A stretch of 35,425 nt of DNA from Candidatus Thorarchaeota archaeon (GTDB lineage: Archaea > Asgardarchaeota > Thorarchaeia > Thorarchaeales > Thorarchaeaceae), in NCBI GenBank assembly GCA_013388835.1, contig JACAEL010000021.1:1-35425 (forward strand), given 5' to 3'. Shown here one piece after another: positions 1 to 35,425 of this stretch; positions within the stretch are counted from its first letter, which is position 1, and each line of letters begins with the position of its first letter. The notes under the pieces are model-generated. The model worked only from the letters and a program-made list of their open reading frames with translations, had not been told where the DNA came from and did no database searches. Both the position numbers and the translations under genes were made by a program.

Positions 1-49
1 GACCAGTACAAGAATGTCCAACTTCTGGGCAACTGCTCCCAAGACCCAT
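1..49 (-). CDS. Possible 5' fragment of a gene running off the left edge
   Basis: An ATG at 49-47 is preceded by GGTGAT at a spacing of 7 nt and stays open for the 16 codons before the window ends. It lies just downstream of the deoxyhypusine synthase stop, so it could be the next gene of that transcript. Another - strand frame through the same bases also reads as plausible protein, so the reading frame is uncertain. Nothing can be said about function. Confidence 0.2.
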   Translation of the reverse strand, partial: MGLGSSCPEVGHSCTG

Positions 50-88
50 CGTCCTGATCACCGCATCTGGCTCGATAGGACATGTGAC

Positions 89-1057
89 TCAGCAGTCGTC
101 GCTGTGCTTCTGTGTGTCTGGCCCTAATGGCGTCTTCAGGCAACCTAGAATCAGCAGAGGAAAGAGGACCGTCGCATCACCTATGACAGTCTCATATCTC
201 GCTTCGCACTGTATCTTCTGCCAAGACACCCCTTCGGCAAGAGGCGCCCCGCTCAGGCTACCAGCCTCGGGGCGGTCCATGGTTATCTGCACAGCAAGGT
301 CGAGGCCGCCCTTCAGGATGGTACTCCCCATAGTGAAGTGCTTCGTGAGACCTCCACCGAGCATTATGGCACCGGTCTTCTTGACACTGGTAATAATCTC
401 TCCAAGTATTCGTAGATCCTTCACGAAGTCAAGTGATAGAGGCTTCATCGTGCTATATGTGTACATGTGGAAGCCGAGCATCGAGTCCATTAGTCCCGGC
501 GAGAAGACGGGGACATTCTTGAGATAGGCCTGCCTGACCACAGATTCGCTGTCCTCAATCGAGGCACCCAGAGCGGCAATGAACTCGCTCGGGGCAAGCC
601 CTGTTCGCTGTCGCTCGGTGAGCCCATCAAGAAACGCGTAGACTCTCTTCTCGAATGTCTCGAAGTCGCCCTCTTTGACAATGATGTCACCAATTCTGCC
701 CATACCGGCCTCCCGCAGTTCCGATTCTGTCTTGCGAGTTGGAACCCTGTAGTGACCGCCCCCGTAGGCCTCGATTAAATCGTGAACAATGTTGGCACCA
801 CTTGTGACCAGCGCGTCGACAAACCCGTCCGCAATCAACCTGCTGACGATGTAACGGAGCCCCCCGGGAATCATAGGCCCAGACAAGGAGAGGTAAGTGA
901 AGCAGTCCGGGTCACTGAACATCTCATGGACTATTGCTGCAGCGCGCCCCAGCCGACCTGCGCCGAGCACGCCTACTTCTCTCATCGCACTGACCAGTTC
1001 CGGTATTGTGGCACTGTCAGCACACTTTATGTGTTTGACCCGCTGCACGAGCTTCAC
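89..1057 (-). CDS. dys: Deoxyhypusine synthase
   Basis: A 322-residue deoxyhypusine synthase, which moves the butylamine group of spermidine onto a lysine of translation factor aIF5A in an NAD-dependent reaction. The glycine-rich segment GGGLTKHF around residues 234-241 holds the expected catalytic lysine (K239). It is followed by GVSWQKI near 276-282, which forms the NAD/spermidine pocket in the family. The N-terminal part contains the conserved SGANIVHDL stretch (86-94). Length is normal for archaea. The start is a GTG with no clear ribosome site. A TATA-like element about 28 nt upstream fits a leaderless mRNA starting there. The family is clear; the exact start is slightly less so. Confidence 0.95.
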   Translation of the reverse strand: MKLVQRVKHIKCADSATIPELVSAMREVGVLGAGRLGRAAAIVHEMFSDPDCFTYLSLSGPMIPGGLRYIVSRLIADGFVDALVTSGANIVHDLIEAYGGGHYRVPTRKTESELREAGMGRIGDIIVKEGDFETFEKRVYAFLDGLTERQRTGLAPSEFIAALGASIEDSESVVRQAYLKNVPVFSPGLMDSMLGFHMYTYSTMKPLSLDFVKDLRILGEIITSVKKTGAIMLGGGLTKHFTMGSTILKGGLDLAVQITMDRPEAGSLSGAPLAEGVSWQKIQCEARYETVIGDATVLFPLLILGCLKTPLGPDTQKHSDDC

Positions 1058-1080
1058 CGAGGCAGCAGTCTGAAGTATGA

Positions 1081-1088
1081 TGATAAAG
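1081..1088 (-). promoter_or_regulatory. TATA element for deoxyhypusine synthase
   Basis: On the - strand this reads CTTTATCA and is centred about 28 nt before the GTG start at 1057. That is the spacing expected for an archaeal promoter making a leaderless transcript. Confidence 0.45.
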
Positions 1089-1137
1089 GATTCTGTTCAG
1101 AAGGAGGTGGACGCGAGTACAGGTCCATTCCGGGAGG

Positions 1138-1177
1138 GCGCGACCCGAACTCGCGCATTCCAAAAACAGTACTGTTT
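1138..1177. repeat. Two inverted repeats between divergent genes
   Basis: GCGCGA (1138-1143) and TCGCGC (1151-1156) form one inverted repeat. Directly after it, AAACAGTACTGTTT (1164-1177) is a perfect 14-bp palindrome. Both lie in the 263-bp gap between divergent genes, where an operator is plausible. Apart from these and the two TATA elements I see nothing in this gap. Confidence 0.4.
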
Positions 1178-1291
1178 CACTAGCCATCTCTGTGCTCGAT
1201 TGACTCTTTCGGTATGCATGAATAGGTCAAGCCGGTCAGAAAGGTCATGGAGAGGTCCACGAAACTAATGTCACGTCTACAATGCAGTATG

Positions 1292-1298
1292 CTTAAAC
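1292..1298 (+). promoter_or_regulatory. TATA element for the membrane protein at 1321
   Basis: CTTAAAC is centred 26 nt upstream of the ATG at 1321, which fits a leaderless mRNA. Confidence 0.45.
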
Positions 1299-1320
1299 GA
1301 CTAGGCCACTCCAGAAGCTC

Positions 1321-1950
1321 ATGCAGCCATTACTGGACTCGTCATTCTACTTCATGATGACTACCGTCATTTTGCTGCAGTTCTCTTGGCTAAGCCTAAT
1401 GCGCAGTGGAGGCAGAAGATATCTTCGGTCGATTGTACATCACCACAGGCCAAACACGGCACTGGCGAGAGCATACGCATGGAGACTGGAACGACCAGCC
1501 AATGCTGTGATAGAGGGAGGGACTATGACAGCCCTAGTGATCTTCCTTATGGGACTTCACTTGTCCACGTACACAGCGGAAATCCCTCTTACCGCTCTAT
1601 TCGTAGTTGGACTTGCAATGGCACTCTATACCACGAGCACACTACAGACAGCCCTCGGGGTGAAACGACTTACAAGCGTTGAGAAACAAATCGCTGACAA
1701 GATAGACTCGAGCGTAGATAGAATCGGTTCTGCACGAACTTTGATAGACGAACTGGTGGGAAGGAGGAGTCGTCAAGACAGTGTGAGATGGCTCGCACTC
1801 TTCAGAATAGCCCTCAGGGACACGCCACTTGGCTGGTCCGTCCGTGATGCACTGATGGAAAAGAGGAAGAGCTGGGAGAGAGCAGCAGAGACGTCAATAG
1901 CAGCACGAAAAGCGTCAGATAACGGACAGCAAGGCCCCAGCATCACATAA
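1321..1950 (+). CDS. Three-helix membrane protein, unknown function
   Basis: A 209-residue protein that I do not recognise. Three hydrophobic segments are visible at roughly residues 8-27, 64-84 and 87-107. Between the first two is a basic, histidine-containing loop (HHHRP near 41-45). After the third segment comes a charged soluble tail of about 95 residues, with a helical stretch around 118-145 and a Lys/Glu-rich end. The ATG start is supported by a TATA-like element 26 nt upstream. The gene stands alone between divergent dys and the L35Ae gene, which has its own promoter. No catalytic motif is evident. Confidence 0.7.
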   Translation: MQPLLDSSFYFMMTTVILLQFSWLSLMRSGGRRYLRSIVHHHRPNTALARAYAWRLERPANAVIEGGTMTALVIFLMGLHLSTYTAEIPLTALFVVGLAMALYTTSTLQTALGVKRLTSVEKQIADKIDSSVDRIGSARTLIDELVGRRSRQDSVRWLALFRIALRDTPLGWSVRDALMEKRKSWERAAETSIAARKASDNGQQGPSIT

Positions 1951-1997
1951 GAAACTCGTTTCAGTCCAGCGATAGATGATACGTTCCTTCAGCAAGT

Positions 1998-2005
1998 CTT
2001 AAATG
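1998..2005 (+). promoter_or_regulatory. TATA element for L35Ae
   Basis: CTTAAATG lies about 50 nt upstream of the L35Ae start. It would give a short leader carrying the ribosome site AGAGG at 2038-2042. Confidence 0.35.
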
Positions 2006-2049
2006 GACAGGCAAGGGCGTCAACCAGAACCCCTTAGAGAGGAACCCGA

Positions 2050-2334
2050 ATGTCAGCCACTGAAGTTCTGAAGGGCCGGAGAGGCGTCGTCACAAGCTAT
2101 CGGAGAGGCAAACACCTTCAGCATCCCAACCAGGTACTGATTCAGTTCGACGGAATAGAGACCAAAGAGGCTGCAGCCCGACTACTTGGCAGAGGTGTGA
2201 AGTGGGTTTCAGAGACTGGTCGGGAGTTTCTTGGCAGGGTTCTGGGACCGCATGGCAACAGCGGTGTTGTCCGTGCGAAGTTCAGGACAAACCTGCCGGG
2301 ACAGGCAATAGGAACGCAAGTCTATCTGATGTAG
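2050..2334 (+). CDS. rpl35ae: Large-subunit ribosomal protein L35Ae
   Basis: A 94-residue protein of the eL33/L35Ae family, a small beta-barrel protein of the large ribosomal subunit found in archaea and eukaryotes but not bacteria. Family signs are the N-terminal GRRGVVTSYRRGKHLQHPNQ stretch, the GRGVKW segment near residues 47-52, and the C-terminal GPHGNSGVVRAKF segment. The ATG has AGAGG 7 nt upstream. A candidate C/D box sRNA begins 38 nt after the stop with its own TATA element, so a guide RNA sits beside a ribosomal protein gene. Confidence 0.9.
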   Translation: MSATEVLKGRRGVVTSYRRGKHLQHPNQVLIQFDGIETKEAAARLLGRGVKWVSETGREFLGRVLGPHGNSGVVRAKFRTNLPGQAIGTQVYLM

Positions 2335-2342
2335 ACGTCAAG

Positions 2343-2350
2343 TTTTATCA
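2343..2350 (+). promoter_or_regulatory. TATA element for the candidate C/D sRNA
   Basis: TTTTATCA is centred about 27 nt upstream of position 2373, the predicted first base of the sRNA terminal stem. This is the spacing expected between an archaeal TATA box and a transcription start. Confidence 0.45.
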
Positions 2351-2372
2351 GACACCAGCGGAAGACCCGCAT

Positions 2373-2444
2373 GGCTCCAATGATGTAGACGGCTATCTGA
2401 GGGTAGTCAGACCCTACGAAGAGTCATAGTTAGACTGAGGAGCC
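2373..2444 (+). ncRNA. Candidate C/D box sRNA, predicted guide to 23S rRNA helix 69
   Basis: The terminal stem pairs GGCTCC (2373-2378) with GGAGCC (2439-2444). It encloses box C ATGATGT (2380-2386, one base off consensus) and box D CTGA (2435-2438). Inside are D' CTGA (2397-2400), a GGGT/ACCC stem (2401-2404 with 2411-2414), and a degenerate C' ACGAAGA (2416-2422, 5 of 7 matches), so the inner pair repeats the outer architecture. The guide before box D (2420-2432) is the exact 13-nt complement of UAACUAUGACUCU. From memory, this is the loop and 3' strand of LSU rRNA helix 69 in crenarchaea and eukaryotes. The fifth base before box D (T2430) pairs with the A matching E. coli A1913 and yeast A2256, a known 2'-O-methyl site guided by snR63. 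Length 72 nt is slightly above typical. The D' guide target is not identified. Confidence 0.75.
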
Positions 2445-2477
2445 ACTACATGATGGCTAGCGTGCGAGGACACCTGA

Positions 2478-3059
2478 TTGACCGAGATTGTTATGCTTAT
2501 CTCAGCCTACTTCGTTGCGGGCTTGACTCTGAAGACGGGAGATGACCTGCTCGATGAACTCGACAAGCCCAGATTGGCTTGGTTCCCGTTAGTACTATCC
2601 GGGATCCTCTTCGGCATGATAATGACTCAGTCTGAGTGGGACCTGGTCGTAATGACCGCGATAGTGGTGGGTGTTGCCGCTTCTGGAAAGGTCGACCGGC
2701 GACAGTTCGCTGGAGGACTGGCCATGATTGTGATTGTGCTTCTTCTCAGAGGACTGCCAGCAGTCACTAGCTGGCTTGAATGGACCGCTCTGCTCATCAT
2801 GCTATTCATGGCCGCAGTCTTGGACGAGAAAGGGAATGACTGGGCAGACGCGGAAGTCTCACCACGCGCAACAAAGTTCTTTGCATACCGGCTCACTCTA
2901 AAGGCTTCAGTCCTGCTCCTGTGTATTCCATGGCCACCACTACTCCCATCAGCGATTGCGTTGTGGTTCTTCGACCTCGGCTATGAGCTTGCCAGATACG
3001 TCCTCAGATCTTGGGCGGATAGACGTGTAGTGGAGCAAGACTACAGCACACGTCCATGA
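2478..3059 (+). CDS. Polytopic membrane protein with two Asp-rich loops, unknown function
   Basis: A 193-residue protein with about five or six hydrophobic segments (roughly 4-18, 34-50, 55-69, 80-96, 101-115 and 140-165). Two acidic motifs sit at segment boundaries: GDDLLDELD (21-29), and DEKGNDWADAE (116-126) after the fifth segment. Paired Asp motifs on the same membrane face recall metal-dependent membrane prenyltransferases, but the spacing does not match UbiA and I do not assign that function. The start is TTG; an in-frame ATG five codons later (2493) is an alternative. The 3' end overlaps the convergent radical SAM gene by 56 nt. Confidence 0.65.
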   Translation: MTEIVMLISAYFVAGLTLKTGDDLLDELDKPRLAWFPLVLSGILFGMIMTQSEWDLVVMTAIVVGVAASGKVDRRQFAGGLAMIVIVLLLRGLPAVTSWLEWTALLIMLFMAAVLDEKGNDWADAEVSPRATKFFAYRLTLKASVLLLCIPWPPLLPSAIALWFFDLGYELARYVLRSWADRRVVEQDYSTRP

Positions 3060-4023
3060 ATTGTGGCACAAGTCCGAGTTCACGGGCGACGTCAACGCCA
3101 CGCTGACTGACGTACGCGATTCCGTTGACCCCACTTCGAACAGCGTACTCATCTGACTGGATCTTGTGTTCACCCAGCGGGCGGGCGCAACCAAGCAGAA
3201 TGGGAACGTCTTGCATTGCCAGACGGGCAACAGTGAGCACGCGCCCCACGGCCTCCGGACTCGGAGGTGTCACATTAGCCATGGGAGTCTTGCGTATGGG
3301 AGACAGCACAATCACGACCACCGCACTTGGTCGGCAATCCGCGACAGTCTGCAGAGCGGCCAGCTCACCACTGAGTCGCCCATAGTCAAGTCCCACCAAT
3401 ACATGTGGCACCGTGGGAACGCCTCGTTCAGAGAGCAGTTTCAACGACTCAGCCATTCGCGCGGGACCGTCATGCAGGTGGTATACCTCTCTTGCGACCC
3501 TCTCGTCGCCTATGACATCAAGCATTGCCGCATCTACCTGCGCATCGGAGAGCATGTCAGCGGTCTCCACATCTACGATGCCCGTATGGACTACAACCTT
3601 GAGCCCCATCTCGTTGCGTATCTTGGACAGAGCATGCCCGACTCTCTTCAGTGGGACCTGACCCGCAGAGTCAGACCCGCCGCTGACAAGTAGGCCTTGT
3701 CCACCTCTTGACTGAACCTCCTCAGCTAACTTCAGGAGCGCATCTGGTGTGGTGGCCGGTCGCATCCCTGTCAGGTATCGCCCACGACAGTGGTCACACA
3801 TAAGTGAACACGAGGTTCCGGTCACACTTGCGGAAACGAACGCATATGGGTCGACTTGACTGTGGTCACGTATGCTGTATGGATATCCTGTTGGGCTGTA
3901 GCAGAGCAAACCAGTACCGAACCTGCGCAGGCGCAAGGAGAGGCCGGTTGCCATCACAGACTCAAACTCGTGACGAGGAGCGCTCATGAGTGCAAGGCCT
4001 TCAGTCATAATCCGGAAGCCCAT
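3004..4023 (-). CDS. Radical SAM protein, biotin-synthase-like (COG1856-type)
   Basis: A 339-residue radical SAM enzyme. The cluster motif CSLMCDHC places the three 4Fe-4S ligands at C72, C76 and C79. The glycine-rich GGSDS segment near 114-118 is the usual SAM contact. The pattern VTGTSCSLMCDHCRGRYL resembles archaeal homologues of biotin synthase grouped as COG1856, a group that I recall includes the archaeal lipoyl synthase component LipS2. That assignment is tentative, because no LipS1 partner or lipoyl-protein gene is nearby. The C-terminus has a Cys pair (VCCS). An ATG begins the frame at 4023; ATGs at codons 6 and 13 are possible alternatives. The gene's 3' end overlaps the convergent membrane protein gene. 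Confidence 0.8.
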   Translation of the reverse strand: MGFRIMTEGLALMSAPRHEFESVMATGLSLRLRRFGTGLLCYSPTGYPYSIRDHSQVDPYAFVSASVTGTSCSLMCDHCRGRYLTGMRPATTPDALLKLAEEVQSRGGQGLLVSGGSDSAGQVPLKRVGHALSKIRNEMGLKVVVHTGIVDVETADMLSDAQVDAAMLDVIGDERVAREVYHLHDGPARMAESLKLLSERGVPTVPHVLVGLDYGRLSGELAALQTVADCRPSAVVVIVLSPIRKTPMANVTPPSPEAVGRVLTVARLAMQDVPILLGCARPLGEHKIQSDEYAVRSGVNGIAYVSQRGVDVARELGLVPQFMDVCCSLAPLHVYPPKI

Positions 4024-4151
4024 TCAGACGACCAGAGGGCTAGCAGGATGCAAGGCCTATTATGCTTTTGATTCAGGACCAAACAAGAAGCTAGAAGTAC
4101 TGCTTGGTCACTGCACTAGTCACTCACCAGACCAGACACAGGTGGTTACAC

Positions 4152-5591
4152 GTGTCAGACAACACCACAGGAGACATTGGTACTTTCTTTGACGCGAAAT
4201 GCATCGCAATCTACGGGGCTTCTGCGACGCCGAACAGCGTAGGCCAAGCAATTCTTCAGAACTTCATCAAACCGCAGTTCACCGGAGAAGTCTATGCCAT
4301 CAATCCAAGATACAAGCAGGTCCTCGGAGTGCCGTGCTATCCGACACTTCAAGAGGTGCCAGAGTCGGTCGACTTGGTCGTTGTCGCAGTACCCGCAAGA
4401 CTGGCCCCGACGGTCTTCGAAGACATCGGCAAGAAGGGCGCAAGAGCAGCTATAGTGATCTCCGGTGGCTTCTCAGAAACCGGCCCAAGAGGAGCGGAGC
4501 TAGAGAACGAGATGCTCAGCGTTGCAAAGAGGTATGGCATCCGAATAATAGGTCCGAACTGCGTAGGAGTCATAGACACGCGCACGCATATCGACACATT
4601 CTTTCTGCCAGAGTATCGATGCGGCAGGCCCAGAGCCAGCAACGTTGCCAACATCTCGCTTGTCTCGCAGTCGGGAGCATTTGCTGCTGCAATATCGGAC
4701 TGGACTGCACAGCTCGGACTTGGCATAAGCAAAATCGTGAGCTTGGGAAACAAGTGCGACGTGAGTGACGATGATCTTCTTCGCTATCTTGCTCAAGACA
4801 GTACAACGCAGGTCATCTGCTACTACACAGAGGGGTACGACGCCGACAAGGGTCGGTCTTTCTTCGAAACTGCAAGTGGTGTCACTGGAACCAAACCAGT
4901 CCTAGTGGTAAAGTCCGGAAAGGGCGATCGTGCACGTGCTGCCGCGAGCTCCCACACAGGATCGCTTGCGGGATCAGATAGCATAGCTGACTCCGCCTAT
5001 AGGCAGGCGGGCATAATCAGAGCCGGGAATTTCGAGCAGATGTTTGACATGGCCAAGGCTCTAGCAATGCAGCCACCGGCAATGGGCAACAGGGTGCTCA
5101 TGGTGACAAATGGCGGTGGACTTGGCGTAATGACGACAGACGCCCTCGAAGCACTCAATCTATCAGTTCCGACTCCGTCAAGTGAGCTGGAGCAGAAGTT
5201 GAGAGAGCGGCTGCCTGCCTACTGTGCGGTTGGGAATCCCGTGGATGTGGTCGGTGACACCGATGCGAGTAGGTATGATGCCGTGTTTGAGGAAGCCATT
5301 CGGAGTGGGGAGTATGACATGTTCGTGGTGGGAATGCTCCTTCAGACGCCCAGCCTTGGAATGGACATCACAAATGTGATAGCCAACTACCAGCGCCAGT
5401 CAGGCCTTCCATTTGTTGTCGTTTCAATGGGGGGAGCATTTACAACCAAGGCGGGAGAGATAATGGAACTCATGGGAGTGCCCACCTATGCAACAGGGGA
5501 GAAGGCGGCCCTTGCAGCCAGTGCATTGGCGAGATATGGAGAGATAAGGCGTAGGAAGCAGTCTCAAGGTATGATTTCTGGTAAGCCATAA
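4152..5591 (+). CDS. acdA: ADP-forming acetyl/acyl-CoA synthetase, alpha subunit
   Basis: The alpha subunit (479 residues) of the ADP-forming acyl-CoA synthetase that converts acyl-CoA, ADP and phosphate to acid, CoA and ATP. It is a substrate-level phosphorylation step of archaeal sugar and peptide fermentation. An N-terminal CoA-binding Rossmann domain (IAIYGASATPNSVG, then INPRY) is followed by two succinyl-CoA-synthetase-like domains. The phosphohistidine motif SSHTGSLAG holds the catalytic His at residue 268. I chose the GTG at 4152 because AGGTG lies 7 nt before it and homologues begin just ahead of the FFDAK segment. A TTG 16 codons upstream gives a longer frame. The beta-subunit gene follows after 38 nt. 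Confidence 0.93.
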   Translation: MSDNTTGDIGTFFDAKCIAIYGASATPNSVGQAILQNFIKPQFTGEVYAINPRYKQVLGVPCYPTLQEVPESVDLVVVAVPARLAPTVFEDIGKKGARAAIVISGGFSETGPRGAELENEMLSVAKRYGIRIIGPNCVGVIDTRTHIDTFFLPEYRCGRPRASNVANISLVSQSGAFAAAISDWTAQLGLGISKIVSLGNKCDVSDDDLLRYLAQDSTTQVICYYTEGYDADKGRSFFETASGVTGTKPVLVVKSGKGDRARAAASSHTGSLAGSDSIADSAYRQAGIIRAGNFEQMFDMAKALAMQPPAMGNRVLMVTNGGGLGVMTTDALEALNLSVPTPSSELEQKLRERLPAYCAVGNPVDVVGDTDASRYDAVFEEAIRSGEYDMFVVGMLLQTPSLGMDITNVIANYQRQSGLPFVVVSMGGAFTTKAGEIMELMGVPTYATGEKAALAASALARYGEIRRRKQSQGMISGKP

Positions 5592-5629
5592 ATAGGGCTG
5601 GTAGAGCCAACAATCAGAGGTCGGATGAG

Positions 5630-6376
5630 ATGAAACTGGCAAAGAAGGTCTTTGAAACGGCACTCGGCGAGGGTAGGACCTTCGTGTTGGAACACGAGGC
5701 AAAAGACATACTGAAGTCCTACGGAATACCCACACCACCATATGCCACGGCCACTAGTGCAGACGAGGCGGTCAAGAAGTCAAGAGAGATAGGCTTCCCG
5801 GTGGTATTGAAGATTCTCTCTAAAGACATCATGCACAAGTCAGATGCAGGGGGCGTGAAAGTAAACCTCAAGGACGAAGCCTCTGTCAGGAGTGCCTACG
5901 ATGAGATTATGGCAAACGCTCGCAAGTACGGAGAGAGCAAGGGTGTCACAGTGGACCTGAGCCGAGGTGTATTGGTCTCGAGCTTTGCGGATGCGGGCAC
6001 CGAGGTGATTGTGGGTGTGACTACAGACCCCCAGTTTGGTCACGCCATAATGTTCGGGCTGGGAGGAATATTCGTTGAAGTGCTCAAGGATGTCACGTTC
6101 AGATTGATTCCATTGAGTGAAAACGATGCTAGGGAAATGATTCGTGAGATAAAGGCAGCGAAGATACTAGATGGGGTGAGAGGCCAGCCACCAAGGGACG
6201 TCGATGCTCTGGTAAAGACAATCATGGGAGTTTCGAAGATGGTACAGGAGAACCCTGAGATACGAGAGCTCGACTGCAACCCGTTATTCCTGTACGAACG
6301 TGGAAAGGGAGCTGTTGTCGTTGATGCCAGGATAATCATCCAGGGACCGAAACCAGACACAGCATCTAGCCACTGA
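5630..6376 (+). CDS. acdB: ADP-forming acetyl/acyl-CoA synthetase, beta subunit
   Basis: A 248-residue ATP-grasp subunit that partners the upstream alpha subunit in an ADP-forming acyl-CoA synthetase. It carries the nucleotide-binding ATP-grasp fold: the EHEAKDILKSYGIPTP start, VVLKILSKDIMHKSDAGGV (nucleotide/phosphate loop, residues about 59-77), GLGGIFVEVLKDV, and the metal-binding ELDCNPLF near the C-terminus. It is slightly longer than the usual ~230 residues because of its C-terminal end. Alpha and beta are separate genes here, as in Pyrococcus, rather than fused. The last 11 nt overlap the convergent 399-codon gene. Confidence 0.93.
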   Translation: MKLAKKVFETALGEGRTFVLEHEAKDILKSYGIPTPPYATATSADEAVKKSREIGFPVVLKILSKDIMHKSDAGGVKVNLKDEASVRSAYDEIMANARKYGESKGVTVDLSRGVLVSSFADAGTEVIVGVTTDPQFGHAIMFGLGGIFVEVLKDVTFRLIPLSENDAREMIREIKAAKILDGVRGQPPRDVDALVKTIMGVSKMVQENPEIRELDCNPLFLYERGKGAVVVDARIIIQGPKPDTASSH

Positions 6377-7565
6377 TGACCTGTGAGAGTAGTATCAGAC
6401 CGCGCTTCAGGTCAGACTCTTGCAACCCATCTTCAGACGTGGGCTGCTTAGTGCCAGCAGAAACCAGTAGCAGCAGAGATAGAACTCTAGGCACCAGATG
6501 AGGATTCCTCACTAGGAAGTCCCTGTTGCCAGCAGTTTCTAAGATTAGCCCTTCAATCTTGCGCCCAATCGAACGCGTCTGCTCAATCATCTCCGGAGAG
6601 GGTCGTATCCTTCTGTAGAGGGACGGGATTGAATGCTCGTATTGGAGGGTCTCGGCGGGTACGCCCGCAAGCTGCAGCATCGATAGGGCTCCGACAATGA
6701 AGGACTCGTATTCATCTGAACCAATCTCGCTTAGACCGACCCTGGCAGCCTGAATCTGAACAAGGATCCTGAGTGAGTTGGTCAGCAGATGTCGAAACAC
6801 AGACTGAAGAGAGGATATGTCTGAGAGAAATTCCTCAGCATATACAGACTCCAGCCTCGCAGCTGCAGAGGAGTCTAGATTCCTGTCGAAGCCGGGGGCG
6901 AGCTGGACCCGAGCAGCTCGAATCAGGCTGGTGGAGGTGCCAATCTCCCTTACTGCAGTGAGACTGCCGAAGTCCTCCGGCATCATGTGAAAGAGGAGAA
7001 TTCGGACGAGGTCGTAAGCGGTTTCAAAATCGGTCTCGGTAGTCATGGTACGTCCCTGTCCACGACAAGACAGTCCTGAGAGAAGCATCCACGATGATGC
7101 GATGTCATCGCGGAGGCGACCTGCGTCACCAGAGAGTGCAAAGTTGTGCTCAGCAAGAAAACTGGAGAGGCGATCAGTGGCTGCACGAACTCGGTCGAGA
7201 GTCGCCGCGCCCAGCTCTATGGACGAAATCGAAGAGAGGAAATCACGGGCGTCCTGAGAAGCTGGACGCAGCACAAAGCCGGGGTTCTCGCGATTTGGAG
7301 TCCACCACTTGCTCGTTGATGCGAAGTAATCGAGGACATCGATTGCTTGCGTCAAATCTGAGGGGGAGCTAGTAGTACGATTGTTGAGATAGGCGATTAG
7401 TCGTGTCAAGAGCGCAAGGAACCTTGAGAGATGGTCAGAGAGTCTTCGGCCTGCGTAAGAAGAAGAGGAGAACTTGGAAACTAGGTGTCCAATCTGACTT
7501 GAAGCCTCACTATGGAAACGCGTGTTCAGTATTCCTCGGTAAACTTCAATGGGAGTCCTTGTCAA
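6366..7565 (-). CDS. All-helical protein with four repeats, unknown function
   Basis: A 399-residue protein not recognised as a known family. By eye it contains four copies of a helical unit, at about residues 42-82, 150-192, 248-299 and 352-397. Each has a hydrophobic helix, a short polar loop, then an S-x-S/T-D-(L/F/Y)-x-x-x-(I/Y/L)-x-x-(L/V)-type helix (PSDLTQAIDVL, ETDFETAYDLV, SDEYESFIVGAL, ESDLKRGLILL). The unit resembles the C-terminal lid helices of MCM-type AAA+ proteins, but no P-loop is present. The only start available is TTG, with GAGGAGG 10 nt upstream. A strong TATA element lies further upstream. It may be lineage-specific. Confidence 0.7.
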   Translation of the reverse strand: MTRTPIEVYRGILNTRFHSEASSQIGHLVSKFSSSSYAGRRLSDHLSRFLALLTRLIAYLNNRTTSSPSDLTQAIDVLDYFASTSKWWTPNRENPGFVLRPASQDARDFLSSISSIELGAATLDRVRAATDRLSSFLAEHNFALSGDAGRLRDDIASSWMLLSGLSCRGQGRTMTTETDFETAYDLVRILLFHMMPEDFGSLTAVREIGTSTSLIRAARVQLAPGFDRNLDSSAAARLESVYAEEFLSDISSLQSVFRHLLTNSLRILVQIQAARVGLSEIGSDEYESFIVGALSMLQLAGVPAETLQYEHSIPSLYRRIRPSPEMIEQTRSIGRKIEGLILETAGNRDFLVRNPHLVPRVLSLLLLVSAGTKQPTSEDGLQESDLKRGLILLSQVISG

Positions 7566-7649
7566 GGCCCGAAGTCCTCCTCAAGTGATTGTACTCAAGG
7601 CATCTGGCATACCATCTGGAAACCTAGAAGACAGCCCTGCAGTATAGAG

Positions 7650-7658
7650 GATATAAAT
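7650..7658 (-). promoter_or_regulatory. TATA element for the 399-residue protein gene
   Basis: On the - strand this reads TTTATATCC, a good archaeal TATA box. It would give a leader of about 60 nt before the TTG at 7565. It lies just after the uppS stop, so the downstream gene probably has its own promoter. Confidence 0.5.
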
Positions 7659-7676
7659 GACTATGTCACGAGCGCT

Positions 7677-8456
7677 TCATTTACCGTAACGACGCGAACG
7701 CTGTTCATATGATCGTATTGCCCGCCAGATGTCAATTCTACGTACAGCAGGCCAGTAGACCTGAGCGAAGTAGAGCTCCGAGTAGGCAGACTGCCACAGT
7801 AGGAATCCGGATAGTCGCTCTTCCCCAGAGGTGCGTATGATCAAGTCGGGGTCAGGGACACCGTTAGTGTAGAGATGCTTCTCTATCAACCTCTCATCAA
7901 TGTCTGAAGGAGAAAGTGTTCCCGAGGATATCTTCGATGCAATAGCCTTCACAGCATCCACAAGCTCAGCACGTCCCGAGTAACCAATGGCCACATTGAG
8001 AATATGGTCCGAGTACTTGGCGGTCTCCTCCTCTGCGGCTGCGATGGCCGCTTGTACCTCTTCGGGAAGCAGGTCCACCCGACCTATCGCATGGATTCGC
8101 ACTTTGTGCCGATGCACATCTGGGTTACCAACCACTTCACTGAACTTCTCTTTGGCCAAGGCCATTATCTCCCTGACTTCATCGGGTTGGCGCTGAAAGT
8201 TCTCGATGGAGAAGGCGTATAGTGTGCAGACTTTCACACCAGCCTCCCAGAGTATCTTGAGGACATCCATGACCTTCTTTGCACCCTTGTGGTGACCAAA
8301 CCAAGGGACCTTCAGTCCGTGCTCTCTCGCATAACGACGGTTACCATCTAGTATTATGCCCACATGGCGAGGAGCCTTGTCTTTTGAGAGCTGTCTGAAC
8401 AGAAAGTACTCGTAGAGCCGATAGACCGGGCCGCTAAGGTTCAATCTACTGCACAC
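7677..8456 (-). CDS. uppS: Cis-prenyltransferase (undecaprenyl/polyprenyl diphosphate synthase)
   Basis: A 259-residue cis-prenyltransferase that extends an allylic diphosphate with isopentenyl diphosphate to make the long polyprenyl carrier used for membrane-bound glycan assembly. In archaea the product supplies dolichol-type carriers. Diagnostic motifs are GIILDGNRRYA with the catalytic Asp at residue 37, TLYAFSIENF, and the DLIIRTSGEERLSGFLLWQS signature with the following YSELYF. The GTG start has no obvious ribosome site. A CCTATTAGG element is centred 27 nt upstream, which suggests a leaderless transcript. It follows the roadblock gene by 55 nt and is probably transcribed separately. 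Confidence 0.95.
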   Translation of the reverse strand: MCSRLNLSGPVYRLYEYFLFRQLSKDKAPRHVGIILDGNRRYAREHGLKVPWFGHHKGAKKVMDVLKILWEAGVKVCTLYAFSIENFQRQPDEVREIMALAKEKFSEVVGNPDVHRHKVRIHAIGRVDLLPEEVQAAIAAAEEETAKYSDHILNVAIGYSGRAELVDAVKAIASKISSGTLSPSDIDERLIEKHLYTNGVPDPDLIIRTSGEERLSGFLLWQSAYSELYFAQVYWPAVRRIDIWRAIRSYEQRSRRYGK

Positions 8457-8478
8457 TCAAGAATGACAGGATTAGCGA

Positions 8479-8487
8479 CCTAATAGG
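8479..8487 (-). promoter_or_regulatory. TATA-like element for uppS
   Basis: CCTATTAGG on the - strand is centred about 27 nt before the GTG start at 8456, consistent with a leaderless mRNA. Confidence 0.4.
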
Positions 8488-8511
8488 CTTGGTGCTCGAA
8501 AGGAGGCTGTA

Positions 8512-8883
8512 CTAGATCATCTTGGCGACCTTGTCAGCCGCACGTTTCATGTCAAGGAAGACAAGTCCCAGTTTCGCGTTGCTCGAAGTGGAAACAGTGA
8601 GGCAGGCATTCATCCCAGCTTGGACAACCAGCACCCAACCATCTTGACCCTTGACATTGACCTGCTCCAGATTGCCCTTTCCCAGCTCTACCGCAGCCTT
8701 CTCTCCAAGCGTAAGCATCGCCGCAGTGATTGCGGCCAGCTTCGCCTCGTCAACATCCGCTGGCAGAGCTGAAACAATCGGGAGACCTTCGACACTCACT
8801 ATGGCACAAGCCTCAATCTCCGGAATGCTGCCCTGCAGCTCATTCAGGACTCCTTCAAGGGTTTCTTCACGGGACTCGCTCAT
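8512..8883 (-). CDS. Roadblock/LC7 domain protein (MglB-like)
   Basis: A 123-residue single-domain roadblock/LC7 protein. Its pattern is an N-terminal helix (ETLEGVLNELQ), strand-turn-strand IEACAIVSVEGLPIVSALP, a long central helix rich in Ala (about residues 42-66), then strands around VLVVQAG and ACLTVST. Family members dimerise and act as partners or activators of Ras-like GTPases (MglB for MglA, Ragulator subunits for Rag). It lies 20 nt downstream of the GTPase gene in the same direction, so the two products are likely made together and may bind each other. GGTGA precedes the ATG by 9-10 nt. Confidence 0.88.
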   Translation of the reverse strand: MSESREETLEGVLNELQGSIPEIEACAIVSVEGLPIVSALPADVDEAKLAAITAAMLTLGEKAAVELGKGNLEQVNVKGQDGWVLVVQAGMNACLTVSTSSNAKLGLVFLDMKRAADKVAKMI

Positions 8884-8903
8884 CGACTACACTCACCCGA
8901 GTA

Positions 8904-9467
8904 CTACTTGTACATCCTTTTGAGGATTACCTCTCTTGCTATGGCTTGAAACGCTCTCTTAACTCCTACGCCCTGAACCGCAATAGTCTCGTAGATTGGA
9001 ACATTGCCTCCAAGACCAAGCAGATCCAGCATCTCGTCACGCGACATCCTGTTCGGCAGGTCACGTTTGTTAAGCATTACGACAATGGGAATCTCTCGTC
9101 CCAACACATCGCCAAGAAACAGCTTCAGCTCCTCGAAGCTCTCAACATTCTCATCTCTCTGGTCAGGAGAGGAGTCTGCAACAAACACTATGCCATCTGT
9201 ACCCTGCAACACAACCTTCCGCTGATGGCGGTGGCGCTTCTGACCGGCAACAGTGAACACATCGAAGAGCACTCGGCCACCCGCAGACATGGGAACGTAG
9301 TCAAAGAACAGGGTCCGATTTGTCTCGTCTTCGATTGCGGTGAACTCACCCTTCTGCAGACCCTCGACCTTTCCATAGAGCCACCTCAGTGCAGTGGTCT
9401 TGCCTCCTAGACTGGGTCCGTAGAACACCAGCTTCAAGTGCACTCTGCCTTGTGAGTCTTTTCTCAT
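8904..9467 (-). CDS. MglA-like small GTPase
   Basis: A 187-residue Ras-superfamily GTPase of the MglA type. The P-loop is GPSLGGKT (residues 17-24). TLFFDYVPM corresponds to the MglA switch I region. G3 is TVAGQ, where MglA has TVPGQ, followed by the MglA-like run DGIVFVADS. G4 is LNKRDLP and G5 is around IAVQG. There is no C-terminal lipidation cysteine. The ATG at 9467 is preferred because GGTGA lies 8 nt upstream; that GGTGA overlaps a GTG four codons earlier which would otherwise be the start. The adjacent roadblock genes encode the class of partner that regulates MglA and Rag GTPases. Confidence 0.9.
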   Translation of the reverse strand: MRKDSQGRVHLKLVFYGPSLGGKTTALRWLYGKVEGLQKGEFTAIEDETNRTLFFDYVPMSAGGRVLFDVFTVAGQKRHRHQRKVVLQGTDGIVFVADSSPDQRDENVESFEELKLFLGDVLGREIPIVVMLNKRDLPNRMSRDEMLDLLGLGGNVPIYETIAVQGVGVKRAFQAIAREVILKRMYK

Positions 9468-9667
9468 TTTGCAGTTCACCGTTTCTTTGGCGAGCGGTCT
9501 GAGTTGGCGGGTGTAACTGCCCTCAAATAGTTAACTCTTTCTGGTCCTAATCACCAAAGCGCGCCAAACGCGGCACTGAATCCAGATGGTCCGGTCCACC
9601 TAGAAAAGCGTTGGAAACGTACGCTCACTGGGCACCGCTCCTGTGAGTAGTCTTGAGGGCCATGAGA

Positions 9668-10144
9668 CTAGACACGTTCGAGCTCTGCCAGGGCCGACTT
9701 GAGGTCTTCCTCATCGAGTTCCTTGTCTTTTGTCGAGCCATCGGGTTCGACGGCAAGAAACTTCTCAAGCTCTTCAGCAAGCTGCACGCCGTACTTCTTC
9801 ATGACAAGACGTACCAGACCAATGTTGACCTCAGGCTCTGATACGACGCAGAGCACACCCTTTCCGCATGCAGAGGCGAAGATCTTGCCTTCTGAGAACT
9901 CGGATGTGACTATCTCTAGGTCACCTATCTGAAGATTCTTCCCCTGTTCCTCGCTAGCACAGAAAACCGCACTTGCAATCGCCCCTATGCTGTCAAGGTC
10001 AACCGGGAAGTATGTGAGCTTGCTCACGTTTGCTATGGTGAGACCAGTCTTGTCGACAAGAATCACCTTCCTGCAGCCTTTCTCCTGACGGATGATCTCT
10101 GTTAGGATTCTATCGAATGCCTTTGGATCGGTCACTTTGTTCAC
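9668..10144 (-). CDS. Roadblock/LC7-like protein with acidic C-terminal tail
   Basis: A 158-residue protein with a roadblock-type fold pattern: helix FDRILTEIIRQE, strands KVILVDKTGLTIAN, a central helix (about 50-66, IGAIASAVFCASEEQG), and strands around GDLEIVTSEF and KIFASACG. A C-terminal helix and an acidic tail (DKELDEEDLKSALAELE) follow. It is longer than the neighbouring roadblocks because of that tail. The GTG start overlaps the stop of the upstream roadblock gene in the sequence GTGA, so the two are translationally coupled and may form a heterodimer. A specific partner cannot be read from sequence. Confidence 0.82.
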   Translation of the reverse strand: MNKVTDPKAFDRILTEIIRQEKGCRKVILVDKTGLTIANVSKLTYFPVDLDSIGAIASAVFCASEEQGKNLQIGDLEIVTSEFSEGKIFASACGKGVLCVVSEPEVNIGLVRLVMKKYGVQLAEELEKFLAVEPDGSTKDKELDEEDLKSALAELERV

Positions 10145-10482
10145 CTCTTGAGGACCACGAGTATGAGGCCCTCCTTGACATCTGGAGCGATGTTAATCTG
10201 ACCATTGGATGTGTCTAACGTGAGAAAAGACAGACTCCCCTCTCTCAGTTCTCGGACGGCATCGAGTGCCTTTCCGACCAGAGCAGTCGTTATAGCAGCG
10301 ATGGTTTCAGTTCTGTCGACGTCAAGGTCGCTGAACAAGGGGAAGCCTTCCATATTCGTGACTACCACACCCCGGACTCCTTCTTGGGTCCGCAATTCGG
10401 CGAGTATGGCTTCGAGCTTCTCCTGGCTAATAAACTGAAGTCCCTGCTTTGTTGGGTTCTGCCTTAGTAAGTCGTACGCCAC
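10141..10482 (-). CDS. Roadblock/LC7 domain protein
   Basis: A 113-residue roadblock/LC7 protein. Helix KLEAILAELRTQEG is followed by VRGVVVTNMEGFPLFSDL (strand-turn-strand), the helix ETIAAITTALVGKALDAV, and strands FLTLDTSNGQINIAPD and GLILVVLK. It is the first gene of a pair whose second member overlaps it by 4 nt. The start is GTG. A possible TATA element lies only about 13 nt upstream, which is too close for this start, so the promoter is unresolved. A GC-rich hairpin separates the gene from the upstream Sec23/24-like gene. Confidence 0.85.
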   Translation of the reverse strand: MAYDLLRQNPTKQGLQFISQEKLEAILAELRTQEGVRGVVVTNMEGFPLFSDLDVDRTETIAAITTALVGKALDAVRELREGSLSFLTLDTSNGQINIAPDVKEGLILVVLKR

Positions 10483-10572
10483 GCAAATGGTATTTTAGAC
10501 TTGTGGCAATGTGCTATCCAAGAGCAGCATCTTTTGCGCATTTGTGACCGAGTGTCACATGAAGTGGAGGTG

Positions 10573-10589
10573 GGCGGCCACTGGCCGCC
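10573..10589 (-). terminator. GC-rich hairpin after the Sec23/24-like gene
   Basis: GGCGGCC and GGCCGCC form a perfect 7-bp stem with a 3-nt loop, 25 nt beyond the stop at 10614. A second, weaker hairpin (TGTGAC/GTCACA, 10543-10559) lies further along. No T-tract follows, so termination is only a suggestion. RNA processing or mRNA-end stability are alternatives. Confidence 0.35.
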
Positions 10590-10613
10590 TCTCTGGTCTC
10601 TGCAGATTGAGAA

Positions 10614-12275
10614 CTACTCATCCTCTTTCTCATCGAAGAGCTCCTTGGAACTGCGTTTCATCTGCTTGAAGCCCCTTGTGAAGGCCTCGTCAGCTGCAGC
10701 ACAGGGAGCGCCACCTTGGGCAGGAGCAGCCGCCATCTTCGACTCCATCTCTTGCAGATTAGCCTCTTCAGAAGCCAGAGCGTCATCGGCACGTTTCATT
10801 CGGGCTTGTACCGCTTTCGGCGCAGCCTTTGTCTTCTTTGCCAAGGCCGCACGGAAGCCAGCGATGCGATCCGCACCAGCGGCCCTCTTGCCTCCGAAAG
10901 CGTCTTCACCCGCCTTCTGTGTGACGAAAGTCGCACTCATTGTGGGGTCGAGAGTGGCGACGAGGTCTCGCTCATCGCTTGTGACGCGCAGATTGGTGCT
11001 CACTGCACGGACCCTTCGTGCACCCTCTTCATCAGTATATGTGACTTGGACCTGGACTGGGACTTGCGCGGACCTTATCTCTGACTCAGGTTCCACCTCA
11101 ACATACAGCTCGTGATCTTCACCGACTGCTCCAATCCGTCCCGACCCAGTCTTGGTTATCTCCTCGATTGCGGCTCTGGAAACACCTGATGCGTCTTTCA
11201 CTCTTACCCCCTTGGGGGTCAGGAGCCGAATCTCAACATCCCTGCCCAGCAACGAAGCACCCGCAAGCTCGGAGAGGCTCCTGTCAAGCTCATTGGGAGT
11301 GACATAATACATCTGACCTCCTGTGGCCTCGGGCAAAAGGCCGAGCGTCTTCAGCTCCATACCTGCTCCCGAAGCAATACCGACTACATCGAATGCAGTT
11401 CCCAGTTCTCTGAACATCGTCCCGAGTGTCGCGTAGTAGCTGCCTGCAGGAGTCACCTGATATCCCTCAAGGGCGCCAATTCCCTCATTGGCAAGCCCAT
11501 CGGTGAGAAGCACCACCCTGGCAATGTTCCGATGCTTCGCTATCACGTACGCCACCGCAACAGCGGGACCCAACGCGGTCCCACCCATCTCACGAAGACT
11601 ACTCACATGACGCTTGAGACCACTCAAGTTCGGACCAACCTTGATGAGTCTGACTCGGTCTAGCAGTCGCTTAGTTGCCTCCATAATCTGATCGAGGTTG
11701 GCAAATGTCTCACATGGTACTTCAACGCGTTCGCCCGTTTCGAGATTGCGAACTGCAACCGAGCTCTCAAACTCAACAAGCCCGAACAGGGTTTCCGGAC
11801 TGTTTGCTGCAAGACTCTCAATGGATGTTGTCAGGCTCCGCTTGACTGCAGCCAGGTTGGCACCCGCCATCGAACCGGAAACATCTATGACTGCAAGGAA
11901 GGACCCGCCAGCGGGGGCTACTTGCCCGCGGGAGGTCGTCTTCTCAGGCGGGGGCTGGACTACGAATTCCGTTTCATTTCCAGCGATGACAATCTCGCCC
12001 TCAATGACGTTGAGGGTCCCGCAGAAGGGACAGACGAAGTGCTTACCTACCTTGGGGTCATGTTGAATCTGGTCAGCGCTCATCAGGAACCCATTGCACT
12101 TGTGGCATGCTATCGGTTTCCCTACAATCTTGTGGGTTTCTCGCGCGAGGTCTCGGAACTCCACGCGGAGAACATAAGGAATGTCACTCATCACCTTGCG
12201 CGAGGCTGGAAAGGCCTCTGAACTGCTCTTTAGTATGGGCATGGGAATTGTCGCTCCATCGGATGACTCAGTCAC
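10614..12275 (-). CDS. Sec23/Sec24-like protein: Zn finger plus VWA trunk
   Basis: A 553-residue protein with the domain order of the COPII inner-coat proteins Sec23/Sec24. A four-Cys zinc finger (C57, C60, C82, C85) is followed by a von Willebrand A/trunk-like domain (about 125-325), a beta-rich segment (about 345-450) and a Lys/Ala/Glu-rich helical tail. The metal site of the VWA domain looks intact: DVSGS (D131, S133, S135), T233 in MGGTALGP and D259 in LLTDG. Eukaryotic Sec23/24 have largely lost it. Sec23/24-like proteins have been reported in Asgard genomes. No gelsolin-like domain is visible. The start is uncertain: a TATA-like element at 12291-12300 fits the ATG at 12242 (residue 12) better than the GTG at 12275. 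A plain Zn-finger VWA protein is the alternative reading. Confidence 0.75.
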   Translation of the reverse strand: MTESSDGATIPMPILKSSSEAFPASRKVMSDIPYVLRVEFRDLARETHKIVGKPIACHKCNGFLMSADQIQHDPKVGKHFVCPFCGTLNVIEGEIVIAGNETEFVVQPPPEKTTSRGQVAPAGGSFLAVIDVSGSMAGANLAAVKRSLTTSIESLAANSPETLFGLVEFESSVAVRNLETGERVEVPCETFANLDQIMEATKRLLDRVRLIKVGPNLSGLKRHVSSLREMGGTALGPAVAVAYVIAKHRNIARVVLLTDGLANEGIGALEGYQVTPAGSYYATLGTMFRELGTAFDVVGIASGAGMELKTLGLLPEATGGQMYYVTPNELDRSLSELAGASLLGRDVEIRLLTPKGVRVKDASGVSRAAIEEITKTGSGRIGAVGEDHELYVEVEPESEIRSAQVPVQVQVTYTDEEGARRVRAVSTNLRVTSDERDLVATLDPTMSATFVTQKAGEDAFGGKRAAGADRIAGFRAALAKKTKAAPKAVQARMKRADDALASEEANLQEMESKMAAAPAQGGAPCAAADEAFTRGFKQMKRSSKELFDEKEDE

Positions 12276-12290
12276 ACAGTCCCCGCATAC

Positions 12291-12300
12291 GGTATTAAGA
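12291..12300 (-). promoter_or_regulatory. TATA-like element for the Sec23/24-like gene
   Basis: TCTTAATACC on the - strand lies about 54 nt before the ATG at 12242 and 21 nt before the GTG at 12275. It belongs to a divergent promoter region shared with the roadblock gene on the other strand. Confidence 0.4.
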
Positions 12301-12344
12301 GATTCTACTCTGTCTTCTTCAACTCAATCGCACAAGAGGAGAAG

Positions 12345-12352
12345 ATATATAC
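12345..12352 (+). promoter_or_regulatory. TATA element for the divergent roadblock gene
   Basis: ATATATAC, 60 nt upstream of the ATG at 12411, is a good TATA box. It would leave a leader of about 35 nt that contains the ribosome site GGAGG at 12397-12401. Confidence 0.5.
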
Positions 12353-12410
12353 CAATCGTCCAAGACTCTGTTGCGAAGATGCTGGAGGACAGCATCGGAG
12401 GCCAATACGA

Positions 12411-12776
12411 ATGGTCGACAAGTCAAAGATTGAGGCAATCGTTGCAGAGACAATGGGCGCTAACCCTGACATACAAGGTATGATAGTCTGTGATGCATCG
12501 GGCAAGGTGCTGTTCGGTCATACAATCACTGGAGGCATCAACCACTCAGAGGTCGCAAGCCTGTCTGTGAAGATTGCTGCAATTTCTGCTCAGCTTGTAG
12601 GTGGCATTGACAAGGGAGGCCTCAAGGAGGTCGACATAACAGCAGACCAGGGACTTGTGATGATACTTGGCGACGTCAAGATGGTGCTTGCTGCAATCTC
12701 AGGCGAGGCTGCCAGAGAGTCCATGGGGCTCATTCGCATGGCATTGAGAAGAGCACTCGTAAACATGGTGGCCTAA
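12411..12776 (+). CDS. Roadblock/LC7 domain protein
   Basis: A 121-residue protein with the roadblock/LC7 pattern. An N-terminal helix (KIEAIVAETMGAN) precedes IQGMIVCDASGKVLFGHT (strand-turn-strand), a central helix around SLSVKIAAISAQLVGG, strands LKEVDITADQGLVMILGD and KMVLAAIS, and a C-terminal helix. GGAGG 9 nt before the ATG fixes the start. It is the fourth roadblock gene within 4.3 kb and the only one on the + strand. It is divergent from the Sec23/24-like gene, so both are probably controlled from the same 135-bp region. Confidence 0.85.
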   Translation: MVDKSKIEAIVAETMGANPDIQGMIVCDASGKVLFGHTITGGINHSEVASLSVKIAAISAQLVGGIDKGGLKEVDITADQGLVMILGDVKMVLAAISGEAARESMGLIRMALRRALVNMVA

Positions 12777-12795
12777 CAGGTCCTTCAGAGCTATC

Positions 12796-12800
12796 TTTTT
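12796..12800 (+). terminator. Short T-tract after the roadblock gene
   Basis: TTTTT lies 20 nt past the stop at 12776. Archaeal termination commonly uses T-rich stretches. At five residues this is weak. Confidence 0.25.
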
Positions 12801-12851
12801 GTGGCAAGTGCATCACTGGAAGAGATGGAATACCTGGATATTTCCCGACGT

Positions 12852-12877
12852 AATACTTGGGTATTACCAAGTGTATT
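12852..12877. promoter_or_regulatory. Imperfect palindrome over the smc promoter
   Basis: AATACTTGG (12852-12860) and CCAAGTGTATT (12867-12877) form an inverted repeat around GTATTA. The inner core CTTGG/CCAAG is perfect. The right arm runs into GTATTTAG (12873-12880), the best TATA-like element upstream of smc. A dimeric regulator binding here would cover the TATA box. This is inferred from position and symmetry only. Confidence 0.4.
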
Positions 12878-12956
12878 TAGGAGCCAGTATCTTCCCCATA
12901 ATGCCGCAAGACACGCCAGCCGCTTGTCGTAGCGCAGCTTGAAGGATGATGGTGCC

Positions 12957-15900
12957 TTGGTCTACATAGAGAAGCTTGTATGCAAGGGCTTCAAGTCGTT
13001 CGGACGAGACACTGTAACCATAAAGCTAGACCCCGGGTTTACTTGCATTGTCGGCCCAAACGGGGCGGGCAAGTCCAATGTCATCGACGCGATACTCTTC
13101 GTACTTGGGCAGCTCAGTGCGAAGACGCTACGCGCGACTGTGTTTTCAGACCTTCTCTACTCGCCCCCAAAACCAGACATGCCTCCGAAAGCCAAGTCCG
13201 CTGTGGTTGAGATTCACTTCAACAACAGGGACAGAAGACTCCAAGTGGACACAGACAAGGTGGTAGTAGAGAGAGAACTCGACGATACTGGGAAGTCAGT
13301 GTGCAGGGTCAACGGGAAGATAGTGACACGCCTGCAGGTGTTGGATCTCCTCGGCAGCATAGGTGTCGACCCCAATGGCTACAATCTGGTCCTACAGGGG
13401 GAGATAGCTCAGATGGTCAAAGTCAGTCCAAATGACCGGAGGAAGCTGATAGAGGAGATTGCAGGTATATCGGCGTATGACGAGCAGAAGGAGAGAGCTC
13501 TCAAGAAGCTCTCGGAAAGCGAGGGGAATCTGGCAAGAGTTGAAACCCAGCTGCAGGAGCGACGACGACAGCTTGAGAAACTGGAAACGGAACGCTCTGA
13601 CGCCCTCAGATATCAAGGCGTGAAACAAAAGATTCAGTCGATTAGGATTGACAGTCTTGCCTGGACCTTACTCAAATCGACAAACAGGATTGCCACAATA
13701 GACCATACACTTGCAGAGAAGGCCCAAGAAATCGAGCGTACATCACAGGAGTTTGCACACGTTGAAGAGAGCATTGTTTCGACCGAACATGAGATAGAAG
13801 CGATAGACCAAGAGATTGAACAGATAACCGGTGGAAACTCGGCCCGGGTTTCAGAACATTATGGAGTACTGTCCGCTGCGGTGGCCCACGTCAGGGAATC
13901 ACTCGAGAGAGCAAAGGAAACGCTTCGCCGGAGTGTTGAGGAGCGGACAAGCCTTGAGCAGGAGTTGAAGTCGACTAGAAATCAGATTGAAGAGTCATCG
14001 AAGGCGAGGCATAGTAAGGAGCAGGAACTGGTAGACCTTGACAGGGAAATCGAGAAGACCGTAATGGAAATGGGCCGGTTAGAAGAGAGCCTCCAGAGAG
14101 AGCAGACCACGTTCTACGAAACTCAGCAGAGACTCCAAGACCTAAACAACCAGGCAATTGCACTAGACGAAGGGATATCTGAAGTAAGGTCGGCCATGAG
14201 GAGTGACGAGAAGGAACTCGGACTGGCATATGAGGAATTGCGCGACTCGGAGGAGAGCCTGAAAAGGACTGGCGAAGAAATGGCTTTGTTGGCACAGATG
14301 CTGCCTGCCAAGAGGGAGGAACTCAGTACAAGCGAAACACTAGAAGCGGCAAAACGCTCTGAAGTTGAAGACATCTCCAAGCGCTTGATTACAGTGAATT
14401 CGCAAGTGGACGAGTCCGTCCGTCTTGTGAATGTCACGAGGGAAGAGCTGATCAAGCTACAAGCTAGACAGGAAGCGCTCAAGGAGGCGGAGGAGGCCTT
14501 TCTCAAGCGAGAGAAGGCGGTCGCGAGAGTCTTGGAGATGCGTGACACGGGAGAGGTCCAAGGCATTCACGGAACAGTGGCCGAGCTGGGCAAAATAGAC
14601 CCCGAGTACTCGGTAGCTCTAGAGATTGCTGGTGGCAATAGGCTAACCTACATCGTGGTCGATGACGAACAGGTGGCGACAGAGTGCATCAGGGTCCTGA
14701 AAAAGGAGAAGGTTGGTCGTGCGTCGTTCATTCCATTGACGAGAATCAAATCAAAGTCACCCGGTCATGTCCCTGATGATGAGAGAGTGATTGGCTATGC
14801 AATGGACCTCGTGAGCTTCGAACCAAGATATCTTCCGGCCTTTGAGTTCGTGTTTGTGGACACCATAGTCACGGAGGACTTTGAAACTGCCAAGCGCATG
14901 GGGTTCAAGGGGTGGCGTGCTGTCTCAATTGACGGGGACCTTGTAGAGAGGTCAGGACTAATCACCGGTGGGCACTACCATAGAGGAAAGTCGGGCATCT
15001 CGTTGCAGGTTCAGGACAACAGCTCTGAGATTATGGAGAAGCTGAAGGGATTGGAGCAGATACTCTCTGACTTGAGGACACAACAGACAGAGCTCAGGAA
15101 TAGAGAGAAGCAGACGGACAGAGAGATTCAACAGTTATCCAAGAAGATATACCAATTGAGAATCGAGACCAAGGGTCTCGAGGACCAGTTAGAGGAGAAG
15201 CGGGCAAGACAAGAGAAACTCACTCAAAGAATCTCACAACTCAGACTGACCATTGAAGAACTCGAGTCGCAGATTGCGACACTCAGAGAGAGAGACACGG
15301 AGATGTCTGGTCGTCGCGAATCTGTCCGCAGCCAACGAGACGAGATGAGAGAGGCTCTTGCAAAGTCCGCGGCATCCAGATTGACTCAAGATATCAAGGA
15401 TTTGCAGGAAGTTCTTGCTTTCAGTAGAAAGAAGCGGGAAACCTATCACAGTGAGCTCACTCGACTACAGGTCGGGGTGGAACAGAGACTGATACCCAAG
15501 GCTCAAGAACTGGAGAGCCGGATTCAGACCGTCGAGTCAGTCATTCCGAACATGCAGGCGGAAGTGGAGAAGCAGACCGTGGAACTCTCTCAGAAAGAGG
15601 CGGAATTGGAGGAACTGAGAACTCAGAGAGAAAGAATAGAGGAAGCGGTCAAAGACAGACGTGTAAGACAAATCCAGCTGAAGGAGGACCTGAGGAACCT
15701 GAGGCTCAGGTTGGAGGAACTCAGAGAGGCTCAGACCAGCAACGAGAAGGCGGTGTACAGACTTCAGACCGAAAGGTCAAGAATTGAGGCGGACATAGTT
15801 GGTATCAGGGCTGAACTCGCAGCAGTCACCGACCCGGATGAGGAGTTGACGAAGCGTATGTCTCAGAGGGAACTGAGCCATAGTGAGATAGAACAACTCC

Positions 15901-16547
15901 AAGAGAAGATTCGAGAACTAGAGAGAGAACTGGAGGCAATGGGTGCAGTGAACCTCAAGTCACTGACCGACTATGATGCTGAGAGAGAAAGGTATGACGA
16001 GATAGTGGAAAGGAAGGTCAAGCTTGAGGAGGAGCACAAGGAGATCCTCAGTTTCATGGAGGAGCTCGAGAGAGAGAAGACACGCAAGTTCCTGGTCGTC
16101 TACAATGAGATTGCAGACAACTTCGCCAAGGTCTTTGCCAAACTCTCACCGGGTGGAGAAGCCAGTCTAATGCTGGAGAACCCCGAGCATCCACTCATGG
16201 GCGGGATAACCGTGCGTTCCAAACCCGCAGGGAAGGAGCTCGTCACTCTGGACGCAATGAGCGGGGGCGAGAAGACTCTCACAGGACTCGCGCTCATATT
16301 CGCCATCCAGATGCATAGTCCAGCAAGCTTCTACGTCTTTGACGAGATTGACGCGGCCCTTGACGAGGTGAATGCGCATAACGTTGCCAATCTCATATCA
16401 GAGATGTCGAAGTCGTCACAATTCATCGTTGTTTCACTCAGAGACACAACGGTTGCAAAGGCGGACTTCCTTGTGGGAGTCACCAATCAGGACGGACTGA
16501 GCAGAATAGTTGACGTCGACCTTCAGGAGGTGTCACAGACGTCATGA
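12957..16547 (+). CDS. smc: Chromosome segregation ATPase SMC
   Basis: A full-length SMC protein of about 1196 residues, the ATP-driven ring protein that organises and separates chromosomes with ScpA and ScpB. The N-terminal head starts VYIEKLVCKGFKSFG and carries Walker A GPNGAGKS (about residues 33-40). Long coiled coils flank a hinge around 525-680 (GIHGTVAELGKIDPEY through ITGGHYHRG). The C-terminal head has the ABC signature MSGGEK (about 1100) and Walker B FYVFDEIDAALDE (about 1127-1139). The TTG at 12957 is preferred over the TTG at 12939 because GGATGAT lies 6 nt upstream and homologues start at this point. The stop overlaps the scpA start by 4 nt (ATGA). Confidence 0.96.
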   Translation: MVYIEKLVCKGFKSFGRDTVTIKLDPGFTCIVGPNGAGKSNVIDAILFVLGQLSAKTLRATVFSDLLYSPPKPDMPPKAKSAVVEIHFNNRDRRLQVDTDKVVVERELDDTGKSVCRVNGKIVTRLQVLDLLGSIGVDPNGYNLVLQGEIAQMVKVSPNDRRKLIEEIAGISAYDEQKERALKKLSESEGNLARVETQLQERRRQLEKLETERSDALRYQGVKQKIQSIRIDSLAWTLLKSTNRIATIDHTLAEKAQEIERTSQEFAHVEESIVSTEHEIEAIDQEIEQITGGNSARVSEHYGVLSAAVAHVRESLERAKETLRRSVEERTSLEQELKSTRNQIEESSKARHSKEQELVDLDREIEKTVMEMGRLEESLQREQTTFYETQQRLQDLNNQAIALDEGISEVRSAMRSDEKELGLAYEELRDSEESLKRTGEEMALLAQMLPAKREELSTSETLEAAKRSEVEDISKRLITVNSQVDESVRLVNVTREELIKLQARQEALKEAEEAFLKREKAVARVLEMRDTGEVQGIHGTVAELGKIDPEYSVALEIAGGNRLTYIVVDDEQVATECIRVLKKEKVGRASFIPLTRIKSKSPGHVPDDERVIGYAMDLVSFEPRYLPAFEFVFVDTIVTEDFETAKRMGFKGWRAVSIDGDLVERSGLITGGHYHRGKSGISLQVQDNSSEIMEKLKGLEQILSDLRTQQTELRNREKQTDREIQQLSKKIYQLRIETKGLEDQLEEKRARQEKLTQRISQLRLTIEELESQIATLRERDTEMSGRRESVRSQRDEMREALAKSAASRLTQDIKDLQEVLAFSRKKRETYHSELTRLQVGVEQRLIPKAQELESRIQTVESVIPNMQAEVEKQTVELSQKEAELEELRTQRERIEEAVKDRRVRQIQLKEDLRNLRLRLEELREAQTSNEKAVYRLQTERSRIEADIVGIRAELAAVTDPDEELTKRMSQRELSHSEIEQLQEKIRELERELEAMGAVNLKSLTDYDAERERYDEIVERKVKLEEEHKEILSFMEELEREKTRKFLVVYNEIADNFAKVFAKLSPGGEASLMLENPEHPLMGGITVRSKPAGKELVTLDAMSGGEKTLTGLALIFAIQMHSPASFYVFDEIDAALDEVNAHNVANLISEMSKSSQFIVVSLRDTTVAKADFLVGVTNQDGLSRIVDVDLQEVSQTS

Positions 16548-17263
16548 CGGACAATGACACACCATTCTGGGCCGAACCACCCTACATTCTACTGACAGAT
16601 GTACTTCAGTTGGACAAGATTGACCCTTGGAATGTGGATGTGGGAAAGCTGGTCGCCGGTTTTCTGCAGGAGATGCGACGACTTGGGGACATCGACTTCA
16701 GAGTGTCAGGAAACGCGTTGTACTCTGCGTCAGTAATCTTCATGAAAAAGACGAAGGACCTCGTGGACCTTGGAGTGCTGCCGCCGGAGGAGAGAGAAGA
16801 AGAGGAGGAGGATCTAGTCATCCCCATGATTAGGCCACCGTTCAGACTCACCAATCGACGAGTCACACTGCAAGAGCTGTTGGTAGCAATGGATCGCGTC
16901 CTCTCAAAGGGCGTTAGAGAGAGACAGATTCCGACCGCTAGACGAAGGTCAAAGACGTTTGTCACGCCTCTCTCGTTTGAGATGGAATCGGAACGTACGA
17001 ATGTTGAAGAGAACATCGCAGAGGTGTACGCGGACCTAAGGCGAATTCTGAGTACTGGTGATGTGATCAAGTTCACTGATGTCTTGATGAACAACACACG
17101 GCGCGAAATCGTACGGGTCTTCTTTGCCATCCTTCATCTCTATGCTCGGGCGTTGATAGACATCTGGATGGATGAGGATGATGTAATATGGATCAAGATG
17201 TCGGAACCACCCGAGGATTATGGACGGAAAGTCCCCACTGACCAGCCATCCCTTGAAAGATAG
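16544..17263 (+). CDS. scpA: Segregation and condensation protein ScpA (kleisin)
   Basis: A 239-residue kleisin that bridges the SMC heads. The N-terminal region has the ScpA pattern LLTDVLQLDKIDPWNVDVGKL (about residues 16-36), then helices around FRVSGNALYSASVIFMKK, a glutamate-rich linker (EEREEEEEDL) and the conserved helical part VTLQELLVAMDRVL. The C-terminal winged helix covers about 160-230 (DVIKFTDVLMNN, REIVRVFFAILHLYAR). Its ATG overlaps the smc stop as ATGA, which indicates coupled translation. The stop codon abuts scpB. Confidence 0.93.
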   Translation: MTDNDTPFWAEPPYILLTDVLQLDKIDPWNVDVGKLVAGFLQEMRRLGDIDFRVSGNALYSASVIFMKKTKDLVDLGVLPPEEREEEEEDLVIPMIRPPFRLTNRRVTLQELLVAMDRVLSKGVRERQIPTARRRSKTFVTPLSFEMESERTNVEENIAEVYADLRRILSTGDVIKFTDVLMNNTRREIVRVFFAILHLYARALIDIWMDEDDVIWIKMSEPPEDYGRKVPTDQPSLER

Positions 17264-17272
17264 GTGATATTT

Positions 17273-17824
17273 GTGAATGAAGACATGGTCACGCTTGAGG
17301 CAGCATTGTACGCTGCTGGTCGACCAATGACACTGCAGGAACTGGCAGAGATTGTCGGCAAGGCAGAGTCAACAGTACAGAAACTGCTGAAAGACCTTGG
17401 CTTCGAATACAATAAGAGAGGCGGTGCCCTAGAGGTAGTGGAGCTGCCGAGGGACAGATACGCAATGCAGCTAAGGCCTGAACTCACCCCTCGAGTAGCC
17501 AAACTCATCCCTGGGGGTCTTCTCTCGTACGCCACGCTTCAGACTCTGGTCTACATCGCGCTGAAACAACCGATACTGCAGTCAGACTTGGTGGCGGACC
17601 GTGGGACACATGTCTATGAGCATGTCAAGGAACTTGAGGAGAAGAAACTCATCGAGGCCACACCAGAAGGAAGGAGCAAGGTGTTATCCACAACTCAGCT
17701 GTTCGCGGACTACTTTGGTCTTGATACGGACATAATCAGAATGAAGGCCCAGCTGAAACACAAACTGAAGCAGATACTCGAAGAACAGAGCAACACTGAG
17801 AGTACTGTTCAGACGCAGCTCTAG
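17273..17824 (+). CDS. scpB: Segregation and condensation protein ScpB
   Basis: A ScpB protein of about 183 residues with two winged-helix units. The first covers about 5-80 (VTLEAALYAAGRPMTLQELA, STVQKLLKDLGFEYNKRG), and the second follows about 85-165 (LLSYATLQTLVYIALKQPIL, YEHVKELEEKKLIEATPEGR). ScpB dimers bind the kleisin ScpA in the condensin-like complex. The GTG at 17273 is chosen because AGGTGAT (17262-17268) lies directly upstream. A GTG at 17264 is inside that ribosome site, and ATG 17285 is another option. The ribosome site itself overlaps the scpA stop codon. The gene ends in a 4-nt convergent overlap with hypE. Confidence 0.92.
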   Translation: MNEDMVTLEAALYAAGRPMTLQELAEIVGKAESTVQKLLKDLGFEYNKRGGALEVVELPRDRYAMQLRPELTPRVAKLIPGGLLSYATLQTLVYIALKQPILQSDLVADRGTHVYEHVKELEEKKLIEATPEGRSKVLSTTQLFADYFGLDTDIIRMKAQLKHKLKQILEEQSNTESTVQTQL

Positions 17825-18834
17825 CATACTCGGGGAACGGGCTCTCCGTATGGCACTTGGACCACCTTTCGGCCGCCCACGCCTGTGTTCATCAGGACTC
17901 TGGGAGGGCCGGATACTGCCTTTCCTATCACCCGTGCCTGTTCGGTCGTTTTGTGTCTGCGTAGGACCTCAAGCACTGCCTCACTCATCTCGGGGTCAAC
18001 CGAGAGTAGTGCAGTACCCTCACAACTCATATTCATCGGGTTCAGTCCTAATATGTCGCAGAGCGACTTGACTTCAGAACGCACAGGAACGAGGCTCTCT
18101 TCGAGGACAATCTCCACCTTGGACTTGGATGCGAACTCGTTGAGCGCAACAGAAGTCCCACCACGCGTGGGGTCCTTCATCGCATGGACTCCACCAGTAT
18201 CGAGACAGTCACGAATCGGATTCCAGAGAGGAGCCACATCGCTGACAAGGCCCGTCTGAAAGCTCAGACCCTCGAGATGTGCCAACAGAGTCACTCCATG
18301 GTCACCAATGGGTCCAGTGACAATAATGTCGTCCCCAGGCCGGACCCCACTGTCAGCTACAACCGACTTGCAGTAGAGAATCCCGATGCCCATCGTTGAC
18401 AATACGAGACCATCGAGCGTTCCTCGCGGCATGACTTTTGTGTCACCAGCAATCATCGCCACATTGAGAGGCTCAATCACAGAGTCAAGAGACCGGAGCA
18501 CCTTGGAGAGGACTTCAATCTCGAAGCCCTCTTCAACCACCACAGTGTTGGTCATGGCTATCGGCTTTGCACCCATCATTGTGAGGTCATTGACAGTACC
18601 GCAGGCGGCAAGCTTTCCAATATCGCCACCGGGAAAGAACAGGGGCTGCACTGTATGCGCATCAGCACACACAATGAGGTTGGCTCCTTCAAGTGGAAGA
18701 GTAGCTCCGTCATCCATCTCATCAAGACCGACTGTGCCTAGAATGCGTTTCGTGAAGGCAGGGATGACTGTTCGCTGGATGAGCTGCTGCATGACCTTTC
18801 CGCCAGCACCATGCGCCGGCTCGATTCTCGACAT
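17821..18834 (-). CDS. hypE: Hydrogenase maturation protein HypE
   Basis: A 337-residue HypE (PurM-like fold), which carries and dehydrates the carbamoyl group to thiocyanate for the cyanide ligands of NiFe-hydrogenase. The protein ends in PRVC, the family's C-terminal motif whose last Cys is the modification site. Other signs are the HGAGGKVMQQLI start, LDEMDDGA, AGDTKVMPRG, HAMKDPTRGG and the FASKSKVEI stretch. The frame is open for a further 127 codons upstream, but that sequence lacks family similarity and the ATG at 18834, with AAGAAGG nearby, matches the normal HypE N-terminus. No hydrogenase gene is in the window; hypA is 1.2 kb away on the same strand. Confidence 0.95.
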   Translation of the reverse strand: MSRIEPAHGAGGKVMQQLIQRTVIPAFTKRILGTVGLDEMDDGATLPLEGANLIVCADAHTVQPLFFPGGDIGKLAACGTVNDLTMMGAKPIAMTNTVVVEEGFEIEVLSKVLRSLDSVIEPLNVAMIAGDTKVMPRGTLDGLVLSTMGIGILYCKSVVADSGVRPGDDIIVTGPIGDHGVTLLAHLEGLSFQTGLVSDVAPLWNPIRDCLDTGGVHAMKDPTRGGTSVALNEFASKSKVEIVLEESLVPVRSEVKSLCDILGLNPMNMSCEGTALLSVDPEMSEAVLEVLRRHKTTEQARVIGKAVSGPPRVLMNTGVGGRKVVQVPYGEPVPRVC

Positions 18835-18934
18835 ATTCCAACCTTCTTGAGACTGTCCTCTTGGCGACCAAGGGATGCTGCTACAGGACTGCTCACGTAG
18901 AGTAGAAGCAGCGCTCGTGGTGAACACTAAGCAA

Positions 18935-18944
18935 GATTTAAAAC
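18935..18944. promoter_or_regulatory. TATA element between hypE and S8e
   Basis: GATTTAAAAC on + (GTTTTAAATC on -) sits 55 nt before the S8e start and about 105 nt before hypE. It could serve either gene or both. For S8e it leaves a leader with the ribosome site AGAGGT at 18980-18985. Confidence 0.4.
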
Positions 18945-18993
18945 ATCTCCGAAAAGTGCCTTTCTGACGAGACCTGACTAGAGGTAGTCTGAA

Positions 18994-19371
18994 ATGGGTG
19001 TATGGCATGGTAGGTCCAGAAGGACTCCAAGCGGCGCACTGATGCGGAAGTTCCGAGGTCATAGGAAGAGCGAGATGGGACGCACTCCCACTGAGACTCT
19101 GATAGGAGAACCGAGGATAAGAAGAATAGACAGCAAAGGCATGAAGAAGAAGACACCCGCAATGCGCCTCAAGTACGCCAACGTCACAGACATCAAGAAG
19201 AAGGAAACGTATCATGTCGAGATACTTGACGTTGAGAAGAACCCAGCTAACATGGACTACCAGCGACGCAAGGTGATTACGCGAGGCACCATAATCAAGA
19301 CGTCAAAAGGTAGAGCTAAGGTCACAAGCCGTCCCGGTCAAGAGGGAGTGCTTAACGCGATACTGCTCTAG
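18994..19371 (+). CDS. rps8e: Small-subunit ribosomal protein S8e
   Basis: A 125-residue ribosomal protein of the eS8 family, present in archaea and eukaryotes only. It has the basic N-terminus GVWHGRSRRTPSG, the KSEMGRTPTETLIG segment (about 25-38), and a C-terminal beta-barrel part with VITRGTIIKT and TSRPGQEGVLNAIL. Length equals the archaeal norm. The ATG has AGAGGT 8 nt upstream. The gene stands alone between genes on the opposite strand. Confidence 0.96.
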   Translation: MGVWHGRSRRTPSGALMRKFRGHRKSEMGRTPTETLIGEPRIRRIDSKGMKKKTPAMRLKYANVTDIKKKETYHVEILDVEKNPANMDYQRRKVITRGTIIKTSKGRAKVTSRPGQEGVLNAILL

Positions 19372-19406
19372 TCATCACTCGGTCCCGCACACAGCAGGCC
19401 TAGTCG

Positions 19407-19997
19407 TCAGACAGGACCGAGTATGATTCCGTCCGGCAACTCATCCAGAAGTAGTCCTTCAGCCTCCGCCTTCTTCACTGCAGCTAGTGCTTTCGGGCCC
19501 CCAATGTTCTCAAGGGCTCCAGCTGCAGTCTGCCTGACGAACAGAGATGAATCGTGAAGGGACTCTATCAGAGATGGTATGGCACTGGGATCCTTCCGTT
19601 CACCCAATTGCACGGCAGCAAACAGTCGAACCATGTATCTGGGGTCCTTCAGACATGCTGTCAGAGCGCTTGTGGCATCTGAGTCTGGGAGGATTCCAAG
19701 TCGATCAATCGCATTCAGAACAACCTGTTGGTCCTCGCTCTTGATCTCTCTGAGAAGTTCGTCAACCATTGGAGAGGGTACTGCAGTCTTCGTCGTGGTC
19801 TTCTTACCCGAAGTTGTCTTTGCAGACGGGCTCCTCGTGGACTTGGTCTTGAGACTCGAGGACTTCTTCGTACCTGGTCGAGGCTCTTTCACATGCGCAG
19901 GCTTCGCGGGCGTTGACTTCTGGGCCTTCTTCGATGCCGTCGGGCGCGCCTCGGGCTTCGAATCAGGCGTGGCGGTCTTCTTCGTGGTCTTGGGCAT
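19407..19997 (-). CDS. HEAT-repeat protein with histone-H1-like basic tail
   Basis: A 196-residue protein in two parts. Residues 1 to about 75 are low-complexity and rich in Lys, Thr, Ser, Pro and Ala (MPKTTKKTATPDSK..., KKAQKSTPAKPA, SAKTTSGKKTTTK), much like the tail of histone H1. Residues about 78-196 are HEAT/PBS-lyase type helical repeats (VVLNAIDRLGIL, YMVRLFAAVQLGERKDPSAIPSLIESLHDSS, FVRQTAAGALENIGGP). HEAT repeats bind proteins; a tail like this often binds nucleic acid, so a DNA- or ribosome-associated adaptor is possible. The ATG at 19997 is chosen over 20030 because the TATA box would start transcription near 20022 and AGAGGTG lies 7 nt upstream. Confidence 0.75.
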   Translation of the reverse strand: MPKTTKKTATPDSKPEARPTASKKAQKSTPAKPAHVKEPRPGTKKSSSLKTKSTRSPSAKTTSGKKTTTKTAVPSPMVDELLREIKSEDQQVVLNAIDRLGILPDSDATSALTACLKDPRYMVRLFAAVQLGERKDPSAIPSLIESLHDSSLFVRQTAAGALENIGGPKALAAVKKAEAEGLLLDELPDGIILGPV

Positions 19998-20044
19998 GGA
20001 ACGCACCTCTGGCCAGAGTATTGCATACAAGACTCCCCCCGCAA

Positions 20045-20053
20045 GGATATAAA
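20045..20053 (-). promoter_or_regulatory. TATA element for the HEAT protein
   Basis: TTTATATCC on the - strand is a strong TATA match. It predicts a transcription start near 20022 and a leader of about 25 nt to the ATG at 19997. Confidence 0.55.
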
Positions 20054-20075
20054 CCGTTGCGGAGTGCTAGGACAA

Positions 20076-20459
20076 CTAGTTTCCCACCTCCACCTCAATG
20101 TCGGTGATAACAAACTCCTTTCCGCCAGATATTGTTGTATGGCTGCCACCGCACCTCGAGCACTTCATGGGGGCAAAAATGGCAACCTGCGGCGGAAGTG
20201 AATAGTCCACTTTGCTCTCGCCCTCAAAACCGCACTCCTGACACTTCAAGCGCCCCTTGGTTCTCTTGATGTGAAGCTCAGCTCCCTCCATGATTGTATC
20301 CTTTGAGGCAATCTCGAAGTTGAACGCAAGCTGCTCTGGAACCAAGAACGTAAACTCACCGACTTCGATGTTCACCGCCTTTATCCTCTTGACCTGGTGT
20401 GCCTTGGCAGCGTCAAGAGCAGCCTCAACTATTGAGAGAGCAGCAGAGAACTCATGCAT
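20076..20459 (-). CDS. hypA: Hydrogenase nickel-insertion protein HypA
   Basis: A 127-residue HypA that delivers nickel to the NiFe-hydrogenase active site together with HypB. The N-terminus MHEFSAALSIV carries the Ni-binding Met1-His2 pair. The zinc site is C73-x2-C76 and C100-x2-C103. The helix-strand pattern KAVNIEVGEFTFLVPEQLAFNFE is typical of the family. Length is normal. A TATA-like palindrome lies 32 nt upstream. It is on the same strand as hypE but separated from it by the S8e and HEAT genes, so the two hyp genes are not one operon. Confidence 0.95.
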   Translation of the reverse strand: MHEFSAALSIVEAALDAAKAHQVKRIKAVNIEVGEFTFLVPEQLAFNFEIASKDTIMEGAELHIKRTKGRLKCQECGFEGESKVDYSLPPQVAIFAPMKCSRCGGSHTTISGGKEFVITDIEVEVGN

Positions 20460-20486
20460 TTTGCTCTCGACACGTTGCCTGTTTGT

Positions 20487-20496
20487 AACATATGTT
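20487..20496. promoter_or_regulatory. Palindromic TATA-like element upstream of hypA
   Basis: AACATATGTT is a perfect 10-bp palindrome centred 32 nt before the hypA ATG. It may be the hypA TATA box, an operator, or both. Confidence 0.35.
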
Positions 20497-20532
20497 GTTT
20501 TTGCTATGACCGCTAACGAATATACACCTAGG

Positions 20533-20540
20533 TTTTATTA
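20533..20540 (+). promoter_or_regulatory. TATA element for the winged-helix/Zn-ribbon gene
   Basis: TTTTATTA is centred 44 nt upstream of the ATG at 20581 and would give a leader of about 18 nt. It supports that start over earlier in-frame codons. Confidence 0.4.
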
Positions 20541-20580
20541 TGTGCCTCTGTGTAGAACTGGGCGAGAAGTCTTTACGGTG

Positions 20581-21120
20581 ATGAAACAGGTGAATGGCAT
20601 TAGCGACATTCGGCAGCTGGAGGCAGCAATCAGAGACCTCGAGTTTGATTACATGAGAGGGCTGGTGTCAGAAGAGGATTACAAGAAGAGAATGGCGGAC
20701 CTCAACACCCGGCTTGTCGCAGCTGGTGGGACGCCTAGGGAACTCCCATCCGCCCCCAAAGTGGTATCATCTCAGCTGCGCCCGACCAGACTCCTCGACA
20801 AGAAGACACTGGTTGATCCGGTGACTGCGGTCAGAAGGACTGTAGAGAGTATGCGCAGAATACCCATTGAGAGGATTGCACAGGAGGCAGGGGTGCCCAC
20901 ACACATCGCCAGCAAGGTCCTTGCCGACCTCTTGGATGGCAGAGAACTCTCAGGCAGACTTGACCATGATTCTGGGGACTTCATACTTGGGACCGGGACC
21001 GGTCCCGCCCCCAAGACCATCGCAGTGTGTCCATACTGCAGGTACGAACTCAAGCGGATTGCTGTCAAAGGGGAGACAATCACCTGCAGCATGTGTAGAG
21101 AGTCATTCGTTGTTGTATGA
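20581..21120 (+). CDS. Winged-helix protein with C-terminal Zn ribbon, unknown function
   Basis: A 179-residue protein with three parts. Residues 8-46 form a helical hairpin with a SHOCT-like pattern (LEFDYMRGLVSEEDYKKRM). Residues about 94-136 are a winged helix (IPIERIAQEAGVPTHIASKV, then GRELSGRLDHDSGDFI). Residues 150-172 are a zinc ribbon (C150, C153, C169, C172). The winged-helix ending G-x-L-x-G-x-x-D-x-x-x-G-x-x resembles the PCI domains of eukaryotic proteasome-lid and COP9 subunits as well as ordinary DNA-binding winged helices. I cannot name the family. The frame is open further upstream, but the ATG at 20581 lies correctly behind a TATA element. A transcription-related role is the simplest guess. 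Confidence 0.7.
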   Translation: MKQVNGISDIRQLEAAIRDLEFDYMRGLVSEEDYKKRMADLNTRLVAAGGTPRELPSAPKVVSSQLRPTRLLDKKTLVDPVTAVRRTVESMRRIPIERIAQEAGVPTHIASKVLADLLDGRELSGRLDHDSGDFILGTGTGPAPKTIAVCPYCRYELKRIAVKGETITCSMCRESFVVV

Positions 21121-21148
21121 GGCGCAGGCACCGCATGGTTTCGTTCCA

Positions 21149-21276
21149 GTTGTCTGGCGTTTCCGTGTAGCTCGTGACAGCAGTGGCGACTATCCTATGA
21201 GTGGACTGCTTGTTTCTGGACTGGTGGGCACAAGCCAATGCAAGAGCGTGCCCACCACCATCCAGCTTCAGACAAC
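21149..21276. other. Intergenic region able to fold as a three-way junction
   Basis: GTTGTCTG (21149-21156) pairs with CAGACAAC (21269-21276). Inside, ACAGCAGT (21177-21184) pairs with ACTGCTTGT (21205-21213) with one bulge. CTGGA plus TGGTGGGCAC (21216-21231) pairs with GTGCCCACCA plus TCCAG (21248-21265). The 10-bp core of the last stem is perfect. The region lies between two convergent genes. It may be a bidirectional terminator or an unrecognised RNA. It lacks 5S rRNA conserved bases, and the strand cannot be told. Confidence 0.4.
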
Positions 21277-21278
21277 CG

Positions 21279-22841
21279 CTATTTCTTGTCCCCTTTCCTG
21301 TAAGACTCGGCCAGCAAGTCGGGAATGTATCTGGTCTTTATCTCTGTGCCCTTCAGGATGTCGGATATCTGGATTGTACAGAATGGACACTCCGTAGCAA
21401 CCATCTCAGCACCTGTGGCCTCGATGTACTCCTTCTTGGTGGTGGCTATCTTCTGAGATAGTTCCCGCTTTCCTGCGCGGACACCACCACCTGCACCACA
21501 GCAGCGGTTCCGATAAGGGTCTGGGATATACTCTATGCCCGGAATGAGCTTCAGTAGATCTACCGGCTGGTCCACGACCCCCTGCCCCCTGCCGAGATGG
21601 CATGGCTCATGATAGGTGATCTTCGTCTTGATGACACCCTTGGGCTTCACGATGTTCTCAATACCAATCACATCAATCATGTACTCTGCCAAGTCGTACA
21701 CTTTGAACTTCGGAGGTTCGCCTCGTTCTTCCTCAATCAGCGGTCGATGGTCTTCCCGGAGAGTCTTGCCGCAGCCAGCACATGCAACTACGACCGTGTC
21801 TAGGTTGTACTTCTCTGCGACAGTCTCGAATATCTCCGTGACTCTGTGAGCTGCAGCCCTAGCAGTGTGCAGGTCACCCGTCCTAAAGGCGGGACTAGCA
21901 CAACACCACTGCTCTTTGGGCACTACAACATCGATGTTGTTCCGATTGAGCACTTCAATCAGAGACCGCCCGGTTTCCTGCATCCTATAGTCTATCAGAC
22001 ACCCGGTGAAGAAGGCCACTCGGCCTCGCGGGTTCTTTACGAAGAAGGTCTCTGTGTCGATGCTCTTCAGGAGAGGGGTGTCCTTCACAGGCACAGAACG
22101 ACCCGTAGCGACAATCGAGTCCACGAAACCCTGTTGTCCCTCGGCCAGCGGATAGCCGGCCTCAACAGCCTTAGCACGCAGAAGCTCCACGGCTAGGCTG
22201 GGAATCTTGATCTTCTTTGGACAGATGTCTTCGCACATCTTGCAAGTCGTACAGGAGTACAACGACTCGTCCATCGCCATTGCCACACGGTCCTCCACAT
22301 CACGTGGGTCGAGTTCCAGCCGCGCAAGCTGCCGGATGATCATTGGTCCAGGGTAGTCCCAAGTCTCATGGACAATGGGGCAGTTCGACAGGCAGGCGCT
22401 GCACTCAATGCACTTCCTTATCTCCCTGAGCTTCTCGATCTCTTCAGAGTGGATTATCTCCGGTCTCTGAGGAGGCTTATCACGAGCGACATACGGGCGA
22501 ATGCGCCGAATCCTGTAGGTGACCTGAGAGATGTCAACAACCAAGTCCTTGATGATTGGCATCTTCTCAAGTGGCTCAAGTAGAAGATCTCCTTTGGGGT
22601 TCACTTTCGTCCTGCATGCAATTCTTGCAATGCCATTGACTCTGACTGCACAGGAACCGCATTGACCACCTCTACACTCCCATCGAAATGCGAGGCTGGA
22701 GTCGTACTTGTCCTGGATGTATAGAAGAGCGTCGAGAACCGTCATTCCCGGTTTGTACTCGACATCGAACTCTTGGAGGAATGGTGCATCGTCCTTGTCC
22801 GGGTTGTATCGCTGGACTCTGGCTTTGATTGTCTTTGTCAT
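21279..22841 (-). CDS. tfrB: Fumarate reductase Fe-S/CCG subunit, TfrB-type
   Basis: A 520-residue fusion of a SdhB/FrdB iron-sulfur part and a heterodisulfide-reductase HdrB-like part, as in thiol:fumarate reductase subunit B of methanogens. Residues 56-76 hold a 2Fe-2S site (C56, C61, C64, C76). Two ferredoxin motifs follow (C144, C147, C150, C154 and C197, C200, C203, C207). Two CCG domains come next: WCCASPAF with VVACAGCG, and YHEPCHLG with RCCGAGGG and ATECPFC. In methanogens the CCG part oxidises coenzymes M and B; the donor thiol here is unknown. No membrane-anchor gene is adjacent. The gene follows tfrA after 12 nt. Confidence 0.92.
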   Translation of the reverse strand: MTKTIKARVQRYNPDKDDAPFLQEFDVEYKPGMTVLDALLYIQDKYDSSLAFRWECRGGQCGSCAVRVNGIARIACRTKVNPKGDLLLEPLEKMPIIKDLVVDISQVTYRIRRIRPYVARDKPPQRPEIIHSEEIEKLREIRKCIECSACLSNCPIVHETWDYPGPMIIRQLARLELDPRDVEDRVAMAMDESLYSCTTCKMCEDICPKKIKIPSLAVELLRAKAVEAGYPLAEGQQGFVDSIVATGRSVPVKDTPLLKSIDTETFFVKNPRGRVAFFTGCLIDYRMQETGRSLIEVLNRNNIDVVVPKEQWCCASPAFRTGDLHTARAAAHRVTEIFETVAEKYNLDTVVVACAGCGKTLREDHRPLIEEERGEPPKFKVYDLAEYMIDVIGIENIVKPKGVIKTKITYHEPCHLGRGQGVVDQPVDLLKLIPGIEYIPDPYRNRCCGAGGGVRAGKRELSQKIATTKKEYIEATGAEMVATECPFCTIQISDILKGTEIKTRYIPDLLAESYRKGDKK

Positions 22842-22853
22842 TCGTATTGCCTC

Positions 22854-24542
22854 CTATGGTGGGGTAATCTTGGTGATTACTAGCTCCTCCTTTCTCAACT
22901 CCATCTCCCCGTTCTTGCCCTTGCGGATGACGATGTTGTAATATCCCTTGTCATTGGGGTCTGCATCCGTTCGGAAGTGGGCTCCTCTGCTGCCTTTTCG
23001 CATATAGGCTGCTTCGGCAACCATCCGTGCTGTTGTCACCATGTGCGAGAACTCTATGGCCTGATGCCAGCCGGGGTTGAAGCGCTTGATTGGCACATCC
23101 ACCTTGATCTTGGGCACGATGTCGCGTTCAATCTCTCTGAGACGCTTCACAGCGTAAGCCAAGTCAGCCTCATTGCGGAAGATCTGCACCTTCTCCCACA
23201 TCAGGTTCTGAAGCTCCTCTCGAGCGTCCGCAGGAGTAACGCCCTCCTTGCGTGCGAGCATTGCTTCGAGGCGTTCGAACTCATTGGTAATCTCTTCGCG
23301 ATTGACACCCGCCATCTGATGACTCTTGGCAAACTCTGCTGCACTCAGACCAGCCAGCGCGCCAAACACCTGTGTGTCCGCCAGGGCGTTGCCTCCAAGC
23401 CTATTGCCGCCATGGACTCCACCTGTGCACTCTCCCGCAGCAAAGAGACCGGGTATGTTGGTAGCCGCATGTGTGTCGATCTTGACTCCACCCATGAAGT
23501 GATGCGCTGTGGGGGCCACCTCCATCGGCTCATCACGGATATCGACATCAGCATCCTCGAACTGCTCAAGCATACTCTCAAGTCTGAACTCGATTATCCA
23601 CTTTGGAAGGTGTGCCACACTAAGATGTACACCTCCATGTTCTGTCCCATGTCCCTGAAGAACCTCAGTCATGATTGCCCTGGTGACTTGGTCACGACCT
23701 GCAAGCTCCATGACATCGGGATGGTACTTGTACATGAATCTGTCACCTTCTGTGTTCAGTAGGATGCCACCCTCTCCACGGACTGCCTCTGTTACAAGCT
23801 TGCCAACTGCAGAAGGAGGCCAGACCATCCCGGTCGGATGAAACTGAACGTGCTCCATGTCAACCAACTCACAACCGGCCTCATAGGCCATTGCATAACC
23901 ATCTCCAACATCAAGCTGAGCGTTGCTGGTGACCTTGTAGATTCGACCCGCCCCACCGGTGGCCAAGACCACGGCCTTGGCGCGGAACACCACGTAGTCA
24001 CCATACTTGAGGTCGATTGCACAGACACCTGCAATACGTCCATCGTGAAGCAAAAGCTTCGTTGCAAAGTACTCGTCGAACACACGCACGGATGTCTTCC
24101 GGATTGCCTCGGTCAGTGTTACCATTATCTCAGAACCAGTTCGATCTGAGGCATAGGCGGTCCTCCTGTAGGTCTGCTTGCCGAAAGGTCGCTGAGCAAT
24201 CTTGCCATCGGGTGTCCTGTCGAAGACGGCGCCCATTTCTTCAAGGTCATATATCCTATCGGGAGCGTCGCGAACGAGAATCTCGACAAGCTGTTGGTTG
24301 TTAAGGTAGTTACCACCTGTGATTGTGTCCTTGAAGTGAACCTCGGGCGTGTCGGCCGGATCAACATTACCAATAGCAACATTGTACCCGCCCTCGGCCA
24401 TGGCCGTGTGGGCCTTGCCAAGGAGCTCTTTGCTAATCATGATGACATCCAAGTTGTGCTTTGATGCTTCGTACGCAGCCCGGCAACCCGCGCCGCCAGC
24501 ACCCACAACGAGAACGTCGCATGCAATCGTCTTGTATTCCAA
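22854..24542 (-). CDS. tfrA: Fumarate reductase/succinate dehydrogenase flavoprotein, TfrA-type
   Basis: A 562-residue FAD subunit that would reduce fumarate to succinate or do the reverse. Near the N-terminus is the FAD-binding VVGAGGAGCRAAYEAS. HTAMAEGGYNVAIG matches the covalent-FAD histidine loop, FHPTGM and the RGEGGILLN segment follow, and TAHHFMGGVKI, GECTGGVHGGNRLGGNAL and the C-terminal succinate dehydrogenase-type domain complete the fold. The TTG at 24542 is chosen because GGAGG lies 7 nt upstream and the TATA box at 24598-24606 predicts a transcription start near 24576. A 597-codon reading from 24647 would begin upstream of that promoter. It forms an operon with tfrB. Confidence 0.94.
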   Translation of the reverse strand: MEYKTIACDVLVVGAGGAGCRAAYEASKHNLDVIMISKELLGKAHTAMAEGGYNVAIGNVDPADTPEVHFKDTITGGNYLNNQQLVEILVRDAPDRIYDLEEMGAVFDRTPDGKIAQRPFGKQTYRRTAYASDRTGSEIMVTLTEAIRKTSVRVFDEYFATKLLLHDGRIAGVCAIDLKYGDYVVFRAKAVVLATGGAGRIYKVTSNAQLDVGDGYAMAYEAGCELVDMEHVQFHPTGMVWPPSAVGKLVTEAVRGEGGILLNTEGDRFMYKYHPDVMELAGRDQVTRAIMTEVLQGHGTEHGGVHLSVAHLPKWIIEFRLESMLEQFEDADVDIRDEPMEVAPTAHHFMGGVKIDTHAATNIPGLFAAGECTGGVHGGNRLGGNALADTQVFGALAGLSAAEFAKSHQMAGVNREEITNEFERLEAMLARKEGVTPADAREELQNLMWEKVQIFRNEADLAYAVKRLREIERDIVPKIKVDVPIKRFNPGWHQAIEFSHMVTTARMVAEAAYMRKGSRGAHFRTDADPNDKGYYNIVIRKGKNGEMELRKEELVITKITPP

Positions 24543-24597
24543 AAGCAATCCTCCATGGTGCTCTTGCTTACTATCGCAGTCTGCCCAGAATGAGTCC

Positions 24598-24606
24598 GGT
24601 TTAAAG
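24598..24606 (-). promoter_or_regulatory. TATA element for tfrAB
   Basis: CTTTAAACC on the - strand lies about 60 nt before the TTG start. It predicts a leader of about 35 nt containing GGAGG. Confidence 0.5.
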
Positions 24607-24658
24607 TTGTTACTATAGTACTGCGAACAAGAGGTCACTGACGGCATTGAAAGACAAA

Positions 24659-24667
24659 CCTATATGG
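24659..24667 (+). promoter_or_regulatory. TATA element for the 26-residue membrane protein
   Basis: CCTATATGG is centred 35 nt upstream of the ATG at 24698 and would leave a leader of under 10 nt. Confidence 0.45.
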
Positions 24668-24697
24668 AAATTGAAGGTACAATTCACAGTGGGAAAA

Positions 24698-24778
24698 ATG
24701 AGTTTCACGTTAGAGAATGCACTGATGACCATCGCGCTGATGGTCTTGCTGGTCATAGTCCTCTATGGACTCATCTAA
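24698..24778 (+). CDS. 26-residue single-pass membrane microprotein
   Basis: A short complete frame from ATG to TAA encodes a 26-residue peptide. Only the first six residues (MSFTLE) are polar. Residues 7-26 form one continuous hydrophobic helix ending YGLI. It has its own TATA element, it is followed by a hairpin at 24810-24827, and it occupies the gap between the fumarase and fumarate reductase genes on the opposite strand. These three points favour a real gene over a chance frame. A membrane anchor or small regulatory subunit for the neighbouring complex, which lacks an SdhC/D-type anchor here, is a speculation. No family is recognised. Confidence 0.5.
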   Translation: MSFTLENALMTIALMVLLVIVLYGLI

Positions 24779-24809
24779 TGAATGCTGACAGGATATAGTG
24801 GTGCACTGA

Positions 24810-24827
24810 GGCTGCGGGAGAGCAGCC
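24810..24827. terminator. Hairpin between convergent genes
   Basis: GGCTGC and GCAGCC form a perfect 6-bp stem with a 6-nt loop. It lies 32 nt after the microprotein stop and 8 nt beyond the fumarase beta stop, so it could end either transcript. No T-tract follows. Confidence 0.35.
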
Positions 24828-24834
24828 GGTATGT

Positions 24835-25443
24835 TCATTCCTTCACGCCAATCCTTGAATAGACATCGGCCTTTCGTGCTTGAACCTGTCTGCTAATGTC
24901 ATCATGGAGACTCCTGCCGTGAGAGTCCATTGTGACGAGAAGTGGACCGAACTCCTCAGCGGTGATGACCCAAAGAGCCTCCGGCATTCCCAAGTCCTGC
25001 CACTCATAGGCACGGACTTCCTTCAACCCCTTTGCAGCCAATGCACCACAGCCTCCAGTATAGCTGCAGTAGACAGCACCCACTTCCTTGAGAGCCGCAA
25101 GCGTCTTGGGGCCCATGCCACCCTTTCCCACTATTATCCGGGCCTTGTACTTCCGAAGGAACTCGTCCTCGAAGAGCTCTATTCTGGCGCTGGTGGTAGG
25201 TCCAGCAGATACAATCTGCCATTTCCCGTCCTTCTTCATGGCGACGGGACCCACATGATACACCACGCTGCCACTGAAGTCAACAGGCGGGCGCTCATTC
25301 CGTTCAAACATCTCTAGTGCACGCTTGTGGGCCTCATCACGAGCAGTATAGACGTGTTCTCCACTGACATACACAACGTCACCCACATTGAGCTTTCTTG
25401 CGTCAGATTCTGAAATCGGTGTCCTTAGATGATACTCAGCCAT
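24835..25443 (-). CDS. fumB: Class I fumarate hydratase, beta subunit
   Basis: A 202-residue beta subunit (C-terminal half) of the two-subunit Fe-S fumarase, which interconverts malate and fumarate. Visible family motifs are LNVGDVVYVSGEHVYTARDEAHKR (about 18-41), VGPVAMKKDG, the GPTTSARIE substrate loop (about 81-89), GKGGMGPKTLAALKEVGAVY and YTGGCGALAAKG. In the family this half binds substrate while the alpha half holds the cluster. The ATG lies 1 nt beyond the alpha-subunit stop, so the two are co-translated. A homologous pair is L-tartrate dehydratase, but the fumarate reductase next door favours fumarase. Confidence 0.93.
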   Translation of the reverse strand: MAEYHLRTPISESDARKLNVGDVVYVSGEHVYTARDEAHKRALEMFERNERPPVDFSGSVVYHVGPVAMKKDGKWQIVSAGPTTSARIELFEDEFLRKYKARIIVGKGGMGPKTLAALKEVGAVYCSYTGGCGALAAKGLKEVRAYEWQDLGMPEALWVITAEEFGPLLVTMDSHGRSLHDDISRQVQARKADVYSRIGVKE

Positions 25444-25444
25444 A

Positions 25445-26332
25445 TCACTTTCCTCCTATGGGGTGAGTCAGGTATTTGACATCCAAGCCCTTTGAAATCA
25501 CGGCAGTACTGCGCCGAGCTGCCCAACACTGAACAGCAACCCCAACTGGTAAGCTTGCCGGATGCCGCATTGCATAGTCTAACTTCACACCGAGAACCGT
25601 GGTCTTCCCACCAAGACCCATGGGACCGATGCCTGTAGCGTTTAGGGCTTCCATGATTTCTCCTTCAATCTTAGCCACTTCAGGGTCTGGATGATGGTCA
25701 TCAAGGGGACGGAGCAACTGCTGTTTAGCAATCTTGATCGATATGTCCGCACCGCCGCCTATCCCAATCCCTATGATGTTCGGCGAACAGGCCTCACCCA
25801 TGTATCGCATTGCGTTGTCCACGACCAGCTTCTTGACTCCTGCAAGACCCACACCGGGCTTCAGCATTCCTACAATGCTGGCATTCTCACTCCCTCCACC
25901 CTTCGGAAACACCGTAATCTCAACAGAGTCGCCCTTCACTATCTCCCAGTTGATCCACGGTATCTTCTCGCCTGTATTGTCACCGGTGTTGCCACCCTTT
26001 ATGGGGTTGACTGCATTGGGTCTGAGGGGGATACTCGCAGTGGCATCCTTGGTGGCCTTGATTAGAGCGTCCCGAATCTCTCCTATGAAGGGGAACCTGT
26101 CACCGACTTTCACATAGAAGATGATAATACCCGTGTCTTGGCACATCGGAACCCCCTCCGCTGCAAGCTCCAAGTTCGTGAGAATGGCCGAGAGCTGGGT
26201 CTTGGCAGTCGTGTCGGTCTCGAGACTGTGTGCCTTCTTGAGTGCTGCTTCCACGTCCGGAGGTAGTTTGGTGGCGGCCATCGTGAGAAGGCGTAGTGCA
26301 GTGTCATGAATGACTTGAGCTGGGTCCTTCAT
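25445..26332 (-). CDS. fumA: Class I fumarate hydratase, alpha subunit
   Basis: A 295-residue alpha subunit carrying the oxygen-sensitive 4Fe-4S cluster of class I fumarase. The three cluster cysteines expected for the family are visible: C64 in PMCQDTG, C182 in EACSPN and C269 in VQCWA. NPIKGGNTGDNTGEKIP and FPKGGGSENAS are substrate-pocket motifs, and GIGIGGGADI and GPMGLGGKTT complete the signature. It is the first gene of the fumA-fumB pair. With TfrAB it would form the malate to fumarate to succinate arm of a reductive, incomplete TCA pathway. Confidence 0.94.
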   Translation of the reverse strand: MKDPAQVIHDTALRLLTMAATKLPPDVEAALKKAHSLETDTTAKTQLSAILTNLELAAEGVPMCQDTGIIIFYVKVGDRFPFIGEIRDALIKATKDATASIPLRPNAVNPIKGGNTGDNTGEKIPWINWEIVKGDSVEITVFPKGGGSENASIVGMLKPGVGLAGVKKLVVDNAMRYMGEACSPNIIGIGIGGGADISIKIAKQQLLRPLDDHHPDPEVAKIEGEIMEALNATGIGPMGLGGKTTVLGVKLDYAMRHPASLPVGVAVQCWAARRSTAVISKGLDVKYLTHPIGGK

Positions 26333-26444
26333 CGTGACATCATCTTGCGGATTCTATGGTGCGGGACTAGAAGCCCCACAGACGCCGACCCGAACACGAC
26401 TTGCACCTAATCTATGTTGCTATTCAGAGACTGCTTTCGAGGAG

Positions 26445-26453
26445 TCTTTATGG
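26445..26453 (+). promoter_or_regulatory. TATA element for the prepilin peptidase gene
   Basis: TCTTTATGG is centred about 54 nt before the TTG start and gives a leader of about 27 nt that includes GGAGG at 26491-26495. Nothing else is apparent in the 170-bp gap around it. Confidence 0.4.
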
Positions 26454-26502
26454 TCAGAATGTGTATGCCACAGTGGACAAAGATTAGGCAGGAGGCCGCA
26501 AA

Positions 26503-27003
26503 TTGGCACTCATTGTTACACCTAGCAGCGCACTCTCGTTCTTGGCCGCGTGTGCACTGCTCACAGTCTGCAGCGTCACAGACCTCAGGCAGCGGGTTGT
26601 TCCAAACAGAATTGTGGCTTTGGGAGCAATATCAGGCATCATACTTGTATCAGCAACAGGACATCTGATGTCAGAGGTCGAGTTGCACATTGTGGCTATA
26701 CTTATGGTCAGCCCAGTTCTGTATCTACTCTGGAGAATTGGAACCATAGGCGGTGGGGATCTCAAGATGATTACTGTGATTACAATCGTGAGCCCGGGAA
26801 TCGAACTGACATCATGGTCGCCTGCTATGGCAGAGGTCATAATGGGCACTCTGCTCCAGATTCTGCTCATGCTGACCATGGCAGAGCTGTACAGCAGATG
26901 GTATCTGCGCACTCATGGAGGCCCAGAACGGAAGGGTAGAACCCCGCTGGTCCCGTTCTTGTTCGCGGCCTACTTGGCTACGCAGCTCCTCGCATTCCTG
27001 TGA
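26503..27003 (+). CDS. Prepilin/prearchaellin peptidase, A24 family
   Basis: A 166-residue membrane aspartyl protease that removes the signal peptide of type IV pilin-like proteins, such as archaellins and adhesive pilins. The two catalytic aspartates are D27 in SVTDLRQRVVPN and D86 in the GGGD motif. About five hydrophobic segments are visible (6-24, 37-53, 62-79, 88-103, 108-127), with one more at the C-terminus. It has the short archaeal architecture without the methyltransferase domain. The TTG start has GGAGG 7 nt upstream. No pilin gene is adjacent, so the substrate is unknown. Confidence 0.88.
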   Translation: MALIVTPSSALSFLAACALLTVCSVTDLRQRVVPNRIVALGAISGIILVSATGHLMSEVELHIVAILMVSPVLYLLWRIGTIGGGDLKMITVITIVSPGIELTSWSPAMAEVIMGTLLQILLMLTMAELYSRWYLRTHGGPERKGRTPLVPFLFAAYLATQLLAFL

Positions 27004-27017
27004 ACCTCGGAAACCGG

Positions 27018-27740
27018 TCACTCATCTCCAGTTGTCACTCTTATGCCGTGTTCACCTATCTCGAAGTGGTGACGCTTCATACTGTGACTTGTGTGACGCA
27101 TCTTCCACACAACAAGACTTCTCTCAAGGCACCCGTTGTTCTCCGTTAGACACAGCGTGATCAGCCCTTGGGAAACAAACTGCTCAACGCCTGCGCGACT
27201 CTGACACTCACCGTTGGTCTCGCCAAGAACAAGTGACGTGACCTTCAACTGATTCATGAGCGCTCCAATTCGGAACATCTCACTCCTCAATTCCACAGGG
27301 TCGCCTGAACGAATGAGGCCCGACAGACTGTCAATGACAAGACGCTTGGCTTTGCACTCCTCGATTGCTCGGTAGATCTCCTCGATAAAGGTGGGCACGT
27401 CAAAGCCGCGCCGGAGAGCATACTTCTCGGAAGTCGGAAGACCAGCTCTGCTTGATGCGGCATCAACTATTGCTAGCTTTCCCTGCTTCTCGATACTGCA
27501 GAGGTCCCAGCCAAACTGGGCAGCAATGGACCTCAGCTCGTCAGGGCGTGTTTCAAGGGTTGCAAGCACACCGGGTTCGTTGTATGCGCTGGCGCCGCTA
27601 TATAGGAACTGGAGACCAAGTATTGTCTTGCCTGTACCAGTGGTACCAGATACCAAGACGGTGTTGCCCTCTATTATGCCTCCACCCACCAGATCGTCAA
27701 GTCCAGGGACGCCAGTCCTCACTCGTCTCATTTCACTCAT
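27018..27740 (-). CDS. KaiC/RadA-like RecA-superfamily ATPase
   Basis: A 240-residue single-domain KaiC-like ATPase. The N-terminus VRTGVPGLDDLVGGGI is the usual family opening. Walker A is GTTGTGKT (about residues 32-39), and Walker B ends in RLVIDSLSGL (about 133-142). The catalytic glutamate region follows YNEPGVLATLE. Such proteins are common in archaea as signalling or regulatory ATPases and often bind partners encoded next door. Here the gene overlaps the stop of an Lrp/AsnC regulator gene by 4 nt (ATGA), so the two are co-translated. The process regulated cannot be told. Confidence 0.88.
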   Translation of the reverse strand: MSEMRRVRTGVPGLDDLVGGGIIEGNTVLVSGTTGTGKTILGLQFLYSGASAYNEPGVLATLETRPDELRSIAAQFGWDLCSIEKQGKLAIVDAASSRAGLPTSEKYALRRGFDVPTFIEEIYRAIEECKAKRLVIDSLSGLIRSGDPVELRSEMFRIGALMNQLKVTSLVLGETNGECQSRAGVEQFVSQGLITLCLTENNGCLERSLVVWKMRHTSHSMKRHHFEIGEHGIRVTTGDE

Positions 27741-28216
27741 CTCACATCTCTGACGCTGCCACTAATCTCCCAGCCCTTGACAACCTCTGCGATGCCAGTT
27801 ACGGTCACTCCTGTCACATCAGGAGACCTGCGAAGGGCATTGACCCGTTGTTCCAAGTCCTCAGCATCGTTCCCCATCAACAGAGCATGAATCGTCGTGG
27901 GCGCTGCGCCGACAGCGACCCACAGATACTCCTCTTTGGATGCCAGCTCCTGCGCAAACGTGACAGTGCGTTCTCTGCTTATGTCAGGAAGAATGTGACC
28001 ACCAATCGTAATACTGACAAGTGCTGAACTATAATAGCCGAGAGCACTTGGGGCCACTAGAGCTGAAAAACGAGTCACCACACCAGACTCTCGGAGTCGC
28101 CGCGTCCGGAAGTGGATGGTCGTGTCCGGTTGATTCAGCTCCTTTGCAATAGTGGTGAATGCCAGCCTAGCGTCCTTCTGGAGAATACTAATCAGTTTCT
28201 GGTCCAATTCGTCCAC
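27737..28216 (-). CDS. Lrp/AsnC family transcription regulator
   Basis: A 159-residue Lrp/AsnC protein. The N-terminal helix-turn-helix is DELDQKLISILQKDARLAFTTIAKELN with the recognition helix around TTIHFRTRRLRESGVV (residues about 1-50). An effector-type RAM domain follows (YYSSALVSITIGG, EYLWVAVGAAPTTIHALLMG, VTGVTVTGIAEVVKGW). Such regulators respond to amino acids or act as local regulators. It heads the pair with the KaiC-like ATPase. A TATA element on the same strand lies about 50 nt upstream. Confidence 0.92.
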   Translation of the reverse strand: MDELDQKLISILQKDARLAFTTIAKELNQPDTTIHFRTRRLRESGVVTRFSALVAPSALGYYSSALVSITIGGHILPDISRERTVTFAQELASKEEYLWVAVGAAPTTIHALLMGNDAEDLEQRVNALRRSPDVTGVTVTGIAEVVKGWEISGSVRDVR

Positions 28217-28261
28217 TGGTCATTCCCCGGTGCGGAGTCAATCATACGCATCTGGCTGCGT

Positions 28262-28270
28262 CTATTAAGG
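28262..28270 (-). promoter_or_regulatory. TATA element for the Lrp-KaiC pair
   Basis: CCTTAATAG on the - strand is centred about 50 nt before the Lrp start. The rest of the 185-bp gap up to the EMC6-like gene shows no clear feature. Confidence 0.4.
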
Positions 28271-28401
28271 ATTGCTGGATTCGCAAGCAGTGGGTCAACA
28301 CTTGTGACAATCACGGCATTCGCCAGTCAACCCCTCACTGAAACGGGCAGTGTTTGAGCAGATGTGGCAGGTATGAGCAAGTGGTTGCGAAATTCGTGGT
28401 G

Positions 28402-28728
28402 CTATACTGTCACAGTGAAGGAATAGATGAGTGTCCAGAGAAGCACCCACAGAAGAAGGTAAGAGGGCAGCGAGTTGACGATTAGCTTCTGTCGTCCGCC
28501 CAGCGCAGCGACGTCCACCTCGACTAGATACACAAGGACATACAGGGAGAGTATATAGACTAGGAGCCCAAATACGAGACCTCTAACACCAACAAAGAAG
28601 GGACTAGTGATACCGCATATCAGACCGGCGACAGTCGCAAAAGACAGCTTGACGTAGAAGTTCTGGTCTTGAGGATTGCCGGACCACCTGCCGAACAGGC
28701 GTTGGAAGATGTTCTTCAGCGTCTGCAT
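28402..28728 (-). CDS. EMC6-like (Rab5-interacting family) membrane protein
   Basis: A 108-residue protein with three hydrophobic segments (about 27-47, 49-69, 87-105). Size, topology and pattern match EMC6, a core subunit of the eukaryotic ER membrane insertase complex. The cytosolic N-terminus leads into KLSFATVAGLICGI, a second helix follows RG, then a basic GGRQK loop, and the end LLLWVLLWTLIY parallels the human EMC6 end FTYVLFWTFLY. In eukaryotes EMC6 pairs with the Oxa1-type subunit EMC3; archaea have Oxa1-type proteins, but none is in this window. The ATG at 28728 is preferred to the GTG at 28755 because the TATA box would start transcription downstream of the GTG. Assignment is by eye from a short sequence. 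Confidence 0.65.
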   Translation of the reverse strand: MQTLKNIFQRLFGRWSGNPQDQNFYVKLSFATVAGLICGITSPFFVGVRGLVFGLLVYILSLYVLVYLVEVDVAALGGRQKLIVNSLPSYLLLWVLLWTLIYSFTVTV

Positions 28729-28768
28729 TGCGTTCACGGGCCTTGCTATCGGCACTCAAGCGACCATG

Positions 28769-28777
28769 TTATAAAAC
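28769..28777. promoter_or_regulatory. Bidirectional TATA element between EMC6-like and NFACT genes
   Basis: TTATAAAAC on + is centred 28 nt before the NFACT ATG, and its complement GTTTTATAA is 45 nt before the EMC6-like ATG. No other TATA-like sequence is seen in the 72-bp gap, so both genes may be driven from it. Confidence 0.5.
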
Positions 28778-28800
28778 AGTCGGTCAGAAGTGACTGTGAA

Positions 28801-30846
28801 ATGAAGGACTCAATGAGCAACATAGACATCAAGATGGTGCTACCAGAGATAGTAGCGGCGGCGCAGGGGGCGTTCATCAAGAATGTCTACCAGTACGGAG
28901 ATGTGTTTGTGCTGAAACTCTATCAACCGGCCGGCGCAACCAGTCAGCTGCTCATTCAACCGGGACGACGCGTGCACCTGACTGTATTCAAGCGAGCAGC
29001 TCCGCGACTACCGGCGAAGTTCGTTACTGTCCTGAGAAAGTACCTCCGTGACAAACGAATACGTTCAGTGTGGCAGCACGACATGGACCGAATCCTTGTC
29101 CTGGATGTCGGTGATGAGAGGGAGTCATACAAGCTTGTGGCCGAGATATTCGGACAGGGCAACCTGCTATTGCTCGATCCTCAAGACACCATATTCATGG
29201 CCAAGCAGTATCGAAGGATGAAAGACAGAGAGGTGGTTCCGAAGGCCAAGTACGAGTTCCCACCTGTAAGAGGAGCGGACATCTTCAACATGGATATGGA
29301 GGCCTTCAGTCAAGTGGTCAAGGACTCGACAGCGAATGTGGTCAGAACTCTGGCAAGTCGCCTCAACTTGGACTCGCTGAGCTGTGAGGAGATATGCACA
29401 CTGGCAGGGGTCAAGTCAACAGAGAAAACAACGGACTTGGGAGCCGATGGCATCGCGCGTCTGAGGCGGGGACTGGAACTGTTCAGCGAGAAGCTGAGGG
29501 CAGGGGTCGTAGGTCCAAGGATTGTCAGGGAAGTCAAAGAGGATGACACTGGCAGCAGCGATGAGAGCGACAATCAGACAGAATCCAGCCCATTAGCGTT
29601 TCTACCATTTGAATTCGAGTTCTATCGAGACTACCCTGCGGACGAGTTTGACTCGTTCAGCAGAGCAATAGATGAGTTCTTTGGCGTTTCGCTTTCAGAA
29701 CTGGAGGATGAGGAGGCCCATGGTGCACTCGATGCAGAGCGTGCACGACTACAGAAGATAATCGACAAGCAGAACGAGAGCATTCAGAGTCTGAAGGCAA
29801 AGGCTGAAGAGAACAGACTGAAAGGCGAGGCCATCTACGCGCACTTCCAGACAGTTCAGGAGATCATTGGGACCATCACCAAGGCTCGGTCGTCAGGTCT
29901 CTCATGGGACCAGATACTGGAGCGAGTGGAGCAGGGAAGGAGAGAGGGCATTGCGGGTGCACTTGCCATTGAACGCATCAGTCCTGCCACTGCGGAGATT
30001 GTCGTGTCGCTTGACGGAGTGGCTGTCGCGCTCGATATCAGAAAGACACCGCAGGAGAATGCGGCAGTGGCGTTTGAAACGGCCAAGAGGTCAGAGGCGA
30101 AGGTGGAAGGTGCTCTGAAACAAATCGAGAAGACGCAGTTGGAACTGGACGAACTCGTCAAGGTGGCTGAAACACCCACTGCAGCGCCACTGCATGTCAA
30201 AATCAGAAAGAAGAAGTGGTATGAGAAGTACAGATGGTTCTTCTCTTCTGAAGGCTACCTCGTCCTTGGTGGGAGAGATGCAAAGAACAACGAGTATCTC
30301 GCCAAGCGACAGATGGGGGCCAATGATGTGTTTCTGCATGCTGCGCTACATGGGGCACCCTATGTGGTGATTAAGGTCCCTGAAACGCCGCCAGGAGAAC
30401 AGACAATCTGGGAGGCAGCGCAGTTTGCAGTGACGTTCTCGAGGGCTTGGCAAGACGGACTTGCTACTGGAGACGCCTACTGGGTCACACCCGAGCAGGT
30501 CAGCTTCACTCCGCCATCGGGAGAATACCTGCCCTCCGGAGCAGTCATGATCTACGGGACCAAGAACTACGTGAGGAGTGTTCCCATCGAATTGGCAGTC
30601 GGAGTGATGCTTGACGGCGAGGATGCAGTACCTGTTTCTGGACCACCTTCAGCCATAGAGGCATACACGGAACACTGGTTACGCGTCGCGCCAGGGACTG
30701 TGAAGAGGGGACAGCTGGCGAAAGATGTGGCGGCGGGTCTTCGAAAGATGGCCCCGAAGGAGGTGGGAGACAAGATTGATCTGATTCCCCAGGAGGATTT
30801 CATGCGCGTATTGCCGTCAGGAGATGGAAGAGTGATGATGGACTAG
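28801..30846 (+). CDS. NFACT family ribosome quality-control protein (Rqc2/NEMF/RqcH)
   Basis: A 681-residue NFACT protein. In other organisms NEMF/Rqc2/RqcH binds stalled large subunits and recruits alanyl-tRNA to tag the nascent chain. NFACT-N covers about 1-230 and has the conserved Asp-Arg pair D96-R97 (HDMDRILVLDV), which matches the tRNA-contacting pair of human NEMF. A helix-hairpin-helix segment follows (RLNLDSLSCEEICTLAGV, about 185-205). Coiled-coil stretches lie at about 314-350 and 424-457. The NFACT-R RNA-binding domain (about 465-570) includes KWYEKYRWFFSSEGYLVLGG, DVFLHAALHGAPYVVIK and YWVTPEQV. The ATG at 28801 sits 28 nt after a TATA box; the ATG at 28813 is an alternative. 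Confidence 0.94.
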   Translation: MKDSMSNIDIKMVLPEIVAAAQGAFIKNVYQYGDVFVLKLYQPAGATSQLLIQPGRRVHLTVFKRAAPRLPAKFVTVLRKYLRDKRIRSVWQHDMDRILVLDVGDERESYKLVAEIFGQGNLLLLDPQDTIFMAKQYRRMKDREVVPKAKYEFPPVRGADIFNMDMEAFSQVVKDSTANVVRTLASRLNLDSLSCEEICTLAGVKSTEKTTDLGADGIARLRRGLELFSEKLRAGVVGPRIVREVKEDDTGSSDESDNQTESSPLAFLPFEFEFYRDYPADEFDSFSRAIDEFFGVSLSELEDEEAHGALDAERARLQKIIDKQNESIQSLKAKAEENRLKGEAIYAHFQTVQEIIGTITKARSSGLSWDQILERVEQGRREGIAGALAIERISPATAEIVVSLDGVAVALDIRKTPQENAAVAFETAKRSEAKVEGALKQIEKTQLELDELVKVAETPTAAPLHVKIRKKKWYEKYRWFFSSEGYLVLGGRDAKNNEYLAKRQMGANDVFLHAALHGAPYVVIKVPETPPGEQTIWEAAQFAVTFSRAWQDGLATGDAYWVTPEQVSFTPPSGEYLPSGAVMIYGTKNYVRSVPIELAVGVMLDGEDAVPVSGPPSAIEAYTEHWLRVAPGTVKRGQLAKDVAAGLRKMAPKEVGDKIDLIPQEDFMRVLPSGDGRVMMD

Positions 30847-30858
30847 TGAGTCACTACA

Positions 30859-30864
30859 TTTTTT
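30859..30864 (+). terminator. T6 tract after the NFACT gene
   Basis: Six consecutive T lie 12 nt past the NFACT stop, typical of archaeal T-rich termination. The same bases (TTTTTTAG) could instead be a promoter element for the next gene. Confidence 0.35.
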
Positions 30865-30957
30865 AGTCCAGCGGACCAGAACCATTAGTGATGAAGCACT
30901 CTGCGTTGTTCATCTGAAGGAGTGTTGGACCAATTCCAGAGGACGGAGATCGATTCA

Positions 30958-31527
30958 ATGACTGCACCTTCTCACTCCATGTGTGTTAGAGACATCATGA
31001 CTGTGAACGTGGTAACAATGCCACCAACAGCAACCGCCTTTGAGGTGGCGAAGTCCATGAGCTCGTTGGACATCGGTTCAATAATCATTGTCGACAAAGA
31101 ACGGCCAGTTGGCATAATCACCGAATCGGACATTGTTCGCAGAGTGACGGCAGAGTATGCAGACCCAAAGAAAGTGAAGGCGAGTGAGATAATGAGCTCA
31201 CCACTGATACATGTGACTCCTGAAACGCCCCTCACGGAGGCGATGCGGGTGATGGCAAGAAGCGGGATAAGGCGGGTCGCGGTTCTGAGGAATAACACCC
31301 TCGCAGGAATAATAACGTCACGCGACATTCTGAAATGGTCCCCCGAGCTGATTGACATCCTATCCGAGTCGCTGCGCTTGAGAGGCGAACATCCCGCGCA
31401 CCGGCCACAAGAGGACGAAGATGACCTAGTGGCCTTTGGAGGCATATGTGACGCCTGTGGGGAGTATTCTGCAGACCTAGTGCTTGAGGACGGGCGATAC
31501 CTGTGCGAAGCCTGCAGAAGCCAATAG
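30958..31527 (+). CDS. CBS-domain pair with C-terminal Zn ribbon
   Basis: A 189-residue protein with two CBS domains (about 8-62 and 72-128; VRDIMTVNVVTMPP, GIITESDIVRRV, ASEIMSSPLIHVTPE, AGIITSRDILKW). A linker of acidic residues and a short zinc ribbon follow (C164, C167, C183, C186). CBS pairs bind adenine nucleotides or SAM and control attached or partner proteins; the Zn ribbon may mediate contact with protein or nucleic acid. The ATG at 30958 is chosen because GGAGAT lies 7 nt upstream; a GTG at 30922 would add 12 residues. A second CBS protein gene follows after 42 nt. Confidence 0.88.
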   Translation: MTAPSHSMCVRDIMTVNVVTMPPTATAFEVAKSMSSLDIGSIIIVDKERPVGIITESDIVRRVTAEYADPKKVKASEIMSSPLIHVTPETPLTEAMRVMARSGIRRVAVLRNNTLAGIITSRDILKWSPELIDILSESLRLRGEHPAHRPQEDEDDLVAFGGICDACGEYSADLVLEDGRYLCEACRSQ

Positions 31528-31569
31528 TTCAGCTGTTTCGCAGTAGTCAAGAAGAAGGAGGTCTATGGT

Positions 31570-32388
31570 TTGGAAGTAAGTCAAATCATGTCGGAACCAG
31601 TCACAATTGATAAGGATCAGCGACTGTCGGTCGCGCTCGAGCTCTTAGGAAAGAAAAGAGTCGACAGGCTAGTAGTGGCAGAAGGCAACCGTGTCCAAGG
31701 AATCCTCACATACGCAGACATTGCGGATAGACTTGGGGTAGGAAAGGTTGTGGCAGTATCCATCGGCAGGCTACATGTGTCCAGCGCTATGACGGACACG
31801 GTCATCTCAGTAGCACCAGATGATGACATTACAGCGGTCGCCCAGCTGATGATTGACCGGGGAATGAGTGGTTGTCCAGTGGTTGACAAGTCTGGTGCGC
31901 TTGTGGGAGTGATAAGCAAGTCGGAGATTGTATCACTCTGCAAGAAGTTCGACAAGATCAAAGTCAGACAGCTCATGACGACAGAGAATCTACTTGTCGT
32001 GAACCCGGTCGAGCGGCTGGTCAAGGCGAGAGCAGACATGTTGAACGCTGGCTTCTCGGGAATGCCGGTTGTGGACGGCACAAGAGTTCTGGGCCTCCTT
32101 ACTGAGAGAATGGTAGCAGAGGCGATGGCAAGATTCAGTGTCGAAGTTCCGGACAAGCACAGAGCCAACCAAGTCAGACAGATGAGGGTAGTCGATGCCA
32201 TGGCACAGCAACCCCCGACGGTAAGCCCTGACGACTCGATAGCAGTAGCAGCAACGAAGATGCTCGAGTCAGGCCTGAACACACTACCCGTGGTTGCAGA
32301 TGGAAACAGACTTGTGGGAATCATAAGTGCGACTGACTTAACTAGGTTCGCGGCGAATAGATTCAAAATCCCAGGGCAAGAGGAGTAA
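31570..32388 (+). CDS. Four-CBS-domain protein
   Basis: A 272-residue protein made of four consecutive CBS motifs, at about residues 3-60, 70-125, 133-190 and 210-268. Each opens with an (I/A)M-type helix (QIMSEPVTIDKD, SSAMTDTVISVAP, RQLMTTENLLVVNP, VDAMAQQPPTVSP) and closes with a G-(I/L)-(L/I)-T/S strand. Two CBS pairs in tandem normally form a disc that senses adenine nucleotides. The TTG start has GGAGG 8 nt upstream, and the overlapping ATG at 31565 is quickly stopped. It is 29 nt ahead of pyrC, so a regulatory link to nucleotide synthesis is plausible but unproved. Confidence 0.92.
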   Translation: MEVSQIMSEPVTIDKDQRLSVALELLGKKRVDRLVVAEGNRVQGILTYADIADRLGVGKVVAVSIGRLHVSSAMTDTVISVAPDDDITAVAQLMIDRGMSGCPVVDKSGALVGVISKSEIVSLCKKFDKIKVRQLMTTENLLVVNPVERLVKARADMLNAGFSGMPVVDGTRVLGLLTERMVAEAMARFSVEVPDKHRANQVRQMRVVDAMAQQPPTVSPDDSIAVAATKMLESGLNTLPVVADGNRLVGIISATDLTRFAANRFKIPGQEE

Positions 32389-32417
32389 TCGCTCGCCGTG
32401 ACGAGGCGGGATACTGA

Positions 32418-33731
32418 ATGCCATTAGACCTCCTGCTAACAAATGGGGTTGTCATACTAGATGGCATAGAGGTCAAGCGTTCGGTTGGCATACTCTCCGA
32501 CAAGATAGAAGGAGTCTATCTTCCGGGCAAGGAACCCGTCGCACACGACACGCTCGAATGTGCAGACTGTTACATACTTCCGGGAATGGTCGATATTCAT
32601 GTTCATCTGAGGGACTTGAACTGTTCGAGCAAGGAGGACTACGAATCGGGAACAATGGCCGCGGCAGCTGGGGGCGTCACCACTGTCGTCGACATGCCGA
32701 ACTCGAGTCCGCCCGTACTGGATGCAGATGTGCTTGATAAGAAGATGCAGAGTGCTAGGCAGAAGCGCTTTGTCAACGTTGGGTTCTATAGTGGCATACC
32801 GATGGCACCCGAAGAATATGACACGGCCATGGTTCCGAGCATTCTGGGCTTCAAGGTATATCCTCATTCACCACTGGCAAAAGGGGTCAGATTCACGGAC
32901 AATCACATTCGAAAGTGCATGTCTCTTGCCAGACTTCATGACCGCCCCTTACTGTTCCACCCCGACTCATCCAGTCCGGATTCCAAGCCGAGATCAATGG
33001 ACGAGTACTTTCAGATACACAGCTGTGAGGGAGAACACGAGTCAGCGAGGCGGTTTATCGAAGCCAAGATGGCGATTGGAGGACGCCTGCATGTGTGCCA
33101 TGTGAGTTGTGCTTCGACTGCCAGACTCATCCTCGAGAACCGTGCAGAGGAGACCCTGTCGGCGGAGGTGACTCCACATCACCTCTTCCTCAACAGCGGA
33201 GGTTTCTCTAACGAGAACGGCCACGCGAAGATGCTTCCACCCCTGCGCTCGCCCTATGACAATGAGGCCCTTCTCACAATGCTATGTGGTAAATGTGCAA
33301 TCGACTGTGTAGCATCAGACCACGCACCACACACCGATGAAGAGAAGAGTGCTCCGTTTCTCGATGCTGCCTCGGGCATACCCGGGCTTGAAACAACTGT
33401 CCCACTGATGTTGACCGAGGTGTTTGAACGGCGACTCACATGGGTGGACTATCTGAGGGTCTGTTGTTCGGGTCCTGCTCGTGTGTTAGGACTGAAAAGC
33501 AAGGGAATACTATCTCGCGGGTTCGATGCCGACCTGATTGTCGTGAGGAGGGAGGAACACACCATACGCGGGCATGATTTCTTCTCAAAGGCAAAGATTA
33601 CGCCATTTGAGGGACGCCGGGTGCTGGGAAAGGTAGTCAGGACAATCGTCGGAGGCCATACGGTATACGACAATGGCAGGTTCGTTGTTGGAAGGGGAGT
33701 GGTCGGAAGTGTTCCTGTACGAAAGTATTAA
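32418..33731 (+). CDS. pyrC: Dihydroorotase
   Basis: A 437-residue amidohydrolase of the class I dihydroorotase type, which cyclises carbamoyl-aspartate to dihydroorotate in pyrimidine synthesis. The metal-binding start DIHVHLRD has H61 and H63. GVTTVVDMPNSSPP, CHVSCAST (His), EVTPHHLFL and the catalytic SDHAPHTDEEK are all in order, and SKGILSRGFDADLIVV with GRRVLGKV ends the barrel-flanking domain. The motif set favours dihydroorotase over allantoinase or hydantoinase. No other pyr gene is in the window. It lies in a + strand run with CBS proteins before it and AMMECR1 after it. Confidence 0.93.
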   Translation: MPLDLLLTNGVVILDGIEVKRSVGILSDKIEGVYLPGKEPVAHDTLECADCYILPGMVDIHVHLRDLNCSSKEDYESGTMAAAAGGVTTVVDMPNSSPPVLDADVLDKKMQSARQKRFVNVGFYSGIPMAPEEYDTAMVPSILGFKVYPHSPLAKGVRFTDNHIRKCMSLARLHDRPLLFHPDSSSPDSKPRSMDEYFQIHSCEGEHESARRFIEAKMAIGGRLHVCHVSCASTARLILENRAEETLSAEVTPHHLFLNSGGFSNENGHAKMLPPLRSPYDNEALLTMLCGKCAIDCVASDHAPHTDEEKSAPFLDAASGIPGLETTVPLMLTEVFERRLTWVDYLRVCCSGPARVLGLKSKGILSRGFDADLIVVRREEHTIRGHDFFSKAKITPFEGRRVLGKVVRTIVGGHTVYDNGRFVVGRGVVGSVPVRKY

Positions 33732-33769
33732 CCGAAGAGAACGCCAGTAATTGGTAGGGAGAATCACAA

Positions 33770-34402
33770 ATGGCCTATGTCTACTCAGATGAAGAAGGAG
33801 TGTTCCTAGTCCGATTGGCTCGGAAGACAGTGGACCAATACGTCAGTGAGCGAACCAAGCCCAGCCTTCCAACCCCACCTTCCCAGAAACTACTTCAGAA
33901 CTCAGGTGTCTTCGTCACACTGAACTCGATAGTCGGAGACCATGTCAGTCTCAGAGGATGTATAGGCCGACCATATCCCAGTCAACGCCTGATTGATGCC
34001 ACAGTCGATTCTGCAGTGGATGCAGCAGTGAATGACCCCCGGTTTGAACCCGTCAGTCCCCGTGAACTCGGCTCAATCCTTATCGAACTCAGCGTGCTGA
34101 CCGAACCAAAGAGAATCAGCTACAGACAACCATCAGAACTGCTTGACCTTGTGAAGGTGGGTAGAGATGGCCTCATCGTCACAAGAGGAATGTGGCGGGG
34201 CCTCCTACTCCCACAGGTGCCTGTTGAGTGGAACTGGGACGTCAAGGAGTTCCTTGAGCACACCTGTAACAAGGCCGGGCTTCCAGCTGATGCATGGCGC
34301 GACCCCAAGACAGAGTTCATGTCATTCCAAGCTGAGATATTTGGAGAAGTCACGCCCCGTGGAGATGTGGTGAGAAATCCAACCCATCCGAGGACTTGTT
34401 AG
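33770..34402 (+). CDS. AMMECR1 domain protein
   Basis: A 210-residue AMMECR1-family protein. The family signature LRGCIG is at about residues 62-67, followed by the helix around LIDATVDSAVDAAVNDPRF and by SILIELSVLTEP, GRDGLIVTRGMWRGLLLPQVPVEW and the KEFLEHTCNKAGLP stretch. The family is universal in archaea and eukaryotes and often associated with MEMO-type proteins and radical SAM enzymes; its biochemical role is not firmly known. Its stop codon overlaps the ribosome site (GGAGG, 34402-34406) of nadC, so the two genes are tightly linked. Confidence 0.94.
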   Translation: MAYVYSDEEGVFLVRLARKTVDQYVSERTKPSLPTPPSQKLLQNSGVFVTLNSIVGDHVSLRGCIGRPYPSQRLIDATVDSAVDAAVNDPRFEPVSPRELGSILIELSVLTEPKRISYRQPSELLDLVKVGRDGLIVTRGMWRGLLLPQVPVEWNWDVKEFLEHTCNKAGLPADAWRDPKTEFMSFQAEIFGEVTPRGDVVRNPTHPRTC

Positions 34403-34413
34403 GAGGCGGAAGA

Positions 34414-35271
34414 GTGACCGGACTCCCTCCCGAAGCAGTCGAAGCGCTCAGGAGGTACCTCGATGAGGACATTCGCTCAGGAGACATCACCGCATCTGTT
34501 CTGGGTCCGTTGGATGCGCCAGCTGTCGCTACTGTCTTCGCCAAAAGCAGGAGCATCCTCGCTGGTCTTGAAGAGGCGAAAGCAATCGCTGAGATCACTG
34601 GCCTGACTCATGAGGCCCTGGTGTTCGAAGGCAACTGGGTGAATACCGGCCAAGCTGTGCTCAGAGCTAGAGGACCTGCAAAGACACTTCTGGCTGTTGA
34701 GAGGGTGATCCTGAACATCATGATGCGGATGAGCGGTATAGCCACCAAGACCTACTTGATGCTTGAAAAAGCACGGCGATTCAACCCGAGCATACGGGTG
34801 GCCGCGACCAGGAAGACCACGCCGGGCTTCAGATTCTTTGAGAAGCGTGCTGTAACGGTGGGCGGCGGAGACCCGCACAGGTATGCGCTGGATGACATGG
34901 TGCTAATCAAGAATAACCACCTAGCACTCGTGGGAGGTGTGGCCAGAGCAGTACGTATTGCAAGAGAGCGGGTGTCATTCTCCAAGAAGGTATCCTGTGA
35001 GGTCAGGTCCCTTCAAGAGGCGATGGAGGCTGTCGATAGCGGTGCAGACGTGATACTCCTAGACAACTTCACACCCAATACAGCACGGGCGGTTGTCGAC
35101 ACATTGAAGCAGAGGGGGCTTCGGGATAGGGTCGTACTTGAGGCATCCGGAGGTATTAACGACGGAAATGTGACCGAGTTTGCTCAGAGTGGGGTGGATG
35201 TCCTCTCGTCGGGAGCTCTGACTCACTCCTATGAGTCTGCAGACTTCAACATGCTCATTTCGATGCCTTAG
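34414..35271 (+). CDS. nadC: Nicotinate-nucleotide pyrophosphorylase (quinolinate phosphoribosyltransferase)
   Basis: A 285-residue enzyme that makes nicotinate mononucleotide from quinolinate and PRPP in NAD synthesis. Motifs in order: LDEDIRSGDITAS, the dimer segment ILNIMMRMSGIAT, ATRKTTPGFRFFEKRAV with the substrate-binding Arg/Lys residues, GGGDPHRYALDDMVLIKNNH, SCEVRSLQEA, DVILLDNF, and LEASGGIN. The GTG at 34414 is chosen because GGAGG lies exactly 7 nt upstream; the longer frame from TTG 34396 would begin ahead of that site. NadA and NadB are not in the window. It is the last gene of the + strand run. Confidence 0.96.
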   Translation: MTGLPPEAVEALRRYLDEDIRSGDITASVLGPLDAPAVATVFAKSRSILAGLEEAKAIAEITGLTHEALVFEGNWVNTGQAVLRARGPAKTLLAVERVILNIMMRMSGIATKTYLMLEKARRFNPSIRVAATRKTTPGFRFFEKRAVTVGGGDPHRYALDDMVLIKNNHLALVGGVARAVRIARERVSFSKKVSCEVRSLQEAMEAVDSGADVILLDNFTPNTARAVVDTLKQRGLRDRVVLEASGGINDGNVTEFAQSGVDVLSSGALTHSYESADFNMLISMP

Positions 35272-35297
35272 GGCGGTGACGCTCGTTCGTGTCGTGT

Positions 35298-35425
35298 TCA
35301 CGGCTCATCAGGGGCCGGACCCCGGCCCAGGTGCTTCCGCGCTCGCCTCATCTGCCTCCGTCGCTCCAACTCGACTCGCCTCCTGTTGAAGACCCATATG
35401 GCTGGAGTGGCCAGCACCACTGCGA
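35298..35425 (-). CDS. 3' end of a membrane protein gene (partial)
   Basis: A - strand frame enters from the right edge and runs 41 codons to a TGA at 35298-35300. Its start reads as the end of a membrane helix (AVVLATPAIWVF), followed by a strongly basic tail (NRRRVELERRRQMRRARKH) and GRGPAPDEP. Hydrophobic helix followed by a positive cytoplasmic tail is a typical C-terminus of an inner-facing membrane protein. The gene is convergent with nadC. No family can be named from this fragment. Confidence 0.5.
   Translation of the reverse strand, partial: AVVLATPAIWVFNRRRVELERRRQMRRARKHLGRGPAPDEP
35312..35328. terminator. GC-rich hairpin downstream of nadC
   Basis: GGGCCGG and CCGGCCC form a perfect 7-bp stem with a 3-nt loop, 41 nt after the nadC stop. 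It lies inside the apparent 3' coding end of the convergent gene. No T-tract follows, so a termination role is only possible. Confidence 0.3.

Follow-up and report, generated by a model that had tools for sequence, protein, structure and literature searches.

A conserved box C/D sRNA gene of Asgard archaea with a predicted methylation target in helix 69 of 23S rRNA

That box C/D guide RNAs select the nucleotide five positions from box D for methylation (the N+5 rule) is established (PMC7089733). For archaea, Dennis et al. (2015) predicted dense methylation of helix 69 around A1912 in hyperthermophiles and a hotspot across helices 68-71 (PMC4644070). The C/D guides of archaea are said to evolve fast, and no single site was common to all seven species in the seven-species comparison given in PMC7994747. 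In yeast, snR63 accounts for Am2256, a helix 69 modification at the A-site tRNA that is conserved in human, and snR75 is listed as the guide for Gm2288 (PMC8307265); U46 is tabled as the counterpart of snR63 (PMC2780460). Since helix 69 is already a predicted hotspot, an archaeal guide directed to it is not new as a kind. The sRNA described here has boxes C, D and D', the spacing, the terminal stem, the two neighbouring (here predicted) rRNA targets and the core proteins of archaeal double-guide box C/D sRNAs, and differs in its Asgard lineage and in that a single locus and its D target persist through much of a phylum. In the literature consulted, outside the supplement of PMC4644070 in which its exact helix 69 sites lie, we found no Asgard C/D sRNA, no phylum-wide conservation of one and no case of two yeast sites served by one RNA.

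The locus lies near the start of a 35,425-nt stretch of DNA (hereafter the window) from a Candidatus Thorarchaeota archaeon (assembly GCA_013388835.1, contig JACAEL010000021.1, positions 1 to 35,425), where a box C/D sRNA gene had been proposed from the letters alone. Every element of that proposal was present, i.e., the terminal stem, boxes C, D and D', a degenerate C' and a 4-bp inner stem (Table 1), and both stems covary among relatives. As is usual for archaeal box C/D sRNAs, boxes C and D stand beside the terminal stem, with the last base of box C off consensus; internally, the degenerate C' of the window corresponds to a canonical TGAYGA in other families. The 12-nt spacer before box D is complementary to its putative target and forms a Watson-Crick pair at +5, as judged on the 23S rRNA of relatives (the window's own assembly lacks a 23S match). 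A composite pattern (box C, two CUGA boxes and a perfect 6-bp stem), defined only after the element had been seen, matched once in the window and in none of 300 Markov-simulated windows. Rfam returned no family at its cut-off for this RNA; under permissive thresholds the best sub-threshold match was a C/D snoRNA model, SNORD109A (14.4 bits). A second C/D sRNA beginning at 2446 (sR35, 9.2 bits) was rejected, because its score reaches no threshold and similarity among the aligned relatives fades at this point. At the level of sequence, the identity of the element as a box C/D sRNA gene is thus confirmed.

Table 1. Features of the sRNA gene and its upstream neighbourhood in the window
Feature	Position	Strand	Evidence and remarks
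Ribosomal protein L35Ae gene, upstream neighbour	2050..2334	+	Pfam PF01247, 3e-23
TATA-like promoter element GTTTTATCA (putative)	2342..2350	+	TTTA-containing element starting 28-31 nt before the stem in 29/38 family loci
Box C/D sRNA gene	2373..2444	+	Model R1, 88.2 bits, 6.6e-19 (the sequence is among R1's own 26); stem covariation
Terminal stem, 5' arm GGCTCC	2373..2378	+	Pairs with 2439-2444; 98.7% of cells paired; two-sided changes in 3/6 pairs
Box C ATGATGT	2380..2386	+	RUGAUGA with the last base changed
D' guide AGACGGCTAT	2387..2396	+	GGCTA invariant in 26 family members; family pairing 5.5-9.5; candidate target the GUAGCC segment downstream of helix 69, weak here
Box D' CTGA	2397..2400	+	Alignment and pattern
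Inner stem-loop GGGT-loop-ACCC, D' to C'	2401..2414	+	Two-sided changes in 3/4 pairs; 93% of cells paired
Inner stem arms	GGGT 2401-2404, ACCC 2411-2414	+	
Degenerate C' region TACGAAGA	2415..2422	+	Canonical TGATGA or TGACGA at the equivalent place in other families
D guide GTCATAGTTAGA, 12 nt	2423..2434	+	Complementary to 23S helix 69; +5 opposite the A equivalent to yeast A2256
Box D CTGA	2435..2438	+	Alignment and pattern
Terminal stem, 3' arm GGAGCC	2439..2444	+	Pairs with 2373-2378

The element is conserved well beyond the window, and this, with the covariation of its stems, is stronger evidence than the composite pattern. BLAST alignments of relatives to a 111-base query ended near the edges of the sRNA (mostly at query positions 20-100 of 111), and similarity is confined to the sRNA, which is the opposite of the pattern that would have spoken against the original prediction (conserved flanks around unconserved boxes and stem). 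In a MAFFT alignment of 26 homologues from the Thorarchaeota family to which the window belongs (f1), GGCTA, TCATAGTTA and the boxes are retained, two-sided changes occur in six of the ten stem pairs and 96.4% of cells are paired, a level reached by none of 500 shuffles and by no slid version. A covariance model of this set (R1, the same 26 family members) matched 76 of 227 Asgard genomes (44 of the 47 in f1 and 32 outside it), and a second model (R2, built on 32 matches from several families) matched 164 of 227, so that the search proposed for related genomes returned homologues in most of f1 and far outside it; the f1 genomes G024, G034 and G219 gave no match with R1, nor with R2 and laxer filters. 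The core complementary to helix 69 was present in 77 of the 82 model matches fetched (a sample) and in 22 of the 23 families examined, or 21 without the dubious f19, although these counts are partly circular because both models contain the guide, a circularity that does not extend to the stems or to the match between each guide and its own target. The phylum-wide distribution of the predicted sRNA goes beyond what had originally been proposed.

Several candidates were set aside along the way. The weakest model matches (L213, L116, L117, L119 and L252-L255) were rejected as helix 69 guides on reading their sequences, and L212, the f19 match, has the core with a poor D box and was excluded from the count. 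L213 (G093), L252 (G054), L253 (G049) and L254-L255 (G057) are other C/D-like Asgard RNAs with different guides that the model picked up. A pattern containing the full 13-nt guide was too strict, matching only 2 of 59 genomes, as its three extra bases are unconserved. A scan of the contig collection, which allows one spacing only and is no proof of absence outside Asgard archaea, yielded 41 stretches, mostly Asgard, with at least nine bacterial ones, i.e., chance level; its matches in other archaea, L172 (Bathyarchaeota) and L178 (Thermococci), have no box C at the expected distance. One Sigynarchaeota contig (L096, G206) carries a divergent pair of copies, one per strand and separated by about 120 bases (642-720, minus; 838-912, plus), with identical helix 69 guides and different D' guides.

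The search for 23S rRNA in the window's own assembly gave no match; 31 of 59 relatives yielded 23S genes, as did 17 of another 39 genomes. Of 16 f1 genomes compared, 15 have the helix 69 sequence GGGAC-UAACUAUGA-GUCUC, and the D guide of the window forms 10 contiguous base pairs with it, at guide +2 to +11. The complementarity of 13 nt first proposed did not hold, since the helix 69 stem assumed for that proposal differs from that of Thorarchaeota; C/D guides reportedly recognise ten base pairs at most, going by the title of a 2016 PNAS paper by Yang et al. The proposed target itself was borne out: helix 69 was assembled in 41 relatives, and in 38 of these the guide pairs at 9 or 10 of 10 positions with the genome's own rRNA. 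Among the 35 parsed genomes, the pairing at +2 to +11 is Watson-Crick at 10/10 positions in 23 and at 9/10 in 12, and +5 is paired in all 35 in a single register; three more genomes (G057, G047 and G055) pair 10, 10 and 9 of 10, respectively. No guide of this type was recovered from the remaining three of the 41, namely G049 and G054, which have other C/D-like matches, and G190, which has none. The 23S rRNA of the window's organism should contain CUAACUAUGA.

The nucleotide opposite guide position +5 is the second A of UAAC in helix 69, which we take to be A1913 in E. coli numbering. Short guide sequences are able to converge, and the Asgard sRNA is likened to yeast snR63 and vertebrate U46 by target position, not by RNA sequence; its gene context differs from theirs, and the adenosine it is predicted to select is, in a colinear alignment, the same nucleotide that snR63 and U46 target. 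The assignment by the N+5 rule to the equivalent of A2256 had been part of the original prediction and was upheld, as the offset from UAAC matches. In the same colinear count along the yeast 25S sequence, with the modification numbers taken from the table in PMC8307265, yeast positions 2256, 2258, 2260, 2264, 2266, 2278, 2280, 2281 and 2288 all fall on the right letters. The sRNA thus very probably directs a methyl mark to a ribosome position that is also marked in yeast and human.

The D' spacer usually complements rRNA 20-35 nt downstream of the D target, and a likely D' target downstream of helix 69 adds to what had been proposed for this locus. In seven families (f2, f4, f6, f7, f10, f14 and f22; nine genomes with their own 23S), the best D' site puts +5 on the equivalent of yeast G2288, with scores of 7.5-12 and own pairings beating permuted ones in all but 39 of 5,000 permutations, although the D' boxes were chosen by eye and are degenerate in f22 and f6, as in f9 and f28, leaving the register uncertain by at least one position, in f22 above all. 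The G faced is that modified with snR75, a separate snoRNA in yeast, so that one Asgard RNA would serve two sites that take two snoRNAs there; in the window's own family this G is not the D' target. In f1, the best D' site near helix 69 is the equivalent of C2277/C2278 in 16 of 16 genomes, with scores of 5.5-9.5 that shuffled guides matched in up to 70 of 500 cases, and the window's own spacer pairs weakly, over about 6 positions. The G2283 equivalent is the predicted D' target in six of eight f18 genomes (9.5-10 pairs) and is lost in two, f27 and f3 show no D' target near helix 69, and in f9 and f28 the D' targets would lie near yeast A2280/A2281 by hand alignment. Separately, insertions ranging from about 30 to 880 bases separate helix 69 from the GGUAGCC segment in some 23S genes (L138, L143, L145, L034 and L037, belonging to G110, G112, G142, G038 and G049), exactly between the two target sites of the sRNA. 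The place is, we presume, a classic homing site and the insertions look like rRNA introns; the sRNA might sense or require their splicing.

The proximity of the D and D' sites, which most families space by about 20-35 nt, would also suit a genuine C/D sRNA whose main role is that of a folding clamp, in which the two guides bridge helix 69 and the downstream segment during large-subunit assembly and methylation is incidental, and a chaperone role of double guides has been proposed (PMC4644070, PMC7994747). We consider this unlikely, as the Watson-Crick pair that methylation requires at +5 of the D guide is kept in all 35 genomes, and as the D guide persists where D' contacts are poor or absent (f1, two of eight f18 genomes, f27 and f3). 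Methylation of the helix 69 adenosine is the function that we favour for the D guide.

Changes in the guide follow those in the rRNA. Where C precedes UAAC, 17 genomes have G and 6 have A at guide +2, the mismatch of A with rRNA C being found in six f1 genomes; where G precedes it, +2 is C in 10 genomes and G in 1; and where A does, +2 is A in the one genome concerned. Likewise, UAUAA loops go with UUAUA guides (f27, f3, G047 and G057) and a UGUGA loop with a UCACA guide (G045, f10), and f4 and f2 are left with one loop mismatch. Across 11 families represented by one genome each, own guides and targets pair at 106 of 110 positions, compared with a permuted mean of 97.7, and none of 20,000 permutations reached 106; guide and helix 69 target covary between families. 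The main target could conceivably be another RNA (a tRNA or mRNA), with the helix 69 match fortuitous, given that our scan covered 23S rRNA and that about a third of archaeal C/D sRNAs in a seven-species set had no rRNA match (PMC4644070), but such tracking of the rRNA in each lineage makes this very improbable, as does the finding that in 28 of 29 genomes no site on the scanned 23S stretch surpasses helix 69, which is tied in two, G061 having a slightly better one elsewhere in its own 23S.

The sRNA starts 38 nt past the L35Ae stop codon, in agreement with the proposed position after that gene, and 38 of the 44 f1 loci were surveyed for both L35Ae and the TATA element: L35Ae stands upstream and on the sRNA's strand in 37 of them, within 100 nt in 35. 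A crude motif search found no L35Ae neighbourhood outside f1, a result too coarse to establish that it is absent there. The TATA element expected upstream was recovered as a TATA-like sequence with comparable elements across the family (Table 1); its distance to the stem is kept while that from L35Ae to the stem varies, which argues for a promoter of the sRNA's own. A conserved structure in the 3'-UTR of L35Ae mRNA, such as a regulatory kink-turn of the kind that L7Ae is reported to bind in archaeal mRNAs (PMC5539422), would fit the usual closeness of the two, but is highly unlikely given gaps of 459 and 1665 nt in two family genomes and no adjoining L35Ae found in a third, a TATA-like element that holds its distance to the RNA and not to L35Ae, and a guide whose tracking of helix 69 an autoregulatory structure would not need. 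In L131 (G226), a broken copy (20287-20341) adjoins L35Ae and an intact one (21906-21978) lies 1.6 kb downstream, an apparent duplication followed by decay. The window also holds a 193-aa hydrophobic ORF with no Pfam match downstream of the sRNA (2478-3059, plus strand) and, upstream on the opposite strand, a deoxyhypusine synthase gene (89-1057, minus strand; PF01916, 8.4e-91).

The organism encodes all three core proteins: fibrillarin (PF01269, 5.6e-83) and Nop5 (PF01798, 5.3e-67) are adjacent on one contig of its genome, which also has two matches to the L7Ae family (PF01248). We infer, with a probability of roughly 90% for the account as a whole, that a methylation-guide RNP is formed here. 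The sRNA would be transcribed from its own promoter, L7Ae would bind the C/D and C'/D' kink-turns, and Nop5 and fibrillarin would then join. The 12-nt spacer before box D would form 10 bp with the loop and the loop-proximal stem of helix 69, where fibrillarin would 2'-O-methylate the A opposite guide +5, the equivalent of yeast A2256 and presumably of E. coli A1913. The D' spacer would bind the same rRNA neighbourhood 20-35 nt downstream, possibly for a second methylation and possibly holding the region during folding; this second site would lie near yeast G2288 in most Asgard families, with the D' contact shifted upstream and weakened in f1.

The retention of the guide across about 21 Asgard families, tracking helix 69, suggests strong selection for a methyl group in a bridge that touches the A-site tRNA. 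The predicted site is common to yeast and human and lies in the archaea closest to eukaryotes; the rRNA modification maps of archaea and eukaryotes are thereby connected in a concrete way that can be tested. A single C/D sRNA of the Asgard ancestor, with sites of the snR63 and snR75 types, may even have been inherited by eukaryotes and split into the Am2256 and Gm2288 snoRNAs; we regard this as a doubtful proposal, yet if true, named snoRNAs of eukaryotes could be traced back to an archaeal guide RNA.

Follow-up and report, generated by a model that had tools for sequence, protein, structure and literature searches.

The window, a stretch of 35,425 nucleotides from Candidatus Thorarchaeota archaeon, carries a minus-strand run of genes encoding UPPS, the roadblock protein Rb1, a small GTPase, the roadblock proteins Rb2 and Rb3, and a Sec23/24-like protein, together with a divergent roadblock gene, Rb4, that leads an SMC-ScpA-ScpB run. 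The original prediction described five of the minus-strand genes and Rb4 as a block uninterrupted by any unrelated gene, and all six indeed lie where it put them. That prediction left out the flanks: UPPS, which makes the polyprenol/dolichol lipid carrier, adjoins the block on one side, 55 bp from Rb1, and SMC-ScpA-ScpB adjoins it on the other, with 162 bp between Rb4 and SMC. The features are as follows.

7677 to 8456, minus strand: UPPS, a cis-prenyltransferase and the last gene of the minus-strand run (PF01255, 8e-78)
8512 to 8883, minus strand: Rb1, a roadblock protein of 123 aa (Pfam Robl_LC7, PF03259, 1e-16)
8904 to 9479, minus strand: small GTPase, predicted MglA type (Pfam Arf/Ras match; best PDB match MglA, 8e-39)
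9668 to 10144, minus strand: Rb2, a roadblock protein of 158 aa, predicted MglB-like (Pfam Robl_LC7, 3e-10)
9674 to 9712, minus strand: C-terminal helix of Rb2, residues 145 to 157 (AlphaFold2 model)
10141 to 10482, minus strand: Rb3, a short LC7-type roadblock protein without a C-terminal helix (PF03259, 4e-15)
10614 to 12275, minus strand: Sec23/24-like protein (PF04811/PF08033/PF04810)
11298 to 11903, minus strand: its VWA/trunk domain, with a MIDAS-type metal site
12021 to 12107, minus strand: its zinc-finger ligands, CxxC...CxxC (C57, C60, C82, C85)
12276 to 12410, no strand: divergent intergenic (promoter) region of 135 bp between both transcription units (gene coordinates)
12411 to 12776, plus strand: Rb4, the divergently encoded roadblock protein at the head of the SMC-ScpA-ScpB run
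12939 to 16547, plus strand: SMC (PF02463/PF06470)
16544 to 17263, plus strand: ScpA (PF02616, 2e-10)
17264 to 17824, plus strand: ScpB (PF04079, 5e-34)

The GTPase and the four roadblock proteins

The GTPase has the P-loop GPSLGGKT, a switch I NRT (Arg55/Thr56), a G3 motif TVAGQ in which Thr76 replaces Asp and Gln80 is present, and the G4 motif NKRD. Across 19 Asgard orthologues, T76, G79, N137, K138, and D140 are invariant and Q80 and R55 are nearly so. Thr78 is given as a hallmark of MglA in PMC3000849. Moreover, the closest solved relative of the protein is MglA (8e-39, against 7e-8 for Sar1). Judged by sequence, with the P-loop, the NKxD motif, the Thr in G3, the Gln, and the switch I Arg all in place, the GTPase belongs to the MglA family and is not Sar1-type. 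Its true start is probably Met5, with the ATG at 9467, because homologues point there.

The four roadblock proteins fall into distinct orthologous groups, each of which scores far higher on its own profile. The Rb1 profile matches the MK-D1 "Roadblock3" structure 9jue (2e-33), and the Rb3 orthologue in the roadblock cluster of Odin LCB_4 shows 100% identity with the solved chain 7f8f. The Rb4 protein of the window alone scored 0.049 against Robl_LC7, under the Pfam cutoff, but its orthologues all matched (10 of 10; best, 5e-11), and 9jq8, a roadblock of solved structure, is matched by the family profile (1e-23). By profile, Rb4 is a member of the Roadblock/LC7 family.

Rb2 is the candidate regulator. 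Its AlphaFold2 model has a roadblock fold, a low-confidence linker (residues 134 to 142), and then a C-terminal helix (residues 145 to 157) in which L152 and L155 are conserved. Compared with solved folds, the model matched the MglB chain of 3t12, an MglA-MglB complex (2e-9), as well as Ragulator (6b9x_B, 4e-9), and the Rb2 profile matched MglB at 2e-6. The helix is the counterpart of the Myxococcus xanthus MglB Ct-helix, residues 147 to 157, which promotes nucleotide exchange (PMC6785124); the sequence of the tail differs in families f19, f20 (presumably Loki), and f21. The modeled roadblock, flexible linker, and C-terminal helix indicate that Rb2 is MglB-like in fold. By analogy, Rb2 is predicted to act as the cognate GAP/GEF of the GTPase.

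Conservation across Asgard genomes

The GTPase has an orthologue in 225 of 228 Asgard genomes and Rb2 was found in 206 of 228, with a mean column identity of 63%. The cluster was sought on contigs of the top 80 of 361 relatives, each from an Asgard-type record, and the genomes compared were mostly MAGs, some of them incomplete. For the GTPase and roadblock genes, the gene order, whose conservation the original prediction proposed as a test, is deeply conserved across Asgard families. The order Rb1-GTPase-Rb2-Rb3, with Rb4 divergent and no Sec gene, was found in the Baldr/Odin-like AUK032, Hermod, Jord/Frey/Sigyn, Wukong, f3, and f27. These families, which lack the Sec gene there, retain the divergent Rb3/Rb4 layout. 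In f2, f13, and f24, Rb4 was not detected at the locus, the rest of the order is kept, and Sec is absent. The cluster is partial in Hod and Heimdallarchaeum, and the Rb2 gene lies within a few hundred base pairs of the GTPase gene in Thorarchaeota, Baldr, Hermod, Jord/Frey, Hod, and others. Order survives unrelated insertions. The GTPase gene lies apart from the roadblock genes, however, in f11, f15 to f17, f19 to f23, and Odin, where LCB_4 has its four roadblocks clustered and the GTPase elsewhere; linkage is therefore not obligatory.

The UPPS and SMC-ScpA-ScpB neighbors, unlike the Sec gene, are also kept outside the Thorarchaeota family. UPPS adjoins Rb1 in Thorarchaeota, Baldr, Hermod, LC30, Wukong, f3, f5, f24, and some f8 genomes, and SMC adjoins Rb4 in Thorarchaeota, Hermod, and Jord/Frey/Sigyn and is about 3 kb or less away in Odin. 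Both linkages are lost in several lineages. Gaps are small in several families, for example 15 to 27 bp (Rb3 to UPPS) in f3 and 22 to 68 bp in Baldr. Within Thorarchaeota, the GTPase and Rb2 are the slowest-evolving proteins of the region (median identity, 96% and 89%), followed by Rb1 (87%), Rb3 (81%), UPPS (78%), and SMC (65%).

We found no mention of such a cluster in the part of the literature that was covered. GTPases and roadblocks of the same classes were studied by Tran et al. in 2024, whose Odin-RBLC7 structure, 7f8f, is identical to Rb3 of the Odin cluster (PMC10933270). According to the same study, it is hard to pair an Asgard GTPase with its own GAP or GEF, operons being uncommon in MK-D1, where GTPase genes do not as a rule share an operon with roadblock genes (PMC10933270). 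In many other Asgard families, by contrast, the MglA-type GTPase gene is grouped with roadblocks.

Proposed role of the cluster

We think it probable that this locus represents, in its Thorarchaeota version, an ancient cluster of the Asgard archaea comprising one MglA-type switch and four dedicated roadblocks, Rb2 among them as the proposed partner. From the gene order, orthology, catalytic motifs, and folds observed in the cluster, we infer complex formation, GAP/GEF activity, and a governed process. A dimer of Rb2, as an MglB-like partner, would touch the GTPase switches and line up the GTPase's own Arg55 and Gln80 for GTP hydrolysis, and its tethered C-terminal helix, docking at the GTPase's distal basic helix, may promote nucleotide exchange. 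Rb1, Rb3, and Rb4 might form further homo- or heterodimers and thereby a platform that sets the switch on its target. The conserved neighbors, UPPS for the membrane lipid carrier and SMC-ScpA-ScpB for the segregation of chromosomes, suggest that the switch could control some basic spatial event in the cell, for instance division, polarity, or growth of the envelope. Partial synteny between Thorarchaeota and Hermod extends to further genes, however, among them CoA ligase and AIRS, and therefore the UPPS and SMC links may reflect slow decay of gene order. A broader proposal seems unlikely, namely that the Asgard ancestor already had this GTPase-roadblock complex, now pan-Asgard, that the complex couples chromosome segregation by SMC-ScpA-ScpB to the synthesis of the envelope lipid carrier by UPPS, and that its roadblock subunits gave rise to the eukaryotic roadblock platforms (Ragulator, dynein light chains).

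Bacterial MglA-MglB pairs of M. xanthus and Thermus thermophilus (PMC4316618) share with the cluster the Thr in G3, the Gln, the switch I Arg, a roadblock partner with a Ct-helix, and coupled genes. The survey of Wuichet and Sogaard-Andersen gave GTPase:roadblock gene ratios of 1:1 and 1:2 (PMC4316618), whereas the Asgard cluster has four roadblock genes per GTPase. Moreover, the Asgard-wide cluster goes with UPPS and SMC-ScpA-ScpB, and in alignment its GTPase lacks the few-residue insertion of bacterial MglA. Actinobacterial conservons (Cvn) likewise hold a GTPase and an MglB-type roadblock in one operon, and Rb1, compared as a profile, matches 3leq, the structure of CvnB5 (1.5e-19), but the Asgard cluster has four roadblocks and neither a histidine kinase nor CvnC.

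The Sec23/24-like gene lies inside the block at 23 of 24 Thorarchaeota loci, and its linkage to the cluster was seen only in Thorarchaeota. Outside that group, the surroundings of Sec homologues gave isolated weak matches to GTPase or roadblock genes, with no conserved pattern. In the exceptional genome, G184, the cluster is kept and the Sec gene is outside, whereas the closest relatives of G184 have it inside. We conclude that the Sec gene is a later, lineage-specific addition and at most accessory or effector. It is possible, and compatible with a cluster built around an MglA-type switch, that the Sec-like protein is a Thorarchaeota-specific effector or scaffold that is recruited by the GTPase/roadblock switch and has no GAP activity. 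Its gene stayed inside the block through Thorarchaeota diversification, even where insertions occurred elsewhere in the block, and shares a strand with the GTPase genes. G184 argues otherwise, and the flanking genes are likewise syntenic across Thorarchaeota; retention in the block is therefore weak evidence.

A Ragulator-like platform, in which two roadblock heterodimers (as LAMTOR2/3 and LAMTOR4/5) hold the GTPase at the membrane, strikes us as doubtful. Ragulator (LAMTOR1 to LAMTOR5) also brings four roadblock proteins to a small GTPase, Rag, and indeed all 12 Rb2 proteins match PF08923 of the LAMTOR3 type (best, 1.6e-8), all 13 Rb3 proteins match PF16672 of LAMTOR5 (best, 1.9e-7), and nine further roadblock proteins encoded in the genome match neither profile (best, 0.002). 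The Rb2 model, moreover, fits Ragulator as well as MglB. The cluster, however, has no recognized LAMTOR1-like wrapper, and its GTPase is MglA-type rather than Rag-type and without a roadblock domain. Its roadblocks are one short and three long, whereas those of Ragulator are two short and two long. We keep the Ragulator reading only as a rival because Odin Rb3 closely resembles the roadblock light chains of dynein (1e-18); LAMTOR was absent among the structure matches of Odin Rb3, which crystallized as a homodimer (PMC10933270).

The Sec23/24-like protein and COPII

The original prediction joined all six genes into a single GTPase-controlled machine. The GTPase and roadblock genes do form a conserved unit, but membership of the Sec23/24-like protein is not supported. 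That the block is one membrane machine in which this protein regulates the GTPase in the way Sec23 regulates Sar1 is decidedly unlikely, and we rejected it as the main reading, the location inside nearly every Thorarchaeota block notwithstanding. The resemblance itself is extensive. Pfam matches include Sec23_trunk (2e-9), Sec23_BS (1e-6), and the zinc finger (0.003), and a fold search returned Sec24/Sec23 at 4e-30 over most of the length. Zinc finger, VWA/trunk, beta-sandwich, and helical C-terminus fit the COPII Sec23 set and are shared with ArnA/ArnB (8s05), described as an "archaeal ortholog of the Sec23/24 core motif." The zinc ligands C57, C60, C82, and C85 are invariant in 27 Asgard homologues. 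The VWA metal site (D131xSGS, T233, D259) is also intact, with columns invariant among homologues; Sec24B carries DVSHN at the first MIDAS motif in the HMMER alignment.

Unlike Sec23/Sec24 and ArnA/ArnB, however, the Thorarchaeota protein is a single chain with an intact metal site and no gelsolin domain. The catalytic arginine of Sec23 sits in the gelsolin domain, and the Sec-like model (mean pLDDT, 88) has no strand past residue 432 and therefore no gelsolin domain. No Sar1-type partner was found at the locus, where the adjoining GTPase is of the MglA type. Moreover, the Sec-like protein evolves much faster than the GTPase (median identity, 62% versus 96%). Together with the Thorarchaeota-only linkage and G184, these observations speak against the proposed activator, and a COPII-like GAP role is not supported.

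That unrelated housekeeping genes merely happened to stay together is highly improbable, even with the partial Thorarchaeota-Hermod synteny of other genes, as the chance expectation for 4 of about 13 roadblock genes within 4.3 kb of a 3.0-Mb genome is about 8e-6, and the order is held over about ten families whereas Sec-gene neighborhoods outside Thorarchaeota, our negative control, are scrambled between families.

Asgard genomes encode many small GTPases and roadblock proteins. For one GTPase that nearly all of them share, the cluster points to probable partners, among which Rb2 is a candidate regulator of MglB-like type under strong conservation. The case for a proto-COPII GTPase couple here, as far as it draws on the Thorarchaeota Sec23/24-like gene, is weakened. 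Finally, the solved roadblock 7f8f gains a genomic home.

The GTPase and roadblock block

The original prediction suggested that an MglA-like GTPase, four roadblock proteins (here Rb1 to Rb4) and a Sec23/24-like protein belong to one membrane-associated machine. All six genes lie at the positions and on the strands claimed, with UPPS on one side and SMC, ScpA and ScpB on the other:

7677-8456, minus strand, cis-prenyltransferase (UPPS)
8512-8883, minus strand, roadblock protein Rb1
8904-9479, minus strand, MglA-type small GTPase
9668-10144, minus strand, roadblock protein Rb2
10141-10482, minus strand, roadblock protein Rb3
10614-12275, minus strand, Sec23/24-like protein
12411-12776, plus strand, roadblock protein Rb4
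12939-17824, plus strand, SMC, ScpA and ScpB

The minus-strand run is read from the Sec23/24-like gene through Rb3, Rb2, the GTPase and Rb1 to UPPS (PF01255 at 8e-78 in Pfam), and Rb4 diverges from it, followed by SMC, ScpA and ScpB. There is a 4-bp overlap between Rb2 and Rb3, while 20 bp separate Rb1 from the GTPase and 188 bp the GTPase from Rb2. The genome has 12 Robl_LC7 matches, with Rb4 counted additionally as a 13th, and four of 13 roadblock genes would fall within 4.3 kb by chance with an expectation of about 8e-6. The profiles of the four roadblocks are clearly distinct: an intact protein at a given position gains more than 110 bits from its own profile but no more than about 56 from any of the others. 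We conclude that Rb1 to Rb4 are four orthologous subunits and did not arise by recent duplication.

Other neighbors were noted. A 399-aa protein without a Pfam match (6366-7565) evolves fast (44% median identity in Thorarchaeota) and was seen adjoining UPPS only in thorarchaeal loci. A HEAT-repeat protein (19407-20030) and a PCI-domain protein (20290-21120; 1.9e-5, above the cutoff) are kept in thorarchaeal synteny, the PCI domain being typical of eukaryotic complexes.

Conservation of gene order

Among the best 80 of 361 relatives in a profile search of contigs, GTPases 90 to 97% identical to that of the window were nearly all from Candidatus Thorarchaeota, and their loci include SMTZ1-45, AB_25 and two chromosome-scale MAGs. 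The window accordingly derives from a relative of Thorarchaeota, in family f1. UPPS-Rb1-GTPase-Rb2-Rb3-Rb4 is complete and in order in 22 of 24 thorarchaeal cluster loci, and the Sec gene lies inside the block in 23 of 24 Sec loci. One shorter cluster (L049) is due to a contig end, and another (L057) lacks Rb1 and UPPS and has a transposase-like gene beside it. Scattered unrelated insertions, named by eye as a ClC-like channel, a nucleoside kinase and TnpB-type transposase genes, leave the order unbroken. Within this family, however, conserved order by itself says little, as flanking radical SAM, CoA ligase, AIRS and PCI genes are likewise syntenic. Median identity is highest for the GTPase (96%, the top of the region's measured proteins), followed by Rb2 (89%), Rb1 (87%) and Rb3 (81%); the Sec protein (62%) and Rb4 (61%) are comparable to SMC and ScpA (65%). 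The chromosome-scale assembly G214 has two copies of the Sec-Rb4 junction, in part truncated, at a distance of about 330 kb (L295:5566-6782; G214:C1:1260719-1262757), which points to either a rearrangement breakpoint or a misassembly.

The comparison outside Thorarchaeota is the informative one. Across the Asgard genomes, mostly MAGs, with families named from contigs in the GTPase search, the order of the GTPase and Rb1 to Rb4 is kept in many families, but the linkage of Sec is not. The GTPase, Rb1, Rb2, Rb3 and a divergent Rb4, without Sec, occur in Baldr, Odin-like AUK032, Hermod, Jord/Frey/Sigyn, Wukong (with Rb1 inverted) and the families f3 and f27. The same order, with Rb4 not detected at the locus, is found in f2 (LC30), f13 (Jordarchaeum) and f24, and partial sets in Hod, Heimdallarchaeum, f5, f7, f8 and f10. 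Every gap from Rb3 to UPPS in f3 is 15 to 27 bp, an operon by spacing. At least eight families have UPPS beside Rb1, and SMC-ScpA-ScpB adjoins Rb4 in Thorarchaeota, Hermod and Jord/Frey/Sigyn. Odin (f26), named from the 100% identity of its Rb3 to PDB 7f8f (by length and name the Odin-RBLC7 of Tran et al., PMC10933270), groups Rb1-Rb2-Rb3 with a divergent Rb4, has the GTPase elsewhere, and begins ScpB-ScpA-SMC about 1.8 kb from the roadblocks.

Of the phylum's 228 genomes, 225 have a relative of the GTPase, and the gene is solitary in f11, f15 to f17 and f19 to f23, most genomes of which do have Rb2 and Rb4 orthologues. Tran et al. examined MK-D1 and judged GTPase-roadblock operons not common (PMC10933270), a conclusion for which the solitary GTPase of f20 (the largest family, presumably Lokiarchaeia) and the like may account. 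In two f27 genomes, a multispanning protein resembling, by eye, dolichyl-phosphate mannosyltransferases takes the thorarchaeal Sec position between Rb3 and Rb4 (L160:552-1658; L159:2876-3994) and could conceivably be linked to the product of UPPS. Rb2 of G079 (Jord/Frey type) is split into two overlapping frames (L134:8416-8914) by a frameshift or assembly error.

The Sec23/24-like protein

For the Sec-like model (mean pLDDT 88), a fold search gave Sec24 and Sec23 at 4e-30 to 2e-27 and, more weakly, ArnA/ArnB. Across 27 homologues, the four zinc ligands and a VWA metal site do not vary. The model has no strand beyond residue 432; the gelsolin-like domain is absent. Homologues in families outside Thorarchaeota lie beside neither the GTPase nor the four roadblocks, in neighborhoods that differ from family to family. 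G184, whose cluster lacks Sec, is nested in the SMC tree beside genomes with Sec in the cluster; a secondary relocation of the gene out of the cluster is therefore most likely.

Possible function of the switch

The closest solved structures to the GTPase are MglA proteins (8e-39, versus 3e-12 for Arf4 and 7e-8 for Sar1b). The P-loop, Arg55-Thr56 of switch I, Thr76 and Gln80 of G3, and NKxD are invariant or nearly so in 19 Asgard orthologues, and they correspond to the catalytic features that PMC4316618 gives for MglA. Rb2 was found in 206 of 228 genomes, including all 45 of good quality, with a mean column identity of 63%. In its AlphaFold2 model (mean pLDDT 79), the roadblock fold is followed by a linker of low confidence at residues 134-142 and by a helix at the C-terminus, residues 145-157. 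A fold search placed the model nearest to MglB as solved with MglA and to a subunit of Ragulator. In Myxococcus xanthus MglB, nucleotide exchange is promoted by helix 147-157, which binds in an MglA pocket made up of alpha-5, beta-2 and one further element (PMC6785124). Because the layouts match, we infer that Rb2 may be the GAP/GEF of the GTPase. Rb2 of f19, f20 and f21 carries another conserved tail, GLDLSDLD or NLDLSDLD plus a few residues, where the other families have the LKxALxELE helix (L274, L275, L278-L280, L287).

The roadblock set also has a limited parallel in Ragulator. LAMTOR profiles match Rb2 and Rb3 in every member scanned and do not match the other roadblocks of the window's genome, but Odin Rb3 is near dynein light chains and no LAMTOR1 counterpart was recognized in the cluster. 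The best reading is an Asgard switch of the MglA type that has its own set of roadblocks, in which Rb2 would be the GAP/GEF and Rb1, Rb3 and Rb4 a platform. Only the UPPS and SMC neighbors suggest that such a switch could act in the growth of the envelope, in polarity, in division or in a comparable basic spatial process.

Thorarchaeota also encode a close GTPase paralogue, 48 to 55% identical, within a longer ORF of about 275 to 310 aa (G000:C71:45595-46137, L296; L291-L293), with none of the Rb1 to Rb4 genes nearby in L291-L293. Finally, the window's genome encodes another MglA-like GTPase that shares 39% identity with that of the window (G000:C6:30796-31311, L297) and lies 1.7 kb from a roadblock-containing gene (G000:C6:32974-33198, L010), possibly another GTPase-roadblock couple.

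Follow-up and report, generated by a model that had tools for sequence, protein, structure and literature searches.

We found that the window, by which we mean the whole 35,425-nucleotide stretch of DNA analyzed here, encodes a homologue of the core of Sec23/Sec24 that keeps an intact metal site (MIDAS) in its VWA domain, and that in Thorarchaeia this gene heads a cassette in which four roadblock genes accompany the gene of an MglA-type small GTPase. The gene cluster, which was missed in the preliminary description of this DNA, is the more informative finding. We see about even chances that the protein is a cytosolic MIDAS adaptor working with the MglA/roadblock switch and a possible forerunner of the Sec23/24-Sar1 pair; the physical coupling of the adaptor to the GTPase/roadblock switch is a step that we infer.

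A Sec23/Sec24 homologue in a thorarchaeote

The gene comes from a thorarchaeote, a member of the Asgard archaea, the archaeal group that stands closest to complex cells, and lies where the preliminary description had placed it (10614-12275), on the minus strand (Table 1). We number its residues by the 553-residue open reading frame with the GTG start. Most thorarchaeial relatives start with Met-Pro at the equivalent of residue 12, and the true start is therefore probably the ATG at 12242. The order of finger, VWA domain, beta-rich segment and helical tail, without a gelsolin domain, had been read as that of Sec23/Sec24, and the Pfam matches and the predicted fold both agree with this. The predicted zinc ligands are C57, C60, C82, and C85. 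No gelsolin domain was matched in Pfam at E ≤ 5 and the chain ends after the helices; Sec23_helical gave no Pfam match at E ≤ 5 either, the helical domain being assigned by predicted fold only. The best 19-residue hydropathy mean (1.53) falls on a core strand of the VWA domain, and the protein appears to have no clear membrane helix.

In Pfam, Sec23_trunk (PF04811) matched the window protein at 1.7e-9, above its curated cut-off, followed by VWA_2 (2.8e-8), Sec23_BS (PF08033; 9.8e-7, 29.7 bits, below the cut-off of 33.5) and zf-Sec23_Sec24 (PF04810; 0.0033, 17.9 bits, below the cut-off of 25, and likewise below it in a search of its own genome, E 6.4e-4). The one NCBIfam match was to a generic VWA model, TIGR03788, at 26.7 bits where the cut-off is 551.65, and no Sec23/24 model was seen among the NCBIfam matches. 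When 27 diverse Asgard homologues were rescanned with Pfam at E ≤ 1, the trunk and the beta-sandwich were matched in all 27 and the finger in 26 (best 4e-5); generic VWA models also matched all 27. A profile built from the 27 homologues matched yeast Sec24 at 9.2e-19, over the finger, trunk, sandwich, and first helices, and Sec23 at about 1e-6, as against only 1.3e-4 for a generic VWA protein (ITIH1). These matches indicate that the resemblance to the Sec23/24 families is not due to chance. By sequence the profile favors Sec24 over Sec23, and the fold scores are tied. In a tree of 31 proteins, all of them Asgard and none eukaryotic, each family with more than one row formed a clade; the deep order was weak, with 9 of 28 inner branches open.

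The AlphaFold model of the protein (pLDDT 87.6, pTM 0.88) retrieved Sec23/Sec24 in Foldseek at every rank from 1 to 46, with E running from 4.8e-29 to 1.6e-19 and with chains of the Toxoplasma entry 9ya0 taking up five of the rows; the first bacterial VWA protein, 4fx5, came at rank 47 (1.2e-16). VIA-align, which compared only the top-ranked Foldseek matches, aligned 486-506 residues with Sec23/Sec24 at Z 22.3-28.6. The aligned span covers about model residues 10-553, finger included, and the alignment with Sec24A 378-947 extends to model residue 553, that is, through the helical domain. The preliminary description had set a Sec23/Sec24-like placement against one closer to generic bacterial VWA proteins with the finger elsewhere; the structure search returned the former, with the finger positioned as in Sec23/24. 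Sequence matches and predicted model together show the window protein to be a homologue of the Sec23/Sec24 core. We rejected the reading as a generic VWA protein of bacterial type whose finger is there by chance, given that Sec23/24 tops the Pfam, PDB-sequence, and fold rankings. Eukaryotic contamination was also rejected: the gene is a single open frame between the SMC/ScpA block and uppS, and its neighbors are kept in 35 of 36 distinct thorarchaeial loci.

The same comparisons bear on a different reading, in which the protein would be a regulator of the ArnB type, with an ArnA-type finger fused to the VWA chain: Hanks-type kinases would phosphorylate its helical tail, a partner that binds phosphothreonine would recognize the tail, a surface or motility program would be controlled in this way, and the GTPase would be unrelated or merely co-regulated. 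ArnB (8s05) aligned with the model at Z 25.0 over 358 of 381 residues, a score that falls among those of the weaker Sec23/24 rows; vWA2/ArnE (5a8j) aligned at Z 22.3. These Sulfolobus proteins, like the bacterial 4fx5 and YfbK-like VWA proteins, share with the Asgard protein the VWA domain, a split beta-sandwich, a helical C-terminal domain, and an intact MIDAS. The profile comparison with the bacterial proteins (E 1.3e-29, 310 columns) indicates that they are true distant relatives; a CxxC motif is absent from 24 of the 25 listed, and the one in L127 is at residue 240. The kinship of fold between ArnB and Sec23/24 has been in print since 2026, in a paper whose authors liken ArnAB to Sec23/24 and in which the ArnA finger docks on the sandwich and C-terminal domain of ArnB (PMC12852372). 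However, in ArnB the finger is on a separate chain, ArnA, and the system is controlled by phosphorylation; the Asgard protein is nearer to Sec24/Sec23 than to ArnB both in sequence (profile match to ArnB 1.2e-8) and in fold (Foldseek E 7.8e-15 for ArnB versus 4.8e-29 for the best Sec23/24), and among the 30 other window ORFs scanned with Pfam none had an FHA or protein kinase domain. We regard an ArnB-type regulator as unlikely, though deserving of serious attention.

The metal site is conserved in Asgard archaea and degraded in the eukaryotic coat

The MIDAS comprises D131-x-S133-x-S135, T233, and D259, exactly the residues listed in the preliminary description. These residues are invariant in the 65 distinct long Asgard homologues listed (the window protein included), save for one T233S, and the zinc cysteines are kept in all 65 where the sequence reaches, two rows starting inside the finger at contig ends. 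Both peptide queries of the contig scan include MIDAS residues, and the counts are among the matches listed; 56 of the 65 were recovered independently when proteins were searched with no motif pattern. All 25 listed bacterial proteins with VWA, sandwich, and helices have an intact MIDAS, but they form a set drawn with MIDAS patterns and free of that bias only at the first Thr (equivalent to T233), which is in neither pattern. The site is also intact in the crystal structures of ArnB (PMC12852372) and vWA2 (PMC6509490). By contrast, and as had been claimed for the eukaryotic trunk, the site is degraded in yeast Sec24, human Sec24B, and human Sec23A, with the first motif partly kept in Sec24. 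Because the MIDAS is intact in the Asgard homologues, in ArnB, and in bacterial proteins of the same build but degraded in Sec23/Sec24, the intact site looks ancestral. This polarity, to which vWA2 conforms, supports the earlier idea of an ancestral metal site and suggests an order of events in which the site came first and was later lost in the eukaryotic coat.

A single copy per genome

Sec23_BS matched at E ≤ 0.001 in 66 of 195 Asgard genomes, and above the family cut-off in 50 of the 195, including the genome of the window (34 bits); it matched in none of 14 control genomes. Each positive genome had exactly one match (66/66), and hence there is no Sec23-Sec24 heterodimer. This single copy, the missing gelsolin match, and a MIDAS kept, unlike in coat proteins, make it quite improbable that the protein is a coat subunit already, forming with the GTPase a minimal inner coat of COPII type that polymerizes on membranes, even though its whole core matches the Sec23/Sec24 fold and an Arf-like GTPase gene is its neighbor.

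The gene heads a roadblock/GTPase cassette

Table 1. Features of the window and of the Sec23/24-like protein. Gene positions are nucleotides of the window; domain positions are residues of the 553-residue frame.
Feature	Position	Strand	Remarks
Sec23/Sec24-like gene	12275..10614	minus	GTG start, 553 aa ORF
C4 zinc finger	54-91		Preceded by N-terminal strands
VWA trunk	125-340		Intact MIDAS
Sec23-type beta-sandwich	346-432
Helical tail	435-547		Helices of the predicted model
RoblC, roadblock/LC7, LAMTOR5-like	10141..10482	minus	Pfam Robl_LC7 4.3e-15, LAMTOR5 1.9e-6; directly downstream of the Sec23/24-like gene
RoblB, MglB-like roadblock	9668..10144	minus	Pfam Robl_LC7 2.8e-10; overlaps RoblC by 4 bases
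MglA-type small GTPase (Arf-like)	8904..9479	minus	191 residues; Pfam Arf 2.3e-14
RoblA, roadblock/LC7	8512..8883	minus	Pfam Robl_LC7 1.2e-16
uppS-like cis-prenyltransferase	7677..8456	minus	Pfam Prenyltransf 7.8e-78; next in the same-strand array, position conserved
RoblD, divergent roadblock-like	12411..12776	plus	Transcribed away from the Sec23/24-like gene
SMC	12939..16547	plus	NCBIfam SMC_prok_A 3.7e-267; conserved cassette flank
ScpA	16544..17263	plus	Pfam SMC_ScpA 1.7e-10; conserved flank
ScpB	17264..17824	plus	Pfam SMC_ScpB 4.8e-34; conserved flank

The GTPase matched MglA in the PDB at 7.8e-39, Arf4 at 2.9e-12, and Sar1b at 6.7e-8. In the printed alignment its switch II reads TVAGQ (TVPGQ in MglA) and its switch I NRTLFFD (DRTLFFD in MglA), with the switch-I arginine of MglA aligned to Arg53 of the chain. 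It is 90-97% identical to 11 other thorarchaeial rows, two of which (L050 and L062 in the small thorarchaeial alignments) are the same locus. Its being nearer to MglA than to Sar1 would weigh against continuity with the Sar1 pairing. RoblB matched the MglB model of NCBIfam at 5.6e-5, far below its cut-off, the Pfam family MAPKK1_Int, which we take to be LAMTOR3, at 7.5e-6, and in the PDB a roadblock/LC7 protein (1.3e-4) and MglB (3.9e-4). At E ≤ 1e-12 RoblB had matches in 173 of the 195 Asgard genomes, and these matches include some remoter paralogues. The RoblD of the window had no Pfam match at E ≤ 0.01, with Robl_LC7 at 0.049; across its family Robl_LC7 matched at E ≤ 1 in 16 of 16 rows (two from the same locus; best 1.4e-5), and the family profile matched a PDB roadblock protein at 8.5e-11.

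The cassette, with its four roadblock genes and its gene for an MglA-type GTPase, is common to many Asgard genomes, and in Thorarchaeia the Sec23/24-like gene stands at its head, between two roadblock genes. We collapsed 58 thorarchaeial loci to 36 with distinct proteins, the window not counted. RoblC follows directly, in the same orientation, in 35 of the 36, the GTPase gene lies downstream in 20 of 21 loci with at least 4 kb of downstream sequence (in two of them at distances of 3.3 and 4.9 kb), and RoblD is divergent in 32 of 35 loci with upstream sequence. Outside Thorarchaeia we saw no such linkage: the hermod-, jord-, loki-, heimdall-, and sigynarchaeial loci that we read place the Sec23/24-like gene apart from the cassette. 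RoblC, RoblB, the GTPase gene, and RoblA stand in line in 10 of 14 non-thorarchaeial loci, which is no frequency as the loci were hand-picked (13 for proximity of GTPase and RoblB genes, and G164 for its lone GTPase gene), and the Sec23/24-like gene is within the array in none of the 14. Two thorarchaeial genomes were added: in G036 the cassette is present and the Sec23/24-like gene is on another contig, and in G028 the cassette is kept and the Sec23/24-like gene is nearly all lost. Because the linkage is confined to Thorarchaeia and is broken in these two genomes, the cassette evidently does without the Sec23/24-like gene where it has to, and the putative shared transcription may be accidental. 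Since the other Asgard classes have the site without the gene, the distribution suggests that the gene joined the cassette on the thorarchaeial line. G036 nests within Thorarchaeia (93/88, not starred) with its gene unlinked, so loss or movement of the gene also occurs.

MoxR-type ATPases are common partners of MIDAS-bearing VWA proteins. We give only a slight chance to a generic VWA adaptor that serves a chaperone, whether an AAA+ protein of the MoxR type or another VWA partner, and that is placed in the cassette by chance, with no membrane or GTPase role: the gene is unlinked in the other Asgard lineages read, and in one of these (f18, locus L047) an ORF judged by eye to be MoxR-like AAA+ lies 3.8 kb from it, but the scanned ORFs of the window include no MoxR-type gene and the roadblock/GTPase linkage is kept in nearly all distinct thorarchaeial loci.

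Some lokiarchaeial loci have a Ras-like GTPase gene about 0.9 kb upstream of the Sec23/24-like gene, heimdallarchaeial loci have one about 4 kb from it, and in L041 a roadblock gene adjoins it. Because Asgard genomes are rich in GTPases and roadblock proteins (PMC10307638, PMC10933270), we did not count such neighbors, and a conserved GTPase neighbor outside Thorarchaeia was set aside as evidence.

A proposed role with the MglA/roadblock switch

In the adaptor role that we propose, the Sec23/24-like protein would most likely be soluble, its VWA metal site binding an acidic residue of a partner or cargo and its finger, sandwich, and helical tail serving as a scaffold. In Thorarchaeia the MglA-type GTPase and the MglB-like roadblock regulators encoded in the same array would determine the place or the time of the adaptor's action, which would probably be at the cell membrane. 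A gelsolin-domain arginine of Sec23 activates Sar1. This arginine would be dispensable here, because the thorarchaeial GTPase has an MglA-type switch-I arginine of its own and roadblock proteins can be GAP/GEF; the GAP/GEF function of MglB and the role of the MglA switch-I arginine are described in PMC10933270. Later, on the eukaryotic line, the MIDAS would have been lost, a gelsolin domain gained, and the gene duplicated to give Sec23 and Sec24, as the polarity of the metal site suggests.

A further step, which we offer tentatively and think less probable than the adaptor role itself, is that Thorarchaeia hold a living forerunner of the Sec23/24-Sar1 pair. An Arf-like GTPase of the bacterial MglA type, under the control of four roadblock proteins in a small Ragulator-like arrangement, would load the metal-site adaptor. 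COPII would then have arisen from a VWA adaptor that a GTPase positioned at the cell membrane and that gave up its MIDAS on becoming a structural coat.

Relation to known systems

The Asgard protein has the order and predicted fold of finger, VWA trunk, beta-sandwich, and helical domain in common with Sec23/Sec24 of the COPII inner coat, but lacks the gelsolin domain, is single in each positive genome, keeps its MIDAS, and neighbors an MglA-type rather than a Sar1 GTPase. The cassette recalls the MglA/MglB switch of Myxococcus and Thermus in its MglA-type GTPase and MglB-like RoblB, and differs from it in having four roadblock genes and the Sec23/24-like gene at the head of the array. Ragulator-Rag likewise combines four roadblock subunits with GTPases (PMC10933270), and RoblC and RoblB match LAMTOR5 and MAPKK1_Int, respectively. 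In contrast to Ragulator-Rag, the thorarchaeial array has just one GTPase, of MglA type and 191 residues long, to which no roadblock domain is fused.

Thorarchaeial homologues have been reported before: sec23 and sec24 in Thorarchaeota are credited to Zaremba-Niedzwiedzka 2017 (PMC9648965), and 'Sec23/Sec24 protein families' are named in Thorarchaeota (PMC7997004). The window very probably holds a member of this group, of the same kind and lineage; the passages on it in these two papers mention neither the MIDAS nor the gene cluster. In the open-access literature, with preprints and most subscription journals outside the scope, we found neither the cassette setting of the thorarchaeial gene nor a GTPase belonging with Asgard Sec23/24 homologues. 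In the lokiarchaeote MK-D1, GTPase genes are generally outside roadblock operons, which makes matching them difficult (PMC10933270, 2024); the thorarchaeial layout pairs GTPase and roadblock genes. The cluster bears on the origin of vesicle coats, in that it suggests what a Sec23/24-like protein may have worked with before there was a coat. The role of Sec23/24 before COPII thereby becomes a matter for a few tests of binding and of the metal site with soluble proteins.

Domain architecture and predicted fold

The preliminary description read the Sec23/24-like protein as a finger, a VWA trunk, a sandwich and a helical tail without a gelsolin domain, an order borne out by the predicted fold, aligned over residues ~10-553, and by Pfam as far as the sandwich. 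The Pfam model Sec23_trunk matched above its cut-off (1.7e-9; 38.1 bits vs 27), Sec23_BS (9.8e-7; 29.7 bits) and zf-Sec23_Sec24 (0.0033; 17.9 bits) lay under theirs (33.5 and 25, respectively), and no gelsolin domain was found by Pfam. One alternative is that the protein is a generic, MoxR-type VWA adaptor. Generic VWA_2 scored near the trunk (2.8e-8), NCBIfam returned a single generic VWA model, far under its cut-off, and in 27 homologues from nine Asgard families (E<=1) VWA and VWA_2 were detected in 27/27, as were the Sec23 trunk and sandwich, with the finger in 26/27. A profile of these 27 homologues matched yeast Sec24 in the PDB at 9.2e-19, from the finger through trunk and sandwich to the first helices; it also matched Sec24A at 7.5e-16, ArnB at 1.2e-8 and Sec23 at ~1e-6, while the generic VWA protein ITIH1 reached only 1.3e-4. 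Sec24B was the top match of a single-sequence search, with an E of only 0.0058. MoxR proteins frequently partner VWA proteins. At one locus of family f18 (L047), an ORF at 13810-14790, 3.8 kb away from the Sec23/24-like gene, looked like a MoxR-type AAA+ protein when its opening residues were inspected by eye.

A structure search, proposed earlier as a check, was run with an AlphaFold2 model (31 Asgard sequences as input; mean pLDDT 87.6, pTM 0.88) and placed Sec23/Sec24 ahead of bacterial VWA proteins. Sec23 or Sec24 chains filled Foldseek ranks 1-46 (E 4.8e-29 to 1.6e-19; five of these rows belong to the Toxoplasma assembly 9ya0, which has Sec23 and Sec24 chains), followed by bacterial 4fx5 (1.2e-16), ArnB 8s05 (7.8e-15) and ITIH1 (2.1e-13). 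VIA-align gave Z 28.6 for Sec24A (494 residues, 4.3 Å), 28.3 for Sec23A (491 residues), 25.0 for ArnB (358 residues), 22.3 for vWA2 and 22.0 for 4fx5; the weakest Sec23/24 rows also had Z 22-25, yet spanned about 490-500 residues. Because the aligned span runs from residue ~10 to 553, the Sec23/24 match includes the finger and the helical tail.

Metal site and wider kinship

The MIDAS metal site is complete, as had been claimed: D131, S133, S135, T258 and D259 were invariant in 65 distinct long Asgard homologues, and position T233 was Thr in 64/65 and Ser in one (L070). Fifty-six of the 65 were also recovered by protein search, and nine via a pattern scan alone, with patterns containing MIDAS residues. 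The zinc cysteines were kept in every Asgard homologue whose sequence reaches them. Judged by their sequences, the solved eukaryotic Sec23/24 chains have a degraded, though not erased, site. In yeast Sec24 the first motif still has DVS with a Ser close by, but SGTLPN stands opposite TDGLAN, so that the D259 position is Gly; human Sec24B has DVSHN, Ser at T233 and Gln-Thr replacing T258-D259; human Sec23A reads DTCME at motif one and IGGPAT at motif two (located by eye on the chain sequence).

All MIDAS positions were kept in 25/25 bacterial VWA/sandwich/helix proteins among the matches listed, a set chosen by MIDAS-containing patterns, and the site is described as intact in ArnB, vWA2 and 4fx5 (PMC12852372, PMC6509490). 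Since the site is intact in all of these and in Asgard proteins and degraded in Sec23/24, the simplest reading is that the MIDAS was intact at first and was lost on the eukaryotic branch, in support of the earlier suggestion of an ancestral state. The bacterial set and the Asgard profile could be aligned across VWA, sandwich and helices (hhalign E 1.3e-29, 310 columns); the bacterial set matched ArnB at 6e-23, and Sec23/24 was absent from its 52 PDB matches at E<=0.001. On these comparisons the Asgard proteins are intermediate between Sec23/24 and a prokaryotic VWA/sandwich/helix family that is widespread. The protein could alternatively be an ArnB-like phospho-regulator: the 2026 ArnAB paper describes the domain arrangement of ArnB as common to Sec23/24, with the finger, as in Sec23/24, carried by ArnA, and related gene products in Heimdallarchaeota (PMC12852372). 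Sec23/24 hold finger and VWA chain in one protein, and the Asgard proteins are alike.

Gene, start and distribution

The genome comprises 3.0 Mb in 125 contigs. The nearest named relatives among the matches listed are from Thorarchaeota MAGs (<=70% identity), and named homologues also occur in Hermod-, Jord-, Loki-, Heimdall- and Sigynarchaeia (at least 33 Asgard loci, L052-L084), which makes the window thorarchaeal or closely allied to that group. Relatives in Thorarchaeia mostly begin with Met-Pro at the position of residue 12 of the 553-residue ORF, so the true start is probably at 12242, not 12275. By protein search, 72/195 Asgard genomes have the protein (some as fragments at contig ends), 41/47 in the window's own family and 31/148 elsewhere. 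Sec23_BS was positive in 66/195, always with one match per genome, and in 0/14 control genomes. In a tree built from 31 Asgard proteins, each family grouped as a clade; this sample thus shows no recent exchange between them.

A GTPase/roadblock cassette

Coordinates of the Sec23/24-like gene and its cluster
Feature	Position	Strand	Remark
Sec23/24-like gene	12275..10614	(-)	553 residues encoded
RoblC	10482..10141	(-)	downstream of Sec23/24-like gene, same strand
RoblB	10144..9668	(-)	same-strand array; resembles MglB
Small GTPase, MglA-type	9479..8904	(-)	same-strand array
RoblA	8883..8512	(-)	same-strand array
uppS-like gene	8456..7677	(-)	same-strand array
RoblD	12411..12776	divergent from Sec23/24-like gene	roadblock by family profile
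SMC, ScpA, ScpB		divergent side	beyond RoblD; Pfam/NCBIfam scans

RoblD alone had a weak Pfam match (0.049); its family matched roadblock in 16/16 rows at E<=1 (best 1.4e-5), and its profile matched a solved roadblock protein at 8.5e-11. The GTPase matched MglA at 7.8e-39, Arf4 at 2.9e-12 and Sar1b at 6.7e-8, has TVAGQ where MglA has TVPGQ and an Arg aligned with MglA Arg53, and is by these sequence features of MglA type. Within Thorarchaeia, identities are 90-97% for the GTPase (against 11 other rows) and 78-88% for RoblB (against 14 others), with L050 and L062 being one locus in these comparisons, compared with 45-71% for the Sec23/24-like proteins. The four roadblock proteins (8512-12776) equal Ragulator's in number, and two have weak LAMTOR-family matches. 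Many genomes of Thorarchaeia carry a second, longer MglA-type GTPase (275-391 aa open frame; e.g. G012:C31:30533-31075), ~50-55% identical to that of the cassette. Elsewhere in the window, genes for a PCI-domain protein (20290-21120, +; 1.9e-5) and a HEAT-repeat protein (19407-20030, -; 1.9e-16) are near neighbours, recalling eukaryotic multi-subunit complexes; at 21279-26332 (-) a succinate dehydrogenase/fumarate reductase-type flavoprotein and an iron-sulfur protein adjoin two fumarase subunits.

We compared 58 other loci from Thorarchaeia, 36 with distinct proteins. RoblC was next on the same strand in 35/36, and RoblD divergent upstream in 32/35 with upstream sequence (absent in L010, L027 and L051). 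Where at least 4 kb downstream was available, the GTPase was present in 20/21 (at 3.3 kb in L151 and 4.9 kb in L056) and RoblA in 19/21 (absent in L051 and L149). All four genes were missing around the Sec23/24-like gene of L051. Relatives of the GTPase (E<=1e-35) and RoblB (E<=1e-12) occurred in 168/195 and 173/195 Asgard genomes, counts that take in more distant paralogues. In 14 hand-picked loci outside Thorarchaeia, RoblC-RoblB-GTPase-RoblA stood in line in ten, RoblD was divergent beside RoblC in seven (six directly, L166 with one gene between), and the array ran straight into uppS in six; none had the Sec23/24-like gene in the cassette, and six of these genomes held it on a separate contig. 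The cassette is thus widely shared in Asgard; its head, between RoblD and RoblC, is where Thorarchaeia have the Sec23/24-like gene.

In one genome of Thorarchaeia (G036; L154, 7419-7681) RoblD and RoblC are 262 bases apart with no Sec23/24-like gene between, a divergent copy being carried instead by a different contig (L051). In a second (G028; L169, 7079-7171) the cassette is intact but only some 31 codons at the end of the Sec23/24-like gene remain (84-87% identity with three close relatives), through either recent loss or an assembly fault. The cassette is therefore independent of the Sec23/24-like gene. In family f26 the gene immediately upstream of the Sec23/24-like one encodes a roadblock protein (L041, 7616-8122) and is not part of the usual cassette. 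A Ras-like GTPase is encoded 0.9 kb upstream in Loki loci and ~4 kb away in Heimdall loci (L075, 6539-7072; L071, 3312-4022); the nearness of these GTPases may be chance, because GTPases are many.

A possible mode of action

Thorarchaeota Sec23/24 homologues (PMC7997004, PMC9648965) and Asgard COPII homologues (PMC10307638) are already published. Neither the MIDAS conserved in the Asgard proteins nor their linkage with an MglA/roadblock cassette was mentioned in the open-access journal literature searched.

Identity, predicted fold, metal residues and gene order are established here, and a mode of action can be proposed from them. Sec23 holds in its gelsolin domain a catalytic arginine that acts on Sar1. 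A true minimal coat is a rival reading of the Sec23/24-like protein. Under the adaptor reading, the MIDAS would bind an acidic residue of a ligand, as in other VWA proteins (PMC6509490), and placing the adaptor at the membrane would fall to the MglA-type GTPase, for which the roadblock proteins would act as GAP/GEF, as they do in Myxococcus (PMC10933270). Since GTPases of this type are predicted to rely on an arginine of their own (PMC10933270), the gelsolin domain would be dispensable.
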